Positions 1-64,000 of a stretch of 64,000 nt of DNA are shown one piece after another. The position numbers were made by a program, and so were the translations under genes. Source of the stretch: Flexithrix dorotheae DSM 6795. GTDB taxonomy: Bacteria; Bacteroidota; Bacteroidia; Cytophagales; Flammeovirgaceae. A model generated the notes under the pieces. It did not search any database. It was not told the origin of the DNA and saw nothing but the letters and a program-made list of their open reading frames with translations. The stretch covers positions 124,427 to 188,426 of the forward strand of contig NZ_KB903432.1 of the NCBI RefSeq assembly GCF_000379765.1, read 5' to 3'. How positions within the stretch are numbered: the first letter of the stretch is position 1; every line of letters starts with the position of its first letter.

Positions 1-1
1 A

Positions 2-73
2 AAGATAGAAGAAAATGCACAAATTCCGGATGTGGTTTTCTATTTTTGTTTCACTTTTGCAATATTAGAATAA
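2..73 (+). other. Possible 3' end of an upstream gene
   Basis: From the left edge one frame stays open and ends in a TAA at 71-73, giving about 23 residues with an ordinary protein-like composition. It could be the tail of a gene that starts before the window. The stretch is too short to identify, and another plus frame is also open until about position 87, so this is only a possibility. Confidence 0.15.
41..48 (+). promoter_or_regulatory. Candidate Bacteroidota -7 promoter box
   Basis: TATTTTTG matches the Bacteroidota -7 consensus TAnnTTTG and lies about 44 bases before the ATG of the thioredoxin-like lipoprotein. I cannot find a convincing -33 TTG/TTTG element upstream, and AT-rich DNA produces such matches by chance, so confidence is low. 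Confidence 0.2.
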
Positions 74-91
74 TTCAAATAAAATAAATAA

Positions 92-1486
92 ATGCAATTT
101 AAAAAGAGGCTGCAACTGTTTTTCCTGGGAATCATTTTTATAATTTTTGGATGTGATGCTACCAAAACTATTGAAGATGGAAACGCGCTGGATATTACCC
201 TCAATTCCGGGAGGAATAAAAAACTTTATTTATATGGGTATTATGGTGAACAGGTAAATTTAGTAGATTCTTTGGTCACTGATGCCCAAGGTCATGTGTA
301 TAAAAAATTATCTGATGAAGTAAAACCAGGGATGTACCAGCTCAGATTTCCTGATGGAAAATTCATCAAGATCATTTTAAATAATGAAAAAGTGGCTTTG
401 CAGACTGAGATGGTAAATCCGGGAGGAGCGCTTGTTTTCACTGAATCTGTGGAGAATCAGAAACTGAGAAAGTATTTCACCGAATTGGGAACTACCAGAG
501 GACAGCTGGTTTCCCTATCCAAGTTCTTGTTGGACAATGAGCCTGACGCAAAGGATTATGCAACATCTTTGGCCAAATTTCAGGATCTGCAACAGAAAGA
601 AAACCAGGCGTATGCTGCCTTATTTAATGGATACGAACAGTTATTGGCGGCAAGATATACTGCTTTTGCCAACCGGCCAGTTTATGATCCCGGCCAAAAC
701 GGGAAGCTGGATTTTGAGCAGTTTTTGCAAAAAGAGTATTGGAAAGGAAAAGATTTTTCCGATTCTACCCTGCTGAATACCGATGCCTTTACCACACTTT
801 ACCTCAATTTCCTGGGCAATTTTCAAAATCGTTCTCTAAGTAAAGAGGAACAGGATGAAAATTTTAAAAAAGGGGTAGACATCATTTTGAAGAAAGCCGG
901 AGTAAATAATGAGGTATTTGCCTATTCGGTAAGCTTTTTAGTGGATTGCTTCGTGAAATTAAAATCGAAGGAAGTTTTGGCACATATTGGTGAAAACTAT
1001 TTACCCTTTGTTTCCTGCACGGACGAATCCCTCATTTCCGATCTTACGGATAGAATAGGTCAGTTTGAAAAAGCTAATGTGGGGAAAATTGCACCCAATT
1101 TTAACCTTCCGGATTTATCCGGAAAAATGGTAGGTTTAAATGATTTGAAAAAAGATCAAAAATTAATTTTCTTTTGGAAAAGTTCCTGTTCACACTGTAA
1201 AGAGTTTATCTTAAAACTTAATGAATTTGGTAAACAAAACAAGCAGAAACTTTCCGGAATTGATGTCCTGAGTATTTCCCTTGATGAAGATAAAAGTGAA
1301 TGGGAAAACTTTATCCATAAAAATCCAAACTCATGGACAAATTGCCTTGCAGACGGAAGTTGGAATAGTGAAGTGGCTCAGGATTATAATGTTTTCAATA
1401 CCCCTACAATTTTGCTTTTGGATAAGGAAAATACTATTATCGGAAAACCAAAAGACTTTGTGGAACTGGCGATGCTTTTGAAATAG
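92..1486 (+). CDS. TlpA-like thioredoxin-fold lipoprotein
   Basis: This is a 464-residue envelope lipoprotein with a C-terminal thioredoxin/TlpA domain. The signal peptide ends in the lipobox IFGC with the lipidated Cys at 21. Residues about 30-110 resemble the DUF4369-type beta domain that often precedes TlpA domains in Bacteroidota, and the middle is helical. From about residue 335 the sequence has the peroxiredoxin/TlpA pattern (APNFNLPDLSG), with the redox motif C366-S-H-C369. Such proteins are thought to reduce disulfides or maintain cytochrome c cysteines in the periplasm; the actual partner is unknown. The ATG is preceded by an A-rich leader, as usual in this phylum. The heptamer-like repeat downstream starts exactly at its TAG stop. 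Confidence 0.85.
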   Translation: MQFKKRLQLFFLGIIFIIFGCDATKTIEDGNALDITLNSGRNKKLYLYGYYGEQVNLVDSLVTDAQGHVYKKLSDEVKPGMYQLRFPDGKFIKIILNNEKVALQTEMVNPGGALVFTESVENQKLRKYFTELGTTRGQLVSLSKFLLDNEPDAKDYATSLAKFQDLQQKENQAYAALFNGYEQLLAARYTAFANRPVYDPGQNGKLDFEQFLQKEYWKGKDFSDSTLLNTDAFTTLYLNFLGNFQNRSLSKEEQDENFKKGVDIILKKAGVNNEVFAYSVSFLVDCFVKLKSKEVLAHIGENYLPFVSCTDESLISDLTDRIGQFEKANVGKIAPNFNLPDLSGKMVGLNDLKKDQKLIFFWKSSCSHCKEFILKLNEFGKQNKQKLSGIDVLSISLDEDKSEWENFIHKNPNSWTNCLADGSWNSEVAQDYNVFNTPTILLLDKENTIIGKPKDFVELAMLLK

Positions 1487-1521
1487 TGATTGGTGATTAG
1501 GATTTAGTGATTGGTGATTAG
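1484..1521 (+). repeat. Short 21-bp direct repeat starting at a stop codon
   Basis: The 17-mer TAGTGATTGGTGATTAG occurs at 1484-1500 and again at 1505-1521, a 21-base period. The first copy begins with the TAG stop of the upstream lipoprotein gene. The units are variants (GATTAGT/GATTGGT) of the heptamer array found at 4780-4849. I infer a simple-sequence origin by slippage rather than a protein-binding array. Confidence 0.8.
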
Positions 1522-1596
1522 GGGTTGGTTTTAGTTTCTGCTGGTTCGCAATATTAAGTTTACTAATTTGAATCAAATTAAAGAAATAGAAAATAA

Positions 1597-2505
1597 ATGC
1601 TTAACAAGATACCATTATATAAAATAGAAGGGGAGGATGGCCTGGATGGTATTTTCAGACTTTTTCAATTGAAAGGAGAAAGGATGACAAATGATAATCT
1701 TCCCTCGGCATCCTTTCCTACCAATAGTCCCCATAAGCATAATTTTTTCGAAATCTTTATATTCACAGAAGGTTCAGGGAATCATATCCTGGATTTTGTA
1801 CAGCACGATATTCATCCCAAAAGTGTTCATGTGGTTTCTCCCGGGCAAACTCACCTGATTGCAGGGGGAAAAGGATGTAATGGATATATTCTGGCTTTCA
1901 ACCGGGAATTCCATGCTTTTTATTTCAGGGAATTACCCGGCCTGCTCAATGTTTCCTTTTTTCATCAATATGATATTAACCCAATCCTGAATCTGAGCAA
2001 TGAAATTTTTGAGGAATTGCTTGAGTTGATTGGGAAAATGAAGACCGAAAGACAGAAAAGTAGTGCTTCTACCAGGAATTTAATCAGGTCATACCTCAAC
2101 ATTTTCCTTCTAAAAATAAATGATTTGTTTCAGGAAAAGGTATCGGGGAAAAAAGTTAACGCAGCAGATGAACTGGTGATAAGCTTCAGGAATCTGGTAG
2201 AAAAAAATTACAATACTTATCATCAGGTAAAAGATTATGCCGACCTGTTAAATGTTACGCCTGTAAAGTTAAATAAGGATTGCACCCGAATTACAGGTAA
2301 AAATGCAAGTGATTTTATTCTGGACAGAATTATTTTAGAGGCCAAACGCCATTTGATATTTTCAGGCTTATCCAATAAGGAAATTGCCCACGAACTGAGC
2401 TATGACGACCCCTCTTATTTCAGTAGAATATTCAGAAAAAAGACAGGTTTTTCTCCTTCAGACTTCAGAAATGAAATGTTGAAAAAGTACCAGCAATTGA
2501 AATAA
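1597..2505 (+). CDS. AraC-family transcriptional regulator
   Basis: This 302-residue cytoplasmic regulator has the two-domain AraC layout. An N-terminal cupin-like ligand-binding half (around residues 40-130, with HKHNFFEIFIFTEG and SPGQTHLI) is followed by a C-terminal pair of helix-turn-helix motifs at about 200-300, ending in the signature SYFSRIFRKKTGFSPSDFR. It sits just upstream of the GH88-like hydrolase and co-directional sugar genes, so it is the natural candidate to control that cluster in response to a sugar; this is inference from position. Its length is typical of the family. Confidence 0.9.
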   Translation: MLNKIPLYKIEGEDGLDGIFRLFQLKGERMTNDNLPSASFPTNSPHKHNFFEIFIFTEGSGNHILDFVQHDIHPKSVHVVSPGQTHLIAGGKGCNGYILAFNREFHAFYFRELPGLLNVSFFHQYDINPILNLSNEIFEELLELIGKMKTERQKSSASTRNLIRSYLNIFLLKINDLFQEKVSGKKVNAADELVISFRNLVEKNYNTYHQVKDYADLLNVTPVKLNKDCTRITGKNASDFILDRIILEAKRHLIFSGLSNKEIAHELSYDDPSYFSRIFRKKTGFSPSDFRNEMLKKYQQLK

Positions 2506-2535
2506 TTGTGTCTTTTTACGCCTCCTTATTAAGCC

Positions 2536-2543
2536 TACATTTG
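2536..2543 (+). promoter_or_regulatory. Candidate -7 promoter box for the sugar cluster
   Basis: TACATTTG is an exact match to the Bacteroidota -7 consensus TAnnTTTG, 30 bases before the ATG at 2573. If real, transcription would start near 2550, so the in-frame GTG at 2543 could not be the start codon. No clear TTG/TTTG element is seen at the ideal -33 spacing (a TTG lies somewhat too far, at 2506-2508). Confidence 0.35.
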
Positions 2544-2572
2544 TGAAATGTACTAGTAAATATAACATTTCG

Positions 2573-3952
2573 ATGAAATTAGAAGGCACAAGAAACGTAG
2601 AAGATTTAAGAGAGAAATTAGCGCATTTCTGGAAAGTTTCCGGGCAAAAAATCCTATCCATAGCCCAGGAATATGATGCTTCCAAAGGCTCACCAGTTTT
2701 CACAGAAAAAGGGAAATATACCACCAGAGGATGGACGGAATGGACTCAGGGGTTTGAGTATGGTTCGGCTGCTTTGCAGTTTGATGCTACAGGAGATGAG
2801 CAGTTTTTGGAAATAGCCAGAAAAAACACAGTCAATAAAATGGCATCACATGTCAGCCATTTTGGGGTGCATGATCATGGCTTTAATAATATAAGTACTT
2901 ATGGCAACCTGCTAAGATTGATGGTAGAAGGAAAAATCCCTTCAAATGAATGGGAGCGGAACTTCTACGAGTTGGCGATTAAAGTTTCGGGTGCAGTGCA
3001 GGCCAAAAGATGGACGGATATTAAAGATGGTGGATACATGTATTCCTTTAACGGACCACATTCTTTATTTGTGGATACCATCCGAACCGTAAGGGTTTTA
3101 ATGGCAGCCCACAAGTTGGGACATAGCATAATGGATGAGAATGATCGGGACATTAGCCTATTAGGGAGAGGAATTGCGCATGCGAAATCAACTGCGAAAT
3201 ATGTTATTTTTTATGGTGAAGGACGGGATGTATACGATATCTGGGGAAGGGCTGCGCATGAAGGGGTATTCAATACAAACGATGGAAATTTCCGATGCCC
3301 GAACTCACAGCAGGGTTATACTGGTTTCACCACCTGGACCAGAGGGTTAAGCTGGGCAATGTTGGGCTTTCCGGAAGAACTAGAGTTTTTGAGAACTGTT
3401 TCAGATGAAGAATTGGAACCATTCGGAGGAAGGGCTGAAATTGAAGCTATTTTCCTAAAAGCAGCCAAGGCAACCTGTGATTTCTTTATTGATCATACTG
3501 CTGCAGACGGAATTCCTTATTGGGATACCGGAGCTCCTTTATTACACAAATTGGGAGATGACTATTTATCAAAACCAGCGAATCCTTATAATGATTTTGA
3601 GCCTGTTGATAGTTCAGCTTCTGCCATAGGTGCACAGGGTTTGTTGAGATTGGGTAAATATCTTTTAGATAATGGAGATGATGATGGTAAAAAATACATT
3701 CAAGCCGGTTTATTAACCACTGAAACCTTGTTGGGTGCTCCTTATTTAAGTGAAGATACCAATCATCAGGGATTGATTTTACATTCTATCTACCACAGGC
3801 CAAATGGTTGGGATTATACCCCTGAAGGCAGTAAAATACCCAATGGTGAATCGAGCATGTGGGGAGATTATCACGCCCGGGAATTGGCATTATACCTTCA
3901 GCGATTAATGGATAATGAAAAGTATTATACCTTTTTTGGCTGTATAGAATAG
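2573..3952 (+). CDS. GH88-like glycosyl hydrolase (unsaturated uronyl hydrolase family)
   Basis: This 459-residue protein has an alpha/alpha-barrel GH88/GH105-like sequence. Visible family features are the Asp-bearing helix GPHSLFVDTIRT (D168), the TWTRGLSW motif at 254-261 matching the family's SRGQAW element, and the C-terminal WGDYHARELAL, like the GDYFYLEAL end of GH88 enzymes. Classical members hydrate and cleave delta-4,5-unsaturated uronic acids from polysaccharide-lyase products. No lyase is nearby, so the substrate is open. No signal peptide is seen, so it is probably cytoplasmic. I chose the ATG at 2573 over the GTG at 2543 because a likely -7 box overlaps the GTG. The next gene follows after 8 bases. 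Confidence 0.75.
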   Translation: MKLEGTRNVEDLREKLAHFWKVSGQKILSIAQEYDASKGSPVFTEKGKYTTRGWTEWTQGFEYGSAALQFDATGDEQFLEIARKNTVNKMASHVSHFGVHDHGFNNISTYGNLLRLMVEGKIPSNEWERNFYELAIKVSGAVQAKRWTDIKDGGYMYSFNGPHSLFVDTIRTVRVLMAAHKLGHSIMDENDRDISLLGRGIAHAKSTAKYVIFYGEGRDVYDIWGRAAHEGVFNTNDGNFRCPNSQQGYTGFTTWTRGLSWAMLGFPEELEFLRTVSDEELEPFGGRAEIEAIFLKAAKATCDFFIDHTAADGIPYWDTGAPLLHKLGDDYLSKPANPYNDFEPVDSSASAIGAQGLLRLGKYLLDNGDDDGKKYIQAGLLTTETLLGAPYLSEDTNHQGLILHSIYHRPNGWDYTPEGSKIPNGESSMWGDYHARELALYLQRLMDNEKYYTFFGCIE

Positions 3953-3960
3953 AAGAAATA

Positions 3961-4785
3961 ATGGCAGATTTATCAAAATTGTGTATTCATACCATTACCA
4001 CCAAACCATGGAAACTGGCTGAGTCGGTAGAGCAGTATGCTAGAGTTGGGGTAAAAGGAATTTCTGTGTGGCAGGATAGTGCCATGGAACTTGGTGCAAA
4101 GGAGAGTGGAGATATAATACGAGGAAATGGTCTGGAAGTGGTTTCCTATGTGAGAGGTGGTTTTTTCCCCAATGTAAAATCAGCAGAAAGAGAAAAAGCA
4201 ATTGATCACAATAAACAAATGATAGAAGAGGCAGCTGAGCTGGGGGCACCAATGCTGGTGTTGGTTTGTGGAGCTGAGCCTGCGCAGACTTTGGAAGAAT
4301 CCAGGAAGCAAATTCAGGATGGGATTGAATCTGTGCTTGATTTTGCCGAAAAACACAAAGTTCAGGTCACGATTGAACCGCTTCATCCTATGTATGCAGA
4401 TACCCGATCTGCCATCAATACACTACAACAAGCTAATGAAATGGCGGAAGCCATAGATTCCAAATGGGTTGGGGTTGCTGTGGATGTTTATCATTTGTGG
4501 TGGGATCCTGATTTGGAAAATCAAATTAAGAGATGCCATGCCGGAGGAAATTTTTCAGCTTTTCATATATGTGATTGGAATGTACCGACTACTGATATGT
4601 TACTGGACAGAGGGCTGATGGGAGAAGGATGTATTAAACTGGATCGCATTAAAAAATGGGTGATGGATACGGGATTTGATGGCTTTCATGAAGTAGAAAT
4701 TTTCTCAAATAAATTTTGGGAAATGGATCAGAAGATTTTCCTGGATAAGATTGTGAAAAGCTATTCGGAATATTGGGAAGATTAG
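3961..4785 (+). CDS. Sugar phosphate isomerase/epimerase-like TIM-barrel protein
   Basis: This 274-residue cytoplasmic protein has the AP-endonuclease-2/xylose-isomerase-like TIM-barrel fold. Likely metal ligands are E139 (IEPLHPMY), D175 and H178 (VDVYHLWW), H202 (HICDW) and E246 (HEVEIFS), the usual strand-end positions in these isomerases and epimerases. It begins 8 bases after the GH88-like gene, indicating cotranscription, and precedes a Gfo/Idh/MocA oxidoreductase, a pairing common in sugar and inositol catabolism. The substrate is not readable from sequence. The final Asp and stop codon (GATTAG) are the first bases of a heptamer tandem repeat. Confidence 0.85.
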   Translation: MADLSKLCIHTITTKPWKLAESVEQYARVGVKGISVWQDSAMELGAKESGDIIRGNGLEVVSYVRGGFFPNVKSAEREKAIDHNKQMIEEAAELGAPMLVLVCGAEPAQTLEESRKQIQDGIESVLDFAEKHKVQVTIEPLHPMYADTRSAINTLQQANEMAEAIDSKWVGVAVDVYHLWWDPDLENQIKRCHAGGNFSAFHICDWNVPTTDMLLDRGLMGEGCIKLDRIKKWVMDTGFDGFHEVEIFSNKFWEMDQKIFLDKIVKSYSEYWED

Positions 4786-4849
4786 TGATTAGTGATTAGT
4801 GATTAGTGATTAGTGATTAGTGATTAGTGATTAGTGATTAGTGATTAGG
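4780..4849 (+). repeat. GATTAGT heptamer tandem array overlapping a stop codon
   Basis: Nine perfect copies of GATTAGT followed by one variant (GATTAGG) run head to tail over 70 bases. The first copy lies inside the preceding gene and supplies its last codon (GAT) and TAG stop. Because 7 is not a multiple of 3, the array puts TAG or TGA in every plus-strand frame. A related degenerate repeat follows the stop codon at 1484. This is too short and spacer-free to be CRISPR; slipped-strand expansion is the likely origin. Confidence 0.97.
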
Positions 4850-4891
4850 TTTTAATAAAAAGGAATAAAGTTAATTATTAGAAATTAGAGA

Positions 4892-6040
4892 ATGAAAACA
4901 CACAAAATTGGAATTATCATGAACGGGGTGACCGGAAGGATGGGGACCAACCAACACCTTATGCGGTCAATTGTGGAAATCATTAAGCAGGGAGGAGTGA
5001 AAATCAGCCCTGAAGAAACCATAATGCCTGATCCTGTTTTGGTAGGAAGAAATTTAGCAAAACTGGAACACCTGAGGTCAATTTCCGGAGTGGAGAAAAT
5101 TACTACCAATCTGGACGAAGTCATGTCCGATCCTTATTACCAAATTTATTTTGATTCACAGACTACAGGCAGAAGAGCTCCAGCTGTGAAAGAAGCGATT
5201 AAAGCGGGAAAACATATTTATTGTGAAAAACCAATAGGAGTTTCTACGGAAGAGGCGCTGGAACTTTATCACTTGTGTAAAGAAAATAACCTGAAAAATG
5301 GCGTAGTTCAGGATAAATTGTGGTTGCCTGGTTTACTTAAAATCCAACGGTTGAAAGAAGCAGGTTTCTTTGGGGAAATTCTTTCCGTAAGAGGGGAATT
5401 TGGCTATTGGGTTTATGAAGGAGATTCCATTCCCGCCCAAAGGCCAAGTTGGAATTACAAGAAAGAGGAAGATGGAGGAATTATAGTAGATATGCTGTGC
5501 CACTGGAGATATGTGTTAGATAATCTGTTTGGCAATGTGAAGGCGGTATCTTGTCTTGGGGCTACTCATATACCCGAAAGAGTGGATGAAAATGGCAACA
5601 AATACAAGTGTACTGCAGATGATTCGGCTTATGCTACATTTGAATTGGAAGGAGGGGTAATTGCCCACTTCAATTCATCATGGACTGTAAGGGTAAGAAG
5701 AGACGATTTATTGACCTTGCAGGTGGATGGTTCAAAAGGCTCGGCAGTAGCAGGTTTGAGACATTGCCATATTCAGCATTATGGAAATACGCCTAAACCT
5801 GTCTGGAATCCGGATATTGATCAGCCTATTGATTTTTATGAGGACTGGTCGAAAGTTCCAGTTCAGGAAGAATATGATAATGCTTTTAAAGCACAATGGG
5901 AATTATTCTTAAAGCATATTGTAAAAGATGAACCATTTCCATGGTCAATTTTGGAAGGAGCGAAAGGAGTGCAGTTGGCAGAAAAAGGGATTGAAAGCTG
6001 GGAGAAAAGAGCCTGGGTAGATATTCCTGATTTGGAATAG
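4892..6040 (+). CDS. Gfo/Idh/MocA family oxidoreductase
   Basis: This 382-residue NAD(P)-dependent sugar oxidoreductase homologue has an N-terminal Rossmann domain with the nucleotide loop G12-V-T-G15-R-M-G18, and the family EKP motif at 112-114 (YCEKP), whose Lys is catalytic in the family. The C-terminal half is the alpha/beta substrate domain (about 135-360). There is no signal peptide, so it is cytoplasmic. It lies between the TIM-barrel isomerase and an SDR reductase on the same strand, suggesting consecutive redox and isomerisation steps on one sugar. The exact substrate cannot be deduced. Confidence 0.9.
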   Translation: MKTHKIGIIMNGVTGRMGTNQHLMRSIVEIIKQGGVKISPEETIMPDPVLVGRNLAKLEHLRSISGVEKITTNLDEVMSDPYYQIYFDSQTTGRRAPAVKEAIKAGKHIYCEKPIGVSTEEALELYHLCKENNLKNGVVQDKLWLPGLLKIQRLKEAGFFGEILSVRGEFGYWVYEGDSIPAQRPSWNYKKEEDGGIIVDMLCHWRYVLDNLFGNVKAVSCLGATHIPERVDENGNKYKCTADDSAYATFELEGGVIAHFNSSWTVRVRRDDLLTLQVDGSKGSAVAGLRHCHIQHYGNTPKPVWNPDIDQPIDFYEDWSKVPVQEEYDNAFKAQWELFLKHIVKDEPFPWSILEGAKGVQLAEKGIESWEKRAWVDIPDLE

Positions 6041-6291
6041 AGAGGGGAAAAAGGGACAGGATGTCAGGGTTTTTTATGGATTTAGACCGGCATCTTCTCC
6101 CTTGATTTAATCGAAAAAATCCAAAACTGGTTGAAATTACAAGTGAGGAGGTTACTTAAATATGAGAAAGTGGGTAACTTCCGGGATTTAGGTGAGGAAC
6201 GAAAAACCAGTAAATATTAGCAATCAATATATTTTATAGGGAAGAATCCTTATATTTATTTCGATCAACCAAATTAATTATTTAATTGAAA

Positions 6292-7062
6292 ATGAAAAAA
6301 TCAGCACTAGTTACAGGTGGAAGCAGGGGGATTGGTTTGGGTGTTGCCCTTCAACTGGCGGATGCAGGCTATGATTTGGCCATTAATGGGATGAGACCTG
6401 AAAATGATGTCGCAGATGTTCTGGAAACGTTGCGCTCAAAAAATGTAAAAGTAATCTACTGCCAGGGGAATATTGGAGACGCTGCGGATAGGAATGGCAT
6501 GATTCAAAAAATAAAAGAAGAGTTTGGTCAATTGAATGTGTTGGTAAACAATGCAGGAGTTGCCCCAAATGAAAGAAAAGACCTTTTAGAAACTTCCGAA
6601 GAAAGCTTTGACAGGGTATTGGGTATTAACCTGAAAGGGTCATTTTTCCTTACCCAATTAGCCGCTAACTGGATGGTAGAGCAAAAAACTGCCAATCCGG
6701 ATTTTAAAGCCAGTATTATCAATGTTTCTTCTATTTCGGCTACTACAGCTTCCATTAATCGTGGTGAATATTGTGTTTCCAAAGCCGGATTGAGTATGGT
6801 TACTCAATTGTTTGCGGTAAGATTGGGCGATTTGGATATTCCTGTGTATGAAGTAAGACCGGGAATTATCACTACGGATATGACTTCGGGTGTGAAAGAG
6901 AAATACGACAAATTATTTGCCGAAGGAATTGCAGTTCAAAAAAGATGGGGAACTACTGAAGATGTTGGGAAGGCTGTCCGTGCACTGGCTACTGGTGATT
7001 TTCCTTATTCTACAGGTCAGGTGATAATGGTAGATGGAGGGTTTTCCATTGATAGACTGTAA
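6292..7062 (+). CDS. Short-chain dehydrogenase/reductase (FabG-like)
   Basis: This 256-residue classical SDR has the cofactor motif T8-G-G-S-R-G-I-G15, the NNAG motif, the catalytic Ser in NVSSISA, and Y160-C-V-S-K164 as the YxxxK pair. The C-terminal GQVIMVDGG is typical. Automated annotation would often call this 3-ketoacyl-ACP reductase, but its place in a sugar cluster makes a sugar or polyol dehydrogenase more likely. I chose the ATG at 6292 over a TTG two codons upstream. About 250 bases separate it from the preceding gene, so it may have its own promoter; a near-match -7 box, TATATTTA, lies at about 6251. Confidence 0.9.
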   Translation: MKKSALVTGGSRGIGLGVALQLADAGYDLAINGMRPENDVADVLETLRSKNVKVIYCQGNIGDAADRNGMIQKIKEEFGQLNVLVNNAGVAPNERKDLLETSEESFDRVLGINLKGSFFLTQLAANWMVEQKTANPDFKASIINVSSISATTASINRGEYCVSKAGLSMVTQLFAVRLGDLDIPVYEVRPGIITTDMTSGVKEKYDKLFAEGIAVQKRWGTTEDVGKAVRALATGDFPYSTGQVIMVDGGFSIDRL

Positions 7063-7103
7063 ATTTCACTCAGCCAAAATTTAAATAAACCATTTATAAA
7101 AGC

Positions 7104-7129
7104 CTGACGGAGAGATTTTATCTCATCAG
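7104..7129 (+). other. Small imperfect hairpin upstream of DUF3311 gene
   Basis: GAGAT (7112-7116) pairs with ATCTC (7120-7124), flanked by CTGA/TCAG outer arms (7104-7107 and 7126-7129). There is no T-tract after it. It could be a weak attenuator or processing site between the SDR and transporter genes, or chance. Confidence 0.2.
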
Positions 7130-7162
7130 AATTCATAGCACAGGTTCCTAAACTAATTGACC

Positions 7163-7390
7163 ATGCCATCTCATCAAAAAATTTTGTGGAAAGTTTGTTG
7201 TATAGCTGCCATTATAGTAAGTATTCTGGGCTTTACACCACTTGCCATTCCAAATAATATTTTTCAACCAAAACTTCTGGGAATGCCTTATCCGCTTTGG
7301 GTAAGCATGTTATTGAGTTTTTTATTAGTATTCCTTACCTTTTTAGGTACAAAAGTTCACCCCGGAAAAAATAACCCAGAAGAAGAATGA
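7163..7390 (+). CDS. DUF3311-type small membrane protein
   Basis: This 75-residue protein has two predicted membrane helices (about residues 11-30 and 43-62) joined by a Pro-rich loop with LGMPYPLWV, a pattern seen in DUF3311 proteins. It overlaps the downstream sodium/solute symporter by four bases (ATGA at 7387-7390), so the two are translationally coupled. Small DUF3311 or YhdT-type partners next to SSS-family symporters are a recurring arrangement (for example YhdT with PanF), which suggests an accessory subunit. I use the ATG at 7163 rather than the TTG at 7157. Confidence 0.8.
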   Translation: MPSHQKILWKVCCIAAIIVSILGFTPLAIPNNIFQPKLLGMPYPLWVSMLLSFLLVFLTFLGTKVHPGKNNPEEE

Positions 7391-8817
7391 TACCCATTTT
7401 AATAGTTATTTCTATCATATATTTAGGTTTACTGGTTACTTTTTCCCTGGTAACCAGACAAAAAGAGAAAGATACTGCAACCTACCTTTTAGCTGGATCC
7501 AAAATTGGGTCAGTGCTCGGCATTTTTACTTTTGCCGCCACACTTTTCAGTACATTTACACTTATCGGGATGCCTGATTTTTTCAGGACTCATGGTGTGG
7601 GTTCCTGGATGTTCCTTGCTTTTTCAGACGCTGCAATGGTTTTTGCTATCATCTCTGTGGGTTACTATTTAAGAAAAAAAGCAAAGCGGGAAGATTTCAA
7701 AGGGCTTTCAGGTTTAATCGTCCAATGCTATAAAAATAAGTTTGCCGGATATATCGTATTTGCAGGAGCTTTTATCTTTTTAGTTCCCTATGTGGCGATA
7801 CAGATCAGGGGAATTGCCATATTTTTAAATGCCACATTTCCGGGAGCGATGCCGATTTGGGGTTGGGCAACTGCCATGGTAGTCCTTATGTTGACTTATA
7901 GTGAAATAGGTGGATTGAAAGCCATTATTTATTCCGATATGCTTCAGGGTTTATTATTGTTAATCGTGATTTGGATTATCGGATATAACTGCCTTACCTA
8001 TTTTGGAAATATGAATAATCTTTTCGTAAAAATTGAAGAAGTGAATAAAGGTTTGCTCTCAGTTCCCGGACCCAAAGGATTATTTACACCTCAATTTTTA
8101 ATTGCCTCCTTTATTGCCATCATGATGATTCCGTTTACTCAGCCACATGTGGTAACCAGAATCATTATCATGAAGAATTACAAATCATTATTCAGAATGG
8201 CTATTGGGGTAGGGGTGTTTGCTATGATTATTATTTTTCCCACGCTGCTTATTGGCATGTATGGGGCGGTTAATCATCCCGAAGCCAGCACCGCTGACTT
8301 TATCAGTAATGTATTAATTACAGAACAAACAGATTTTATTGCCGCATTTACGGTAATTGGGCTAATTGCAGCGGCAATTTCCACTTCTGATTCTCAAATA
8401 TTTGCGATGGGAGGAGAGTTAAGGTCACTATTGGAAGGGGAAGATTCCAAAATGCTTCAAATTACCAGAATTGCAATCGTATTTTTCGCAGTTACCATCC
8501 TGATTTTCTCACTGCTAACCAGTGACCAGTTGGTATTATTGGCCAGGACCAGTTTTGCGGGTACAGCCCTGATGGCCCCAATGATTTTCGTGGGAATTTT
8601 TGCTACTAAAAAATTAAACATGGCATTGCCTGTGTTTACTTTAGTTTGCATGCTGGCATTTATAGGATCTTTAATGGGGCTTATTCCAAATAGCTACATT
8701 GGCATCCGCTTGGATTTAATTTTAATGTTTTCTCTAACTGCGTTTGCCTTAGTCAACTACCATTTTTTCAGTGAAAAACTGGCGGCTCCGGAACAGGTTA
8801 TTTCGGAGGCGAAATAA
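7387..8817 (+). CDS. Sodium:solute symporter (SSS family)
   Basis: This 476-residue polytopic inner-membrane protein has about 13 hydrophobic segments. Family signatures are visible: YSEIGGLKAIIYSDMLQG in the middle and AAAISTSDSQIFAMG near residue 330, the region holding the Na2-site Ser/Thr residues in vSGLT-like carriers. It should import an organic solute with Na+. Coupling to the small DUF3311 protein and position in the sugar cluster suggest the substrate is the sugar or sugar acid degraded by the neighbouring enzymes; this is inference. Confidence 0.92.
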   Translation: MIPILIVISIIYLGLLVTFSLVTRQKEKDTATYLLAGSKIGSVLGIFTFAATLFSTFTLIGMPDFFRTHGVGSWMFLAFSDAAMVFAIISVGYYLRKKAKREDFKGLSGLIVQCYKNKFAGYIVFAGAFIFLVPYVAIQIRGIAIFLNATFPGAMPIWGWATAMVVLMLTYSEIGGLKAIIYSDMLQGLLLLIVIWIIGYNCLTYFGNMNNLFVKIEEVNKGLLSVPGPKGLFTPQFLIASFIAIMMIPFTQPHVVTRIIIMKNYKSLFRMAIGVGVFAMIIIFPTLLIGMYGAVNHPEASTADFISNVLITEQTDFIAAFTVIGLIAAAISTSDSQIFAMGGELRSLLEGEDSKMLQITRIAIVFFAVTILIFSLLTSDQLVLLARTSFAGTALMAPMIFVGIFATKKLNMALPVFTLVCMLAFIGSLMGLIPNSYIGIRLDLILMFSLTAFALVNYHFFSEKLAAPEQVISEAK

Positions 8818-8819
8818 TA

Positions 8820-8874
8820 TTGCTTTTTTAAAATCCTGATCCGGTTTACCAGGTCGAATTGATTTAAAAAGCAA
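8820..8874 (+). terminator. Imperfect long hairpin after symporter gene
   Basis: The arm TTGCTTTTTTAAAATC (8820-8835) pairs with GATTTAAAAAGCAA (8861-8874) with two bulges, and an inner CCTG/CAGG stem lies at 8835-8838 and 8850-8853. The base of the stem is A/T-rich and is followed by A residues on the plus strand rather than T, so it is a weak terminator for the symporter gene; it may act as an RNA 3' stabiliser. Confidence 0.35.
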
Positions 8875-8936
8875 AAAAAGTCTGTAAACCAGTCAAAAAA
8901 CTTAATGCAATATCTAAACAAAAGATATACAAGATT

Positions 8937-9890
8937 ATGAAAAAGCAACTTAGCCGAAGAACTTTTTTAAATTATTCTGCTGCGGCAGTTGGCACTGTTC
9001 CATTTATCAATCCTGTAAATGTTTTTGGGAATAAATCAAAAGAAACTCAACCAATGGAAATCCACCTTTTTTCCAAACATCTGCAATTTCTGGATTATAA
9101 AGATATGGCAGATGCTGCAGCCGAAATGGGTTTTGCCGGTTTGGATTTAACGGTCCGGCCAAAGGGACATGTAGAACCTGAAAGGGTAGAAGAGGATTTA
9201 CCCAAGGCGGTGGAAGCCATTAAAAAGGCAGGATTAAAAACCGTTTTGATGACTACAGCCATAACAGATGCAAAAGTTCCGGTAAACAGAAAGGTTTTAG
9301 AAACCGCAGCCAAACAGGGATTTAAGTGTTACCGAACTGGTTGGTTGAAATATCCGAAAGACAAAGAAATACCCGGTGCGGTGGAAGAATTTAAAGTGAT
9401 GATGAAGGATCTTGGGAAACTGAACAAGGAAGTGGGTATTGTAGGCGCTTACCAAAATCACTCAGGATTGTATGTAGGTGCAGCAATTTGGGAAATCTGG
9501 GAGATTTTGGAAAAAGCCAATGAGGAATATCTTGGTTGCCAATATGATATCAGACATGCTTCTGTAGAAGGAGGAAAATCCTGGCCTACTGGTTTGAGGT
9601 TAATCCGACCAAGGATCAAAACCATTATTTTGAAGGATTATAAATGGGTGAAAGAAAATGGAAAATGGAAATTAATCAATACCCCTCTTGGAGAAGGAAT
9701 GGTAGATTTTATAAGTTATTTCAAACTGCTTAAAGAATATAAAATTAACCTGCCTGTGTCTCTGCATTTGGAATATGATCTGGGAGGTGCAAATCATGGG
9801 AAAAGAGAAATCTCCATTTCCAAAGAGGAAGTTTTTAAAGCCATGCGCAAAGACCTCAAAACAGCCAGAGAATTATGGGAGAAAGCGTAA
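8937..9890 (+). CDS. Tat-exported sugar phosphate isomerase/epimerase-like protein
   Basis: This 317-residue TIM-barrel protein of the xylose-isomerase-like superfamily has an N-terminal twin-arginine signal (L-S-R-R-T-F-L, residues 5-11, followed by an Ala/Val-rich stretch). Barrel features include GFAGLDLTVRP, YQNHSGLYVG and QYDIRHASVEGG, with probable metal ligands among these His and Asp residues. It is predicted to be folded in the cytoplasm and exported to the periplasm. Its last 16 bases overlap the start of the PQQ-type dehydrogenase gene, so the two are translationally coupled and probably act on the same extracytoplasmic sugar. The substrate is unknown. Confidence 0.85.
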   Translation: MKKQLSRRTFLNYSAAAVGTVPFINPVNVFGNKSKETQPMEIHLFSKHLQFLDYKDMADAAAEMGFAGLDLTVRPKGHVEPERVEEDLPKAVEAIKKAGLKTVLMTTAITDAKVPVNRKVLETAAKQGFKCYRTGWLKYPKDKEIPGAVEEFKVMMKDLGKLNKEVGIVGAYQNHSGLYVGAAIWEIWEILEKANEEYLGCQYDIRHASVEGGKSWPTGLRLIRPRIKTIILKDYKWVKENGKWKLINTPLGEGMVDFISYFKLLKEYKINLPVSLHLEYDLGGANHGKREISISKEEVFKAMRKDLKTARELWEKA

Positions 9891-11536
9891 AACCAATTGT
9901 TTTTTTAATAAAAACCGGAATTGCTTTTTGTTTTTTGTTGGGGTGCAACTCCCCTAAAACCCAGAGAGGAGCAGCAGTAGAAATTGCTTTATCGAAATAT
10001 CAGGCACATCTCCAATTAGAAAAAACTACCCTTCTTGTCAGTGAAGTGATTGGTGATCGTGAGGTAGTTTGGGATTTGGCCTGGGGACCTGACAACTGGA
10101 TTTGGTTTACGGAACAAAAAGGACTTATAAGTAAAGTAAACCCTGAAACCGGAGAGGTAAAAACCATCCATCAAATTGATGATCTTATTTTTCAAAAGTC
10201 AAGGGGGTTATATTGCCTGGCTTTCCATCCTGATTTTGAACATCAGCCTTTTGTATTCCTACATTATACTTATGCATCGGACACCGATGAAAAACCCGGT
10301 AAAAGCACACCCAGTTTTTCGAAAATAGTGAGATTTGAGTATGATAAAGAAAAGAATCAACTGCATAACCCGAAAATAATTCTGGGAAATATTCCGGGGA
10401 AAAGTTATCACAACGGTTCAAGGATGGTTATTTCCGAAGACCATAAATTATTTTTAACCACAGGAGATGCGGGAAATAAGAGAGGAAGTCAGGATGTAAA
10501 TCTTTTGTCAGGGAAAGTGCTAAGGATGAATCTGGATGGATCAGTTCCTGAGGATAATCCTATTCCCGGAAGTCTGGTGTATTCGTGGGGACATCGAAAC
10601 AGTCAGGGAATAGTTTTTGGGAAAAATGGTATTTTGTACAGCTCCGAGCATGGTCCCAACAATGATGATGAAGTAAATATTATCCAGCCTTTGGGGAATT
10701 ATGGCTGGCCAAATGTGGAAGGGTTTTGCGATAAAGCACAGGAAAAACAGTTTTGCCTGGATTCGGGAGTAATAGAGCCCCTTATTGCCTATACTCCTAC
10801 AATTGCAGTGGCTGGTTTAAGCATTTACGAAAATGAAAAAATACCTGAATGGAACAATAGTTTGCTCCTAGGTAGCCTGAAAGGAAGATCGCTTCGGGTA
10901 CTTAAATTGAATCCTGAAGGTTCAAGAATCGAAAAAGAGGGTATTTTTTTTCAATTAGAATTGGGTCGGATAAGGGATGTGATGGTTTCCCCTGATGGTG
11001 ATATTTATTTGTGCACCAGCAATCTTGACTGGCACCCAAAGTCTCAGCCCTGGACCTATGATCATCTTCCCTTAAAGGGATTTGACAAGATAATCAGGTT
11101 ATCAAAAGCAGATGAAAATCTGATGGCGAAAATTTCCCAAATGTCCAATCAAAAATTATTGACGGAGAATGAGGAACAAATTGAGATTGAGGTAGACAAT
11201 TATGTCAATACAGGATTAAGCCTTTATCAAAGAAACTGTATGCCGTGTCATCAGGAAAATGGGAATGGTGTGCCGGATTTAATTCCTCCTTTATCTGAAA
11301 CAGAATGGGTTACCGGAGATAAAGACAAGTTGATTGCCACAGTTTTAAATGGTTTGTCAGATGAAATTGAGGTAAACGGAAAACTGTACAATCAGGAAAT
11401 GCCGGGCTTTGCCACTTCATTGAACGATGGGGAAATTGCTGAAATATTGACTTTTATCCGAAGTAATTTTGGAAATAACGCTTCGGAAATTTCCCGCCTA
11501 GAGGTTAATTTGATTAGGGAAAAAACTGTATTATAA
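9875..11536 (+). CDS. PQQ-type sugar dehydrogenase fused to cytochrome c, lipoprotein
   Basis: This 553-residue lipoprotein (lipobox LLGC, Cys24) has two domains. Residues about 50-400 form a glucose/sorbosone dehydrogenase (YliI/soluble GDH-like) propeller, with AFHPDF, SYHNGSRM, SWGHRNSQG and SSEHGPNNDDEVN...NYGWP motifs characteristic of PQQ-binding quinoproteins. Residues about 440-530 are a class I cytochrome c with the haem site C455-M-P-C458-H459. It should oxidise aldose sugars at the membrane surface and pass electrons through its own haem to the respiratory chain. The start overlaps the preceding Tat-exported isomerase by 16 bases. No PQQ biosynthesis genes are in the window. Confidence 0.9.
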   Translation: MGESVKPIVFLIKTGIAFCFLLGCNSPKTQRGAAVEIALSKYQAHLQLEKTTLLVSEVIGDREVVWDLAWGPDNWIWFTEQKGLISKVNPETGEVKTIHQIDDLIFQKSRGLYCLAFHPDFEHQPFVFLHYTYASDTDEKPGKSTPSFSKIVRFEYDKEKNQLHNPKIILGNIPGKSYHNGSRMVISEDHKLFLTTGDAGNKRGSQDVNLLSGKVLRMNLDGSVPEDNPIPGSLVYSWGHRNSQGIVFGKNGILYSSEHGPNNDDEVNIIQPLGNYGWPNVEGFCDKAQEKQFCLDSGVIEPLIAYTPTIAVAGLSIYENEKIPEWNNSLLLGSLKGRSLRVLKLNPEGSRIEKEGIFFQLELGRIRDVMVSPDGDIYLCTSNLDWHPKSQPWTYDHLPLKGFDKIIRLSKADENLMAKISQMSNQKLLTENEEQIEIEVDNYVNTGLSLYQRNCMPCHQENGNGVPDLIPPLSETEWVTGDKDKLIATVLNGLSDEIEVNGKLYNQEMPGFATSLNDGEIAEILTFIRSNFGNNASEISRLEVNLIREKTVL

Positions 11537-11555
11537 ATGAATTTTTCCCCAACCT

Positions 11556-12275
11556 TTAAACTTCATTCTGTTGTTGGACATCCTGTTTATAATCATAATA
11601 ATGGATGGTTTTATCCAGTACAACTGATTTACCAAAAGTTCCACTCTCAGCTTTTATAGTTTCCCTTTGTAATAATGGAAGACCTGTTTTCAAATCCTTT
11701 TTGTAAACCTGAACCGCATTAAAAAAACGTACTCTGGTAACAGTGGCCGTGTTAAAGCCTGAAGTGGCGTATACTTCAATTTTATCAAGGCTTTTTTGGG
11801 CTTTACTTAAGATGATTTTTCCTTCAAATACTTTGAGGTGCTTCTGATTTTTGGGTAAGTCTTTAGCCTGAAAATGGAATTTAAAAGTTAAAGATTGAGC
11901 ATCCTCATGAAGTAATGATATATTTTCAACTTTCAAAAACTGAATCGCATGTGGCATTAAAACTTTCTCATTATCTAAAAAGCCATTCCAATCGGAATTG
12001 TCCTTATTCAGCACTTTCCATTCTCCAGTAGTAGAAAGATATTGTTTTTCCACAGTCTGAAAATAAGGATTTAAAGCCTCTGGAGATTTAATAGACTTTA
12101 CCTCCGTGGTTTTAAAACTGAAATTTTCCTGAGTGTTTCCAAATAAGGCTTCATTAAGGAATTCAACTGAAATGCCGTACTCCCGGAAGAGTTCCTCCGT
12201 ACTGGAAAAGGTTTGTCCAAAACCAATTTGAAGGAATAAAAGATTAACTATTAGTAGGGTTGCTAGTGTTTTCAT
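11556..12275 (-). CDS. Secreted protein of unknown function
   Basis: This 239-residue protein has a Sec signal peptide (MKTLATLLIV...GFGQ, cleavage near residue 20). The mature part is predicted mostly beta, with no motif I recognise; aromatic and charged residues alternate toward the C-terminus. It converges with the sugar dehydrogenase gene, leaving 19 bases between their ends, so it belongs to a different transcription unit, possibly with the outer-membrane protein encoded upstream of it on the same strand (99-base gap). Periplasmic or outer-membrane location is inferred from the signal only. Confidence 0.7.
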   Translation of the reverse strand: MKTLATLLIVNLLFLQIGFGQTFSSTEELFREYGISVEFLNEALFGNTQENFSFKTTEVKSIKSPEALNPYFQTVEKQYLSTTGEWKVLNKDNSDWNGFLDNEKVLMPHAIQFLKVENISLLHEDAQSLTFKFHFQAKDLPKNQKHLKVFEGKIILSKAQKSLDKIEVYATSGFNTATVTRVRFFNAVQVYKKDLKTGLPLLQRETIKAESGTFGKSVVLDKTIHYYDYKQDVQQQNEV

Positions 12276-12374
12276 GGTGCTAAACAGTTTGGTTGTTTAG
12301 GCAATATTACCCTACTTATTTATACGTAAATAATAAAAAATAGTAGATGGGAAAAATACCGGAGTGAACCGGCA

Positions 12375-12962
12375 TCAGAAGCCCACTCCCACACCTACGG
12401 TAATATAAGGCTCCCAAGCTTTGTAAGGAGATCGCTCATCTTGCAGAACATCAAATAAAACCTGCAGGTTGAGCCATGTTCTCCCGCCAAGGGGTTGACT
12501 GTAGCCTCCTCCTACAAAGAAAAACGGTACTGTTTCTCTGGAAGATTCTCCAATAGTATCGAACAATTCATAATTTATCCAGGCATATTCTGCATGGGCA
12601 TAAAGCTGAGGAACGATTCTATATCGGGTGAATAGACTCATTCCATAATTATTAGTTTCATAAGTTTTTGGGTATCGTTTGTCTCTTACATATTCATAGC
12701 CAAATGTAACTCCTCCTGAAAATTTAGGGGTGATTTTATAACCAATAAGAGGATTTACAGAAATCCGGGTATAGTTACCAAAGGAAAAACCAATATTTCC
12801 TCCAAGATAAATTCGCTCTCCAATTGGTCGAGGATCTTTCTTTTCTTTTACAGGACTTTGGACAGAATCTGCTTCACTTACCTGGGCAAAACCATCCGCT
12901 CCAAACACTATTAATCCAATTAATAATATTGAGATTTTTATACCTGAGTTTATTAGTTTCAT
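12375..12962 (-). CDS. Small outer-membrane beta-barrel protein
   Basis: This 195-residue protein has a signal peptide ending in GFAQ (about residue 27), a short charged linker, then alternating hydrophobic strands (IYLGGNIGFSFG, ISVNPLIGYKIT, FSGGVTFGYEYV, YAHAEYAWINYE, FFFVGGGYSQPLG, PYITVGVGVGF) ending in aromatic Phe, the usual C-terminal barrel signal. It is probably an 8-stranded OmpA/OmpW-like barrel; its function is not readable. The same small barrel class is common in Cytophagales. Confidence 0.75.
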   Translation of the reverse strand: MKLINSGIKISILLIGLIVFGADGFAQVSEADSVQSPVKEKKDPRPIGERIYLGGNIGFSFGNYTRISVNPLIGYKITPKFSGGVTFGYEYVRDKRYPKTYETNNYGMSLFTRYRIVPQLYAHAEYAWINYELFDTIGESSRETVPFFFVGGGYSQPLGGRTWLNLQVLFDVLQDERSPYKAWEPYITVGVGVGF

Positions 12963-13064
12963 AAGTTAATTTTTTAGCTGTTAGAATCCTGAAGCTGAGA
13001 TTATTACTTAATTTTCCGAATAGAAATTATAAATCTTAAAAAGTAATGTTGAAGAACATCGTTT

Positions 13065-13886
13065 ATGATGGCGCTAAAGTTAATTAAAATTATATTTTTT
13101 TTCTTAATAATTACTGTAATCACACAGGTGGGTGGAATAATTTATTTTTGTACTCTATTTTTTGATTCTTCAATCAAAAAATATTCTGCCGGCAAAAGAA
13201 TTTTTTATAAAACGGGAATTTTTTTAAGTCTTTATCTGGTCGCTACTTTTACCATCATTCCTATTTTGGCAGAAAAAAATGGAAGGGTTCCATTGCCTGT
13301 CAATTTCGGCAATTTAAAACCTCTCACCATCTGGACCTGCCTGCTAAACCGACATTATGTGAAACCAGAATTGAAAATCTTGTTGGAGGAAGTTTCAGAA
13401 AGCATGAATGGACAATATCCTGGAACAGGAATTAGCTATCTTGATGCTAATTTTCCTTTTTTCAATGGTTTTCCTTTACTGCCTCATCTGAGTCATGAAG
13501 ATGGTAAAAAACTCGATTTGGCCTTTTATTATTATGATGACGAAACCGGAAAAGGATTGGACTACAAGGCTCCTTCACCAATTGGTTATGGAGGATTTGA
13601 GGGTCCGAAAAAAGGGGAGCAAAATATGCCCGAAATATGCCAAAGAAAAGGCTTTTGGCAATATGGAATTTTAGGTGAAATTATTCCCAACTGGGTATTT
13701 TCTTCCATGAAATTTGATGAAAAAAGGACTAAAAAACTTATCATTGAACTTTCCCGAAGGAAAGAGATCAAAAAGATTTTTATTGAACCACACTTAAGGA
13801 CAAGATTGGGATTAAATACAGGGAAAGTCCGGTTCCATGGTTGCCATGCTGTCCGGCATGATGACCATATTCATATAGAAATTTGA
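13065..13886 (+). CDS. Membrane protein with LAS/M15-M74 metallopeptidase-like residues
   Basis: This 273-residue protein has two N-terminal membrane helices (about residues 5-30 and 48-68) and a C-terminal soluble domain. That domain carries H144-E-D-G-K-K-L-D151, fitting the HxxxxxxD zinc-ligand pattern of LAS peptidases, and near its end R-H-D-D-H268-I-H270, matching the HxH that completes the site in MepA (M74) and M15 enzymes, which have very similar DDHFH segments. If functional it would be a membrane-anchored murein endopeptidase or carboxypeptidase. Overall similarity outside the motifs is not recognisable to me, so the assignment is motif-based. It starts with ATGATG at 13065. An ABC ATPase gene follows 40 bases later. 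Confidence 0.6.
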   Translation: MMALKLIKIIFFFLIITVITQVGGIIYFCTLFFDSSIKKYSAGKRIFYKTGIFLSLYLVATFTIIPILAEKNGRVPLPVNFGNLKPLTIWTCLLNRHYVKPELKILLEEVSESMNGQYPGTGISYLDANFPFFNGFPLLPHLSHEDGKKLDLAFYYYDDETGKGLDYKAPSPIGYGGFEGPKKGEQNMPEICQRKGFWQYGILGEIIPNWVFSSMKFDEKRTKKLIIELSRRKEIKKIFIEPHLRTRLGLNTGKVRFHGCHAVRHDDHIHIEI

Positions 13887-13926
13887 AGTTTGGTCAATTG
13901 AAAAAAAGAAAAGAAAAAGCGCAAAA

Positions 13927-15390
13927 ATGATTAGTATAAAATACGATGAGGCTAGTTTCCTGAATAAAGGGAAGATTCAGTTTGAAGGATTAAATTTTGA
14001 ATTGGGAGAAAATGAAAACTGGGCCATTACCGGAGATATTGGGTCGGGGAAAACCTCTTTTCTGAAGTGCTTATCTGGAAAAATCCCCAGTGTGAAGGGG
14101 AAAAGATACTATACAATTGATGGAGAGCCGGCTTCCCCCCTGGATTTTTTTCACCATGTGCAACTGGTAACTTTTTCGGAAAGCAATAAAATTTTTAAAC
14201 CAGCTGCCTTTTTTTACCAGCAACGGTATCAGCCATCCATTGCCGATGAAAGTATTGATGTGAAAGGTTACCTGAAATCTTTTGGTTTTGATGAAGGAAA
14301 TTCCCATCACCAGGAAATTTTACAAAAAGGTGGATTGCAGGAACTTTATGAAAGGCATTTGATCAAACTTTCCAGTGGACAGAGAAGGAAATTATTATTG
14401 GTGAAAGCCATTTTGAAAGCACCCATTCTTTTGCTTTTGGATGATCCTTATATTGGCCTGGACAAGCAAAGCAGGAATGTGTTTAATGACTGGCTGAAGG
14501 AATTGTCCCAAAATTTCAATATTCAATTGGTGATTGCCGGAAGGAAAAGCGATATGCCGGATATTATGGATCGTGAACTGGAATTGAAAGATAGCAAAAT
14601 AAAATATGCCGGCAAACTAAGGCCTGAACCCGTGAATGTTGAGGTGGAAATCAGGGAAGATTTGTTGGCCAAAATTAAAGAACAGTGGGATAAATTTGCC
14701 AATCACAAGGATTTTGAGACCATCATTAAGTTTAATGATGTATCAATTAACTATGATGGGAAGCCTGTGTTACAAAATATCAATTGGGAGGTGAAACAGG
14801 GGGAAAAAGTGGCTTTATTAGGCTCCAATGGTTCTGGGAAATCTACTTTGTTGAGTTTGATGTATGCCGATAATCCCCTGGCTTATGCCAATGACATTAT
14901 CCTTTTCGATAGGCAAAGAGGATCGGGCGAAAGCATTTGGGATATAAAAAAGCATACGGGATTTGTCTCTCCGGAACTGCATTTGTTTTTTAATTTCAAA
15001 TTGTCTGCAGCCAAAACGGTAGCCACGGGAATTTTCGATCAGTTTTATGTGGCCAGAAAATTAACCTCCGAAGAAGTTGAACTTATAGATTTGTGTCTAT
15101 CCTACTTTGGCCTAAGTCATAAAAGGGATGAGATATTCGGGAAACTATCTTTAGGAGAGCAGCAAATTCTCTTATTTATCAGGGCATTAATTAAAAATCC
15201 GGAGTACCTGTTATTGGACGAACCTTACCAGGGAATGGACTGGAAAAGCATCCATTTGGCCAATGCGCTCCTGGAAAACTTATTGAAAAAGAATTCTACC
15301 ACCCTAATTTTCATCACCCATTATGAAGAAGAATTGCCTTCTTTCATTCAGAAAAAAGTTTATTTAAAAAAGGGGAAGATGGAGGAGTGA
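13927..15390 (+). CDS. Double ABC ATPase (ModF-like)
   Basis: This 487-residue protein has two ABC nucleotide-binding domains in one chain and no membrane segments. Domain 1 has Walker A G36-DIGSGKT-43, signature LSSGQRRK and Walker B LLLLDDPYIGLD; domain 2 has Walker A G299-SNGSGKST-307, signature LSLGEQQI and Walker B YLLLDEPYQGMD with a His switch in FITHYEEE. The layout resembles E. coli ModF/PhrA-type soluble double ATPases, which lack a dedicated permease; no permease or substrate-binding gene is adjacent. Its role is therefore uncertain. Confidence 0.85.
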   Translation: MISIKYDEASFLNKGKIQFEGLNFELGENENWAITGDIGSGKTSFLKCLSGKIPSVKGKRYYTIDGEPASPLDFFHHVQLVTFSESNKIFKPAAFFYQQRYQPSIADESIDVKGYLKSFGFDEGNSHHQEILQKGGLQELYERHLIKLSSGQRRKLLLVKAILKAPILLLLDDPYIGLDKQSRNVFNDWLKELSQNFNIQLVIAGRKSDMPDIMDRELELKDSKIKYAGKLRPEPVNVEVEIREDLLAKIKEQWDKFANHKDFETIIKFNDVSINYDGKPVLQNINWEVKQGEKVALLGSNGSGKSTLLSLMYADNPLAYANDIILFDRQRGSGESIWDIKKHTGFVSPELHLFFNFKLSAAKTVATGIFDQFYVARKLTSEEVELIDLCLSYFGLSHKRDEIFGKLSLGEQQILLFIRALIKNPEYLLLDEPYQGMDWKSIHLANALLENLLKKNSTTLIFITHYEEELPSFIQKKVYLKKGKMEE

Positions 15391-15465
15391 GGTAATTCAG
15401 CAACCCTAATTTATTCAGGCAAGACAATACTGCTCTAGCTTTAAAACTTAAGACTTGGAATAATT

Positions 15466-15620
15466 CCCAGCTTTAAACTGGGTTGGGTGGAATACGCAGG
15501 GTTTCTTGCAGAAAACCCTGCTGGGAAGGAAAAATCAATAAAAAAATCCAATCGTGTATTTTGCCTGAATCCAGTTGAAAACTGGATTTTATTGGAAGGC
15601 TTAAGCAAAAAGCTCAAGCC
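15466..15620. other. Cluster of four hairpins in convergent intergenic region
   Basis: The 324-base gap between the convergent ABC ATPase and tamL genes holds four stem-loops: CCCAG/CTGGG (15466-15470 and 15478-15482); GCAGGGTTT/AAACCCTGC (15496-15504 and 15513-15521); AATCCAGTT/AACTGGATT (15568-15576 and 15580-15588); and GGCTTAAGC/GCTCAAGCC with one mismatch (15598-15606 and 15612-15620). TCCAAT (15547-15552) and ATTGGA (15591-15596) can also enclose the third hairpin, and GGGTGG recurs after the first and fourth. This may be a multibranched terminator, a non-coding RNA, or a remnant of a small palindromic repeat element. No family is recognised. Confidence 0.7.
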
Positions 15621-15714
15621 AGGTGGGTGGAGTTTATACAAATTTTAAGGTAAAATTGTCACAGCTTGAGAAAAAGGAATGTGTTTTAAAAAACAAATTT
15701 TGAAATAGTGCTTC

Positions 15715-17997
15715 TCAGAATGGATATCCAATTGCAATGTTCCAGATTAGGTTTTGCTTTCGCCAGCTTTTGTTTCCGAAGGCGATGTCATCTATTACCC
15801 ATCTTTCTCCTTCGGGGAGGTTGGGGATTCTGAGTGGGAAGGCCCAGTCTAATCTGAAGACAAAAAAGTCGGCATCTACTCTCAAACCAAACCCTGTTCC
15901 CATGGCAATTTCCTTGAAAAAGTCTCCGGAAAACCCTGATCCTGGCCGGTTGGGATCTTCATCTATCAGCCAGATATTTCCTGCATCTACAAACAAAGCT
16001 CCTTTCAACATGCTAATGATGGGAAAGCGGTATTCAATATTGGTTTCCAGCTTCAATTCCCCGGTCTGATCTACCAGTAAATTACCTCCGGCATTTGGGG
16101 AAAGATAGGAACCAGGACCTACAGAGCGAGCTACAAATGCCCGGATACTATTGGTACCACCAATGTAGTATTGCTTTACATAGGGCAGAATGTCGGAATT
16201 TCCATATGGAATTCCTGCTCCCAGAATTAACCGGGTAGCAAATTTACTCTTTTCCCCTGCTCCAAAGTAATACCTGAAATCGGTTGTAAATTTTGAAAAC
16301 TGTGAATAGGGAATACCCAATACTTTAGAAGATCCGGTGGAATCAGTTTCCAAAAAGGATAACCCACCATTGACAAGACTCATCAAATTACCAGAAAAAT
16401 CAGCTTCTCCTCTAAAGTAGATGTAATTTCTTTTGTTATCTATTTCATTGGTATAGATATAATTATAGTTTGTTCCCAAAATGAACTGTTCTTCAAAACT
16501 TCTTTTAATACTTGGGTTTTGTTCGAGATAATCTTCAAACTCCTGTGATTTACTGGTCAGTTTCACCAGATTGATATCTATTGGTCGGAAATTATGGGTG
16601 ATATATGGATTGCTCCTCCAGTTGAACCCGTAGAATAAATTGAATGAATTAAAGGTATACAGGCCCACCCGCTTTAAGTATCTAAAACCCGCTCCAACCT
16701 GTGTAATGGGCACATATTGTTTAGCAAGTTTTTTTAATCGAAAAGGATAGAATCTTGGAATTTCCAAAACGGGCTCAATTCCCAATTCATAGTTGGTGAC
16801 ATTATCCCCTCCACCATTGAGTTGTACTTCAAAACGGCCATCCAGGTTGATGGACAATTTTTCGGCTCCACCCAGCAGATTTCTATCTTTTAAAGTCAAC
16901 CGGATGCCCGGCCCGGTAAAATTATTGGACTTGGTGATGACATTGAATTCTGAAGAAAAAACATAACGGCTGTGTGGAGTGGTATAAATGGAAGCATTCA
17001 GTTTATCATTTTTGCCTTCAACATCATGAAATTCCAGATTGGCATATTTAAAAACACCAAGCCCCATCAGATAATTAAGGGTTTTGGTATGATCAGATTT
17101 GGAGTAATAATTTCCTTCTTCAAGAAATATTGAATTAAGGATCACTTTTGGTTTAAATTCATAAGTTTCAGGAATGTAGTGGTAATCATAGATTTCAAAA
17201 GTATCTGGTTGGGAATCATTGTTCAGGGAATGTTCCGGATACACATAAATATGGTTTATTGTCTGGGGACTGGTGGCTTCCTCAGGAAGATTTTCCTTCA
17301 GCTTCAAGTAAATGTTTACTTTGTGGTTGTTCACCGTAGAATCCACTACAAACTTGAAATAATCTCCTCTGAAATAATAATACCCTTCATTTTTCAGAAA
17401 CTTTTCAATTCTGGCTCTTTCATTTTGTAAGTTATTTAAACTATACGGTTCTCCCGGAACAATTAGAGATTCTTCCCTGAGCTTCTGTACCAGCATAGAT
17501 AAGGTATCGCCATTTGTTGGATAAATAACAGAATCAATCAGGTAGGCCTGGCCAGGTTGAACTTCAAAAGTGAGTGTTCCGGTTTTTGATTTTTTATTAA
17601 CCAGGTAATTTACTGTAGCATTGAAATAACCACGGTGGTATAACCTGTTTTCCATCATTTTGGAAATGGCCTGACCATCTACTTCGGATAAATAAACAGG
17701 TGGTTCGCCCATTTTTTTCTTTATCCAGTTTTTTAACCCTTTTTCTTTTTGGGGTTGACCCATGGTATTATAAATGGAAAGAGCTGGCCGCATCCAGAGC
17801 ACTTTACCATTAGGCCCAGGTTCTATCAGGCTGGAAAGTTCGTCCGTTAAATCTCCTTCATTATAGACTTCATGTTCCGTTTTAATTTCAATATCACTGC
17901 CATTGTAGAGGTAATATCCTTGTTCCAGCTTTTTCAATCCGGTACAACTACCCAAACAAATGATAAAAGCTAAAAAAATTGAATATTTAAAGTTCAC
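15715..17997 (-). CDS. tamL: TamL-type lipid-anchored BamA/TamA family protein (copy 1)
   Basis: This 760-residue outer-membrane protein of the Omp85 family has a lipoprotein signal (LGSC, Cys18), which marks the Bacteroidota TamL variant of TamA. N-terminal POTRA-like domains span about residues 25-330, including the GYFNATVNY and GYYYFRGDYF segments typical of POTRA ends. The C-terminal D15 barrel runs from about 360 and ends in IGYPF; VGPGSY and the PYGNSDILPYVKQYYIGGTNSIR segment correspond to conserved Omp85 barrel motifs. It should act with TamB in outer-membrane assembly or lipid transport. It lies 38 bases downstream of tamB on the same strand. A clear paralogue is at 54082-56385. Confidence 0.9.
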   Translation of the reverse strand: MNFKYSIFLAFIICLGSCTGLKKLEQGYYLYNGSDIEIKTEHEVYNEGDLTDELSSLIEPGPNGKVLWMRPALSIYNTMGQPQKEKGLKNWIKKKMGEPPVYLSEVDGQAISKMMENRLYHRGYFNATVNYLVNKKSKTGTLTFEVQPGQAYLIDSVIYPTNGDTLSMLVQKLREESLIVPGEPYSLNNLQNERARIEKFLKNEGYYYFRGDYFKFVVDSTVNNHKVNIYLKLKENLPEEATSPQTINHIYVYPEHSLNNDSQPDTFEIYDYHYIPETYEFKPKVILNSIFLEEGNYYSKSDHTKTLNYLMGLGVFKYANLEFHDVEGKNDKLNASIYTTPHSRYVFSSEFNVITKSNNFTGPGIRLTLKDRNLLGGAEKLSINLDGRFEVQLNGGGDNVTNYELGIEPVLEIPRFYPFRLKKLAKQYVPITQVGAGFRYLKRVGLYTFNSFNLFYGFNWRSNPYITHNFRPIDINLVKLTSKSQEFEDYLEQNPSIKRSFEEQFILGTNYNYIYTNEIDNKRNYIYFRGEADFSGNLMSLVNGGLSFLETDSTGSSKVLGIPYSQFSKFTTDFRYYFGAGEKSKFATRLILGAGIPYGNSDILPYVKQYYIGGTNSIRAFVARSVGPGSYLSPNAGGNLLVDQTGELKLETNIEYRFPIISMLKGALFVDAGNIWLIDEDPNRPGSGFSGDFFKEIAMGTGFGLRVDADFFVFRLDWAFPLRIPNLPEGERWVIDDIAFGNKSWRKQNLIWNIAIGYPF

Positions 17998-18035
17998 TTC
18001 CCTGTTATTGAAGGTTTGCTAATTATTTAATAAGA

Positions 18036-21000
18036 TTATTTCTGGGTTGAACTGGCTGCAGATTCATTTTTCAATTCATTTTCCTCCTCCTTTAATCCCA
18101 GCTTTTTGATCAGGTTTTCGATCTTCTTTTCCCTTTTGCTCTGTTTCTCTTCTTTTCCCCATTCCCGAAAATCTTTCACCATGATAAAGGCAATTCCCAT
18201 ATTTACCAATTCCCCATCGAAAGTATCGTATGAATTTTCTCTAAATCCTTTTAGCCGATAGCGGCCGTCCTCTGTGAGTTTGTAAATTATGGCGACATCT
18301 GCATCTATGCCTGAGGATTGTTTTTCATTGGGATTTTCTTCCCCTTCCAAATCAAAACTTCCCCCAACCTCAATTTCAAGTCGGTCATTCATAAATTCTT
18401 TTGAGACTTTTACATCGAGCTCGGTTTTAGTTTGGGCCTGTCCTCCGGAATAATCATCATAAGTATCGAGACCGAAACTTAAATCTACACCCTGAATGTA
18501 TTTTCCGGAAAGTTTATTGAGTTGGTCAGCTAACATGCCATTCACACTATTTCTGGCTGCAGAAGTGGCCATGCTGGTTGTGGATTGATTAGAAGCCACC
18601 GGAACTTCGGAAATAAACCCACCCAATACCAATAGGGCAAAAACCTGTTGGTTTCTTTTAGATTCGTAGTTGGGATCGTCCAACATGTTCAGTTTGTTAG
18701 CCACTGTGGGATATTTCACTCTGTATTCCTTTTCCAGCCCTATTCCAAAGCGGATATTAGGCTCCATGAGTTCTCCATTAATATCAATTTCTACCGTAAA
18801 GGGTAATTTCTGTCTATAGATATTTTGCTGGCTTTCATCATTACCAATCTCATTGGCTATCAGCTCAAGGGAGGAGGTTTTCACTTCATACAAACAGGAA
18901 ATATTGGCCTCGGCATCCAACACATCCCCTGTCCAGCTGATAAAACTTCCCTCTGCAATTTGAAATTCCTTTTTCACCAATCCATAAAAAGAAAGCAAAT
19001 ATTCCCCACGGGTAATTTCATACCTTCCTGTAAGCGTCATGTTTCCACTTTTGTTCATCAGAAAGTTTAGATGGCCTCCACCCACTACCTTGGCGTAATC
19101 TCCGGACTTTGGATCGATTACTACACCAAACTGAGCTTCTTTATCAATATCAATTACCGTATTAAGTTCAATTCCTGTGAAGGTAGGAATGATAGTATCA
19201 TTGGCGGAAATTGTCGGGTTGAAATTGTAATTAAAAGTAGTATCTCCTGCTTCACTTACGTTTCTGAATTCCACAATATCTTCATCGGAAATCATATCAA
19301 ATTCTTCAGGAGGAAGAACATAAGTCATATCTGTGCCTTCATCTATAGAAATATTTCCTTTCACTACGGGTAAATCCATGTTACCGGTAATATCCAGGTC
19401 AGTTCCCATCACAAACTTCCCATAAAATTCATCATTATCTTCTTTGGTGCTGTTTATCACCTGAAAATCTTTGGCATTAATATTCAGGTCAAAATCAAAA
19501 TCTGTATAATTTTCAGTGATTAAATATCCATCTACACTCAGCTTGTTATCTTCCCGGTCCTTTAAGGTGAAATTCTGAAATTCTATTCCTTGTTCATCCA
19601 ACACAATTTTTTCATTATCCATTTTAAATAAAGTGTTGATCATGGTAGGATTTAAAGTAGCTTCTCTAAAGTTCAACATCCCGGTGACAAATGGCTTTTG
19701 AGCGGTTCCTTGAGCCTCTAAATTTCCGGTAATTAAACCATTCATTTCCTTCAGGTTGCCAAGGGTGAGCGGCTCAAGTGTTTTTAAACTAAGTTGATTG
19801 ATATCCACATCGAAATCAAAAATTCCTTCAATGGACTGATAAATACCAGCTATCTCCAGATCATTCTTATCATTTTTCAAAGCCATATCTATAGCGATAT
19901 TGTGGTTTTCTTTATCGTCAGCGGAGAGACTTAATGTACCCAAATCAGCTTCAAGAAGGGCAAAATCAGTAATTTTAGAATCAACACTAAAATAGGATGA
20001 GGAGTCGGATGTCTGGTTCAGGTTTAAATCCAAATCGAGCATTCCGGTAATTAACTGGGTGTTGTACTTAGTGGTTTTGATGAGTTGAAAAAGATCGGAA
20101 AGATCAATGTTTTTGAGGTTCAGGTTTGTAATTTCCTCTTCTACCGCAAAATTGATAGCCGCATTTTCATGTGATATTTCTACGTATTCTGTTCTCAACC
20201 CTTCATCACTTATGTAAATGGCATTTTGTTCATTTACAGTCCAGGGATTATAATTCAGAATAAATTTTTCAGGCAGGAATTTAAATCGATATTCTTTTTC
20301 CAGCACTTCCAGATCACCTTCAATCTGATATTTATATTTCTTTTTTTCATCTTTCATTTTAAAACCCAGGGCGAGTTTTCCATTTCCCACGCTACCTCCA
20401 ATTTCCGGATAAGCCACCTGAAAAGAATCAATGGTGAGTTGGGAAAAGCCAACATTAAAATCGAGAATATCCTGACTTGTTTCCAATGCTACCAGAAAGG
20501 AATCAACTTCAATATCGGCATAATTTACTTTCGGAATATCAATATTGACGTCCAGTTTATTCTGATTACCCAAATAGGCTCCTTTTATATCTCCTATTTG
20601 AATTTTTTGAAGGTCTGGTACCAGAATGTCAGTTATAAAATCTTCTTCCAGAATCTGTACTTCAAAGTCAAAATTTTTCTCATTGAGCATTTCTTCCAAA
20701 GAATCTGAAGGATTGAGAAACCGGGAATAGGCCGCTTCTGCCACTTCCCCAAATTCCAGCAAATGAAAAGAAGCGTTGAGGTCAACGGTCATAAAATCAG
20801 AGATCAAATTAATATCTGATTTTCCTGGTTTTAGTGTAAAATCAAGGTCGGTGGTTTCAATGGGATATTTCCTTTTATTGGATACAATTACCAGTTCTGA
20901 AGCCTTCAACATTCCGTCCATAAAAGTGGAGTCCCGTAGGTGTACTTCAGAATTAATTTTTCCTTTAATGGAGGTTTCCGCCTGTTGTAAATTCAGCGCA

Positions 21001-23192
21001 AAAAAATCGATATTTCTTAAATCTATATCCAGGTAAAGTGCTGTATCTTTCTCCTGCATAGAAAGGCCAGTGGTGAATGAAAAATCGAGGGGTTGATTTT
21101 TCGAAGTGATTTCCGCATTCAGGGAATCACCAAAATAATTGGCTAGAATGTCTAAATCCCTGTAATTGTATTGGTTGTAAAGAAACTGGATGATGGAGGC
21201 CTCTAGTTTTATATTGGGTTTTTCTGTGGTAATATTTTTTCCTATTACTTCGGCATTTAAGGAAACAGGCCCTATAGTTTCATCTTCTAAAAACTCACCA
21301 AATTTAAAATCTTCCAGGTCGAGATTGAAGTCAAGGAAATCGGTGTTTCTGGTAGTGTCCATTTCAAAAGAAGTGATGGATCGAATTAAACCAAAATTGG
21401 AATGAAATCGGGTTTCTGCTTCCAGACTATCTGGTTTTCCCGAAGCACTAGCCTGCAAATTGATGAAGCTGGGAAGGTTTAATGGATTGGTAATGGAAGT
21501 ATCATTGATAATGGCCAGTAAGTCCTTTTGGGTGCTATGGAGAGAATCGATATAGTATTCAAACCTTAGGGCATTAATATCAGGCAAGCCTTTTACCTCT
21601 CCGTGGCTAATAAATTTAGTCTCATCGAAAGTATAAAAGTTAAATTTTTCCAGTTCAAAATCACTGATTTTTCCCGTTCCTTTAATATCAAGAGCAATAT
21701 TTTTCTCCAAATTTCCACCTATGGTTGGCACACTGTCCAGGTCGGGCGCAAAATAAATCAGATCTTTGAAGAAGAGTTTCGTTTGGTCAATTTCAAAATC
21801 CAGCAAAATGTCTTCTGGTTGAGCGGTGAGGGATTTAAGATCTGGGTAAGTAGCCTTTAAATTTGCATGGAACTCACTATTGAAAGTAAGGAGTTCAAGG
21901 TTTTGAAGGGCTAATTTCTGATGGTTAATAGAAAATTGTGTAGCTATGTTGTTGATGCCAAAACCACTTTTTTCCATTACAGAAAAATTTTCCAGAATAA
22001 ATTCTACCTTTTCCCTGTCGGCCAGCAGATGCCTAAACTCAAGGCTGAAATTTTTAAATTCAATATGAGAAGGATCAAAACCCTTGTTTACTGGTGTAAC
22101 ATTGTGATCATTATATTTAATGGTGTTGTTTTCCAGCTTCAACTCATTCATTTTTACAACCCAGCCGAAATCTAAAGAAATCGGTGAAGCAGATGCTGTA
22201 GAATCCAAAGAAATATCACTTTCTGCTATTTGAAGCTGAGATGAATCTTGAACAGGTAACATTGCCTGATCGAATTGAACCAGGGAATTTTTCAAGTTCA
22301 GTTTACCCAAATTCAGCTCCTGTTTATTCAGGTCAATTTTACCGGGAAGAAATGCCAATTCATTCAAATTAAGTAGCAGATTCTGGCCAGCAGTTTTTTC
22401 CTGAAATCTGAAATTGATGTCTTGAAGATTTAGTTCGGTTAGCCCCAGATGTGGTAAAGCTGACTCATCTTCGATAGAGGGACTTTCAGTTTTTTCTTCT
22501 TCCAAAGGTTGGTTACCAGTAGATTTTTCTCCTAGTACTAAAGAGGATTTTATGCCATTAATGCTAATTTGATCGACCAGAAAAGTGTTTTCCAGCAAAG
22601 AAGTCTCCTCAAATTCGATTTCCAGTTCATTTAAATGGAAATCGAAATCAGTAGCTTCCAGATAGTCGGAATAGGTAAAATTAATTTTTGACAGGATAAT
22701 ATCATCAATTCCTACATCAAAGGAGCTTTGAGCAGTATCTTCCACGGTGGTTGTATCTTCACTGGAAAATGCATCAATTACAAATTGGTAGTTGAAATTC
22801 GTGTCATTTTCTATTCTATAAATATGACTTGTCAATTGTTCCACAGAAAAATAGTCCACCTGAGCTCGGCTATTAAACAAAGCATAAAAATCTAGATTTA
22901 CGGCAATTTCCCCTGCATATAATAAGGTATCCTTTTGTAAGTCTTCTATATAAATGCCTTCCAGGGCAACAGCTTTAGGAAAGTTCAATTTAATCCCTCC
23001 AACTTCTACTTTGGTTTTTAGGGTTTCTTCCAAATAATTGGTGGCCGTTTGGGTAAGGTAATTCTGAATGTAGGGAATACGAATGAGTATGACTAGCAAC
23101 AGCAGGAGGGATATAACCGCACCAACTATCCATAAAAATACCCGGAAAAGCTTTTTAAGCCAGTTAGGTAATTTTTCAGTTAATTTATCCAT
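18036..23192 (-). CDS. tamB: TamB-family translocation/assembly protein (copy 1)
   Basis: This 1718-residue protein has one N-terminal membrane anchor (about residues 15-40), a long periplasmic repeat-rich beta region of AsmA-like type (NYLEETLKTKVEVGGIKL early on), and a C-terminal TamB (DUF490) domain from about residue 1250, including GDYAKVVGGGHLNF, GRYEITRGEYLLSFYG and LTEDGRYRLKGF. TamB-type proteins form a lipid-conducting groove bridging inner membrane and outer-membrane TamA/TamL. It is followed directly by tamL, as expected for a TAM pair. The length is somewhat above E. coli TamB (about 1260). The last 45 residues are a charged coiled tail. Confidence 0.9.
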   Translation of the reverse strand: MDKLTEKLPNWLKKLFRVFLWIVGAVISLLLLLVILIRIPYIQNYLTQTATNYLEETLKTKVEVGGIKLNFPKAVALEGIYIEDLQKDTLLYAGEIAVNLDFYALFNSRAQVDYFSVEQLTSHIYRIENDTNFNYQFVIDAFSSEDTTTVEDTAQSSFDVGIDDIILSKINFTYSDYLEATDFDFHLNELEIEFEETSLLENTFLVDQISINGIKSSLVLGEKSTGNQPLEEEKTESPSIEDESALPHLGLTELNLQDINFRFQEKTAGQNLLLNLNELAFLPGKIDLNKQELNLGKLNLKNSLVQFDQAMLPVQDSSQLQIAESDISLDSTASASPISLDFGWVVKMNELKLENNTIKYNDHNVTPVNKGFDPSHIEFKNFSLEFRHLLADREKVEFILENFSVMEKSGFGINNIATQFSINHQKLALQNLELLTFNSEFHANLKATYPDLKSLTAQPEDILLDFEIDQTKLFFKDLIYFAPDLDSVPTIGGNLEKNIALDIKGTGKISDFELEKFNFYTFDETKFISHGEVKGLPDINALRFEYYIDSLHSTQKDLLAIINDTSITNPLNLPSFINLQASASGKPDSLEAETRFHSNFGLIRSITSFEMDTTRNTDFLDFNLDLEDFKFGEFLEDETIGPVSLNAEVIGKNITTEKPNIKLEASIIQFLYNQYNYRDLDILANYFGDSLNAEITSKNQPLDFSFTTGLSMQEKDTALYLDIDLRNIDFFALNLQQAETSIKGKINSEVHLRDSTFMDGMLKASELVIVSNKRKYPIETTDLDFTLKPGKSDINLISDFMTVDLNASFHLLEFGEVAEAAYSRFLNPSDSLEEMLNEKNFDFEVQILEEDFITDILVPDLQKIQIGDIKGAYLGNQNKLDVNIDIPKVNYADIEVDSFLVALETSQDILDFNVGFSQLTIDSFQVAYPEIGGSVGNGKLALGFKMKDEKKKYKYQIEGDLEVLEKEYRFKFLPEKFILNYNPWTVNEQNAIYISDEGLRTEYVEISHENAAINFAVEEEITNLNLKNIDLSDLFQLIKTTKYNTQLITGMLDLDLNLNQTSDSSSYFSVDSKITDFALLEADLGTLSLSADDKENHNIAIDMALKNDKNDLEIAGIYQSIEGIFDFDVDINQLSLKTLEPLTLGNLKEMNGLITGNLEAQGTAQKPFVTGMLNFREATLNPTMINTLFKMDNEKIVLDEQGIEFQNFTLKDREDNKLSVDGYLITENYTDFDFDLNINAKDFQVINSTKEDNDEFYGKFVMGTDLDITGNMDLPVVKGNISIDEGTDMTYVLPPEEFDMISDEDIVEFRNVSEAGDTTFNYNFNPTISANDTIIPTFTGIELNTVIDIDKEAQFGVVIDPKSGDYAKVVGGGHLNFLMNKSGNMTLTGRYEITRGEYLLSFYGLVKKEFQIAEGSFISWTGDVLDAEANISCLYEVKTSSLELIANEIGNDESQQNIYRQKLPFTVEIDINGELMEPNIRFGIGLEKEYRVKYPTVANKLNMLDDPNYESKRNQQVFALLVLGGFISEVPVASNQSTTSMATSAARNSVNGMLADQLNKLSGKYIQGVDLSFGLDTYDDYSGGQAQTKTELDVKVSKEFMNDRLEIEVGGSFDLEGEENPNEKQSSGIDADVAIIYKLTEDGRYRLKGFRENSYDTFDGELVNMGIAFIMVKDFREWGKEEKQSKREKKIENLIKKLGLKEEENELKNESAASSTQK

Positions 23193-23509
23193 GCCAATAA
23201 TTTAGTGCTAGTTTTTACTTCTAAGTTCAAGAGTAAATGTTATAATTAAAAAAATTACAGGTTAAAATTGTTTCAACTTTTTGAAATTTTATTTGATTAT
23301 TTTTTTTGGTAATTTTTCAGGGATTACTCAAATCCATCTAATTCGAAATTAGAATATCCGGGTTGAGCGAAAGGTAGGTAGGCAGGTGTTTCAAAATTTG
23401 TTCTTCTTACAAAGTAAAGAGATTTAACTTATTTCTTTAATTAAGACTTCATAAAATATTTGGTTTAGTACAATTGAACTAAAAAAAGAGTGCGAAAAAA
23501 TTGTAAATA
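23193..23509. other. Divergent intergenic region, no gene seen
   Basis: This 317-base AT-rich stretch separates divergent tamB and the Tat-exported isomerase gene, so it should hold promoters for both. I see no exact TAnnTTTG box with a well-placed -33 element on either strand, and no strong hairpin or conserved ORF. Confidence 0.5.
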
Positions 23510-24346
23510 ATGAAAAGAAGAAAATTTATTCACCATTCCGCTTTGGGAATGGTTGGCCTGTCAATGGCTACCCCACAAAATTGGTTCTTGGGAAAAAAGA
23601 GGGAATTGGGGATTATTCTCAATACTGTGAAGAAGGAAATGGAAGAGAATCCTGAAAAAACACTAGAGCAACTGGCTGAACTTGGGTACAATTATGTAGA
23701 AGGAGGAGTTTATGGCAAATCAGCAGCCTCATATGGAAAAATACTGAAAAGTCTGGGGTTAAAATCAATTGCCGGAGGAGCGGCTATGGGGAACTTCGAA
23801 AAAGACCTGGGTAAGTATCTAGATCAGGCGAATGCCTTAAATTATGCCTATATTGTTTGCTATTGGCCGTGGATGAGTTCTGCCACAAATCTGACTTTGG
23901 AAGAATGTAAGAAAACTGCGGAACGGTTGAACAGAATTGGCGAAAAGGTAAAAAAGGAAGGGTTCCGGTTGGCCTGGCATAATCACGATAAAGAATTTGC
24001 TGATATTGGCCAAATGGATAAACCTTTTGATGTATTGATGAAAAATACTGACCCGGAGTTGGTGACAGTGGAAATGGATTTGTATTGGGTAAAAAAAGGA
24101 AATGCAGATCCTGTGGACTTAATTAAGCGATACCCAGGAAGGTTTGAATTATTCCATGTAAAGGACATGGATTTGACATCTGAAAGAAAAATGACTTGTG
24201 TAGGAGAAGGGAAAATTAATTTTAAAGAAATCTTTAAATGGAGTAAAAAAGCCGGATTAAAATACCCCATTGTTGAAAATGAACAAAGCACAAATGGTAT
24301 TCAATGTGCAACCATAAGTTATAAAAGTACCTTTACTGCATTGTAG
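23510..24346 (+). CDS. Tat-exported sugar phosphate isomerase/epimerase
   Basis: This 278-residue TIM-barrel protein has a twin-arginine-like signal (K-R-R-K-F-I, residues 2-7, then a moderately hydrophobic stretch). The mature domain carries the xylose-isomerase-like motifs LAWHNHDKEF, VTVEMDLYWVKKGNADPVDLI, LFHVKDMD and YPIVENEQ, with metal ligands on these strand ends. It is the first of three co-directional genes (isomerase, Gfo/Idh/MocA, PHP phosphoesterase) that look like an exported sugar-modification unit. It is distinct from the Tat-exported isomerase at 8937. The substrate is unknown. Confidence 0.88.
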   Translation: MKRRKFIHHSALGMVGLSMATPQNWFLGKKRELGIILNTVKKEMEENPEKTLEQLAELGYNYVEGGVYGKSAASYGKILKSLGLKSIAGGAAMGNFEKDLGKYLDQANALNYAYIVCYWPWMSSATNLTLEECKKTAERLNRIGEKVKKEGFRLAWHNHDKEFADIGQMDKPFDVLMKNTDPELVTVEMDLYWVKKGNADPVDLIKRYPGRFELFHVKDMDLTSERKMTCVGEGKINFKEIFKWSKKAGLKYPIVENEQSTNGIQCATISYKSTFTAL

Positions 24347-24381
24347 CTCATGAAAATTACTCACTTTACTCAATATTGAAA

Positions 24382-25713
24382 ATGAAAAACTCAAGAAGAA
24401 AATTTCTACACCATTCGGGATTGGCAATTGCCGGAAGCAGCCTGGCTTTTCCCCACATTCTAAGTGCTAAAAACTGGAAAGTTGCTCCAAGCGATCAGGT
24501 AAATGTGGGGCTAATAGGTTGTCGACAAAGAGGATTTGCGGTATTAAAAGATCATTTGACCATGCCTGAGGTTAATTGTGTAGCGATATGCGATGTGGAT
24601 GAAAATGTGCTTAATGAAAAGAAAGCTGAATTGAAAGACAAATACAATCAAGATCCTAAAGTATATCTCGATTTCAGAAAATTGCTTGAACAAAAAGATA
24701 TAGATGCTGTGATTATTGGTACACCAGATCACTGGCACTGTTTACCCAGTGTCTATGCCTGCCAGGCAGGGAAGGATGTCTACGTAGAAAAACCCATGGC
24801 TAATTCTATTGCGGAATGTGATTTAATGGTGGCTGCGGCTAATAAATACAACAGGATAGTCCAGGTGGGCCAACAGCAACGAAGTGGTGAAGTTTGGAAT
24901 GCTGCAATGAAGGAAATCTGGTCTGGCAAATTAGGTAAATTGAGGAGAGCTAATATTTGGGCAAATTTTAATTATGGCTTAGGGCCTAAAAAAGTCTCAG
25001 ATACTCCTGCTCCTAATGGAGTTGACTATGATTTTTGGCTGGGACCGGCAGCGACTCTGCCTTTTAATGATTCCCGATTCCATGGGAGCTGGCGCTTTTT
25101 CTGGGATTATGGTGGAGGTTTAATGACTGATTGGGGAGTCCATTTGATTGATATGGCACTTTGGGCCAGGAAAATAGAAACACCACCAAAATCGGTGCTG
25201 GCCTCCGGAACTCATGGAGAATTTAGTGACCGATCCACAGAGACCTTTAATACTATGTCGGTGCTTTTCCCCATGGAAGATGATTATTTAATTCAATGGG
25301 AGCATACAGCAGGGACACAAAATGGTCCCTATGGCAGGTTATATGGAATTGCCTTTGTTGGTGAAAATGGAACTTTAGTCGCAGATAGAAGAGGTTGGGA
25401 AATATATCCGGAGTGGGATAATGCTAAAAAAGCTAACAAAATAGAAGAATCAAAATTTAATTCTGAAGCCAACTCTACCGTGTTGCATGCTCAGGACTTT
25501 GTAAACTGTATTAAGACCAGAGAACAGCCTTCCTGTAATGCGGAAGTTGGTAGAAATGTGGCACTTTATGCTCATTTTGCCAATATCGCACTTCGTTCAG
25601 GAGCCTATAAATTGAATTGGGATGTGGGAAAAGGCAAATTTGATCACAAAGCGGCCAATAAATTCATCACTCCGAAATACAGAAGTCCCTGGGAGCTGCC
25701 AAAAGCGGTTTAA
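24382..25713 (+). CDS. Tat-exported Gfo/Idh/MocA family oxidoreductase
   Basis: This 443-residue protein has an N-terminal Tat signal (N-S-R-R-K-F-L, residues 3-9) followed by a Rossmann domain (VNVGLIGCRQRG) and the catalytic EKP motif at 136-138 (YVEKPMA). The long C-terminal region carries GGGLMTDWGVHLIDM, typical of the exported Gfo/Idh proteins of Bacteroidota and Planctomycetota. Like Zymomonas glucose-fructose oxidoreductase and GH109 enzymes, it probably folds around a tightly bound nicotinamide cofactor before export. It lies 35 bases after the exported isomerase gene. I chose the ATG at 24382 over a TTG two codons upstream. Confidence 0.9.
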   Translation: MKNSRRKFLHHSGLAIAGSSLAFPHILSAKNWKVAPSDQVNVGLIGCRQRGFAVLKDHLTMPEVNCVAICDVDENVLNEKKAELKDKYNQDPKVYLDFRKLLEQKDIDAVIIGTPDHWHCLPSVYACQAGKDVYVEKPMANSIAECDLMVAAANKYNRIVQVGQQQRSGEVWNAAMKEIWSGKLGKLRRANIWANFNYGLGPKKVSDTPAPNGVDYDFWLGPAATLPFNDSRFHGSWRFFWDYGGGLMTDWGVHLIDMALWARKIETPPKSVLASGTHGEFSDRSTETFNTMSVLFPMEDDYLIQWEHTAGTQNGPYGRLYGIAFVGENGTLVADRRGWEIYPEWDNAKKANKIEESKFNSEANSTVLHAQDFVNCIKTREQPSCNAEVGRNVALYAHFANIALRSGAYKLNWDVGKGKFDHKAANKFITPKYRSPWELPKAV

Positions 25714-25796
25714 TTTTTAGTTAAATATCAGGATTCATTTTGGAACAAAAAAAATAATGCTGATTTTAGGTTTTAAACATTAAAACCTAAAAACTA

Positions 25797-26996
25797 ATGC
25801 CAATAGTCATATTTTTTCTCATGCTTTTAATTTCCCATACTTGTTCGGCACAAACTGTTGAGGGAAAATGGTACAAGGGAAATCTACATACCCACTCTTA
25901 TTGGAGTGATGGAGATGCCTTTCCTGAAATGATTATGGAATGGTATAAAACTAATGATTATCAGTTTGTCGCCTTATCCGATCACAATATTTTTCAGGAA
26001 GGAGAGAAGTGGATAACAGTGCCTAAAATGGAAGTTTACCAAACTGCTTTCCAAAAATATTTGAAAAAATATGGAGAGGATTGGGTGAATTATAAAAAAG
26101 ATGATGAAGGTTTTCAGGTGCAATTGAAAACACTTCAGGAATATCAACCCCTGTTTGAGGAAAAAGGAGAATTTCTTATTATTCCATCGGAAGAAATTAG
26201 TGATGAATATGATGGCAAACCCATCCATTTGAATGCCACAAATGTGCAGAAACTTATACCACCACAGGGAGGGAAAAGTGTAGCCAATGTGATGCAGAAA
26301 AATATTGATGCCGTTTTAGCTCAGCGGTCTGCCACAGGTACACCAATGTTTCCTCACATCAATCATCCTAATTTTCATTATGCGATTTCATTGAAAGACA
26401 TGCAGAAATTAAATGGAGAGCGATTTTTTGAAGTTTTCAATGGACATCCCATGGTGAATAACTATGGTGATGAGGAACATATCGGAACTGAAAAAATGTG
26501 GGATTTGATAAATAAATCCTACCTGAAAAATGACAAACCACTTATGTTTGGAATCGCTACAGATGATAGCCATAACTACCATGTTTTTGGTGGAGAATAT
26601 AGTAATTCAGGAAGAGGCTGGGTAATGGTAAAGGCGGAAAGTTTAGATGCAGGATCTCTGATAGTCGCAATGGAAGAAGGAAGTTTTTATGCCAGTTCTG
26701 GAGTAACTTTACAAAAAATTTGTTATTTGAAAAATAAATTGTCAGTTGAAGTAAAAGTTGAAGAAGGGGTAAATTATGAGATTCAGTTTATCGGAATTGA
26801 AAAAGGGAAAGGTGGCCCAAAAATCTTAAAAACTGAAAAGGGGCAATCCGGGACCTATCAACTGACTGAAGAAACTACATTTGTCAGGGCAAAAATCATT
26901 TCCGATAAAGAAATGAAAAATCCGGTATTAGAAAAAGACAAAGAAGCCGCCTGGGTTCAGCCAGTGGTGTATGGTGGGGAGGAGTTTGAGTTGTGA
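25797..26996 (+). CDS. Secreted PHP-domain phosphoesterase-like protein
   Basis: This 399-residue protein has a Sec signal peptide ending in CSAQ (about residue 19). The N-terminal part is a PHP metal-dependent phosphoesterase fold: H31-T-H33-S-Y-W-S-D38, the L-S-D62-H63-N motif, the EEIS segment, HINHPNF, and TDDSHNY further on. PHP domains hydrolyse phosphoesters with two or three metal ions; secreted members in Bacteroidota have no firmly defined substrate. The last 120 residues look like a beta domain. It follows the exported oxidoreductase by 83 bases and probably belongs with it. Confidence 0.82.
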   Translation: MPIVIFFLMLLISHTCSAQTVEGKWYKGNLHTHSYWSDGDAFPEMIMEWYKTNDYQFVALSDHNIFQEGEKWITVPKMEVYQTAFQKYLKKYGEDWVNYKKDDEGFQVQLKTLQEYQPLFEEKGEFLIIPSEEISDEYDGKPIHLNATNVQKLIPPQGGKSVANVMQKNIDAVLAQRSATGTPMFPHINHPNFHYAISLKDMQKLNGERFFEVFNGHPMVNNYGDEEHIGTEKMWDLINKSYLKNDKPLMFGIATDDSHNYHVFGGEYSNSGRGWVMVKAESLDAGSLIVAMEEGSFYASSGVTLQKICYLKNKLSVEVKVEEGVNYEIQFIGIEKGKGGPKILKTEKGQSGTYQLTEETTFVRAKIISDKEMKNPVLEKDKEAAWVQPVVYGGEEFEL

Positions 26997-27095
26997 TGAA
27001 TGAAGTTAAATTAAAAGCCCTTCTTTCAGGAGGATTTTATCAAGGTTGATTGAAGTAACATAAATAAATCCATATCTAATTATCAACATTGTTGT

Positions 27096-27596
27096 CTACG
27101 GCTCCTTCACACTGATTTTTTCATGAATTTCCACAATTTGTTTTATCGCTGCGGAGCCGTACCAGGGGTGAAGTTCCATCACTAGTCGGCCAGCCTGAAT
27201 GGCGGGATCTGATTCGGTTAAGGCCTTGGCTTCTTCTACGGTTTCTACATCGAAAATATAAATTCCCCGGAATTCTCCACTGTCCATAAAAGGACCGGCC
27301 AGTACCAATTTTCCCTCTTCAGCCATTCTGCCAATATTTTCCATGTGGGCTTTTTGAAGGTTGGCTGCGGTAACAGAATCCTGATCCCTATTGGGACCGG
27401 ATTTTAGAAATGCCATCACATATTTTCGCATGCCATAGTCATCAGCACCTAATTTTTGGGCCAGTTCGGCATCATATCCCGAATTTTCAGCAACCTGGTT
27501 TGGCTGATTAGTTTCGGGTTGCGTGGCTTCTTCCTGCTTTGGACTGGTGCAGGAATAGAAGGAAATAATAAGCAGAATAGGAAATAGCTTGTACAT
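27096..27596 (-). CDS. YCII-domain lipoprotein
   Basis: This 166-residue lipoprotein (lipobox FYSC, Cys16) has a Gln/Glu/Asn-rich linker followed by a YCII-like alpha/beta domain: YVMAFLKSGPNRDQD, GKLVLAGPFMDSGEFRGIYIFDVETVEEAKALTESDPAIQAGRLVMELHPWYG. YCII domains often contain a His-Asp pair of proposed but unproven catalytic role. I use the inner ATG (27596) rather than one 15 codons upstream because only this start places the hydrophobic segment at the N-terminus of a good lipoprotein signal. It converges with the PHP gene. Confidence 0.75.
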   Translation of the reverse strand: MYKLFPILLIISFYSCTSPKQEEATQPETNQPNQVAENSGYDAELAQKLGADDYGMRKYVMAFLKSGPNRDQDSVTAANLQKAHMENIGRMAEEGKLVLAGPFMDSGEFRGIYIFDVETVEEAKALTESDPAIQAGRLVMELHPWYGSAAIKQIVEIHEKISVKEP

Positions 27597-27861
27597 GGGA
27601 ATTGAAATTGATTGTAAAAAATTGTATTTCAATTTAAACAAAAACCCGGGTAGTCAAATATTTTTTAAATGATATTTTAAGCTGATGAGAAAATTAAAAC
27701 ATTCATTTGATTGAAGAAATAATTTTAATTTAATGGTATTTTGCCATTATTTTAATTGCGTAATCATGCCACAAACCATTTTTTATTTTATAAATTTAGG
27801 ATAAACAGATTCAATTTTTTAAAAAGGATATTCTTCTTTCATTTTTTAATTTTAAAATCTT

Positions 27862-30234
27862 ATGTATCAGCTCCTTTTAAAGGTTTTTTTAAGAAAGACT
27901 AGACGAAATAAGTTATTTTTTCTAACTAATTTTCTGTTACTTATTTCCGGAATTTTGTCCTATAATTTTTTGTGGAGCTACATTATTCATGAGTTGGATT
28001 ACGATCAGTTCCATGAAAATGCTGAAAATGTCTATCGTATTCGAAATGACCGTTTTCAGGATGAAAACTTAGTAACAAAAGATGTAAAAACATATCCCGC
28101 AGCAGGTGCATTTTTGGAAAGCCAATTTCCAGAGGTGAAAAAATCTCTTAGACTTCATTCCTTTCCGGCATCTGTTTTTTATAATGGTCAGGAGCTCAGT
28201 GAGAAGAATTTTTACTATAGCGATCCAGAATTTTTCCAGTTTTTTTCTTTCCCGCTGCTATCTGGAAAAAGGAAGACTTGTTTAGAGGGAATGAATAAAA
28301 TTGTGATTTCAAGTGCTGTTGCCAGAAAATATTTTAAAAATGAAAACCCAATCGGAAAGGAACTGGAAAGTATAGGGCCATTTGTGATTACAGGAGTTTT
28401 TGAAAAGAACAGTTCTTCTCATCTCGACATTGATTTTCTCGTTTCTTTTGAAACTTTTCTGGGATTTCAGGGGCAGGAAATGAATGAAGATTGGTATTTT
28501 TCCGACTTCTATACTTACCTCCTAATCGATGAAAAAGCAAATAAGGCAACTTTAGAGGGAAAAATTTCACATGCTTTGCTGCAGGAAATTTCTCAGAGAA
28601 TAGCATTTGAGAGAAGAGAGGAATTTCACTTACAACCATTGACAGACATACATTTACATTCTAATTTTTCTAATGAAATTAAAGTTAATGGAAGTTTTCA
28701 GTTGTTGGTATTATTAGGAGTGATTGCTATTCTGGTTTTGGTGATTACTGCGATTAATTATGCCAGTTTTCTTTTCATTAAAAGTCTGGATGGAATAAAG
28801 GAAATCGGATTACGAAAAATTCTGGGGGCTAATAAAACCCAGATATTAACAGCTTTATTTCTGGAGTATTTTTTTCAGACTTTATTTGTTTTTGGCATTT
28901 CCCTGTTTTTGCTGGATTATGTGGCGAATCATTATTATTATTTATTTAACCTTCCATCAGACTTTTTTCTGTTTACACTGAAAGATAATCTGCTACTTTG
29001 GATTGGAATAGCCTTGCTTTTTCTGGTCATAATTGGCCTAGCCTATATTTATCCGGTGCTGCATTTAATTAATTATGAACCAGCAGCGGGTTTAAAAGGC
29101 CAGGTATTGGGATTCAGAAAGAATCTATTGGGAAAAGCGCTTCTGACTATTCAGATTTCCATTTTAGGAGGATTTTTGTTTTTTGGAATTTTAGTAATCA
29201 GCCAGGTGAATTTCCTAAAAAATAAGGATATGGGATTCAAATTAGAACAAACCCTTATAATTGACAATACTATGGGTGATTCCCTCCATCAGGTTTTTAG
29301 AAACAAGTTGCTTCAATTGCCAGAGGTAAAGTCCTATGCCAATGGAAGTGTAATTCCAGGCAATGATAATTGGTGGAAAATTAATTTAAAAAACCATTCT
29401 AAGGAGATTAAAAACTTTAGAATGGGAAGGGTTTCTCCAGAATTTTCAGTGGTCTTCGATTTCGAATTTTTGGCAGGAAGTGGATTTGGTGCCCATAAAG
29501 AGACAGACAAAGAGGGAGTTGTAGTAAATGAAGAAACCCTGAAAATTCTAGGCATAAAGCATCCAGAGGAAGCTATTGGTGAAAAAGTGAAATTTTCCAG
29601 ATGGGAAAAGGAAATTATTGGGGTGATTAAGAACTATCATCATGCTTCCCTAAAAGAACCTTTCCAACCACTCGGATTTGTGCTGGCCAGCCGAAATGAA
29701 CATTTCAAAGCGATAAATCTGGAAAGCCAGCATTTGCCTGAAACTTTGGATAAAATACAACAAACCTATAGAGAAACTTTTTCTTCAGGTGATTTTAATT
29801 ATTATTTTCTGGATGATTATTTCCAGGAGCAATACAGAAATGAAGAAATTTTTATCAGGAATTTGCTGTTTTTTGCTGTGGTTGTCCTAGTCCTGGTTTT
29901 TGTGGGAATTATTTCATTTACTGCTCATAACATTAAAAACAGAAGAAAGGAAATTGCCATCAGGAAGGTGGCAGGAAGTTCATTATCTGGTATTGCTCAT
30001 CTTTTTCTTAGGGACTTTATCTCTTTGGTGGTGACAGCGATAATTATTTCTTTTCCTGCTACTTTCTATTTTTCAGGGTTCTGGTTTGATAATTTTGCCT
30101 TTAAAATTGAAGTAAATGCTATGCATATTTGTGGTGCCTATTTTGTTTTATTTTCTGGATTACTAATCACCATTGTCACTCAGGTGTGGCTTTCTGCAAG
30201 AGAGAACCCGGCAAATGTTTTGGGTGAAGGGTAG
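27862..30234 (+). CDS. MacB/FtsX-type ABC transporter permease (orphan)
   Basis: This 790-residue inner-membrane protein has the duplicated permease plan common in Bacteroidota: TM helix near residues 17-37, MacB-like periplasmic domain, FtsX helices at about 280-400 (with IKEIGLRKILGANKTQI), a linking helix near 430, a second periplasmic domain, and a second FtsX unit at about 670-785 (with RRKEIAIRKVAGSS). Such permeases pair with a LolD/MacB-like ATPase for lipoprotein or peptide export or mechanotransmission, but no cognate ATPase gene is adjacent, so the partner must be encoded elsewhere. Confidence 0.9.
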   Translation: MYQLLLKVFLRKTRRNKLFFLTNFLLLISGILSYNFLWSYIIHELDYDQFHENAENVYRIRNDRFQDENLVTKDVKTYPAAGAFLESQFPEVKKSLRLHSFPASVFYNGQELSEKNFYYSDPEFFQFFSFPLLSGKRKTCLEGMNKIVISSAVARKYFKNENPIGKELESIGPFVITGVFEKNSSSHLDIDFLVSFETFLGFQGQEMNEDWYFSDFYTYLLIDEKANKATLEGKISHALLQEISQRIAFERREEFHLQPLTDIHLHSNFSNEIKVNGSFQLLVLLGVIAILVLVITAINYASFLFIKSLDGIKEIGLRKILGANKTQILTALFLEYFFQTLFVFGISLFLLDYVANHYYYLFNLPSDFFLFTLKDNLLLWIGIALLFLVIIGLAYIYPVLHLINYEPAAGLKGQVLGFRKNLLGKALLTIQISILGGFLFFGILVISQVNFLKNKDMGFKLEQTLIIDNTMGDSLHQVFRNKLLQLPEVKSYANGSVIPGNDNWWKINLKNHSKEIKNFRMGRVSPEFSVVFDFEFLAGSGFGAHKETDKEGVVVNEETLKILGIKHPEEAIGEKVKFSRWEKEIIGVIKNYHHASLKEPFQPLGFVLASRNEHFKAINLESQHLPETLDKIQQTYRETFSSGDFNYYFLDDYFQEQYRNEEIFIRNLLFFAVVVLVLVFVGIISFTAHNIKNRRKEIAIRKVAGSSLSGIAHLFLRDFISLVVTAIIISFPATFYFSGFWFDNFAFKIEVNAMHICGAYFVLFSGLLITIVTQVWLSARENPANVLGEG

Positions 30235-30281
30235 CTGTTCTGATAATATAAATTATGATTCTTTTCTTCGGGGGATAAAAA

Positions 30282-30322
30282 AATATTGGTCCTTAAACTA
30301 CTTTTAGAGTTGGACCAATATT
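30282..30322. terminator. Bidirectional terminator between convergent genes
   Basis: A perfect 11-base stem, AATATTGGTCC (30282-30292) with GGACCAATATT (30312-30322), has a 19-base loop that can pair further (AACT/AGTT). It is preceded by an A-run and followed by TTCTTGTT, and lies between the ends of the convergent permease and small lipoprotein genes, so it can serve both strands. Confidence 0.75.
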
Positions 30323-30366
30323 CTTGTTAATTGTTTATACTTTGTTTTAATGTACTGTTGTTATGG

Positions 30367-30900
30367 TTATTGAGGTTGAATTTCATCGTCCAAAAAAATC
30401 TTCCCATTTATTTCAAGATTCAAATTCCCACTTATTAAATGTGTGATTTTAAACATAATATCCCCTTTACAATCCTTATATTGATGGGTTCCTTCAAGAA
30501 TAACGGCATGGATTATTTCCTCAGTTCCAGTTTCATTTGTATACAGGTGTCCACCAAATCCACCTGAGATTTCTTCTCCAGAATTCGCTTTTATAACATA
30601 AGAACCATTTTGTACTATACTGCTATCACTGCTGATTTCAATAAATTTCTTATAATTGAGCTTTATTGATGCAATCTCCATTAGATTGGTGACTCCCTCT
30701 CCTTCTAAATCATATTTTAATTCCACATAGTGATCATTTATTTCCTCAAATTTTGAATTTGTCACCATATCGAAAGTGCCAAAAATACTAATCCCAGGGT
30801 TGACAATTACAGGTGGTTCTGGTGTAAATGTATCTTCTTCGCAGCTGAAAATTGCGGGCACAAACAGCAATAATAAAATGGAGGTTTTTAAAGTTTTCAT
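30367..30900 (-). CDS. Small lipoprotein of unknown function
   Basis: This 177-residue protein has a lipoprotein signal (IFSC, Cys20) followed by an acidic, Pro-rich tether (EEDTFTPEPPV) and a predicted beta-sandwich domain. I recognise no family. It is a single-gene unit with a convergent terminator downstream. Confidence 0.65.
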   Translation of the reverse strand: MKTLKTSILLLLFVPAIFSCEEDTFTPEPPVIVNPGISIFGTFDMVTNSKFEEINDHYVELKYDLEGEGVTNLMEIASIKLNYKKFIEISSDSSIVQNGSYVIKANSGEEISGGFGGHLYTNETGTEEIIHAVILEGTHQYKDCKGDIMFKITHLISGNLNLEINGKIFLDDEIQPQ

Positions 30901-31473
30901 GACTAATAAAATTTTGGTTAGAATTGATTTATATAAAAAATGGAAATTAATGCACTGATAATTAGGGTTTTAGGCAGAGGCTATTCTCCCATCTGGAATA
31001 TTGTTTATATATTCACAGATAGTAATTTTCCTTAAGATTTTTTTGGACAGGGGAAAAAGTTTAATTCACTTTTTTTATTTCAGATGATCTCTGTGAATAC
31101 ATTTGAAAAAAAACACAATGAATTAATAGAAAACCCTTGACTAAGTTTTAACCTGGATAAAGGTTTTTGTTAAGAAGCTGAATATCTTTATTGGATTTTA
31201 CCAATAAAAAATCTTGTTATTGCTTATCGTTGGAAAACCATCTTTAAAAAAGCTTAATTTGCCAGGCTTTTTTGATGGAAACAAGCGAATTGTTGGTAGA
31301 TTAGGTAATTATTAGAAAATGAATTTTTAATCCATTTATTTATCTCAAATTTAATCAGGATAATTAGTTTAAAATATCAGAAATGTGTCAAACTTTTTAA
31401 CACATATTCCATTTACGCCATTTATAGCTGGTAACAGTGAGCATTTAGACTCAATATAAAGGTCAATTATTCT
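30901..31473. other. 573-base intergenic region with two hairpins
   Basis: This AT-rich stretch lies between two minus-strand genes. It contains TTTATTGG/CCAATAAA (31187-31194 and 31201-31208, 6-base loop) and AAAAAAGC/GCTTTTTT (31246-31253 and 31266-31273). The second reads as a terminator-like hairpin with a T-run on either strand and may end the regulator transcript that starts upstream at 32130. I see no credible ORF; the rest should contain the promoter of the small lipoprotein gene. Confidence 0.45.
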
Positions 31474-32130
31474 TTATTCCTGTTTTTTTAAAATTCCTAA
31501 TTCCAGTGCAAAATGGACGAAATCGGTGGGTGATTTTATGCCTAATTTTTTGATAATATTTTTTCTATGGGTATTAATAGTATGAGGACTAAGATTTAAA
31601 TCATTGGCAATTTTTTGGGTAGAGTTTCCTTCTGCTACTAACTTCAAAACTTCAGTTTCTCTTGCAGAAAGGCTGGTAGGAAGGCAGTTTTCATTTTCCT
31701 CTTCCTGATGTTTAAATAATAGAAGGTCAAAAATTTTGTTGCAATAAAACTTTTCTTCCCGGCTGACTGCTAAAATTGCCGATTCTATTTCTTCCAGACT
31801 GCAATTTTTGGTAATATATCCTTTTACTCCTGCTTCCAGAACCTTTAAAATCTGCTTTTTATCATTATCGGAAGAAATAACCAGGACTTTTAGTTTGGGA
31901 TATTGCCTGATGAGTTTGGCAAGAAAATCTGGCTTACAAAAATCTTCATAGTTATAGTCTATGATGAGTAGGGAATCGTTTTTGGTTCTAATTAATTCCT
32001 GAAGATTACTCGCTGAAATACTGTTTGAAATAAGTTTAAAAACTTTTTTTTGGCTCAGTAAATGGCTAATAGCCAAAAAAGTCAATGGCTGGTTATCTGC
32101 TAGTATTACATTGATGTGCTCCTTTGACAT
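31474..32130 (-). CDS. NarL/LuxR-type response regulator
   Basis: This 218-residue protein has an N-terminal receiver domain with acidic pocket residue D12, likely phospho-acceptor D58 (LLIIDYN), and conserved K108 (GYITK). The C-terminal LuxR-type HTH (about residues 155-215) carries LSARETEVLKLVAEGNSTQKIANDLNLSPHTINTHRKNII. The receiver is somewhat degenerate around the acidic cluster (usually two acidic residues, here A11-D12). No histidine kinase gene is adjacent, so the cognate kinase is elsewhere. It is divergent from the sensor-propeller AraC regulator, with 233 bases between their starts. Confidence 0.88.
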   Translation of the reverse strand: MSKEHINVILADNQPLTFLAISHLLSQKKVFKLISNSISASNLQELIRTKNDSLLIIDYNYEDFCKPDFLAKLIRQYPKLKVLVISSDNDKKQILKVLEAGVKGYITKNCSLEEIESAILAVSREEKFYCNKIFDLLLFKHQEEENENCLPTSLSARETEVLKLVAEGNSTQKIANDLNLSPHTINTHRKNIIKKLGIKSPTDFVHFALELGILKKQE

Positions 32131-32363
32131 AAACCTTTGTTTTTCAATTTTCTTAGTTAGTAATCGAATCAGATAATACCTTTTCTTCGATTTGCATGAG
32201 TTTTTTTGCTAAAAATTTAAAGAAGCTAAACTAAATAAAGAATCGGATAATTAAAACATTATCTATAATAAATCTAAATAAAAATAATTAAGGGATTGCC
32301 CTGTTGTCTTTTTTTGTTTAATCAAAATTTGGTAACTTCTTTTGTGATAACATTTTTGTAAAT

Positions 32364-35201
32364 ATGGAAAGAAAACTTCTTTGGCAAATGCAGGCACTGC
32401 TCATTTGGATATTGATATTTATCCAACAGTGTTTATTTGCGCAAAAGAAGTTGGATTTCATGCAATTGCCTATCGAAGGCCTGTCCCATCCGACTGTAAC
32501 TTGTATTTTCCAAGATAAAACAGGTTATCTCTGGCTGGGAACACTCAGTGGATTGAATCGATTTGATGGAAAAAATTATCTGGTTTTTAAAAATGGGGAA
32601 AGTTCCCAAAATAAATTTGTAAACGATCATATCACTGCCCTTCAGGAAGACAACGAGGGGAATCTTTGGGTGGGGACCAAATATGGTCTGTATAGATTTA
32701 ATAGGGATCGTACAAAAATCAGGAGTTTTAATTCCGGGAATACCGCATTGCCAAACCAACAGATTGAAACCATTTTGAAGGACCATGAAGGGAAAATCTG
32801 GGTGGGTAGCTGGGGAGGTTTGAGTTATTTCGACACAGACACCGAAAAGTTTCACACTTTTTCAAATGATTCTACAAATAGTAAATCACTAAGTGGAAAT
32901 GTGGTGAGCAAAATTATGGAGGACAGCCAGCGGCAGTTGTGGGTTGGGACGGCATTTTCTGGTTTAAATTTATTCCATTCAGAAAGTCAGACTTTTAAAA
33001 GATTCCAATATGAAACCCAAAACCCCACTACACTTAGTGGGAATAATATCAGTTCGCTTTATGAGGATGCCATGGGTAATATTTGGGTTGGTGCCCAGAA
33101 TAAAGGGCTCAACAAGTATAATCCCAAAAGCGGAAATTTTACCCGTTATCAGAAGGAAGAAAAATCAGTCAGCCTGCCGAGCAATACTGTCTATTCTATT
33201 ATTGAGGATGAGGAAGGGAACCTGATGCTAGGAGGGATGAATGGTGGAATAAGTCTTTACAATTATTATACAGACAATTTTTCCCGGTACGATACAGAAG
33301 GAAATTATAATCCATTTGGAAGTAAAGCCAGTGTGTATTGCCATTATAAACTGAATACGGGGGAAGTGGCTATTGCCACCTCTAATGGAGGGGTAAAAAT
33401 TCAGAATCATTACACCAAAAACATAAGTCTTTTTCAGCACAATCCTGAAAACGAAAACAGCTTGAGCATGAATAATGTGGCTGCAATAGCAGAGGGCCAA
33501 AATGGGGAAATATGGCTGGGAACTTTAGGAGGAGGACTTAACAGATTTGATCCTGAAAAAGGACAATTTCAAAGCTTTCAGCAAACAGATGAATTTCATC
33601 AGAATTATTTGAAGGATAAAACGGTGAATTGTATTCTTCCGGAAGGTGAAAAACTCTGGCTGGGCACTTTAGAAAATGGACTAGTATTATTTCAACAGAA
33701 TGAGTTTCAATATTTTGATTTAGGAAGTGACCATAATACCGTAACGGCATTGTTAGAGACTGATGAGGGTAATTTATGGGTTGGTACTGATTTGGGAGTC
33801 TATTTATTTGAAGTAGCGAAAGGTGAATTTAAACGTCCAGCGATGAAAAATATCTTTGCGGAAATGGGTAAAGTAGCCACTCTGAAAAGCGGAGCAGGAG
33901 GTTTCTTATGGATTGGAACAGAAACAGGATTATATAAAGTAGAGAAGCAAAATTTAAATATTCATAAGTTAGAACAATACAAAAAAAACCACATTAATTA
34001 CATTTATGAAGACAGTCATGGGCGTTTATGGGTTTCTTCTCTGGGTAATGGATTGACCATTTTAAAAGAAAATATTGCTCAACCCGTGAAATTGGTGGAA
34101 GGCAAAGGAGTGTTCGAAGGAATTGTCTCCAATATTCTGGAAGATTCGGAAGGTTTTTACTGGATTACTTGTTCCGGAGGTTTGTTAAAATGCCAATGGA
34201 ATGAAGAAATCCGGGAATTGGAAATTCTTAAAAAGTTTGATGAACACGATGGTCTTCAACCAGGGAGTTTTAATGCCAATACTGCAACCATTACCAAATC
34301 CGGAAAGATTATGCTTGGAGGACTTAAAGGTTTAAATATTTTTGATCCTATCCATTTGAAATATAATCCCAATCCACCACCTGTGGTGTTTACCTCAGTA
34401 AAAGCTAACGGGAAGGATTTGACAGTTGGTGAATTTTCTTCCCTGAATTTAAAGATTAAGGAAGCTTCCAGTCTGGATATTTCCTTTGCGGCCCTCAATT
34501 ATATTCATCCTAATAAAAACCAATATGCATATAAATTGGATAATTATGATGAAAGCTGGCATTACACTAATAATGAAAGTCAGGTTTCATATGATAATTT
34601 GGAACCGGGAAAGTATTCATTTAAGGTAAAGGCTTCCAATAATGACGGGATCTGGAATGAGCAAGGAATTATCCTGAACCTGAATATTTATCAATCTTTT
34701 TGGCAATCCTCTTTATTTCAGGGAATTGCACTTTCTATGTTGGTCGTGCTCATGGGTATTTCCTATTTCTATTTTGATAATCAGAAAAAGCAAAAATCTA
34801 CCTTCGCTTCTTATCAAATGTCGGATTTATCCGAATCTTCCTTTTCTTCCGAGGAAAAAGATCAAAAAAGCGAAGAAGCTGTTTTTTTGGAAAATGCAAT
34901 CCTGCTTGTTCAGCAAAATTTGCCAAATCACGAGTTTTCCATAAATGACATGTGCATCGAACTTGGTGTTAGCCGAGCTCAATTGTTCCGAAAAATTAAA
35001 AAACTATCTGGACAATCCGTAGCTGATTTTATTAAAGGCATTCGGCTGGAAAAAGCGCGACAACTGCTGGAGAATGGTTCATTTTCCATAGGGGAAGTAG
35101 CTGATGAAACAGGATTTAAATCTCATTCGCATTTTTCCAGGTTATTTAGGGAAAAGTTTGGCAATTCCCCCTCTACATTTATTAAAAATAACAAAGCTTA
35201 G
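32364..35201 (+). CDS. Membrane AraC regulator with Reg_prop sensor, lacking a kinase
   Basis: This 945-residue protein resembles a Bacteroidota hybrid two-component sensor with the kinase and receiver removed. After an N-terminal signal/anchor (about 8-26) come many Reg_prop propeller repeats (motif LWVGT and variants, residues about 30-670), a Y_Y_Y domain (YAYKLDNYDESW to PGKYSFKVKA, about 690-775), one membrane helix (about 784-808), a Ser/Glu-rich linker, and an AraC HTH domain (about 842-945, ending HSHFSRLFREKFGNSPSTF). No HATPase or receiver sequence is present. It should bind an extracytoplasmic ligand and regulate DNA directly, in the manner known for B. thetaiotaomicron SusR. The target genes are not evident. 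Confidence 0.88.
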   Translation: MERKLLWQMQALLIWILIFIQQCLFAQKKLDFMQLPIEGLSHPTVTCIFQDKTGYLWLGTLSGLNRFDGKNYLVFKNGESSQNKFVNDHITALQEDNEGNLWVGTKYGLYRFNRDRTKIRSFNSGNTALPNQQIETILKDHEGKIWVGSWGGLSYFDTDTEKFHTFSNDSTNSKSLSGNVVSKIMEDSQRQLWVGTAFSGLNLFHSESQTFKRFQYETQNPTTLSGNNISSLYEDAMGNIWVGAQNKGLNKYNPKSGNFTRYQKEEKSVSLPSNTVYSIIEDEEGNLMLGGMNGGISLYNYYTDNFSRYDTEGNYNPFGSKASVYCHYKLNTGEVAIATSNGGVKIQNHYTKNISLFQHNPENENSLSMNNVAAIAEGQNGEIWLGTLGGGLNRFDPEKGQFQSFQQTDEFHQNYLKDKTVNCILPEGEKLWLGTLENGLVLFQQNEFQYFDLGSDHNTVTALLETDEGNLWVGTDLGVYLFEVAKGEFKRPAMKNIFAEMGKVATLKSGAGGFLWIGTETGLYKVEKQNLNIHKLEQYKKNHINYIYEDSHGRLWVSSLGNGLTILKENIAQPVKLVEGKGVFEGIVSNILEDSEGFYWITCSGGLLKCQWNEEIRELEILKKFDEHDGLQPGSFNANTATITKSGKIMLGGLKGLNIFDPIHLKYNPNPPPVVFTSVKANGKDLTVGEFSSLNLKIKEASSLDISFAALNYIHPNKNQYAYKLDNYDESWHYTNNESQVSYDNLEPGKYSFKVKASNNDGIWNEQGIILNLNIYQSFWQSSLFQGIALSMLVVLMGISYFYFDNQKKQKSTFASYQMSDLSESSFSSEEKDQKSEEAVFLENAILLVQQNLPNHEFSINDMCIELGVSRAQLFRKIKKLSGQSVADFIKGIRLEKARQLLENGSFSIGEVADETGFKSHSHFSRLFREKFGNSPSTFIKNNKA

Positions 35202-35455
35202 GCAAAAAACTGCAACTTGTTTTTCAACCGAGATTCACCCGGACTCGGTAATATTGTGCGTATTTAAATTTATTAACAAATCACCCCCAACCTTTAAAAT
35301 TCTTTTCAGTAAATATCAACAAATACTTTTTGGCCTTATACCTTCCAGCTATAGTTATAAACAACCGTTTTTACAATTGATGGGCAACTGATCACCCATT
35401 ACTAATACAATTCTAAAATAACACAATTTCTCATATCTATTTAATCGGTCTAATC

Positions 35456-35881
35456 ATGGCACTACGTCTACATTTTGGAATTATAGCCCTTTTATTAATT
35501 TGTTTGGGTAATGCGGTTTCTGCACAGGAAAATACTTTTGCAAGTAATAAAAAAACTGATGGTTTCAAACCGAAGCAAACCTTAAATAAAAGCTTTGCCA
35601 ATTCAGCGTGGTTAGTCAATTATTCGGAAATTAAAAGGAATATTGCCTATCCGGAAGCGTGTCGAAAAATGGGAATCGAAGGAACAGTAATATTAGCTGT
35701 TTTTATTTCTGCAGATGGACGTTTGAAAGAGCGAAAAGTCGTAAAATCTCCCCATCAAAAAATGAGTGAGGAATGTCTAAGACAAGTAAAATACATGCAC
35801 TTGTTGCCTGCAAAGGATATACATGGCAATACTTATGACTCCTGGATTTATATTCCTGTGAAGTTCCATTTAGCCTTCTAA
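35456..35881 (+). CDS. Secreted TonB C-terminal-domain protein
   Basis: This 141-residue protein has a Sec signal peptide ending in VSAQ (about residue 23) and a TonB_C-like domain over residues about 55-138 (IAYPEACRKMGIEGTVILAVFISADGRLKERKVVKSP ... YIPVKFHL). It lacks the inner-membrane anchor and Pro-rich stalk of a full TonB, so it is unlikely to energise receptors by itself; short periplasmic TonB_C proteins are common in Bacteroidota and may act as adaptors. A strong terminator follows the gene. Confidence 0.8.
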   Translation: MALRLHFGIIALLLICLGNAVSAQENTFASNKKTDGFKPKQTLNKSFANSAWLVNYSEIKRNIAYPEACRKMGIEGTVILAVFISADGRLKERKVVKSPHQKMSEECLRQVKYMHLLPAKDIHGNTYDSWIYIPVKFHLAF

Positions 35882-35931
35882 ACAAAACATCAATTGTCAA
35901 CCTAAAAAAGGAAAATATAAAGTTAAAAACC

Positions 35932-35965
35932 CAACTCTCAAAATTATGGGAGTTGCTTATTTTTT
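35932..35965 (+). terminator. Rho-independent terminator after TonB_C gene
   Basis: CAACTCTC (35932-35939) pairs with GGGAGTTG (35948-35955), one G-U pair, with an 8-base AT loop; it is followed by C, then TTATTTTTT. It lies 50 bases after the TonB_C gene stop and just before the end of the convergent phosphatase gene. Confidence 0.8.
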
Positions 35966-35978
35966 GTGGTAAAGAAAA

Positions 35979-38525
35979 TTATAATCGGATACCCAAAAAT
36001 GTGATATCATCACGTTGATCGGCCCCGGTCTGATGTTCATCTAATTCTCTTTCAAAATGTAATTTCTGTTCGTAAGTTGGACGTTTGGCATATCTTTCAA
36101 TTAATGAACTTAGTCGTTTCGTACCAAATCGTCTTCTTTTATTATTAGCGGCATCGATGATACCATCTGTGGTGAGGTAAATCATCTCGCCTTTTTCTAC
36201 TTCAAGTTGATGTACATTAAAAGTGTGATCAGCCTCTTTTTGCCAACCACCAATAGATTTTCTATCCGGAGAAAGTTTAGTGATTTTCCCCTCATTTGAG
36301 CGGTGGAATAAGGGACATTTGGCACCGCTAAATTTTAAATCAATTTTTCCATTACCCAAATCTTCCAGGCAACAAAGCCCTACGTCCATCCCATCTACAT
36401 TATTGGAATCTCTTTGTTTTAAGGCTTCTCTTACACTGTAGTGAAGGGTTTCCAATATTTTTTCTGGGGAATAAATATCCTTTTTATTTACAATCTGATT
36501 AAGCAGTGTATTCCCAATCATGGACATAAATGCTCCAGGAACACCATGCCCGGTACAATCAACAGCAGCAATAAAAGATTTATTTTCCACTTTGCTAAAC
36601 CAGTAGAAATCACCAGAAACCATATCTTTTGGTTTGTAAATCACAAAATGACTATCAAACACATCATCCAGAGTAGTTTCTGCCGGAAGAATGGCATTTT
36701 GAATTCTCTCCGCATATTTGATACTATCAGTAAGCCGGGAGTTTTTGTCTTCTAGCTCAGAATAGGCAGATTCAAGGTTTTGGTTTTGCTCTTTTACTTT
36801 ATTCTCACTTTCTTTTAGCTTGGAAATTGCCTTTTTTAATACAACTTCACTACTTGAAAGCTTTTTATTTAATTCTTCCAGCTCCAATTGTCTTTGCTTC
36901 ATGGCTTCCTGGGTGGCTTCCAGCTCTTCCATATTTTGCCTCAATTCCTCTTCACTCGACTGGAGTTCCTCATTTTTTTCTTTAATTTCCTGAGCCTGAT
37001 GGGTTAGCTTTTTATTGGCCTTATTTCTTTGAACAAAACCATATAAAATAATCAGGACTACAAAGCCGGTTCCTATGATAATACCAATGAATATTTTTTG
37101 AGTTCTTTGTTCTTCTAAAAGCACCTGGTCCTGAAGCTTTTTTTCCGTTTCCAACAATTCAAATGCTTTTTGTCTTTCTTTTTCCTGCAATTCTTTCTCC
37201 CGGAGAGCGGCTTCCTGCAAAACTTTTTCCTGTTGAAGCGAGATCAATTCCTGGTCGCTTTTTTGTTTTTCCAACTGTTGGTTGGCTATTTGAAGTGCCT
37301 GCTGCACTCTCTTTTTTTCCAGCGCCTGATTGGCCAGTCTGGTTTCCTGTAATTCCTTCTCCCTGGTTACAAGGGCCAGTTGTTGTTTTTGAAGTTCAAG
37401 TTCTTTAGCTTTTTTCTCCGCTTCAAGTTCTGCCTGTTTTAAAGCAAGTTCCTGCTCTCTTTTTTTGCTGATAGATTCTTTTATCAGGTTTTCATTTTTT
37501 TCTGCCTCAATTTGTTTGGCAATAAACTGTTTTCTTTCCTCTTCTGCAGCCGCATCCAATTCATCATTTAATTTAATGTGATTTTTATATGCTTTTTGAG
37601 AGGCAAGAAAATCCCCTTCTGCATTGTATATCTCAGAAAGAATTTTATAACTGTCAACTAAGGTTTCTTTAGAGTTTATAGCTTCTCCAATTTCGATGGC
37701 TTCTTCAATTTCCAATTGGGCCTGAGGGTTATTTCCATTTAAATAATGAAGTGCACCCAAGTAATTGTAAACCTCTGCCTGACGAACAGAATCATTTTGA
37801 GCTTTATAAATTTGTAAGGCCTCCTGGTAACTTCGAATGGCTTCAGCAGTATTTCCTAAGAATAAATAGGAACTTGCTAAATTAATTTTAAAGGCTCCTT
37901 TCTGTTGGGAAAGAGGAAGGTTTTCTTCCTGATTAACTTGCTCCTGGTTAATTTCAAGGGCTTTGGTGAATTGAACCTTTGCTTCTTCTAGTTTATTCTC
38001 CTTTTTATACAAATACCCAAGGTTATTATGAGCTTTTGCAATTGCCAATTTATTATCAGAAAGTTGATTTTCATTTAAAATTTTTTCGTAATTCTTGATG
38101 GCCTCACCTACATTTCCATCTTCCAGTTGGAGGTCAGCAATTTTCTGGGTAAAAGTGTTTTGCTGGTTTTTACTATTATTTTTAATGGCCAGAGCTAATC
38201 CTTTGTTAAAGTTTTCAAGCGCCTTTTCATGTTGGCTTAATTTAACATAATTATCTCCAACTAAATCATAAATTTTCATATCTTCCTGAAAATTAACATG
38301 GTTCCCTTCTGTAGAAAAGGATTGCAAAAAGTAATCATTAGCTTTTTCCAGGGCTCCATCCAGTTGGAAATTATAGGCGATAAGTCGTGCTATTTTTGAT
38401 TTCTCCTGAGTGGTTTCTGCATTGGAATAATTTTCCATCAAATCAGGTAAAGATTGTGCATTTACCTGAACAATAGAAAAGATTAAACTAAGTAAGCTTA
38501 AGATTCCGATTTTATAATAATTCAT
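35979..38525 (-). CDS. TPR-coiled-coil SpoIIE-type protein phosphatase, membrane-bound
   Basis: This 848-residue protein has a signal peptide (residues 1-23), TPR repeats at about 60-320, a long Glu/Gln/Lys-rich coiled coil (about 325-475), one membrane helix (about 478-500), a second coiled coil to about 610, and a SpoIIE-type PP2C Ser/Thr phosphatase domain to the C-terminus, with GDFYWF and D-C-T-G-H-G motifs carrying the Mn/Mg-binding Asp. The TPRs are predicted periplasmic and the phosphatase cytoplasmic, a signal-transducing layout. Possible targets are anti-sigma or anti-anti-sigma factors; none is nearby. It follows the TonB receptor gene by 59 bases on the same strand. Confidence 0.9.
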   Translation of the reverse strand: MNYYKIGILSLLSLIFSIVQVNAQSLPDLMENYSNAETTQEKSKIARLIAYNFQLDGALEKANDYFLQSFSTEGNHVNFQEDMKIYDLVGDNYVKLSQHEKALENFNKGLALAIKNNSKNQQNTFTQKIADLQLEDGNVGEAIKNYEKILNENQLSDNKLAIAKAHNNLGYLYKKENKLEEAKVQFTKALEINQEQVNQEENLPLSQQKGAFKINLASSYLFLGNTAEAIRSYQEALQIYKAQNDSVRQAEVYNYLGALHYLNGNNPQAQLEIEEAIEIGEAINSKETLVDSYKILSEIYNAEGDFLASQKAYKNHIKLNDELDAAAEEERKQFIAKQIEAEKNENLIKESISKKREQELALKQAELEAEKKAKELELQKQQLALVTREKELQETRLANQALEKKRVQQALQIANQQLEKQKSDQELISLQQEKVLQEAALREKELQEKERQKAFELLETEKKLQDQVLLEEQRTQKIFIGIIIGTGFVVLIILYGFVQRNKANKKLTHQAQEIKEKNEELQSSEEELRQNMEELEATQEAMKQRQLELEELNKKLSSSEVVLKKAISKLKESENKVKEQNQNLESAYSELEDKNSRLTDSIKYAERIQNAILPAETTLDDVFDSHFVIYKPKDMVSGDFYWFSKVENKSFIAAVDCTGHGVPGAFMSMIGNTLLNQIVNKKDIYSPEKILETLHYSVREALKQRDSNNVDGMDVGLCCLEDLGNGKIDLKFSGAKCPLFHRSNEGKITKLSPDRKSIGGWQKEADHTFNVHQLEVEKGEMIYLTTDGIIDAANNKRRRFGTKRLSSLIERYAKRPTYEQKLHFERELDEHQTGADQRDDITFLGIRL

Positions 38526-38584
38526 CTTATGACTGAATTTTTTATTTTAATTTTTTTAAACCTTATATTTTTTATGAACTAGGG

Positions 38585-40924
38585 TTATTTCAACTCAAAG
38601 TTTAATCCGAAATAGTAGGCTTGTTTTATAGGATCGGTATTATAATATTCTGGAAGATCAGAATTGGAGAGATCCCTTACTGAAGCAAAAAATGACACTT
38701 GTCGGTTTATATCGTAGGCAACTTTTGCATTTAATACAATTCTGTCTCCTGTTTCATATTGGTTTCTTATTCCATTTGGCTCATAGGATTGATTTCCCAT
38801 AAAATACGCATTCAGATTAACTGAAAGGTTTTTCATCGGTCTGTAATTCAAGTAAAATCCACCGAACCACCCCGGAGTAGCAAGGTTTTCATTATCTTCT
38901 GTATTCTCAAAATGGGTATCCTGAGGTTTATCAGCAAAGAAAGACTGGTAAGCCTGAGTTGAAAAATATGGAGAATAGTCATTAATTGTAGTTTTTTGGA
39001 AAGTTGCAAAAGGTCTTAGCCAAAAGTTTTTTCCTGTGTAGGTTAATGAAAAGGTAGTTCCAATCTGCTCTGCAGTCATGGGCAAACTTCTAAATTTTTG
39101 GTTTACAGCTGCAAATGGTACGGAATAGGAAAGGTCTAACACAATATCTTCTTTTATAGAGGCTCTATGGTTTGACAATAACCCTCTAAAAATTTCCAAA
39201 TCCAAGGATAATTTTTCTTTGATTTTAGCGCGGGCACCTACTTCAAAAATGGTTTGACTTATAGGAACTAAATCCTTGTTTCCACTGGTAATATTAAAAG
39301 CCGGCACATAATTTCCCCCTCCAATGTCAACTGAAGTAGGTTCAACCAGATTAACCTGAGAATCTATAATTGATTGACTTGAGTTTGCTTTGGCTACGTT
39401 TGCCCGAAGAATTACATTAGTATTTAACTTAAATGTGGAAGAAAAATGGTATGAGTAAAAAATGTCTTTATTCAGGTTAGAAAACTGGTCGGCTCTAATA
39501 GAACTTACAAACCTTAGTTTATCATTCAATAATCTATAATCTCCCCTTAGTGCAAATGCAGGATTATCAATCTTAGAACCAGGAGAAATAATGCTAAAAG
39601 GTGGAACAAAAGTTCTGGCCATTGCCAGTTCCAAACCCGATTCGAAGGGGAGGGAAGGATCAAGATTGCCTGTTACTGCATTTACTGTTTTATCAAAGGA
39701 ATCCAGAATTCTGCTGTCATCTACATCGTGACTATACTGAGCTAAACGATAACTAAATGAAGGCGTTAAAGTCAGGTTTTTCAGTACTTGAACGGGATAT
39801 TCTACATCCAGATCTAAAAAATCAAAATCATAAGTATAAATTATTCCTTTGATAGGATCCTGAGTTCCCTTTTGATAAGAGGCTTTTATTCTTCCATTAA
39901 AAATTCTGGTCTCGGTATCCATATACCAAGACTCAGAGGACATTTTTGTGATAGGGGTGGAAAAATTCGGGTAAATTACTTTATTAGAAAAAGTATTTTC
40001 ATATCCGGATTTAAGGGAAAAAGAAACAGCCTTCACAGGTTTATATTCCATAAAAGCATTTACTCCCTTTTTATCAAGGGATACGTGGCTGTTTTGAAAT
40101 ATTTGATCGGCTCCCTGCTGGCTGGAAATAATTCCACTGAAATAATTAAGCTCATTCGCGGCTACGTATTGGGAATCGCCTCTTGAGAAATATAAATCAT
40201 GGGTCCTTTCCCTGTACTCCCTGTTCCCAGAAACAATCACGGAAAATTTTTCGTTTGCCTGATAACCAACAGCCATATTGGCAATGGTAGAATTAAATGA
40301 ACCCATTTGCACATTGGCATTGGCAAACAAGCCATCCTTTTTGGTTTTGTTGGTAATAATATTAATTACACCAGTTACTGCATTTGGTCCAAACATGGAA
40401 GCCGCAGGTCCTCTGACTACCTCTATTCTTTCAATGTCATTTAATCCAATGGGGAAGGCTTCCCAAAATGTATTTCCCTGCAAATAATTATATACAGGTC
40501 GTCCATCAATCATTACCAGAGATAATTTATTTAATCCATTTAACGCCCCCTCCGTTCCGTGTTTGGGCAACCAGTCCATTCCTCTAATTTGGATATTGTA
40601 AACACCATTGGTCATTTGCCTCACAATAACCCCTGGAACAAGTCTCATTGCTTCCATCACATTGGTTACTCCTGAAGCTTTAATTTCCTCTTTAGTTAAT
40701 ACTGAGGCTGATAGAGGGGCTTCAAAAAGACTTTCTGCTTTTTTTGAGGCGGAGACAATTTCCTGATCGTAGTTGGTTTTCCTTGGAATTTCAAGCAATT
40801 CATTCACATCTATCTGATAGGTGGGAACTTCTTTTTTTGATTCCTGGAAATTTTGTGAAAATGCAAAGTTTAGCTGGATTAGCAACACAATGGTAAAATA
40901 CCTTCTCATATCTTTAGTTTTCAA
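38585..40924 (-). CDS. TonB-dependent outer-membrane receptor
   Basis: This 779-residue receptor has a signal peptide ending in AFSQ (about residue 24), no carboxypeptidase-like N-domain, a plug domain at about 60-190 (ASVLTKEEIKASGVTNVMEAMRLVPGV ... IERIEVVRGPAASMFGPNAVTGVINIIT), and a 22-strand-type barrel ending FGLNFELK. It imports an unidentified ligand (iron chelate, vitamin or small carbohydrate are the usual options). No SusD gene is adjacent, so it is not a SusCD glycan importer. An alternative ATG lies five codons in. It probably forms an operon with the downstream SpoIIE phosphatase. Confidence 0.92.
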   Translation of the reverse strand: MKTKDMRRYFTIVLLIQLNFAFSQNFQESKKEVPTYQIDVNELLEIPRKTNYDQEIVSASKKAESLFEAPLSASVLTKEEIKASGVTNVMEAMRLVPGVIVRQMTNGVYNIQIRGMDWLPKHGTEGALNGLNKLSLVMIDGRPVYNYLQGNTFWEAFPIGLNDIERIEVVRGPAASMFGPNAVTGVINIITNKTKKDGLFANANVQMGSFNSTIANMAVGYQANEKFSVIVSGNREYRERTHDLYFSRGDSQYVAANELNYFSGIISSQQGADQIFQNSHVSLDKKGVNAFMEYKPVKAVSFSLKSGYENTFSNKVIYPNFSTPITKMSSESWYMDTETRIFNGRIKASYQKGTQDPIKGIIYTYDFDFLDLDVEYPVQVLKNLTLTPSFSYRLAQYSHDVDDSRILDSFDKTVNAVTGNLDPSLPFESGLELAMARTFVPPFSIISPGSKIDNPAFALRGDYRLLNDKLRFVSSIRADQFSNLNKDIFYSYHFSSTFKLNTNVILRANVAKANSSQSIIDSQVNLVEPTSVDIGGGNYVPAFNITSGNKDLVPISQTIFEVGARAKIKEKLSLDLEIFRGLLSNHRASIKEDIVLDLSYSVPFAAVNQKFRSLPMTAEQIGTTFSLTYTGKNFWLRPFATFQKTTINDYSPYFSTQAYQSFFADKPQDTHFENTEDNENLATPGWFGGFYLNYRPMKNLSVNLNAYFMGNQSYEPNGIRNQYETGDRIVLNAKVAYDINRQVSFFASVRDLSNSDLPEYYNTDPIKQAYYFGLNFELK

Positions 40925-41312
40925 AATATTTTTTGGAAATCCGAAAAAACTAATTTTAAATTGACGTAAAAAATTTCAATGAGTCCTTGCTTCAAATGCT
41001 AAAAATGACACATTGTTGGGTTCGTACATCCAATATTTCAACTATTTTCAAATCGAAAAACTGAATTAGTTTTTGGTTAGGGTAGGGGCTTTTGCCACAA
41101 AAATTATATAGGAATAATCCTACTTGTTATCCCCTTAAAACAAGTCGTTAACTAAATTATTGTTGGTTTCAGGCTAAATATTACAGATGTGATTAATCCA
41201 GAATTCGAAAGGGAAGAATGGTTATTTGTATTAAATAAATAAATGTTTTTTACCAGAAAAGAGAGGTGTATTTCAATTTGGAGTTTTGTTATGTAGAGAT
41301 CAAAAAGCAGGT
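40925..41312. other. Intergenic region, no gene seen
   Basis: This roughly 390-base AT-rich spacer lies upstream of the minus-strand receptor gene and should hold its promoter. I see no ORF of note, no exact Bacteroidota -7 box on the minus strand, and no structured element apart from the terminator at its right end. Confidence 0.4.
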
Positions 41313-41355
41313 TATAAAAAAGGTCAGTTGAAATTCACGAAATTCAACTGACCTT
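41313..41355 (-). terminator. Strong intrinsic terminator after GH9 gene
   Basis: AAGGTCAGTTGAA (41320-41332) and TTCAACTGACCTT (41343-41355) form a perfect 13-base stem with a 10-base loop. Read on the minus strand the hairpin runs straight into TTTTTTATA, the classic rho-independent form, 41 bases past the GH9 stop codon. Confidence 0.88.
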
Positions 41356-41396
41356 ACTTTAAAATTTGAGAAATACCCTAAAAACCATACATTGTT

Positions 41397-43886
41397 TTAA
41401 TTTTTTACTAATTCTCTTACTGCCAGCCCTAAAAACATAAAGTTACTGGCTCCTCCTCCCATTACATATTCGGATTGTTGCCAGAAAAAGGGCCATTTTT
41501 TTAATTCGGGTAAGTCAGGCCGAATTAGTCCGGTACCAGACCCAACACCACCTGGGATAAATCCCCAATCACCCCTGTTAATACCATAAGCTGTTTCCAA
41601 AGAATTTGCTCCAACTCCCGAAGCATAGGAGACTGTGTTTTCACCCGGATGATTCCCCAATATAAAATTAAATGCATTATAAACATTTTCTTTGGGGAAA
41701 ATGTCCGGCCAGCCCTGGTGTAAGAAGTAGTATTGAAATCCCAGCCGCTGAATGTCCCAGCCGCTTCCCCAGATATAAGGTGTATAGGGAATACCAAAAG
41801 GATTCTCTTTGTTTTGTTTGGCTACTACTTCAGTGAATTCTGCAGCTGAAGCTGCCATCATTTTTGAAAATTTCTTGTCATTCAAAAGGGGAATAACTCG
41901 TCCTAAAACCCAACCTGACCTGGAAAAATTCTTTTTGAAATTATCGCTATTTTCAATTATAACTTTTTTATAAGCTTCTTTTTTGGTGGTGAGATACAAC
42001 TCTGAAACAGCGAGCAATTTATTATTTCGGGCTCTTCTTGTGGTATCATCTTTTAAGTTTTCCCATAAGGCTTCAGCTGCCTCCAGGCATTCTGAGGAAA
42101 GTTTAGGATTAAAATCTTTCAAAACCCTTGAGGCAGCAGCAAGTCCCTTAACCACGTGCAACTCTCTGGAAGGATTTTCTTCAGTGAAAACAAGGCGATC
42201 ATCCCGAACCCCTGATTCGTGGGCAGTAACTTCTTTTTCCCCAAGGTTAGGATTATACTTTCTGTTGTCAGTCATGACAGAACCATCTCCCAACAGCACG
42301 TACTGTCTTAAATCCGGGCAAATTATGCCCCTATACAAGCGTCCTAAATTCTGATAACTCCCAAGTACAGTCAATATTCCGTGTTCAATTTGCTGTAACA
42401 TATCTGGTTTGCCATCGGGCTGATGCAGTTCTACAATTTTATTGGTTTGGTCAATCAATGTTTCATCATAAGTTTCCCTGAATTGCTCGTAGGCAAGTGA
42501 TAAAATATAAACTGTCCCTATTTGTGATTCTACCCTTAAATCGTAATCTCCTGCATCGTGCCAGCCTCCTACATTTAATCCGGGAACCTGTTCATAAGGT
42601 TTGTATTTGGTTAAAGTGGAGGAACCCTGAATATATCCGTCAAAATGGTTATGGTCCGTGGGGGCCATTAAAGCATCATCCATATGGCAGAGTCCATGCC
42701 ACACCCTGTAGCGGTCATTTACACGCATATGGCACATCTGCACAGGCAGGAAATATTCTAACGTTGGTTGCCAAACATGTCTCTCATAAATGTCAGTTCC
42801 AATTTTAAAAGGTTGGCTTTTGTAAGCGCCATATTTAATTTGGTATATTCCTGGGGTCTTGATTTCATCAAAATTAAACTGATAATAATTGTATCTTAAA
42901 TATGGACCCCAAAGCTGGGCATCACTGGTTTTGATGACTTCAGGCTTATCATCCGACATTTTTAGCAACTCAAAATTAGCCACTTCAGTTTCGTGCTTAT
43001 CCAGTTCAACTACTGCCATTTTTGGTTGGGATGGATGATAACCCAATTGCGATAAATGAATTACTGGCTGCGATTTAAAATTAGGGATTGCATTCGGTGT
43101 AATTTTCCACTGGATGGCATTTTTCGTTTTTCCATCAGGAAAAGCGGTTCTTACATTATACCAACCATTATTGTGTTGGGCTCTTCCATCCAGAAGCTCG
43201 AGTTCTCCATCAAGGGTTTCTATCACCAAGCGCTGTGTTTCCAATTCCGGAGCAATCACAAGTTTTTTTCCGGTAGCTAAAGGGGTATTTTGAAAAACAC
43301 CATCAGTATCAGGATACATTGGCCCGTTCAATTGTCTTGGAAAAATCCCTGTTTTTTCATCCAGAATATAAGATTTTCCATATAATAAGCCGGGAAACAA
43401 TTCCAGATTAAAGCCAACTTTTCCTATCCATTCTTTAGGTAAAGGCTTTTCCAAATCTACTGAAATTAAAATAGCTGCCCCTTCCGTGCTTACCCGAATA
43501 TCATAGCTAAATTCTAAATCAGGATAATCCACAGGGTTAAAACCTTTGCGGTTTTTGGATTCATCAGGGTAAGATAAATTGACAGAGATCTCACTGGTTT
43601 CCGTATTGACTTCACGGCCATTCATTTTAGGAACGGGCTGCCATTGCCCTGGGGTAGCTTCCAGTCTTACATCTCCATTGGCGGCTACTCTGGTTCCATT
43701 CTGGATAATGGTGACTCCGCCCTGATGGCCTTCAGGATAAAAATCGTGAAAAGCCATTACATTTACTCCTTGTTTTTCAAAATATTCCTGTTCATTGAGT
43801 ATAAATCCCTCATGCTGTTGGCCTGATGCAATAAAGGCAATACCCAGGCTAATGATTAATGATATTATTTTTAAAGGTGATTTCAT
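41397..43886 (-). CDS. Glycoside hydrolase family 9-like secreted enzyme
   Basis: This 829-residue secreted protein has a signal peptide ending near SGQ (about residue 24), about 250 residues of beta-rich N-terminal sequence, a CelD_N-like immunoglobulin domain (about 275-370), and a GH9 alpha/alpha barrel. Catalytic features include the GGWHDAGDY motif with D444 and D447 (usual base and helper Asp) and E806 in QQSEYVMGG as probable acid. The family's conserved active-site His (P-H-x-R) is replaced: the region reads AYGINRG. It may be a divergent endoglucanase or exo-glycosidase rather than a cellulase. I chose the ATG at 43886 because it gives a better signal peptide than one seven codons upstream. 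Confidence 0.85.
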   Translation of the reverse strand: MKSPLKIISLIISLGIAFIASGQQHEGFILNEQEYFEKQGVNVMAFHDFYPEGHQGGVTIIQNGTRVAANGDVRLEATPGQWQPVPKMNGREVNTETSEISVNLSYPDESKNRKGFNPVDYPDLEFSYDIRVSTEGAAILISVDLEKPLPKEWIGKVGFNLELFPGLLYGKSYILDEKTGIFPRQLNGPMYPDTDGVFQNTPLATGKKLVIAPELETQRLVIETLDGELELLDGRAQHNNGWYNVRTAFPDGKTKNAIQWKITPNAIPNFKSQPVIHLSQLGYHPSQPKMAVVELDKHETEVANFELLKMSDDKPEVIKTSDAQLWGPYLRYNYYQFNFDEIKTPGIYQIKYGAYKSQPFKIGTDIYERHVWQPTLEYFLPVQMCHMRVNDRYRVWHGLCHMDDALMAPTDHNHFDGYIQGSSTLTKYKPYEQVPGLNVGGWHDAGDYDLRVESQIGTVYILSLAYEQFRETYDETLIDQTNKIVELHQPDGKPDMLQQIEHGILTVLGSYQNLGRLYRGIICPDLRQYVLLGDGSVMTDNRKYNPNLGEKEVTAHESGVRDDRLVFTEENPSRELHVVKGLAAASRVLKDFNPKLSSECLEAAEALWENLKDDTTRRARNNKLLAVSELYLTTKKEAYKKVIIENSDNFKKNFSRSGWVLGRVIPLLNDKKFSKMMAASAAEFTEVVAKQNKENPFGIPYTPYIWGSGWDIQRLGFQYYFLHQGWPDIFPKENVYNAFNFILGNHPGENTVSYASGVGANSLETAYGINRGDWGFIPGGVGSGTGLIRPDLPELKKWPFFWQQSEYVMGGGASNFMFLGLAVRELVKN

Positions 43887-44270
43887 TTTCAAAATAATTA
43901 AATGCAAATAGATAAAAATTGATTTTTACTGTTTCAATTAAGGCTATGAAGAAAGGACCTTTATCTGGAATAAAACAGCATAATATTCAGTTGAAATGGG
44001 AATATTTGGATCTGAATTGAGATGATTATATTATTAATTTTACAGTTTGTACCGGATTAACCTGGATATTTTATCCAAATATTTTTTTGATGACAAATTG
44101 TACATCATTTTTTAACAAAACCTTCATATTTAATGATTTTGTGCCCTGAGGCTATCATAAAGCCCTAAAATATAATTGGTAATGGCAAATCTGCATTTCT
44201 GGTCTGCTAAACTTTCTTTTTCAATTCTTATACTTGAGCATTAATCGAGCATAAAACATTATTGAGGGAA
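43887..44270. other. Divergent intergenic region, no gene seen
   Basis: This 384-base AT-rich stretch separates the divergent GH9 and methyltransferase genes and should carry both promoters. I found no well-spaced Bacteroidota promoter pair and no strong hairpin; a GH9-controlling operator may be here but is not recognisable. Confidence 0.4.
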
Positions 44271-44906
44271 ATGAATCAATTGAAAAGCACCTCCCAATTT
44301 GACAGGATTAAAGACTGGTATGTATTTCAATCCAGAATTTATGACCTAACCAGATGGACTTTTTTATTTGGAAGGGAAAAAATTATTAAACTTCTTCCAT
44401 TCACCAAAAATCAGGAGTTTAGTGTGCTGGAAGTGGGATGTGGTACAGGAACTACTTTAAAATATTTGGCAGACCGATTTCCTAAGGCCAGATTGACTGG
44501 CTATGATTTATCAGGTGATATGTTGAATGTAGCTGAAGCCAAGCTAGATAAATATGGAGAAAGAATTGAATTGCGCAATGAAGCATACCCTCCAGGAAGG
44601 GTTTTAAGTGAAAAATATGATCTGGTTCTTTTTTCATACTGCCTTTCCATGATAAATCCTGGGTTTGATGTATTACTGGACCAGGCCAATTCCGATCTGA
44701 AGGAAAACGGAATTTTGGCCCTGGTAGATTTCCATAATACTGATTATGTCTTCTATAAAAATTTTATGGATGAGAACCATGTTACCCTGGAAGCACAATT
44801 ACTGCCTGCCCTTGAAAAAAGATTTGTGCCCAAAACCGTAAAAATTAAAAAAGGTTTATTGGGTATTTGGCGTTATCTGCTTTTTGTAGGTGAAAAATCG
44901 AATTAA
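44271..44906 (+). CDS. SAM-dependent methyltransferase, BtaB-like
   Basis: This 211-residue class I methyltransferase has motif I VLEVGCGTGTTL, and TGYDLSGDML as motif II. The N-terminal stretch FQSRIYDLTRWTFLFGREKII closely resembles the RHIYDLTRKYYLLGRD segment of BtaB, the N-methyltransferase of betaine lipid (DGTS) synthesis. BtaA, its usual partner, is not in the window, so the substrate remains uncertain. The ATG at 44271 is preferred to a TTG three codons upstream. Its stop lies only 8 bases from the end of the convergent SulP gene. Confidence 0.85.
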   Translation: MNQLKSTSQFDRIKDWYVFQSRIYDLTRWTFLFGREKIIKLLPFTKNQEFSVLEVGCGTGTTLKYLADRFPKARLTGYDLSGDMLNVAEAKLDKYGERIELRNEAYPPGRVLSEKYDLVLFSYCLSMINPGFDVLLDQANSDLKENGILALVDFHNTDYVFYKNFMDENHVTLEAQLLPALEKRFVPKTVKIKKGLLGIWRYLLFVGEKSN

Positions 44907-44914
44907 TTTAGTTA

Positions 44915-47233
44915 TTAATTTTTCCTGAGTTTGCTATCTAGAAAATCAAGGGGAATTTCAATTGGTCCGTTTTCATTTTTGCTTTCTCCATTCAGATAAG
45001 AACTGGTTAGGATTTTTATCGCCAGTTTTTTACCAAATTGATGGAGTTTGATAATTTCTATAGGTGAAGCGAAGCGGTTTCTATTCAATAAGAGCAAGGT
45101 TTTGCCATTACTTTCCAGGTGGAAAATTTTATTTTTATCAAAGAATTTGATCAGGCTTGAGTTGAAAAGTTTTCTGATCGCTTTTTCATCCGGACCTTTC
45201 AGTACGAAATGGTCGGAAAATGCTTTATACTCCTTGAAATTAATATCCTCATGTTCGGATAAATCCATAATTCTATCGAATAATTCTTCTTTCTCCATTA
45301 CAAAAGCAGGAATTTCAATGGGCAAATGAATGAGATGGGCTGTGGTGTGGTATACATTTCTGCCAAATAATGCGCCCACATCATAAGTAATATCAAAAAT
45401 TTCCCAGAACATATTCCAGTCATCCAGATAGCCAGAGATAAAATTATTCCCATTTTCAATAGGTCTTGACTTAAAAAACTCGAAATGATTCAGGTGAAAC
45501 ATCTTCCAGTTGTTGGCCGGGTTAAATTCCCAGTCGTAGGTTTCACAAATCAATTTTAAATCTTTTTGTCTTGTAGTCAGCTGTGTATTTCTTTTCTTAA
45601 ATTTTTTGCTCAATAAATGAATAGACATAGGATGCTCGCTTGTCCGATAATGCAGACTCAGGCCGATAATGTCAAAATTTTTCCCATTTTGTTTCCATTT
45701 CTCTGCATAGGAATAGATAAATTCCAATAAGGTAAAATCCACCAAAACGGCATGGGAAAAACCAATGACGATATCGTTCTTTTTAGGTATTTTTTCCAGA
45801 ATATTTTTAAGCTTCAGAATACTTACAAAATTGGCAATGCCTTTAATATTGATGAAGTATTTTCCACGCTTCTCCTTGGTTACTTTAATGGTGGGTTTGT
45901 AAGTATACTTGGCAAAAAGCCTTAAATCGAGTTTGGCATTGATATAATGCACTATAAGTGTGGTAATCACACCAAAGAATACACCCCACAATATTCCCAG
46001 TACAAGCGCCATCACAAGTGTAACCGAAAAAATGACCAGTTGCTCAGGTCCTTTTTCGTAGGTTTCTTTAAAAACTTTAGGGGAAGCCAGTTTAAATCCT
46101 GTAAAAACCAGAATAGCAGCTAAAGCAGCAAGTGGCAATTGTTTTAACAGGGGAGTTAAAAATACCACCATGATCAGCAAAATTAACCCATGGAAAAAAT
46201 TTGACCATTTGGTTTTAGCCCCATTATTTACATTTACACTACTCCTTACAATTACCGTGATAATGGGCAGACCTCCTATTAATCCGGAGAAAATAGTACT
46301 TAGCCCTACAGCACTTAAATCCTTGTTTAAGTCAGTTGATCTTTTGTGAGGGTCTAGTTTTTCAACCGCTTTGGAACTTATTAAATTGATTAATGAACCC
46401 ACCAGCAGAATACTGAAAACCGCCCCCCAAAACTCTGGTAAATTGATCTTTGAAAAGTTTGGAAATACAAATCCGTCAATAATTTTATCCGGAATGTCGA
46501 TCAGGTACTCAGGACCAATTTCGAAAGTTTGATTAAATCCCGGGAAATTATAATGATTCAGTTGATTAAGTCCTAAAGCAAGGGGAATGGAAAACATCAA
46601 AACCCACATTGGAGCAGGTATCAATTGAATAGTTTTATTATTGATTTTTGGGTAAATAATTAAGATACAAATACTTACCATACCAATTATGGCAACAAGT
46701 GGATTTTGATTAATCAGGGAATACGGAATTTCCAATAAAACGCCAAAAGCATTCTGAGCAGAAGAACTTGTACCCAGGGCTACATGTACCTGTTTCCCCA
46801 AAATGATCACGCCAATTGCTGCGAGCATTCCATGAATTACAGAAGAAGGCAATAAATCACCCAGTTTTCCCCATTTCATTAATCCGATGGCTACCTGCAG
46901 AACCCCCGCAACCACAAAAGCGGCAAGCACATACGGCCAACTTGTTCCATCCGGATCAGCTAAAGCCGCATTCGCAGCAAGTATAACTACGATTAATCCA
47001 GCTGCAGGTCCATTTATACCCAAAAAGCTGGACCTGAAAAATGTAGTCAAAATCCCACCAATTATAGCAGCAATGATTCCTGAAATTGGTGGAACACCAG
47101 CCCCTATGGCAATACCTAAACTTAAAGGGAGCGCAACAAGCGAGACACTTATTCCGGCAATCAAATCAGATTTCCAGTTATATTTCAATCCCATGAGCCC
47201 TTTTTCAGGTAAAGTCTGGGTTAGGTTAATCAT
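44915..47233 (-). CDS. SulP-family anion transporter with extended C-terminus
   Basis: This 772-residue protein has a SulP/SLC26 membrane domain of about 10-14 helices (residues 20-430, with LGINGPAAGLIVVILA and TVIVRSSVNVNNGAKTKWSNFFHG), a STAS-like domain (about 455-545, FSHAVLVDFTLLEFI), then about 225 extra residues. That tail holds a segment (about 640-755, with FDITYDVGALFGRNVYHTT and later LLLLNRN) that looks like a separate alpha/beta domain; I cannot name it with confidence. It is likely a sulfate, bicarbonate or other anion importer; no carbonic anhydrase is adjacent. Confidence 0.88.
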   Translation of the reverse strand: MINLTQTLPEKGLMGLKYNWKSDLIAGISVSLVALPLSLGIAIGAGVPPISGIIAAIIGGILTTFFRSSFLGINGPAAGLIVVILAANAALADPDGTSWPYVLAAFVVAGVLQVAIGLMKWGKLGDLLPSSVIHGMLAAIGVIILGKQVHVALGTSSSAQNAFGVLLEIPYSLINQNPLVAIIGMVSICILIIYPKINNKTIQLIPAPMWVLMFSIPLALGLNQLNHYNFPGFNQTFEIGPEYLIDIPDKIIDGFVFPNFSKINLPEFWGAVFSILLVGSLINLISSKAVEKLDPHKRSTDLNKDLSAVGLSTIFSGLIGGLPIITVIVRSSVNVNNGAKTKWSNFFHGLILLIMVVFLTPLLKQLPLAALAAILVFTGFKLASPKVFKETYEKGPEQLVIFSVTLVMALVLGILWGVFFGVITTLIVHYINAKLDLRLFAKYTYKPTIKVTKEKRGKYFINIKGIANFVSILKLKNILEKIPKKNDIVIGFSHAVLVDFTLLEFIYSYAEKWKQNGKNFDIIGLSLHYRTSEHPMSIHLLSKKFKKRNTQLTTRQKDLKLICETYDWEFNPANNWKMFHLNHFEFFKSRPIENGNNFISGYLDDWNMFWEIFDITYDVGALFGRNVYHTTAHLIHLPIEIPAFVMEKEELFDRIMDLSEHEDINFKEYKAFSDHFVLKGPDEKAIRKLFNSSLIKFFDKNKIFHLESNGKTLLLLNRNRFASPIEIIKLHQFGKKLAIKILTSSYLNGESKNENGPIEIPLDFLDSKLRKN

Positions 47234-47943
47234 ACGCGTTTCAATTTATAGTGATCCTAAAAAGGTATTTTCCCCGGCTACTTTTCTGTTAAAAAAAGTA
47301 TTAAAAATTTTCGGAAACCGGTGATGATTGTTAATTAATAAGGCTGGCGGATCGTTTAAGTAGTCAACAGAAAAAAAATCTATCCGTCTTAATTACAACT
47401 GATTGATAATGAATACACTTCATTATTAAAAAAGTATTGGTACTTAAGAATGACCCATCAATATAATTTACACTAATTGCTTTAAATTTCAGTAGTGTTT
47501 AGTCTATTCCTGGTATAAAAGATATCAGAAATCTTATATTATTTTTAATAAACTAATTACCCTGATTTCAAGCTTTTTGCAATAGTTTAAATTTGTAAGG
47601 TTTCTAATATATATGTTTTAGCTTACAAAATCAATTTTTATTGTCTTCCCACAAAAAATATTACTAACATAAAGTTTTGCATTTTGTTCACTTTTCTCAA
47701 AAAATGTTTTCTCTTTTAATAGAAATTGCACCATTTATAAGAGATAAAAATAAAAGTAACTATTTTGCAAAGCAGGAATGATAAGGGGCTTTTTGGAGAA
47801 ACCAATTTACCCGTTTTTGCACGAAAAGCTCCCCTAACTATTTGAAAAACAATTGGTATCGTTCCATTTAAAATTTTATGTGTGTTTTTTTACTGAGCAT
47901 ATTGAACCTGACGTATTGACGGAAAAGAATTTTTTTTACTAAG
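47234..47943. other. 710-base divergent intergenic region with two hairpins
   Basis: This is the longest gene-free stretch, between divergent SulP and inositol-phosphatase-like genes. It contains TTTGTAAG/CTTACAAA (47592-47599 and 47622-47629) and a second structure where AGGGGCTTTT (47784-47793) pairs with AAAAGCTCCCCT (47824-47835) with a 2-base bulge, enclosing TTGG/CCAA. No ORF with protein-like character is visible. A small RNA or a long leader is possible but unproven. Confidence 0.4.
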
Positions 47944-48963
47944 ATGAATCATTTAAAAATTAAAGAGATATTATGTGCCATTGGCCTGAAAGTTTGTGAA
48001 AGAACACATCAATCCTTACATCAGCAATCTGCGGAACAAAGGGCTGCTGTGCATAAGGAAGGGATAGACGATACCATTTATCAAATTGATAAGGATGTGG
48101 AGGATATCATTGTTCCTTTACTGGAAAAAGAAGCAGCAGGTTTGGGAGGTATTTTACTGGTGGCTGAGGGAATTGGTGAAGATGAGGAAAATGGAGTGGT
48201 TTTACCCGTAGGGATTAAACCAGAGGAGGCCGCTTTGAAAATAATTATGGATCCAATAGATGGGACCAGAGGTATTATGTATGATAAAAGATCTGCATTC
48301 TATTTGGCAGGGGTGGCTCCAAATAGGGGAAAAGAAAATACCATTAACGATATTGAAGTTGCGGTAATGGTAGAGTTGCCTACCTCACGAAGTGTGTTGA
48401 GCGATACCCTATGGGCCATAAAAGGAAAGGGAGCTTCTGCCTTTACCAAAAACCTGCAAACCGGGGAAGTGAGTGATAGAAATATACAACCGTCAGTTTC
48501 TAAATCAATTTATGGCGGTTTTGCCCAAATTGCCCGGTTTTTTCCTCCAGGCCGGCAAACTCTGGCCGCCATTGAAGAAGATTTAATAGAAACGATTTTC
48601 CCTGATGCGCCAGAAGGCAAAGCCATCGTTTTTGAAGATCAGTATATTTCCAGTGGAGGGCAAATGTATGAACTTTTAGTAGGGCACGATCGCTTCATTG
48701 CAGATGTACGTACCGCCTTGTTCGCTAAAATGAAAAAAGAGGGAAAAAAGGCTGGCCATGTTTGCCATCCTTATGATATGTGTGCTATTCTTATTGCCAG
48801 AGAGGCTGGAATTATTGTTACAGATATTTCTGGAAATGAATGGAATGCACCAATGGATACCACCACTTCTGTGGATTGGATAGGTTTTGCCAATAAAGAT
48901 ATTCAAAAGGAAATTGAAGGGGTTTTACAAAGTATTCTCAGGAAATACGAATTAATTGAATGA
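47944..48963 (+). CDS. Inositol monophosphatase/FBPase-family phosphatase
   Basis: This 339-residue cytoplasmic enzyme of the Li-sensitive Mg2+-dependent phosphatase superfamily carries the family motif M102-D-P-I-D-G-T108 with metal-binding D103 and D106, an upstream metal Glu in VAEGIGEDEE, and a C-terminal segment YDMCAILIAREAGIIVTD that matches the WD..AG..I..EAGG signature loosely. The substrate is a phosphorylated sugar, inositol or nucleotide; I cannot tell which. The TamB gene follows 27 bases downstream, so this gene may head an operon with the TAM pair. Confidence 0.85.
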   Translation: MNHLKIKEILCAIGLKVCERTHQSLHQQSAEQRAAVHKEGIDDTIYQIDKDVEDIIVPLLEKEAAGLGGILLVAEGIGEDEENGVVLPVGIKPEEAALKIIMDPIDGTRGIMYDKRSAFYLAGVAPNRGKENTINDIEVAVMVELPTSRSVLSDTLWAIKGKGASAFTKNLQTGEVSDRNIQPSVSKSIYGGFAQIARFFPPGRQTLAAIEEDLIETIFPDAPEGKAIVFEDQYISSGGQMYELLVGHDRFIADVRTALFAKMKKEGKKAGHVCHPYDMCAILIAREAGIIVTDISGNEWNAPMDTTTSVDWIGFANKDIQKEIEGVLQSILRKYELIE

Positions 48964-48990
48964 AATTTGAATTTCAGGAAAAAATAGTGG

Positions 48991-51900
48991 ATGAAACAAT
49001 ACAAAGCCTCCTTTATTTTAAAAATTTGGAAGTATCTTTTTAGGATACTTACAGGAGGGATTGTGTTGCTAATTCTCCTATTTTTTTCATTGAAAATTCC
49101 GAATGTCCAGCAGTTGCTAGTAGAAAGTGGAGTGGCCTACCTGAAAGAAAGGCTTGGTGTGGAAGTAAGGATTGAAAAGCTTTATATCGATTTCCCAACC
49201 CATATTTTACTCGAAAACATTTATCTGGAAAATCCGCGGAAGGATACGGTATTATATGGAGAAAAAATTGAGTTGGAACTTGATATGACCGCCTTATTCC
49301 ACCAGGAAATTAAGGTGGAAAATGTCAGTTTAACCAATGTAGTTTATAATCTGGAACGAACCGCAAGTGATAGTGTATTTAATTTCCAGTTTATTATCGA
49401 TGCCTTTAAAAACCAAGATACAGTCCCTGACCCCCCCAAAGAATCCAGTAAAAAACTGATAGTTTCTCCAAAAAATCTTCAATTAAATAATGTGCGGTTC
49501 TGGTATTCAGATGAAATTATAGGGTTTCTGATTACTGCCAATGTGGGGGAAGGCCACATCAGACTGAACAATTTTGACATGTGGGGAATGGATATAGAGG
49601 TGGATTCATTGAAGTTGAAAAATACCATTGGAGGAATTAGTTTCAATGGATTAAACGAAGAAGAAACGGAGTCTGACCTGATTGTAGAAGATGATACCAC
49701 TTCAAACCTAAAACCATTTTCCCTCAATATAAAGTATGCCAATGTGACGCTGGATAATGTGGCTTATAATGTGATCCTTGGCCCCGATGATTTAAAAATG
49801 TATTATAAAATGGGTTATGCTCATGTCGATCAGGGTACTTTTGACCTGCTTTCCCAAACCATTTCAGGAAATAATTTTATAGTTAAAAATCCATGGGCTA
49901 ATTTACAATTCCCAAACAGCCTGGAAGAATCCTCTGAACCAGTTTCAGAAACTTATCCAAGAGATTTTAATGCGGATAAATTCCAGCATCTGCCTACTGG
50001 TGGATGGACCATTTCCGTGGATGGGGCAACCATGGAAAATGGTTATTACCAGATGGATTTTGGTCAAGGAAAGGCTCCTAAAAATGTGGTGGATTACGGG
50101 CATTTGTATGGAGAAAAGATTAATCTGAGTATGGAAAACGTGCTGGTAAGTGAAGCGGAAATTTCAGGAAGGGCCAGGCATTTTTCATTTAAGGAAAGAA
50201 GTGGATTTGTGCTTGAAAATTTCAGTTCGGAAATTAAAATGACCAATGAATCTATTTTGGTGGAAAAAGCCAACCTTCAAACAAAGGGAAGCCGTTTGTC
50301 AGGAGATTACCAACTGACCTATCCTTCTTTGTTGGGAATGGCTTATGAGCTGAGGGAGACAGGGGTAAACTTAAAAATAAAACCTTGCAGGATTAAGCTA
50401 GAAGACATTTATTATTTTTTCCCTCAGCTCAAAAATGTAAAAGGAATTAACCTGAATCGACTAAGTACAATTGGACTTGAAGGGGAAATAGCAGGAGGAT
50501 TGAGGGAACTAAATCTGAAAAAAGTAAGATTCACTGGTTTGAAAGAATTGGAAATTCAGTTTTCCGGAGTAGCTAAAAATCTGTTGGAAAACAACCTGCA
50601 ATATCATGTTAGTATTGATACATTAATAGCTCCCTCTGAAGATATTTTTTCACTTGTTCCGGATACTTTGATCCCGCAGGAAATCAGGTTTCCGGAGTAT
50701 GTTTCTGGTAAAGCCATCCTTATGGGGAACCGTGAAAAGGTAAGTTCAGAAATTCATCTGATTACTTCCTTTGGTAATATTTCTACCTCTTTTCATCATA
50801 AGCCATTTTCAGAACTCGATCGGATTGTGGAATCCGGAAACCTTTCCCTACATCAATTTAATGTAGGGAAATTACTAAGACTTGAAGAATATTTTGGGGA
50901 AGTTAATTTATCCACCCGCCTGGATATTGAGCTGCAAAATAGAGAAGATTTTGTAGCCAGAATAGATATGAATATTGATTCTGCATATGTGTATCAATAC
51001 CCTTATGCGGATATGAATATTCGGGGAATTTTCGAGCCCAATAGCTTTTTTGGGAAAGCCACTGTTGCTGATCCTAATCTTGGTTTGTCCTTTGAGGGAG
51101 AAGTTAATTTAAAGGATTCCCTGGATAAAATCTTTAAATTTGATATGGTTCTGAACCATGCCAATTTTCAAAAGTTAAAAATAATGGAAAATGACCTGGC
51201 CGCACAATTCAACCTGCAGGTAGATTTGAATGCCAGAAATTTCTATGATAATCGGGGAAGTGTGAAAGTAAGCCAATTAAACTTCCTGCTGGATGACAGG
51301 AAGTTCCTTCTGGACAGCGGAAGCATGACTACTTTTCAAAAACCTGATACAGCAGTTATCACACTTAATTCGGAGGTTTTTACAGGAAAGTTAGTGGGTA
51401 ATGTGAACCTGATTGATTTGAGTAAAACTCTGTCGAATCATATCCGCTATTATTTCGATTTCCAGGATGAAGAAAAGTTTGTGTTTGATAGTATTCCAAG
51501 AGAAATGACATTTGAATACAACCTGGTGGAATCCCATTTTTTCACCGATTTTTTGATTCCCGAATTAAAAGAAGTCTCCAATTTTTTTGGAAAGGGGAAA
51601 TTTAACAGCGAAAAGAAGTTATTGACCCTGGATAGTAAGTGCAAAAGGTTGGTTTATAACCAGACGACTCTGGATTCTTTGAATCTAAATTTTTTTTCAG
51701 ATAAGGAGGCTTTTTATTATGATATCGGGCTTAAAGAATTATATGGAGATAAATTTTTGGTAAAATCACCAAAGCTGAGCGGGGAAGTGAAAAACGATAT
51801 TTTTTTAAATGATATTTCCTTTGAAGATGCTGATGGAAATTTGGTATTCTTAATTGGTACAAAGGCAGAAAGTCAGGACAGTTTGTTTCAATTAAGTTTT

Positions 51901-54063
51901 ATTCCGGGGAAAATAATCTTCGACTCCAAAAAGTTTCAGGTTCCGGCAAACAATTATTTAAAGTTTGGTTCTTCAGGGCTTCAAAGCCAACAACTTGAAT
52001 TTACCTATCAGGATCAAGCCATTAAACTTCGTACAGAGGGAATAGATAAAACAGGATTAGACCTGGAATTTTTAAATTTTAGTTTGCCTTCCTTAAAAAA
52101 TGTGATGGAGGAAAAGGTTCAATTATTTCACGGTTTTGTGAACGGAAAAATTGGGTTTCAGGATATTGAACAAGGAGATTATTTTGCCAATTTAAAAGTG
52201 AAGGATTTTCAGGTATTGAAAAGCTCATTTGGCGACATTAACCTAAAATTTGACAGCAGGAAAAGTCCGCACTACGATTTTTCAGTTGATATGCTGGAAA
52301 AAGAGAAAGATTTAAAGATTGAAGGGAAAATAAAGAAATCCAATTTTGATACAGACCTTTCGATAATGATCAAAAAATTTGATTTGGCATCTGTGGAAAT
52401 TTTTCTGGATGATTATTTAAAAGAATTGAAAGGTAATTTTTATGGTGAAATTGATTTCGAAAAAAAACAGGAGAGTATTTCTACGCAAGGAGCTTTGGCT
52501 TTTAATGATACCAGATTCAGAGTCAAAGATTTGAATGCCAGCTATCGTTTGGAAAATGAGAGGATCACTTTCGATAAAGATGAAGCCTTATTTTCAAACT
52601 TTGCCATAAAAGACTCATTAAACAAACCTCTGATCGTTAACGGAAAAATTAAATATGAAGAATTATTGAACCCTTATTTCAACCTGGAAATAAGTGCAGA
52701 TAAATTCATTTCGCTTAATTCACATGCAGAGATGGGTTTTCCTTATTTTGGAAAAGTGATTATGGGGAATAAAACCAAAATTAATGGTTTTCTTGAGGAC
52801 ATAAAGGTAAACACCATTTTGGATATTAATAAAGAAACAAGCTTAGTTTACAAAATTGTAAATGCCAAAGAAACTGCTGATCATCAAGGTATTGTAGAAT
52901 TTTTTGATGAAGATTTTGTGGGAGATTCACTTATGATTACCAGAAACGAGGTGAAAAAGGAACCGATAAAGCTGGATTTTAATGCCGGACTAAAAATTGA
53001 TAAAGGAGCCTCTCTACAAATTATTATTGATGAACAGGCAGGTGATATTTTAGAATTGAAAGGTGGTGGTGGATTGAATTTCGAGTATGATGAATTTGGC
53101 AATATGAATCTTACCGGAGTTTATGAAATTGAGGAGGGTAATTATAATATGAATTTCTATAAATTACTTAACAGAGAATTTGATATTGATAAAGGGAGTA
53201 AAATTTCATGGGCTGGTGATCCACTGGAAGGCCGGCTGGACATTACAGCCATTTATTCGATAAAAGCAGCCCCATTAGGGCTGGTTTCCAATGTGATGCG
53301 TATAGATGAATCTCAGGCCAATCAGTACAGAAGGCCCATGCAGTTTTATGTTTACCTGATCATAAAAGGAGAATTAGATCGGCCTGAAATTTCTTTTGAT
53401 ATAAAAATGCCGCAGGAATTACAACAGGCATATAGTGGCACCGTGTATTCCAGTCTTCAAAAAATAAAGGAGGATGAAAGTGATCTGAATAAACAGGTTT
53501 TTGCTTTATTAATGATGAATACATTTCTTTCTGACGGAAATGCCAGCTCTGCGGGGAATGCCTTTGTGACTTCCAATGCGCGAAATAGTGTGAGCCAGAT
53601 TCTGTCCAACCAACTCAATCAATTATCTGATCAGGTAATCAAAGGAGTTGATGTGAATTTTGATCTAAGGTCGTATGAAGATCGGACCAGCGGGAGTTAC
53701 CAAACCAGAACAGACCTGGAAATGCAAATAACCAAGGGGTTCTTCAATGACAGAATTACTGTTGAACTTGGGAGTAATTTTATTCTGGATGGTTCCAGTT
53801 ATAATCAGGGAAATCAAAACCATTTTGCCGGGAATGTAGATGTGGAATATAAAGTGACAGAAGATGGCCGATACAGGTTGAAAGCCTATCGAAAAAATGA
53901 AAATCAGGATATTATAGAAGGAGAATATGTCGCTACGGGGATCTCATTTTTATTTATTAAAAACTATAATAAATTTAAAGAGCTTTTTGCCAGGAAAAAG
54001 AAGAAAGAACTGAGGAAGGAAAAGGACAAAAAGAATAAATCGAGAGACGTAGCCAAAAAATAA
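48991..54063 (+). CDS. tamB: TamB-family translocation/assembly protein (copy 2)
   Basis: This 1690-residue paralogue of the protein at 18036-23192 has an N-terminal membrane anchor (about 12-35), an AsmA-like start (GVAYLKERLGVEVRIEKL, then DTVLYGEKIELELDMTALF, aligned to the same place in copy 1), a long beta-repeat middle, and a TamB domain at the C-terminus (GGGGLNFEYDEFGNMNLTGVYEI and KVTEDGRYRLKAYR). It ends in a Lys/Arg-rich tail. It should form a bridge to its TamL partner, encoded 18 bases downstream. Spacing and shared strand make an IMPase-tamB-tamL operon likely. Confidence 0.9.
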   Translation: MKQYKASFILKIWKYLFRILTGGIVLLILLFFSLKIPNVQQLLVESGVAYLKERLGVEVRIEKLYIDFPTHILLENIYLENPRKDTVLYGEKIELELDMTALFHQEIKVENVSLTNVVYNLERTASDSVFNFQFIIDAFKNQDTVPDPPKESSKKLIVSPKNLQLNNVRFWYSDEIIGFLITANVGEGHIRLNNFDMWGMDIEVDSLKLKNTIGGISFNGLNEEETESDLIVEDDTTSNLKPFSLNIKYANVTLDNVAYNVILGPDDLKMYYKMGYAHVDQGTFDLLSQTISGNNFIVKNPWANLQFPNSLEESSEPVSETYPRDFNADKFQHLPTGGWTISVDGATMENGYYQMDFGQGKAPKNVVDYGHLYGEKINLSMENVLVSEAEISGRARHFSFKERSGFVLENFSSEIKMTNESILVEKANLQTKGSRLSGDYQLTYPSLLGMAYELRETGVNLKIKPCRIKLEDIYYFFPQLKNVKGINLNRLSTIGLEGEIAGGLRELNLKKVRFTGLKELEIQFSGVAKNLLENNLQYHVSIDTLIAPSEDIFSLVPDTLIPQEIRFPEYVSGKAILMGNREKVSSEIHLITSFGNISTSFHHKPFSELDRIVESGNLSLHQFNVGKLLRLEEYFGEVNLSTRLDIELQNREDFVARIDMNIDSAYVYQYPYADMNIRGIFEPNSFFGKATVADPNLGLSFEGEVNLKDSLDKIFKFDMVLNHANFQKLKIMENDLAAQFNLQVDLNARNFYDNRGSVKVSQLNFLLDDRKFLLDSGSMTTFQKPDTAVITLNSEVFTGKLVGNVNLIDLSKTLSNHIRYYFDFQDEEKFVFDSIPREMTFEYNLVESHFFTDFLIPELKEVSNFFGKGKFNSEKKLLTLDSKCKRLVYNQTTLDSLNLNFFSDKEAFYYDIGLKELYGDKFLVKSPKLSGEVKNDIFLNDISFEDADGNLVFLIGTKAESQDSLFQLSFIPGKIIFDSKKFQVPANNYLKFGSSGLQSQQLEFTYQDQAIKLRTEGIDKTGLDLEFLNFSLPSLKNVMEEKVQLFHGFVNGKIGFQDIEQGDYFANLKVKDFQVLKSSFGDINLKFDSRKSPHYDFSVDMLEKEKDLKIEGKIKKSNFDTDLSIMIKKFDLASVEIFLDDYLKELKGNFYGEIDFEKKQESISTQGALAFNDTRFRVKDLNASYRLENERITFDKDEALFSNFAIKDSLNKPLIVNGKIKYEELLNPYFNLEISADKFISLNSHAEMGFPYFGKVIMGNKTKINGFLEDIKVNTILDINKETSLVYKIVNAKETADHQGIVEFFDEDFVGDSLMITRNEVKKEPIKLDFNAGLKIDKGASLQIIIDEQAGDILELKGGGGLNFEYDEFGNMNLTGVYEIEEGNYNMNFYKLLNREFDIDKGSKISWAGDPLEGRLDITAIYSIKAAPLGLVSNVMRIDESQANQYRRPMQFYVYLIIKGELDRPEISFDIKMPQELQQAYSGTVYSSLQKIKEDESDLNKQVFALLMMNTFLSDGNASSAGNAFVTSNARNSVSQILSNQLNQLSDQVIKGVDVNFDLRSYEDRTSGSYQTRTDLEMQITKGFFNDRITVELGSNFILDGSSYNQGNQNHFAGNVDVEYKVTEDGRYRLKAYRKNENQDIIEGEYVATGISFLFIKNYNKFKELFARKKKKELRKEKDKKNKSRDVAKK

Positions 54064-54081
54064 ATCCCAGACTTGCCTGGT

Positions 54082-56385
54082 ATGATAAAAAATCTTCCCC
54101 TATATCTAATTTACTTGTTTATGCTATTTTGCTGGAGTTGTACCGGGACCAAAAAGCTTCAGGAAGGGGAATTTCTTTTAACTAAAAATGATTTAAAGGT
54201 TGAAACATCCGAAAAAATTAAAAATCAAATTACCCTTGAAGGAGAGCTGAGAGCGATTATTGAACCCAAACCCAATTTTAGTATATTGGGAATGAGACCT
54301 GGTATATGGTTTTATAACCTTATCGGAAATACCCCAAAAAAGAAAGGTTTAAAACACTTTATTAAACATAAACTAGGTTCTCCACCCGTTTTGCTCGAAA
54401 ATGCAGATTCGGAAAAAGTAGCTGAAAATTTAAAAAGCCACCTGATAAATAATGGATTTTTTAAACCCAAAGTGGATTTTTCTATTTCGCAGAAAAAGAA
54501 AAAAGCAGCTATAACTTATAAGGTAGGCATTTCTTCCCCTTATACCATTAGTAATATTCATTTTCCAAAAGGGAATTCACCTGTAGTGGAGATGATTGCC
54601 CAATCCCGGGAAATGAGCCTGCTGGAAAAAGGGCAGCCTTATAATTATGAAATACTGGAAAAGGAACTGGAGCGGATTAGTGATTTTTTAAGAGAAAAAG
54701 GCTACTTCTATTTTAATCCTAATTTTCTCATGTTCAAAGTGGACAGTACGCTGGGAGATAAAAAAGTCAACTTTTTTCTGGAAATAAAACCGGACCTCCC
54801 GGAAAATGCCCAGCAGGCATTTGAAATTGCTGATGTGGTGGTTTATGCAGAATACTACGTAAATGATGAAAAGGCGGAATTTAAAAACGATACCACTGAG
54901 ATTGGTGGTTTTACATATATTTCCAAAGAAGGGCTCTTTAAACCTCAGGCAATTCTGGATAATATATTTATTCGCTCAGGATCACTTTACAACAGGGCTT
55001 TCCATCGCCTTACCATCAATAAACTGATGGACCTGGGTGTGTTTAATTTTGTGGATGTCCTTTTTACCCCTGTAGAGGATAAACCTAATTCTTTGCAAGC
55101 GGTGATTTACATGATTCCCATGCAGAAAAAAGCTATAATGGTGGAGGCAGAAATGGTTTCAAAATCCAATAGTTTTGCCGGTCCGGGGTTTAATTTCAGT
55201 TGGCAAAACAGGAACTTATTAAAAGGGGCAGAACGCTTTGATATTAAACTCAATACGAGTTTTGAAACACAATTTGGGGTGGAAAATTCAGGCATCAATT
55301 CTACCGGAGTGGATGTAAGTACGGGCATTTCCTTTCCTAAATTTTTTATTCCCTTCAAAATAAAAGGACTGGAGAAAAAATCCTCTCCTGAGACCAGAGT
55401 CAGGCTGGGTTATTCCTTGCTCAATCGGACCAATTTGTTTACCATGAATTCCTTTAATGCTACTTTCGGATATTCCTGGAGAGAAGGGCTTACGCGTTAT
55501 CACGAATTAAATCCAATTTCTGCCAACATTTTACAATTGTCGAATACCACAGCAGAATTTGATTCTTTATTGCAGGAAAACCCGTTTTTAAGAAGAACTT
55601 ATGAAGAACAATACATTTTTGGCACCAATTATACCTTCGGATATAGCAATCAGTTCGGTAGAAACACAGGCACTTCTTTTTCCTTTGAAGGAAAAATTGA
55701 TGTGGCGGGCAACCTTTTTTATTTAATACAATCCATCACGCAGGATTTCCAGCCAAGTCTTGAGAATCCCTATACTATTTTTGGTTTGCCATATTCCCAG
55801 TTCGTAAAGCTAAGCATCGACCCCAAATATTATTTTAGGGTGAAAGAAAAAAACCGATTGGTTACCCGATTATTTCTGGGCTATGGACACCCATATGGCA
55901 ATTCCCTTTCACTGCCTTATGTAAAGCAGTTTTATGCCGGAGGAAATAATAGTATCAGGGCCTTTAGAGCTCGGAGTGTAGGACCGGGTAGTTATTTTGC
56001 TACTGTTGAACAACGGGAAAACCTGGATCAGACCGGTGATATTAAAATAGAAACCAATGTTGAATACCGATTTGACATGGTGGGGATCTTAAAGGGAGCC
56101 TTATTCGTTGATGCAGGGAATATCTGGCTTTATAATGAAGATCCCAACAGGCCCGGGGCAAATTTTAGGGCCAAAGAGTTTTTGTCAGAGTTTTCTATGG
56201 GAGCAGGCGTGGGATTCAGGTTCGATTTCTCCTTGTTTATTCTCCGTTTTGATTTTGCCTTTCCATTAAGAATTCCCTACCTGCCCAAAGAAGAAAGATG
56301 GGTAATTGATAAAGTCAATTTTTTTAATAGCGATTGGAGAAATGATCATTTGGTGCTAAATGTGGCCATCGGTTATCCATTTTAA
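54082..56385 (+). CDS. tamL: TamL-type lipid-anchored BamA/TamA family protein (copy 2)
   Basis: This 767-residue Omp85-family protein has a lipoprotein signal (Cys20, after FCWS), POTRA-like domains over about 25-330 and a C-terminal barrel ending VAIGYPF. It is clearly paralogous to copy 1: both contain ALFVDAGNIWL, EDPNRPG, AFPLRIP and ERWVID in the same order near the end. The ATG at 54082 is preferred over a TTG at 54073 because it gives a clean lipoprotein signal. It follows tamB on the same strand with an 18-base gap. Confidence 0.9.
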   Translation: MIKNLPLYLIYLFMLFCWSCTGTKKLQEGEFLLTKNDLKVETSEKIKNQITLEGELRAIIEPKPNFSILGMRPGIWFYNLIGNTPKKKGLKHFIKHKLGSPPVLLENADSEKVAENLKSHLINNGFFKPKVDFSISQKKKKAAITYKVGISSPYTISNIHFPKGNSPVVEMIAQSREMSLLEKGQPYNYEILEKELERISDFLREKGYFYFNPNFLMFKVDSTLGDKKVNFFLEIKPDLPENAQQAFEIADVVVYAEYYVNDEKAEFKNDTTEIGGFTYISKEGLFKPQAILDNIFIRSGSLYNRAFHRLTINKLMDLGVFNFVDVLFTPVEDKPNSLQAVIYMIPMQKKAIMVEAEMVSKSNSFAGPGFNFSWQNRNLLKGAERFDIKLNTSFETQFGVENSGINSTGVDVSTGISFPKFFIPFKIKGLEKKSSPETRVRLGYSLLNRTNLFTMNSFNATFGYSWREGLTRYHELNPISANILQLSNTTAEFDSLLQENPFLRRTYEEQYIFGTNYTFGYSNQFGRNTGTSFSFEGKIDVAGNLFYLIQSITQDFQPSLENPYTIFGLPYSQFVKLSIDPKYYFRVKEKNRLVTRLFLGYGHPYGNSLSLPYVKQFYAGGNNSIRAFRARSVGPGSYFATVEQRENLDQTGDIKIETNVEYRFDMVGILKGALFVDAGNIWLYNEDPNRPGANFRAKEFLSEFSMGAGVGFRFDFSLFILRFDFAFPLRIPYLPKEERWVIDKVNFFNSDWRNDHLVLNVAIGYPF

Positions 56386-56526
56386 AACCGAAAATACCCC
56401 TTTTTCAGTATTTACATTGATTAGAATCGAATTTTGGTTGAAAATAAAACTATTTATTTGGACATAAACTAAATACATAGTAGTTTTCAATTCTTTTCCA
56501 CCAGAGGAGAAGATTTTATTAGCTTT

Positions 56527-57273
56527 ATGATGTCTTCTAAATTAAATTTTTTTACGAATTACGCCCGACTTTTTGCATTGGTAATGGTTGTTATTTCCAT
56601 TACATCTTTTGCCAGTAATGCTCAGGTAATTTCCTCTATCGAAGACATCAATGCCCAAAGAAAGGCCTCCATATACAATAAAACGGATGATTTTAATATA
56701 GGAAATTTTCTAAATGGAAGGGTTTACCCAATGAAATATATTGGGGTAGCCAATTCTCAATTTGTTTTTGGAGATTATCTGTTGAAAGGAGATATTGTTT
56801 ATGATGGGGTTGAATTTAAGAACAGACTAATTCAGTATGATACTTATAAACAACTCATTGTAATGGAGGTAAACCATGGCGAATCCAGATTTATTCTTAG
56901 CCTGGATAGGGATAAAGTGAGTGAGATGATAATAGATGGAAGGAGATTTATTTCCTATGAGGATAGTGTCCTGGAAAAGAATATTTATGAAATTCCTTAT
57001 GATGGAATTCAGGCAAAGGCATTGATATACAGAACCAGAACTCAGTCAAGGGTTGGTTCATCAGCAAGAGTCTATTACGAATTGGATCCCGTAAACAGGT
57101 ACTATGTGGTTAACCAATATGGTACTTTTCGGATCAATGGTAAAAAGGACATGATCAAAGCATTCGGTGAAGAAAAAAAGATGAAAGATATTATTAAGCG
57201 AAATAAATTGAAATTCGGAAAGAATACGATTTATGGAGGAATGGTAAAGGCTTTATCTCTTTACGAAGACTAA
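56527..57273 (+). CDS. Secreted protein of unknown function
   Basis: This 248-residue protein has a long signal peptide ending near NAQ (about residue 33). The mature part is predicted mixed alpha/beta, with a Lys/Arg-rich C-terminal region (MKDIIKRNKLKFGK), and no motif I recognise. It lies between tamL copy 2 (141-base gap) and a TonB receptor gene (122-base gap) on the same strand. It may be periplasmic or surface exposed. A short hydrophobic N-terminal segment precedes the signal core, and two ATGs lie in tandem at 56527. Confidence 0.65.
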   Translation: MMSSKLNFFTNYARLFALVMVVISITSFASNAQVISSIEDINAQRKASIYNKTDDFNIGNFLNGRVYPMKYIGVANSQFVFGDYLLKGDIVYDGVEFKNRLIQYDTYKQLIVMEVNHGESRFILSLDRDKVSEMIIDGRRFISYEDSVLEKNIYEIPYDGIQAKALIYRTRTQSRVGSSARVYYELDPVNRYYVVNQYGTFRINGKKDMIKAFGEEKKMKDIIKRNKLKFGKNTIYGGMVKALSLYED

Positions 57274-57395
57274 AGCCCTGCTGCTTTTTATAATTACTAT
57301 CAGAGAAACAAAATAACTAACAATTGGTATTGAGCTTTGTGCGATAGCTCAAAATGTAAACAAAGCAAACTGAAACGTTTTATATTGAAGATGAA

Positions 57396-60164
57396 ATGCG
57401 CCACATTCTTTTAACCACCCTAATTTTTATATGTGGTGTTTCCATTGGAAATGCCCAGGATTTTTCTTTGAGCGGTAATTACGCTAATGCGCTGTTCAAA
57501 GATGTTGTCAGTGAGGTTGAAGCCCTCAATCCACCCTTAAAATTCTATTACAAAGCGGAATGGGATAGCATACCGGTATCTCTTGTATTAGATGAAGTTT
57601 CCTTACAAAATTTTCTGGATGCCCTTACAAAAAGTACATCCCTCAATTTCTATGTACATAATCGGTCTAGTGTAATCGTCACGAATGATTTTGAAATAAA
57701 ACCGGAGTTGCCCTTCTATTTTTTCAAAGGCCAGGGGGTACAGCAGGAGGAAGGAGATGATTATTATTCCATCCTGGAAGGCCTAAGAGATGCGGATAAA
57801 AATATGGCGCAGGAAACTCTGGAAACAAAACTTTTTGAGATTGGGCGGATGGCAGACCGGTATAAAGGAAATGAAGCAACTATAGAAGGATATATAAAAG
57901 ATATAACCACCGGTGAGCCATTAGTCGGAGCATCTGTTTTTCTGAAAAAACCGGTTATGGGTGTAGTAACCGATCCTTTTGGTTATTTTTCTTTCACTTT
58001 ACCCAAAGGAAAACATGAACTATTTGTTAATTCAGTGGGAATGAAGCCTACAAAACGGCAAATTCAGGTATATGGAGATGGAAAACTGGATGTGGAGATG
58101 GAAAGTGAGATTCTTGCACTTAAAGAAGTAGAAGTAACAGGGGAAAGGGATAATGTGGACCAATTACAGACGGGTGTAGCCAAATTGAGCATGAAAAATA
58201 TCAAGCAAATTCCCACAGTTTTGGGAGAGGCTGATATTATGAAAATTGCTCTTACTTTGCCGGGAGTTCAAACTGTAGGGGAAGGGGCTTCAGGGTTTAA
58301 TGTAAGAGGGGGTGGAACGGATCAAAACCTTATCCTGATTAATGATGTCCCCATTTATAATACCAATCACCTGTTCGGTTTCTTTTCAGCCTTTAATCCC
58401 GAAGTAATTTCCAGTGCTAATCTGTATAAAAGTGGTATTCAGGCCAATTACGGAGGCAGGATTTCTTCAGTATTCGATGTGGCTCTGAGAGATGGAAATA
58501 AAAGGGATTTTTCTATAAAAGGTGGAATAAGTCCAATCACCGGGAAAGTGACCATTGAAGGACCATTAAAGAAAGATACCAGTTCCTTTGTATTAGGAGT
58601 CAGAAGCACATATTCCGATTATATTTTTTCGCTGTTGGATGACCCGAATTTGAGAAATAGTCAGGCTTCATTTTCCGATTTTATTACCAAGTTTAATTTT
58701 AAACTGGATGAGAAAAATACCCTCGTTTTTTCAGGTTATCACAGCCGTGATAATTTCAGGTTAAATTCTGATTCAGTATATCAGTATTTCAATAGCAATG
58801 CTTCGGTTCAATGGCGACATAATTTTAATAACAAACTTTATTTACTTACTTCAGCTTCCTATGCCAATTATTCCTATAATCTCAGCGCAGATGAAATTCC
58901 GGTAAATGCTTTTGAATTGGATTATGAGATTAACCATACCAATTTTAAATCGGAAATAAATTATTTTCCCAATTCTAAAAATAACTTGAGAATGGGCATT
59001 ACCTCCACCTGGTACAATCTTAACCCAGGAGAGGGGAGGGCTCTGGGTGATTCTTCTCTGATAACGGATGTTTTACTGGATAGAGAAAACGGACTCGAAA
59101 GTGCCATTTATTTTGGGAATGAATTTGAGGTAAATCCCAGGCTGAGTTTATATGCAGGGATCAGGCTTTCTATGTTCAATTTAATTGGGCCGGGTAAGTC
59201 TTATGTCTATCAGCCGGGAAGTCCTAAAGAACCTGAATTTATTACCGATACCCTTCATTATTCTAATGGGCAAATTATAAAAACTTATGGTGGCCCTGAA
59301 TACCGTTTTTCCGCCAGACAAAAATTAAGGGATGATCTTTCTGTGAAATTTAGTTATGACCGAACCCGCCAGTACATTCATATGCTGTCAAACAGTGTTT
59401 CTATTTCTCCCACTGATACCTGGAGATTGAGCAATACGTATATTCGTCCGCAAATTGGAGATCAGATTTCGGCCGGACTTTACAAAACTGTATTTGGAAA
59501 AGGGATTGAGATTTCTTTAGAAGGATATTATAAAAAAATTCGGAATGTGTTAGAATATAAAGACGGAGCTAATTTGCTACTGAATGAAGTACTGGAAACA
59601 GATGTGATCAACTCTGAAGGCAGGGCTTATGGAGTAGAATTCATGATAAAAAGGGATATTGGAAAAGTAAGTGGCTGGATGAGTTATACATATGCCAGAT
59701 CGCTTGTGAAAGCCAATGGTGAATTTCCGGTGGAGCAAATTAATCAGGGAGATTATTATCCCTCTAATTTTGATAAACCACACAATCTGGTCATAATTTC
59801 TAATTATAAATTTAACCGAAGAGTTAATTTATCCCTGAATATCAATTACAGCACTGGTAGGCCTGCTACTTTCCCGGCTTCAAAATATACATTTAATAAT
59901 CAACCTGTATTATTATATACCGAAAGAAATCAGTACAGAATTCCCGATTATTTCCGGATGGATTTGGCAGTAAACTTTGAAGGAAATCACAAAGTGAAAA
60001 AGAGAGTCCATGGTTCATGGTCCTTTTCTGTTTATAACCTGACAGGCAGATCAAATGCCTATTCGGTTTATTTCCTAAGTGAAGGAGGAGAAATTAATGG
60101 TTACCAGTTGTCTGTTTTCGCCAACCCAATCCCCACCATCACCTATAATTTCCATTACCGGTAA
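57396..60164 (+). CDS. TonB-dependent receptor with STN and CarboxypepD_reg domains
   Basis: This 922-residue outer-membrane receptor has a signal peptide ending NAQ (about residue 21), an STN-like domain (about 22-95), a carboxypeptidase-regulatory-like domain (about 162-245, EGYIKDITTGEPLVGASVFL), a plug (about 255-370, with VRGGGTDQNLILINDVPIYN) and a barrel. An STN domain usually implies signalling through a FecR-type anti-sigma factor and ECF sigma factor; none is in the window. It starts a trio with DUF4249 and MG2-type proteins, a conserved arrangement in Bacteroidota thought to take up peptides or other unknown ligands. Confidence 0.9.
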   Translation: MRHILLTTLIFICGVSIGNAQDFSLSGNYANALFKDVVSEVEALNPPLKFYYKAEWDSIPVSLVLDEVSLQNFLDALTKSTSLNFYVHNRSSVIVTNDFEIKPELPFYFFKGQGVQQEEGDDYYSILEGLRDADKNMAQETLETKLFEIGRMADRYKGNEATIEGYIKDITTGEPLVGASVFLKKPVMGVVTDPFGYFSFTLPKGKHELFVNSVGMKPTKRQIQVYGDGKLDVEMESEILALKEVEVTGERDNVDQLQTGVAKLSMKNIKQIPTVLGEADIMKIALTLPGVQTVGEGASGFNVRGGGTDQNLILINDVPIYNTNHLFGFFSAFNPEVISSANLYKSGIQANYGGRISSVFDVALRDGNKRDFSIKGGISPITGKVTIEGPLKKDTSSFVLGVRSTYSDYIFSLLDDPNLRNSQASFSDFITKFNFKLDEKNTLVFSGYHSRDNFRLNSDSVYQYFNSNASVQWRHNFNNKLYLLTSASYANYSYNLSADEIPVNAFELDYEINHTNFKSEINYFPNSKNNLRMGITSTWYNLNPGEGRALGDSSLITDVLLDRENGLESAIYFGNEFEVNPRLSLYAGIRLSMFNLIGPGKSYVYQPGSPKEPEFITDTLHYSNGQIIKTYGGPEYRFSARQKLRDDLSVKFSYDRTRQYIHMLSNSVSISPTDTWRLSNTYIRPQIGDQISAGLYKTVFGKGIEISLEGYYKKIRNVLEYKDGANLLLNEVLETDVINSEGRAYGVEFMIKRDIGKVSGWMSYTYARSLVKANGEFPVEQINQGDYYPSNFDKPHNLVIISNYKFNRRVNLSLNINYSTGRPATFPASKYTFNNQPVLLYTERNQYRIPDYFRMDLAVNFEGNHKVKKRVHGSWSFSVYNLTGRSNAYSVYFLSEGGEINGYQLSVFANPIPTITYNFHYR

Positions 60165-60193
60165 TTCATGATTAACTTTTAATTTCAATTAAA

Positions 60194-61372
60194 GTGAAAA
60201 GATTTATAATTTATATCAGCATAATCACGGTGGTTGGATTTTACGCCTGCGTGGAACCATTTCACCCGATTTTACAGGATTCTGCTTCTGAGATTCTGGT
60301 GGTTGAAGGTTTAATTACTAATGAGGAAGGCCCCTATAGAGTGATTTTTTCCAAAAGCACTAATTTGGAAACTCAGGGAATTGCCTACGTTTCGGGGATA
60401 GAAGTTTCAATTGAAGAAGAAAACGGGAACCAGTTTGCATTAACTGAAGTGGAAACAGGAATTTTTGAAACCAATGCGGCTGAATTTAAAGGTACTTCTG
60501 GAAAAAGTTACCGGCTGAATTTTTACTATAACGAAGAACAATATCAATCAGATTGGGAAACTTTAGAGGCCTCTCCGGAAATTGACAGTATATATTACAG
60601 GAAGGAAATACAAGAAACAACGGATAAGGATGTCAATATTCCTGGTATTCAGTTTTATATAGATACGCATGGAGAGGTAGATGATCCCCGGTATTATCGG
60701 TGGGAATGGGAAGAAGCCTGGGAAATTGGGGTGAATTATCCTGCACTTTATGAATACCTTGGTAATGATGAAACCAGGCTTTGGGAGCAACCTAAAAACC
60801 TTTGTTATCAGGATGACATTTCTCAAACCATAAATATAAATACTACTCAAAACCTTTCCGAAAATGTCATTTCACAGCATAAAATTCCATTTGTAAGCAA
60901 TGACTTTGAAAGGCTCTCCAGAAAATACAGCCTTTTGGTGAGACAATATGCTATGGAAGAAGAGGAATATTTGTTTTGGAAAAACCTTCAGGAATCGAAT
61001 GAGGCTTTAGGAAGTTTGTATGACAGGCAACCTGCCAGGGTAATTGGGAATATAAAAAATTTAACCAATCCCGGGACGCCTGTTTTAGGATATTTTTCAG
61101 CTAATGGAGTGATTTCCCAAAGACTTTTTGTACCAAGAAGAGATGTGCCTCATGGAATTGTATCCTCAATGAGATGTGAGTTGGATACAATTATGAAAAG
61201 TCCTATTTCGGATGATGAGGTATTTGAAGCTATAGGTTTTGGACAGATCTTCTGGGAATTTCTCTATTCTGAAACCGGACCTGGTGTGGCTGGCTACCTT
61301 ATGAGTATACCTCAGTGTTCGGATTGCGAAGCGAAAGGAGGTTATTTAGAAAAACCAGATTTTTGGGAATGA
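60194..61372 (+). CDS. DUF4249 lipoprotein
   Basis: This 392-residue protein has a lipoprotein signal (FYAC, Cys19) and the DUF4249 layout: an N-terminal immunoglobulin-like region (ILVVEGLITNEEGPYRVIFSKS) and a C-terminal region with Cys pairs (CSDCEAKGG near the end). It starts with GTG at 60194; an in-frame TAA at 60173 rules out an upstream ATG, and the signal peptide begins exactly there. DUF4249 proteins accompany TonB receptors with MG2-type proteins and are presumed surface or periplasmic partners of the receptor. The receptor gene ends 29 bases upstream. Confidence 0.85.
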   Translation: MKRFIIYISIITVVGFYACVEPFHPILQDSASEILVVEGLITNEEGPYRVIFSKSTNLETQGIAYVSGIEVSIEEENGNQFALTEVETGIFETNAAEFKGTSGKSYRLNFYYNEEQYQSDWETLEASPEIDSIYYRKEIQETTDKDVNIPGIQFYIDTHGEVDDPRYYRWEWEEAWEIGVNYPALYEYLGNDETRLWEQPKNLCYQDDISQTININTTQNLSENVISQHKIPFVSNDFERLSRKYSLLVRQYAMEEEEYLFWKNLQESNEALGSLYDRQPARVIGNIKNLTNPGTPVLGYFSANGVISQRLFVPRRDVPHGIVSSMRCELDTIMKSPISDDEVFEAIGFGQIFWEFLYSETGPGVAGYLMSIPQCSDCEAKGGYLEKPDFWE

Positions 61373-61407
61373 TTTTGTTTCCCTTTTGAGGCTTACTTAA
61401 AGTAAAA

Positions 61408-63822
61408 ATGAAAAAAACAGACTTAATAATATTAAAAATACAAGCGCTTCTTGCAATTGTACTTTCCGGGCTATTGCTTGGTGCGAACACTGCCTTGGCC
61501 CAGTCACCCGGTACAATAGATGAATTAATCGATAAATTTGAGAACGGGGTATCCGGGGTTTTTCAGGAAAAAGTTTTTATCCATACGGATAAACCACTAT
61601 ACATGACAGGTGAAACGATGTGGATGAAAGCCTACTGCGTAGATGCCACTACCCATTTCCCTTCTGATTATTCAAAGGTTTTAAATATTGAGATTCTGGA
61701 TAGTGAGGGAAAAGCTCTGAAACAAACCAGAATTCAATTGAAAGAGGGGATGGGAAAAGGACAATTCTTAATTACACCCGATTTGGGTTCGGGCCCTTAC
61801 CAATTGCGTGCATATACTTCATGGATGCGGAACTTCGATGCGGATTTTTACTACACCAAAAGCTTTTCTATTGTAAATCCTCCGGTGGCCTTGAAGGAAA
61901 TCACTTCCCGGAAAAAAAGTAATGAAATATTGATCGATTTTTTTCCAGAGGGGGGATATCTGGTAGAAGGTTTGGAAAGTAAAATTGGCGTGAAAGCCAC
62001 TGATGGATATGGTAATGGAAAAACTATTACGGGATTTGTACTGGATGATTCTCTGAATATTGTTACTCAGTTTAGCACTTCAGCTTTAGGATTCTCTACA
62101 TTTAATTTTAAACCGGGAAATGGACAAAATTATACTGTAGTCCTGGATACTTCCCGATCTTCCGCAGAGAAATATGCCCTTCCAAAACCACAGTTATCTG
62201 GGTATGTAATGGCTGCAAAACTCCAGGATTCACAGTTAACCCTGGATGTAAAAACCTCTGGAATTGCGGATAACCAAATGTATTTAGTGATTCATTCCAG
62301 GGGATTGCTGCTAAAGGCCGATCAGCTGACAAATGTAAAAGGAAGTTTTCCCATGTCAATAAGCACAAAAAATTTCCCGGAGGGCATTCTCACTATAACC
62401 CTGCTCAATGGCCGGTTCCAGCCCATTTGTGAAAGACTGGTTTTTAATTATGACGGAGGTTCCGAACCGCTTCAACTTGCTACCGATAAAGATATTTATG
62501 CCCATCGGGAAAAGGTGAAATTAAATTTACAGTTGGATACAGAACAGCTCCAGGCTAACAAAGGAGCTTTGTCGATAGCCGTTTACAGGCATTTGGATGA
62601 GGAAATAAAAAATAGTGATAATATTATTTCCAGTTTGTTGTTTACCTCGGATTTGAAAGGGGATATTCAAAATCCTGAATATTATTGTGAGGATATCCAG
62701 GAGAAAAAAGAGGCGATAAACCTATTACTAATGACTCAGGGCTGGAGGCGTTTTAATTGGGATAATCTATTTGATAGTCAGGAGTTCGAAGTTAAATTTC
62801 CACCCGAATTACGTGCTCCAATTATTAGTGGAAAAATTAAGGACCCAAACCCGAATCAGACCAATTTCACGGGGTTTTATGGTAAGTCATCTACGCTTTC
62901 CCCACTTATTGTCAATGATGACGGTACATTTCATCAGGAAATTCCCTTCAGAATAACCAATAGCGAAGATATTTTTTTCTGGAGAGAAGGTGATACTTTA
63001 CAGGTGGATGACATTGACTTAATTTCTTCATTTGATGAGGTTATTCCGGAAGGTTTTTACCTGAAAAATAATATTAAAGAAACATTTAAAGAGGCTCTAG
63101 AGCAGGCAAATGCCAACATCCAGATTTCCCAAATCTACCTGGATGAGACGAAAATTAGTGGAGTAAATGGAAATGGTAAAATTAATATTTTACCATTTTA
63201 TGGCGAGCCTGAAAAGCAATATTACCTGGATAGATACACGCGTTTTGAGGACATGAACGATTTATTTATTGAGTATATAAGAGCTGTACTTGTCAGAAAA
63301 AGAAAAAAGGAAAGTAATTTCTATGTAGTAAAAGCGGAAGGCACCTTTCTTTCTCCTGCACTTGCTTTGCTTGATGGGATTCCTATTGAAGATCATGACT
63401 ATATTCTAACCTTGAGTCCACTAAAAATCGAAAAAATTGATGTAGTGGACAAAACCTATTCTCTGGGAGAAGAAAAATATGAAGGCGTGATCAATTTTAT
63501 TTCTTACAATGGTGATTTGGGAGGTATTCCCATGCCGGAAAACATTGCAGAAAAAGTATATACAGGTTTGCAATCACCCCGAATTTTCTATAGCCCCGAC
63601 TATGAGATCTCTGAAAATAAACATACCCCTGATTTCAGGAATCTGTTATACTGGAATCCTGAGGTGATTATAGGAAAATCAGGAGAAGTTAATCTGGAAT
63701 TCTTCACCGCTGATGATATCGGAAACTATAAAGTGGAGGTAAATGGAATAACGGCCAATGGCCAGCCTTTTTACCAGACCCTGGAATTTTCAGTTGGAGA
63801 AAAACTGGCTGCCGATAAGTAA
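61408..63822 (+). CDS. MG2-domain (alpha-2-macroglobulin-like) secreted protein with plug-like tail
   Basis: This 804-residue protein has a signal peptide ending ALAQ (about residue 32), an MG2-type macroglobulin domain (about 50-155, with VFIHTDKPLYMTGETMWMKAY), further beta domains, and near residues 645-680 a segment (LALLDGIPIEDHDYILTLSPLKIEKIDVV) that looks like a TonB plug fragment. No thioester motif (CGEQ) is visible, so it is unlikely to be a protease trap. It follows DUF4249 by 35 bases and probably forms a unit with the receptor. Confidence 0.85.
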   Translation: MKKTDLIILKIQALLAIVLSGLLLGANTALAQSPGTIDELIDKFENGVSGVFQEKVFIHTDKPLYMTGETMWMKAYCVDATTHFPSDYSKVLNIEILDSEGKALKQTRIQLKEGMGKGQFLITPDLGSGPYQLRAYTSWMRNFDADFYYTKSFSIVNPPVALKEITSRKKSNEILIDFFPEGGYLVEGLESKIGVKATDGYGNGKTITGFVLDDSLNIVTQFSTSALGFSTFNFKPGNGQNYTVVLDTSRSSAEKYALPKPQLSGYVMAAKLQDSQLTLDVKTSGIADNQMYLVIHSRGLLLKADQLTNVKGSFPMSISTKNFPEGILTITLLNGRFQPICERLVFNYDGGSEPLQLATDKDIYAHREKVKLNLQLDTEQLQANKGALSIAVYRHLDEEIKNSDNIISSLLFTSDLKGDIQNPEYYCEDIQEKKEAINLLLMTQGWRRFNWDNLFDSQEFEVKFPPELRAPIISGKIKDPNPNQTNFTGFYGKSSTLSPLIVNDDGTFHQEIPFRITNSEDIFFWREGDTLQVDDIDLISSFDEVIPEGFYLKNNIKETFKEALEQANANIQISQIYLDETKISGVNGNGKINILPFYGEPEKQYYLDRYTRFEDMNDLFIEYIRAVLVRKRKKESNFYVVKAEGTFLSPALALLDGIPIEDHDYILTLSPLKIEKIDVVDKTYSLGEEKYEGVINFISYNGDLGGIPMPENIAEKVYTGLQSPRIFYSPDYEISENKHTPDFRNLLYWNPEVIIGKSGEVNLEFFTADDIGNYKVEVNGITANGQPFYQTLEFSVGEKLAADK

Positions 63823-63927
63823 AGAAACATAAAATTTGTTTTCACTCACCTTTATTTTACCCAGGACGATGTGTTTTGGAAAAGAATAGCATCACTTCGC
63901 CAGGCAATGAAGTAAACCAGGGAAGTT

Positions 63928-64000
63928 CTAATCAAGGAATCGTTTTCTGTAAGCTTTAGGACTTACTCCCTTTAATTTAATAAACTGTCGGTTAAAATTT
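63928..64000 (-). CDS. C-terminal fragment of an AraC-family regulator (cut by window edge)
   Basis: Read on the minus strand, the last 73 bases encode FNRQFIKLKGVSPKAYRKRF followed by Leu-Asp and a TAG stop at 63930-63928. This matches the end of the second helix-turn-helix of AraC-family proteins (F-x-R-x-F-x-x-x-x-G-x-S-P-x-x-Y-R). The rest of the gene lies beyond the right edge. It converges on the MG2-type gene. Confidence 0.75.
   Translation of the reverse strand, partial: NFNRQFIKLKGVSPKAYRKRFLD

Follow-up and report, generated by a model that had tools for sequence, protein, structure and literature searches.

A kinase-less propeller-AraC membrane regulator of Flexithrix dorotheae and its relationship to HTCS and SusR-like systems

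Hybrid two-component systems (HTCSs) are a main class of glycan-responsive regulators in the Bacteroidota. Sensors of their propeller type bind oligosaccharides, are dimeric and change conformation upon binding, and HTCSs are predicted to bind DNA at direct repeats approximately 21 bp apart (Martens et al., PMC3243724; PMC5121618; Ravcheev et al., PMC3878776). All listed HTCSs carry a kinase and a receiver (PMC3878776), and the receiver keeps the DNA-binding domain off by means of an S/CHIP loop that contacts an Asp in alpha6 and a Lys in alpha8 (Gao et al., PMC11253607). This S/CHIP-DK REC-DBD lock motif is present in most HTCSs, not all, and in BT4124 its Asp and Lys are 39 residues apart (PMC11253607). 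A second described system is SusR, whose DNA-binding domain reportedly bears no significant resemblance to any known transcription factor (PMC3878776). The title of PDB entry 3ott, 'putative one component system BT4673', was considered as a precedent for a kinase-less form and rejected, because BT4673 is itself listed as an HTCS (PMC3878776). No published kinase-less propeller regulators were found in the open-licence literature. We know of no functional study of a kinase-less propeller-AraC protein; database annotation of the Reg_prop-Y_Y_Y-AraC architecture probably exists.

The window analysed here is a 64,000-nucleotide stretch of Flexithrix dorotheae DSM 6795 (contig NZ_KB903432.1, positions 124,427 to 188,426), and its own coordinates are used below. 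An open reading frame with an ATG start at 32364-35201 (+ strand, as are all of its parts) encodes a 945-residue regulator. The protein begins with a signal-peptide-like hydrophobic segment (residues 1-27; 32364-32444) with a hydropathy of 1.68 at residues 8-26 and a model helix at 2-28, followed by two seven-bladed propellers that constitute the predicted periplasmic sensor (residues 45-660; 32496-34343) and by a Y_Y_Y domain (residues 674-775; 34383-34688). Hydropathy identifies just one further membrane segment, a transmembrane helix with a Lys-rich cytosolic flank (residues 784-802; 34713-34769; hydropathy 1.93). A short linker of 35 residues (803-837; 34770-34874) occupies the place where HisKA-HATPase-REC would sit, and leads directly into an AraC-type DNA-binding domain (residues 838-945; 34875-35198). 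Pfam matches are to Reg_prop (E 3e-54), Y_Y_Y (PF07495, residues 712-775, E 1.8e-17), HTH_18 (residues 864-941, E 1.1e-20) and HTH_AraC (E 4.7e-12), and the double helix-turn-helix of the HTH_18 match identifies the protein as a member of the AraC/XylS family. Neither HisKA, HATPase_c nor Response_reg is matched in the protein, even at an E-value of 0.1, although the same kind of scan detects HisKA, HATPase and REC in the HTCS paralogs of the same genome. The distance between the transmembrane helix and the DNA-binding domain is correspondingly different, 35 aa as against 434-492 aa in these paralogs (one further value, 326, looks like a mis-called transmembrane segment).

An AlphaFold model built from five input sequences (mean pLDDT 67, which is moderate; pTM 0.45) contains 14 blades of four strands each, the strands of the Y_Y_Y domain, a helix at 783-814 and seven helices of the HTH domain. 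Confidence in the linker is low (pLDDT below 50 at 806-836) and it is mostly unstructured from approximately 815 to 836, a flexibility that is read from a model of moderate confidence with five sequences. When the sensor is compared with known structures, whether in sequence or in fold, the best matches are HTCS periplasmic domains, those of BT4663, BT3049 and BT4673, with 4a2l and 4a2m at the top of both comparisons; BT4663 (4a2l) matches in six stretches of sequence (E 2e-104) and in fold over approximately 780 columns. The best PDB match of the DNA-binding domain is likewise an HTCS protein, 12aw. The earlier note on this DNA, made from the sequence alone, had described a Reg_prop/Y_Y_Y sensor, one membrane helix and an AraC HTH with no kinase or receiver. 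The reading frame, Pfam matches, hydropathy and model all bear this out, and the search it proposed for a residual kinase found none (Pfam, E 0.1). The protein is thus a genuine one-component layout, with Y_Y_Y domain, transmembrane helix and AraC domain contiguous and no kinase insert between them.

The 9.5 Mb genome of F. dorotheae encodes approximately 20 HTCSs of the propeller type, together with several propeller sensor kinases, and the regulator is the sole kinase-less propeller/AraC protein found in it. Among 390 genomes of the order, contiguous kinase-less matches were found in this genome and that of a congener only. Draws from the class and from the phylum, 395 genomes apiece, together yielded three more cases, namely proteins of 1026 aa (G753), 752 aa (G554) and 334 aa (G742), the last being a Y_Y_Y-TM-AraC protein without propellers. 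A different picture is seen in the Bacteroidota family of G753 (f53), where the tail of the G753 protein was used as query in 201 genomes. At least 64 contiguous Y_Y_Y-TM-AraC places occur in 39 of these (the raw count of 41 includes two with the AraC part only), with open frames mostly of 690-1040 aa, three with an in-frame stop and a few truncated at contig ends. All survey counts outside the F. dorotheae genome are lower bounds, as five or seven candidates per genome were scored, and 13 in f53. Domain scans of 25 kinase-less proteins (20 from f53, together with the regulator, its ortholog, G753, G554 and G742) found HTH_18 in all 25, Reg_prop in 24 and Y_Y_Y in 24, and a kinase or receiver domain in none. 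Genes for GH127, GH31, GH2 and GH106 are frequent neighbours of the f53 genes, and alginate-lyase-like genes also occur beside them, which fits a role in glycan use. The survey of kinase-less HTCS-like proteins that the earlier note had called for thus shows the architecture to be unusual in its own order (two of 390 genomes) and, because of the 64 places in 39 of 201 f53 genomes, not unique in the Bacteroidota.

Several unusual relatives were encountered in the course of these surveys. The G742 protein (L085:8495-13301, - strand) adjoins a 1270-aa Reg_prop-Y_Y_Y protein bearing a guanylate cyclase catalytic domain. Inspection by eye also identified propeller/Y_Y_Y proteins with other C-termini, including one with a short cysteine-containing tail (L131 in G828), one with an apparent transposase-like zinc-ribbon tail (L134 in G107) and one whose frame stops shortly past the transmembrane helix (L132 in G325); either of the latter two might be a disrupted gene. 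A kinase-less membrane AraC protein in G1176 (L169:200-1786, - strand), situated near a propeller-type one, has what appears by eye to be a periplasmic-binding-protein-like sensor, and suggests that there are kinase-less versions of BT1754-type HTCSs too.

The relationships of the regulator point to the HTCSs. Full-length matches to its sensor (residues 8-801) in the same genome are HTCSs of 34% and 31% identity, both confirmed as Reg_prop-YYY-HisKA-HATPase-REC-AraC, the best matches of the DNA-binding domain in that genome are also HTCSs, and sensor and DNA-binding domain share the same close HTCS pair (L088/L090). A combined tree of the Y_Y_Y and DNA-binding domains (47 proteins, 318 columns) places the regulator and its ortholog (100/100) among the HTCSs of F. 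dorotheae and apart from the main f53 clade; most f53 proteins form a separate group, two are next to an HTCS, and G742 groups with two HTCSs. Five changes of the kinase-less label are needed on this tree, and a single clade for all kinase-less proteins is weakly rejected (p-AU 0.027). A tree of the DNA-binding domain alone, with five kinase-less proteins, does not reject a single origin (p 0.245), and its deep branches are weak. Because one origin of all kinase-less forms is weakly rejected, the kinase has probably been lost more than once, a conclusion to be read with the long branches and moderate p-value in mind. Our favoured interpretation, which we regard as probable, is that the regulator is a membrane-anchored one-component regulator derived from a propeller HTCS whose kinase and receiver were lost, in which a ligand-dependent change in geometry would act as the switch. 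It had been proposed that this could be an intermediate or a derived form. Derivation from an HTCS holds up, since both the sensor and the DNA-binding domain are closest to HTCSs, and an intermediate is unlikely in view of the position in the tree among HTCSs and the numerous kinase-less forms elsewhere in the phylum.

The residues of the HTCS lock provide a further comparison, with the lock columns placed by alignment and by the 39-residue spacing of BT4124. Among 18 HTCSs with a HIP loop, the Asp is present in 17 and the Lys in all 18. The regulator lacks the S/CHIP loop, and it and its ortholog have Glu (E838) at the position of the Asp and keep the Lys (K877). In the 25 kinase-less proteins, which are related and hence not independent counts, the Asp is kept in 15, the Lys in 18 and both in nine, with Q, R or I replacing the Lys in seven. 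The proposal that every kinase-less protein loses the lock Asp was true of the first five and failed in this larger set. The constraint on the lock thus looks relaxed rather than abolished, and those residues that are kept are in line with descent from an HTCS.

An unlikely alternative, though the most probable of those considered, is that the protein never contained a kinase and arose by independent fusion of a propeller/Y_Y_Y sensor, perhaps from a kinase-only protein, to an AraC domain. Taken alone, the Y_Y_Y segment does have its nearest match in L103, a kinase-only propeller protein encoded in the same genome (143 bits), and the deep branches of both trees are weak; such a fusion does not readily account for the full-length sensor and the DNA-binding domain both being nearest to HTCSs, including the same L088/L090 pair, nor for retention of K877, although a few non-HTCS AraC proteins here have Lys too.

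Contig G012:C116 of the congener, a second species of the genus, encodes an ortholog that is 74% identical, has an identical layout at the junction of transmembrane helix, linker and HTH, and is likewise without a kinase; its N-terminus is missing because the contig begins inside the gene. This contig is apparently the same as the 9306-bp contig JAHQVQ010000161.1 of a Flammeovirgaceae MAG, so that one ortholog is counted, not two. Comparison of the two genes gives a dN of 0.17 and a dS of approximately 2.3, which is near saturation. Identity is 81.5% in the DNA-binding domain, with all 14 residues of the first recognition helix shared (100%), approximately 74% in the sensor, 59% in the linker and 48% in the transmembrane helix. 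The gene is under purifying selection, with the DNA-binding domain the most conserved part and the transmembrane helix and linker the least; a tether therefore fits better than a rigid coupler.

The regulator has no phosphorelay, and it lacks a receiver that could keep the DNA-binding domain inactive; control must therefore be by proximity, tethering or protein level. Under derivation from an HTCS, the two propellers and Y_Y_Y domain would be periplasmic, and would most likely act as a dimer that binds an oligosaccharide. In the most likely switch, which is also the simplest, binding would change how far apart the two Y_Y_Y/TM stems stand or how they are arranged, and the spacing of the stems would decide whether both tethered AraC domains can jointly occupy tandem sites, such that signalling would pass directly across the membrane. 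A linker that is flexible and little conserved speaks for proximity rather than for a rigid rod. The same linker, immediately past the transmembrane helix, would also suit regulated intramembrane or periplasmic proteolysis that frees the AraC domain, but neither a protease gene nor a recognised cleavage motif is seen nearby and the literature searched offers no precedent for the protein family, and we consider this explanation improbable.

The regulator gene is divergent from that of an orphan NarL/LuxR-type response regulator (31474-32130, - strand), for which no kinase gene was found among the neighbouring ORFs scanned. A kinase or receiver acting in trans, for example through this adjoining response regulator or through heterodimers with the propeller HTCS/kinase paralogs, of which the genome has many with the same class of sensor, is quite improbable, as the regulator has no phospho-acceptor domain. 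On the other side is the tonB_C gene (35456-35881, + strand; PF03544), which encodes a small secreted TonB_C-domain protein of 141 aa and is the only neighbour conserved in the congener (L040), where the order of the two genes is kept; past it the two species differ in gene order. The intergenic region between regulator and tonB_C (35202-35455, + strand) is a candidate target promoter and aligns with that of the congener with a score of 109.5, compared with 66 +/- 7.8 for shuffles. A direct repeat in this promoter is not significant (37 of 60 shuffles are equally good). The tonB_C gene would be the best candidate for a target of the regulator. No SusC/D pair or glycoside hydrolase is found as an immediate neighbour, and sugar sensing by this member of the class thus rests on homology.

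Among the other genes of the window, we note a TPR protein with a SpoIIE phosphatase domain that is SiaA-like (35979-38525, - strand), a TonB-dependent receptor beyond it (38585-40924, - strand), and a cellulase-like GH9 enzyme that carries a CelD_N domain (41397-43907, - strand), which is not immediately beside the regulator gene. Two modules of TamB (1718 and 1690 aa) and Omp85/POTRA (760 and 770 aa) genes, at 15715-23192 (- strand) and 48991-56385 (+ strand), lie in opposite orientation within the 64 kb and are apparently a paralogous TAM-like pair.

The narrow distribution within the order, in F. dorotheae and one congener among 390 genomes, would be consistent with a decaying or constitutively DNA-binding HTCS remnant with no sensory role. 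The strong purifying selection that the two species show on both sensor and DNA-binding domain (dN 0.17, dS approximately 2) and the intact propeller blades in the AlphaFold model make this very improbable. Removal of a kinase segment by an assembly or sequencing artefact, such as the frameshift or misassembly raised in the earlier note, is rejected as almost certainly wrong, because the open frame is continuous and the same junction, with no kinase in the linker of this close homologue either, is present in the independently assembled genome of a second species at 74% identity.

More broadly, we propose tentatively, and as something that may well prove otherwise, that the Bacteroidota have repeatedly converted propeller HTCSs into membrane regulators of the one-component type, the kinase and receiver being deleted and phosphorelay control giving way to a spacing of two tethered AraC domains that the ligand sets. 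If true, such signalling from oligosaccharide to DNA would be a mode not yet described, alongside HTCS and SusR. A natural variant with the sensor and output of an HTCS and no phosphorelay raises the question of the kinase's purpose, and of whether DNA binding can be controlled by sensor geometry and nothing else. HTCSs and their kinase-less relatives offer a clean natural comparison, rather than an exotic one, of what a kinase adds to propeller sensors. There is also a consequence for annotation, in that kinase-less genes, of which some genomes have several, can be mistaken for broken HTCSs.

Of the systems with which the regulator can be compared, PorZ of type IX secretion (5m11) has neither a transmembrane helix nor a DNA-binding domain and is a surface component of secretion. 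The kinase-less Reg_prop-Y_Y_Y-TM-AraC proteins of the f53 type (G753, G554, G1122 and others) share the domain order, a similar length and the lack of a kinase, but mostly form a separate clade, are often encoded beside glycoside hydrolases and have linkers of 20-57 aa, many of which are charged and helix-like by eye. The HTCSs BT4663, BT4673, BT3049 and BT4124 share two seven-bladed Reg_prop propellers, a Y_Y_Y domain, one transmembrane helix and a C-terminal AraC-type domain, but have HisKA, HATPase and REC, approximately 450 aa, between the transmembrane helix and the DNA-binding domain where the regulator has 35 aa, and most have the S/CHIP loop and Asp of the lock where the regulator has no loop and a Glu. 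The regulator has the periplasmic sensor and AraC domain of an HTCS, and is by definition not an HTCS because the kinase, receiver and lock motif are absent. With the SusR-like regulators (SusR, BT3705, and SusR2, BT3091), whose binding sites are direct repeats spaced by 67 or 77 bp, it shares a periplasmic sensor, a transmembrane helix and a cytosolic DNA-binding domain (PMC3878776), a membrane layout evident from its hydropathy and domains. The likeness to SusR drawn in the earlier note is therefore sound for the layout and does not extend to kinship in the DNA-binding domain, which in SusR is described as unlike known families (PMC3878776) and here is of the AraC/HTH_18 type. The regulator is a SusR-like layout, one-component and membrane-spanning, built from HTCS parts, and SusR is an analogue of it rather than a relative in the DNA-binding domain.
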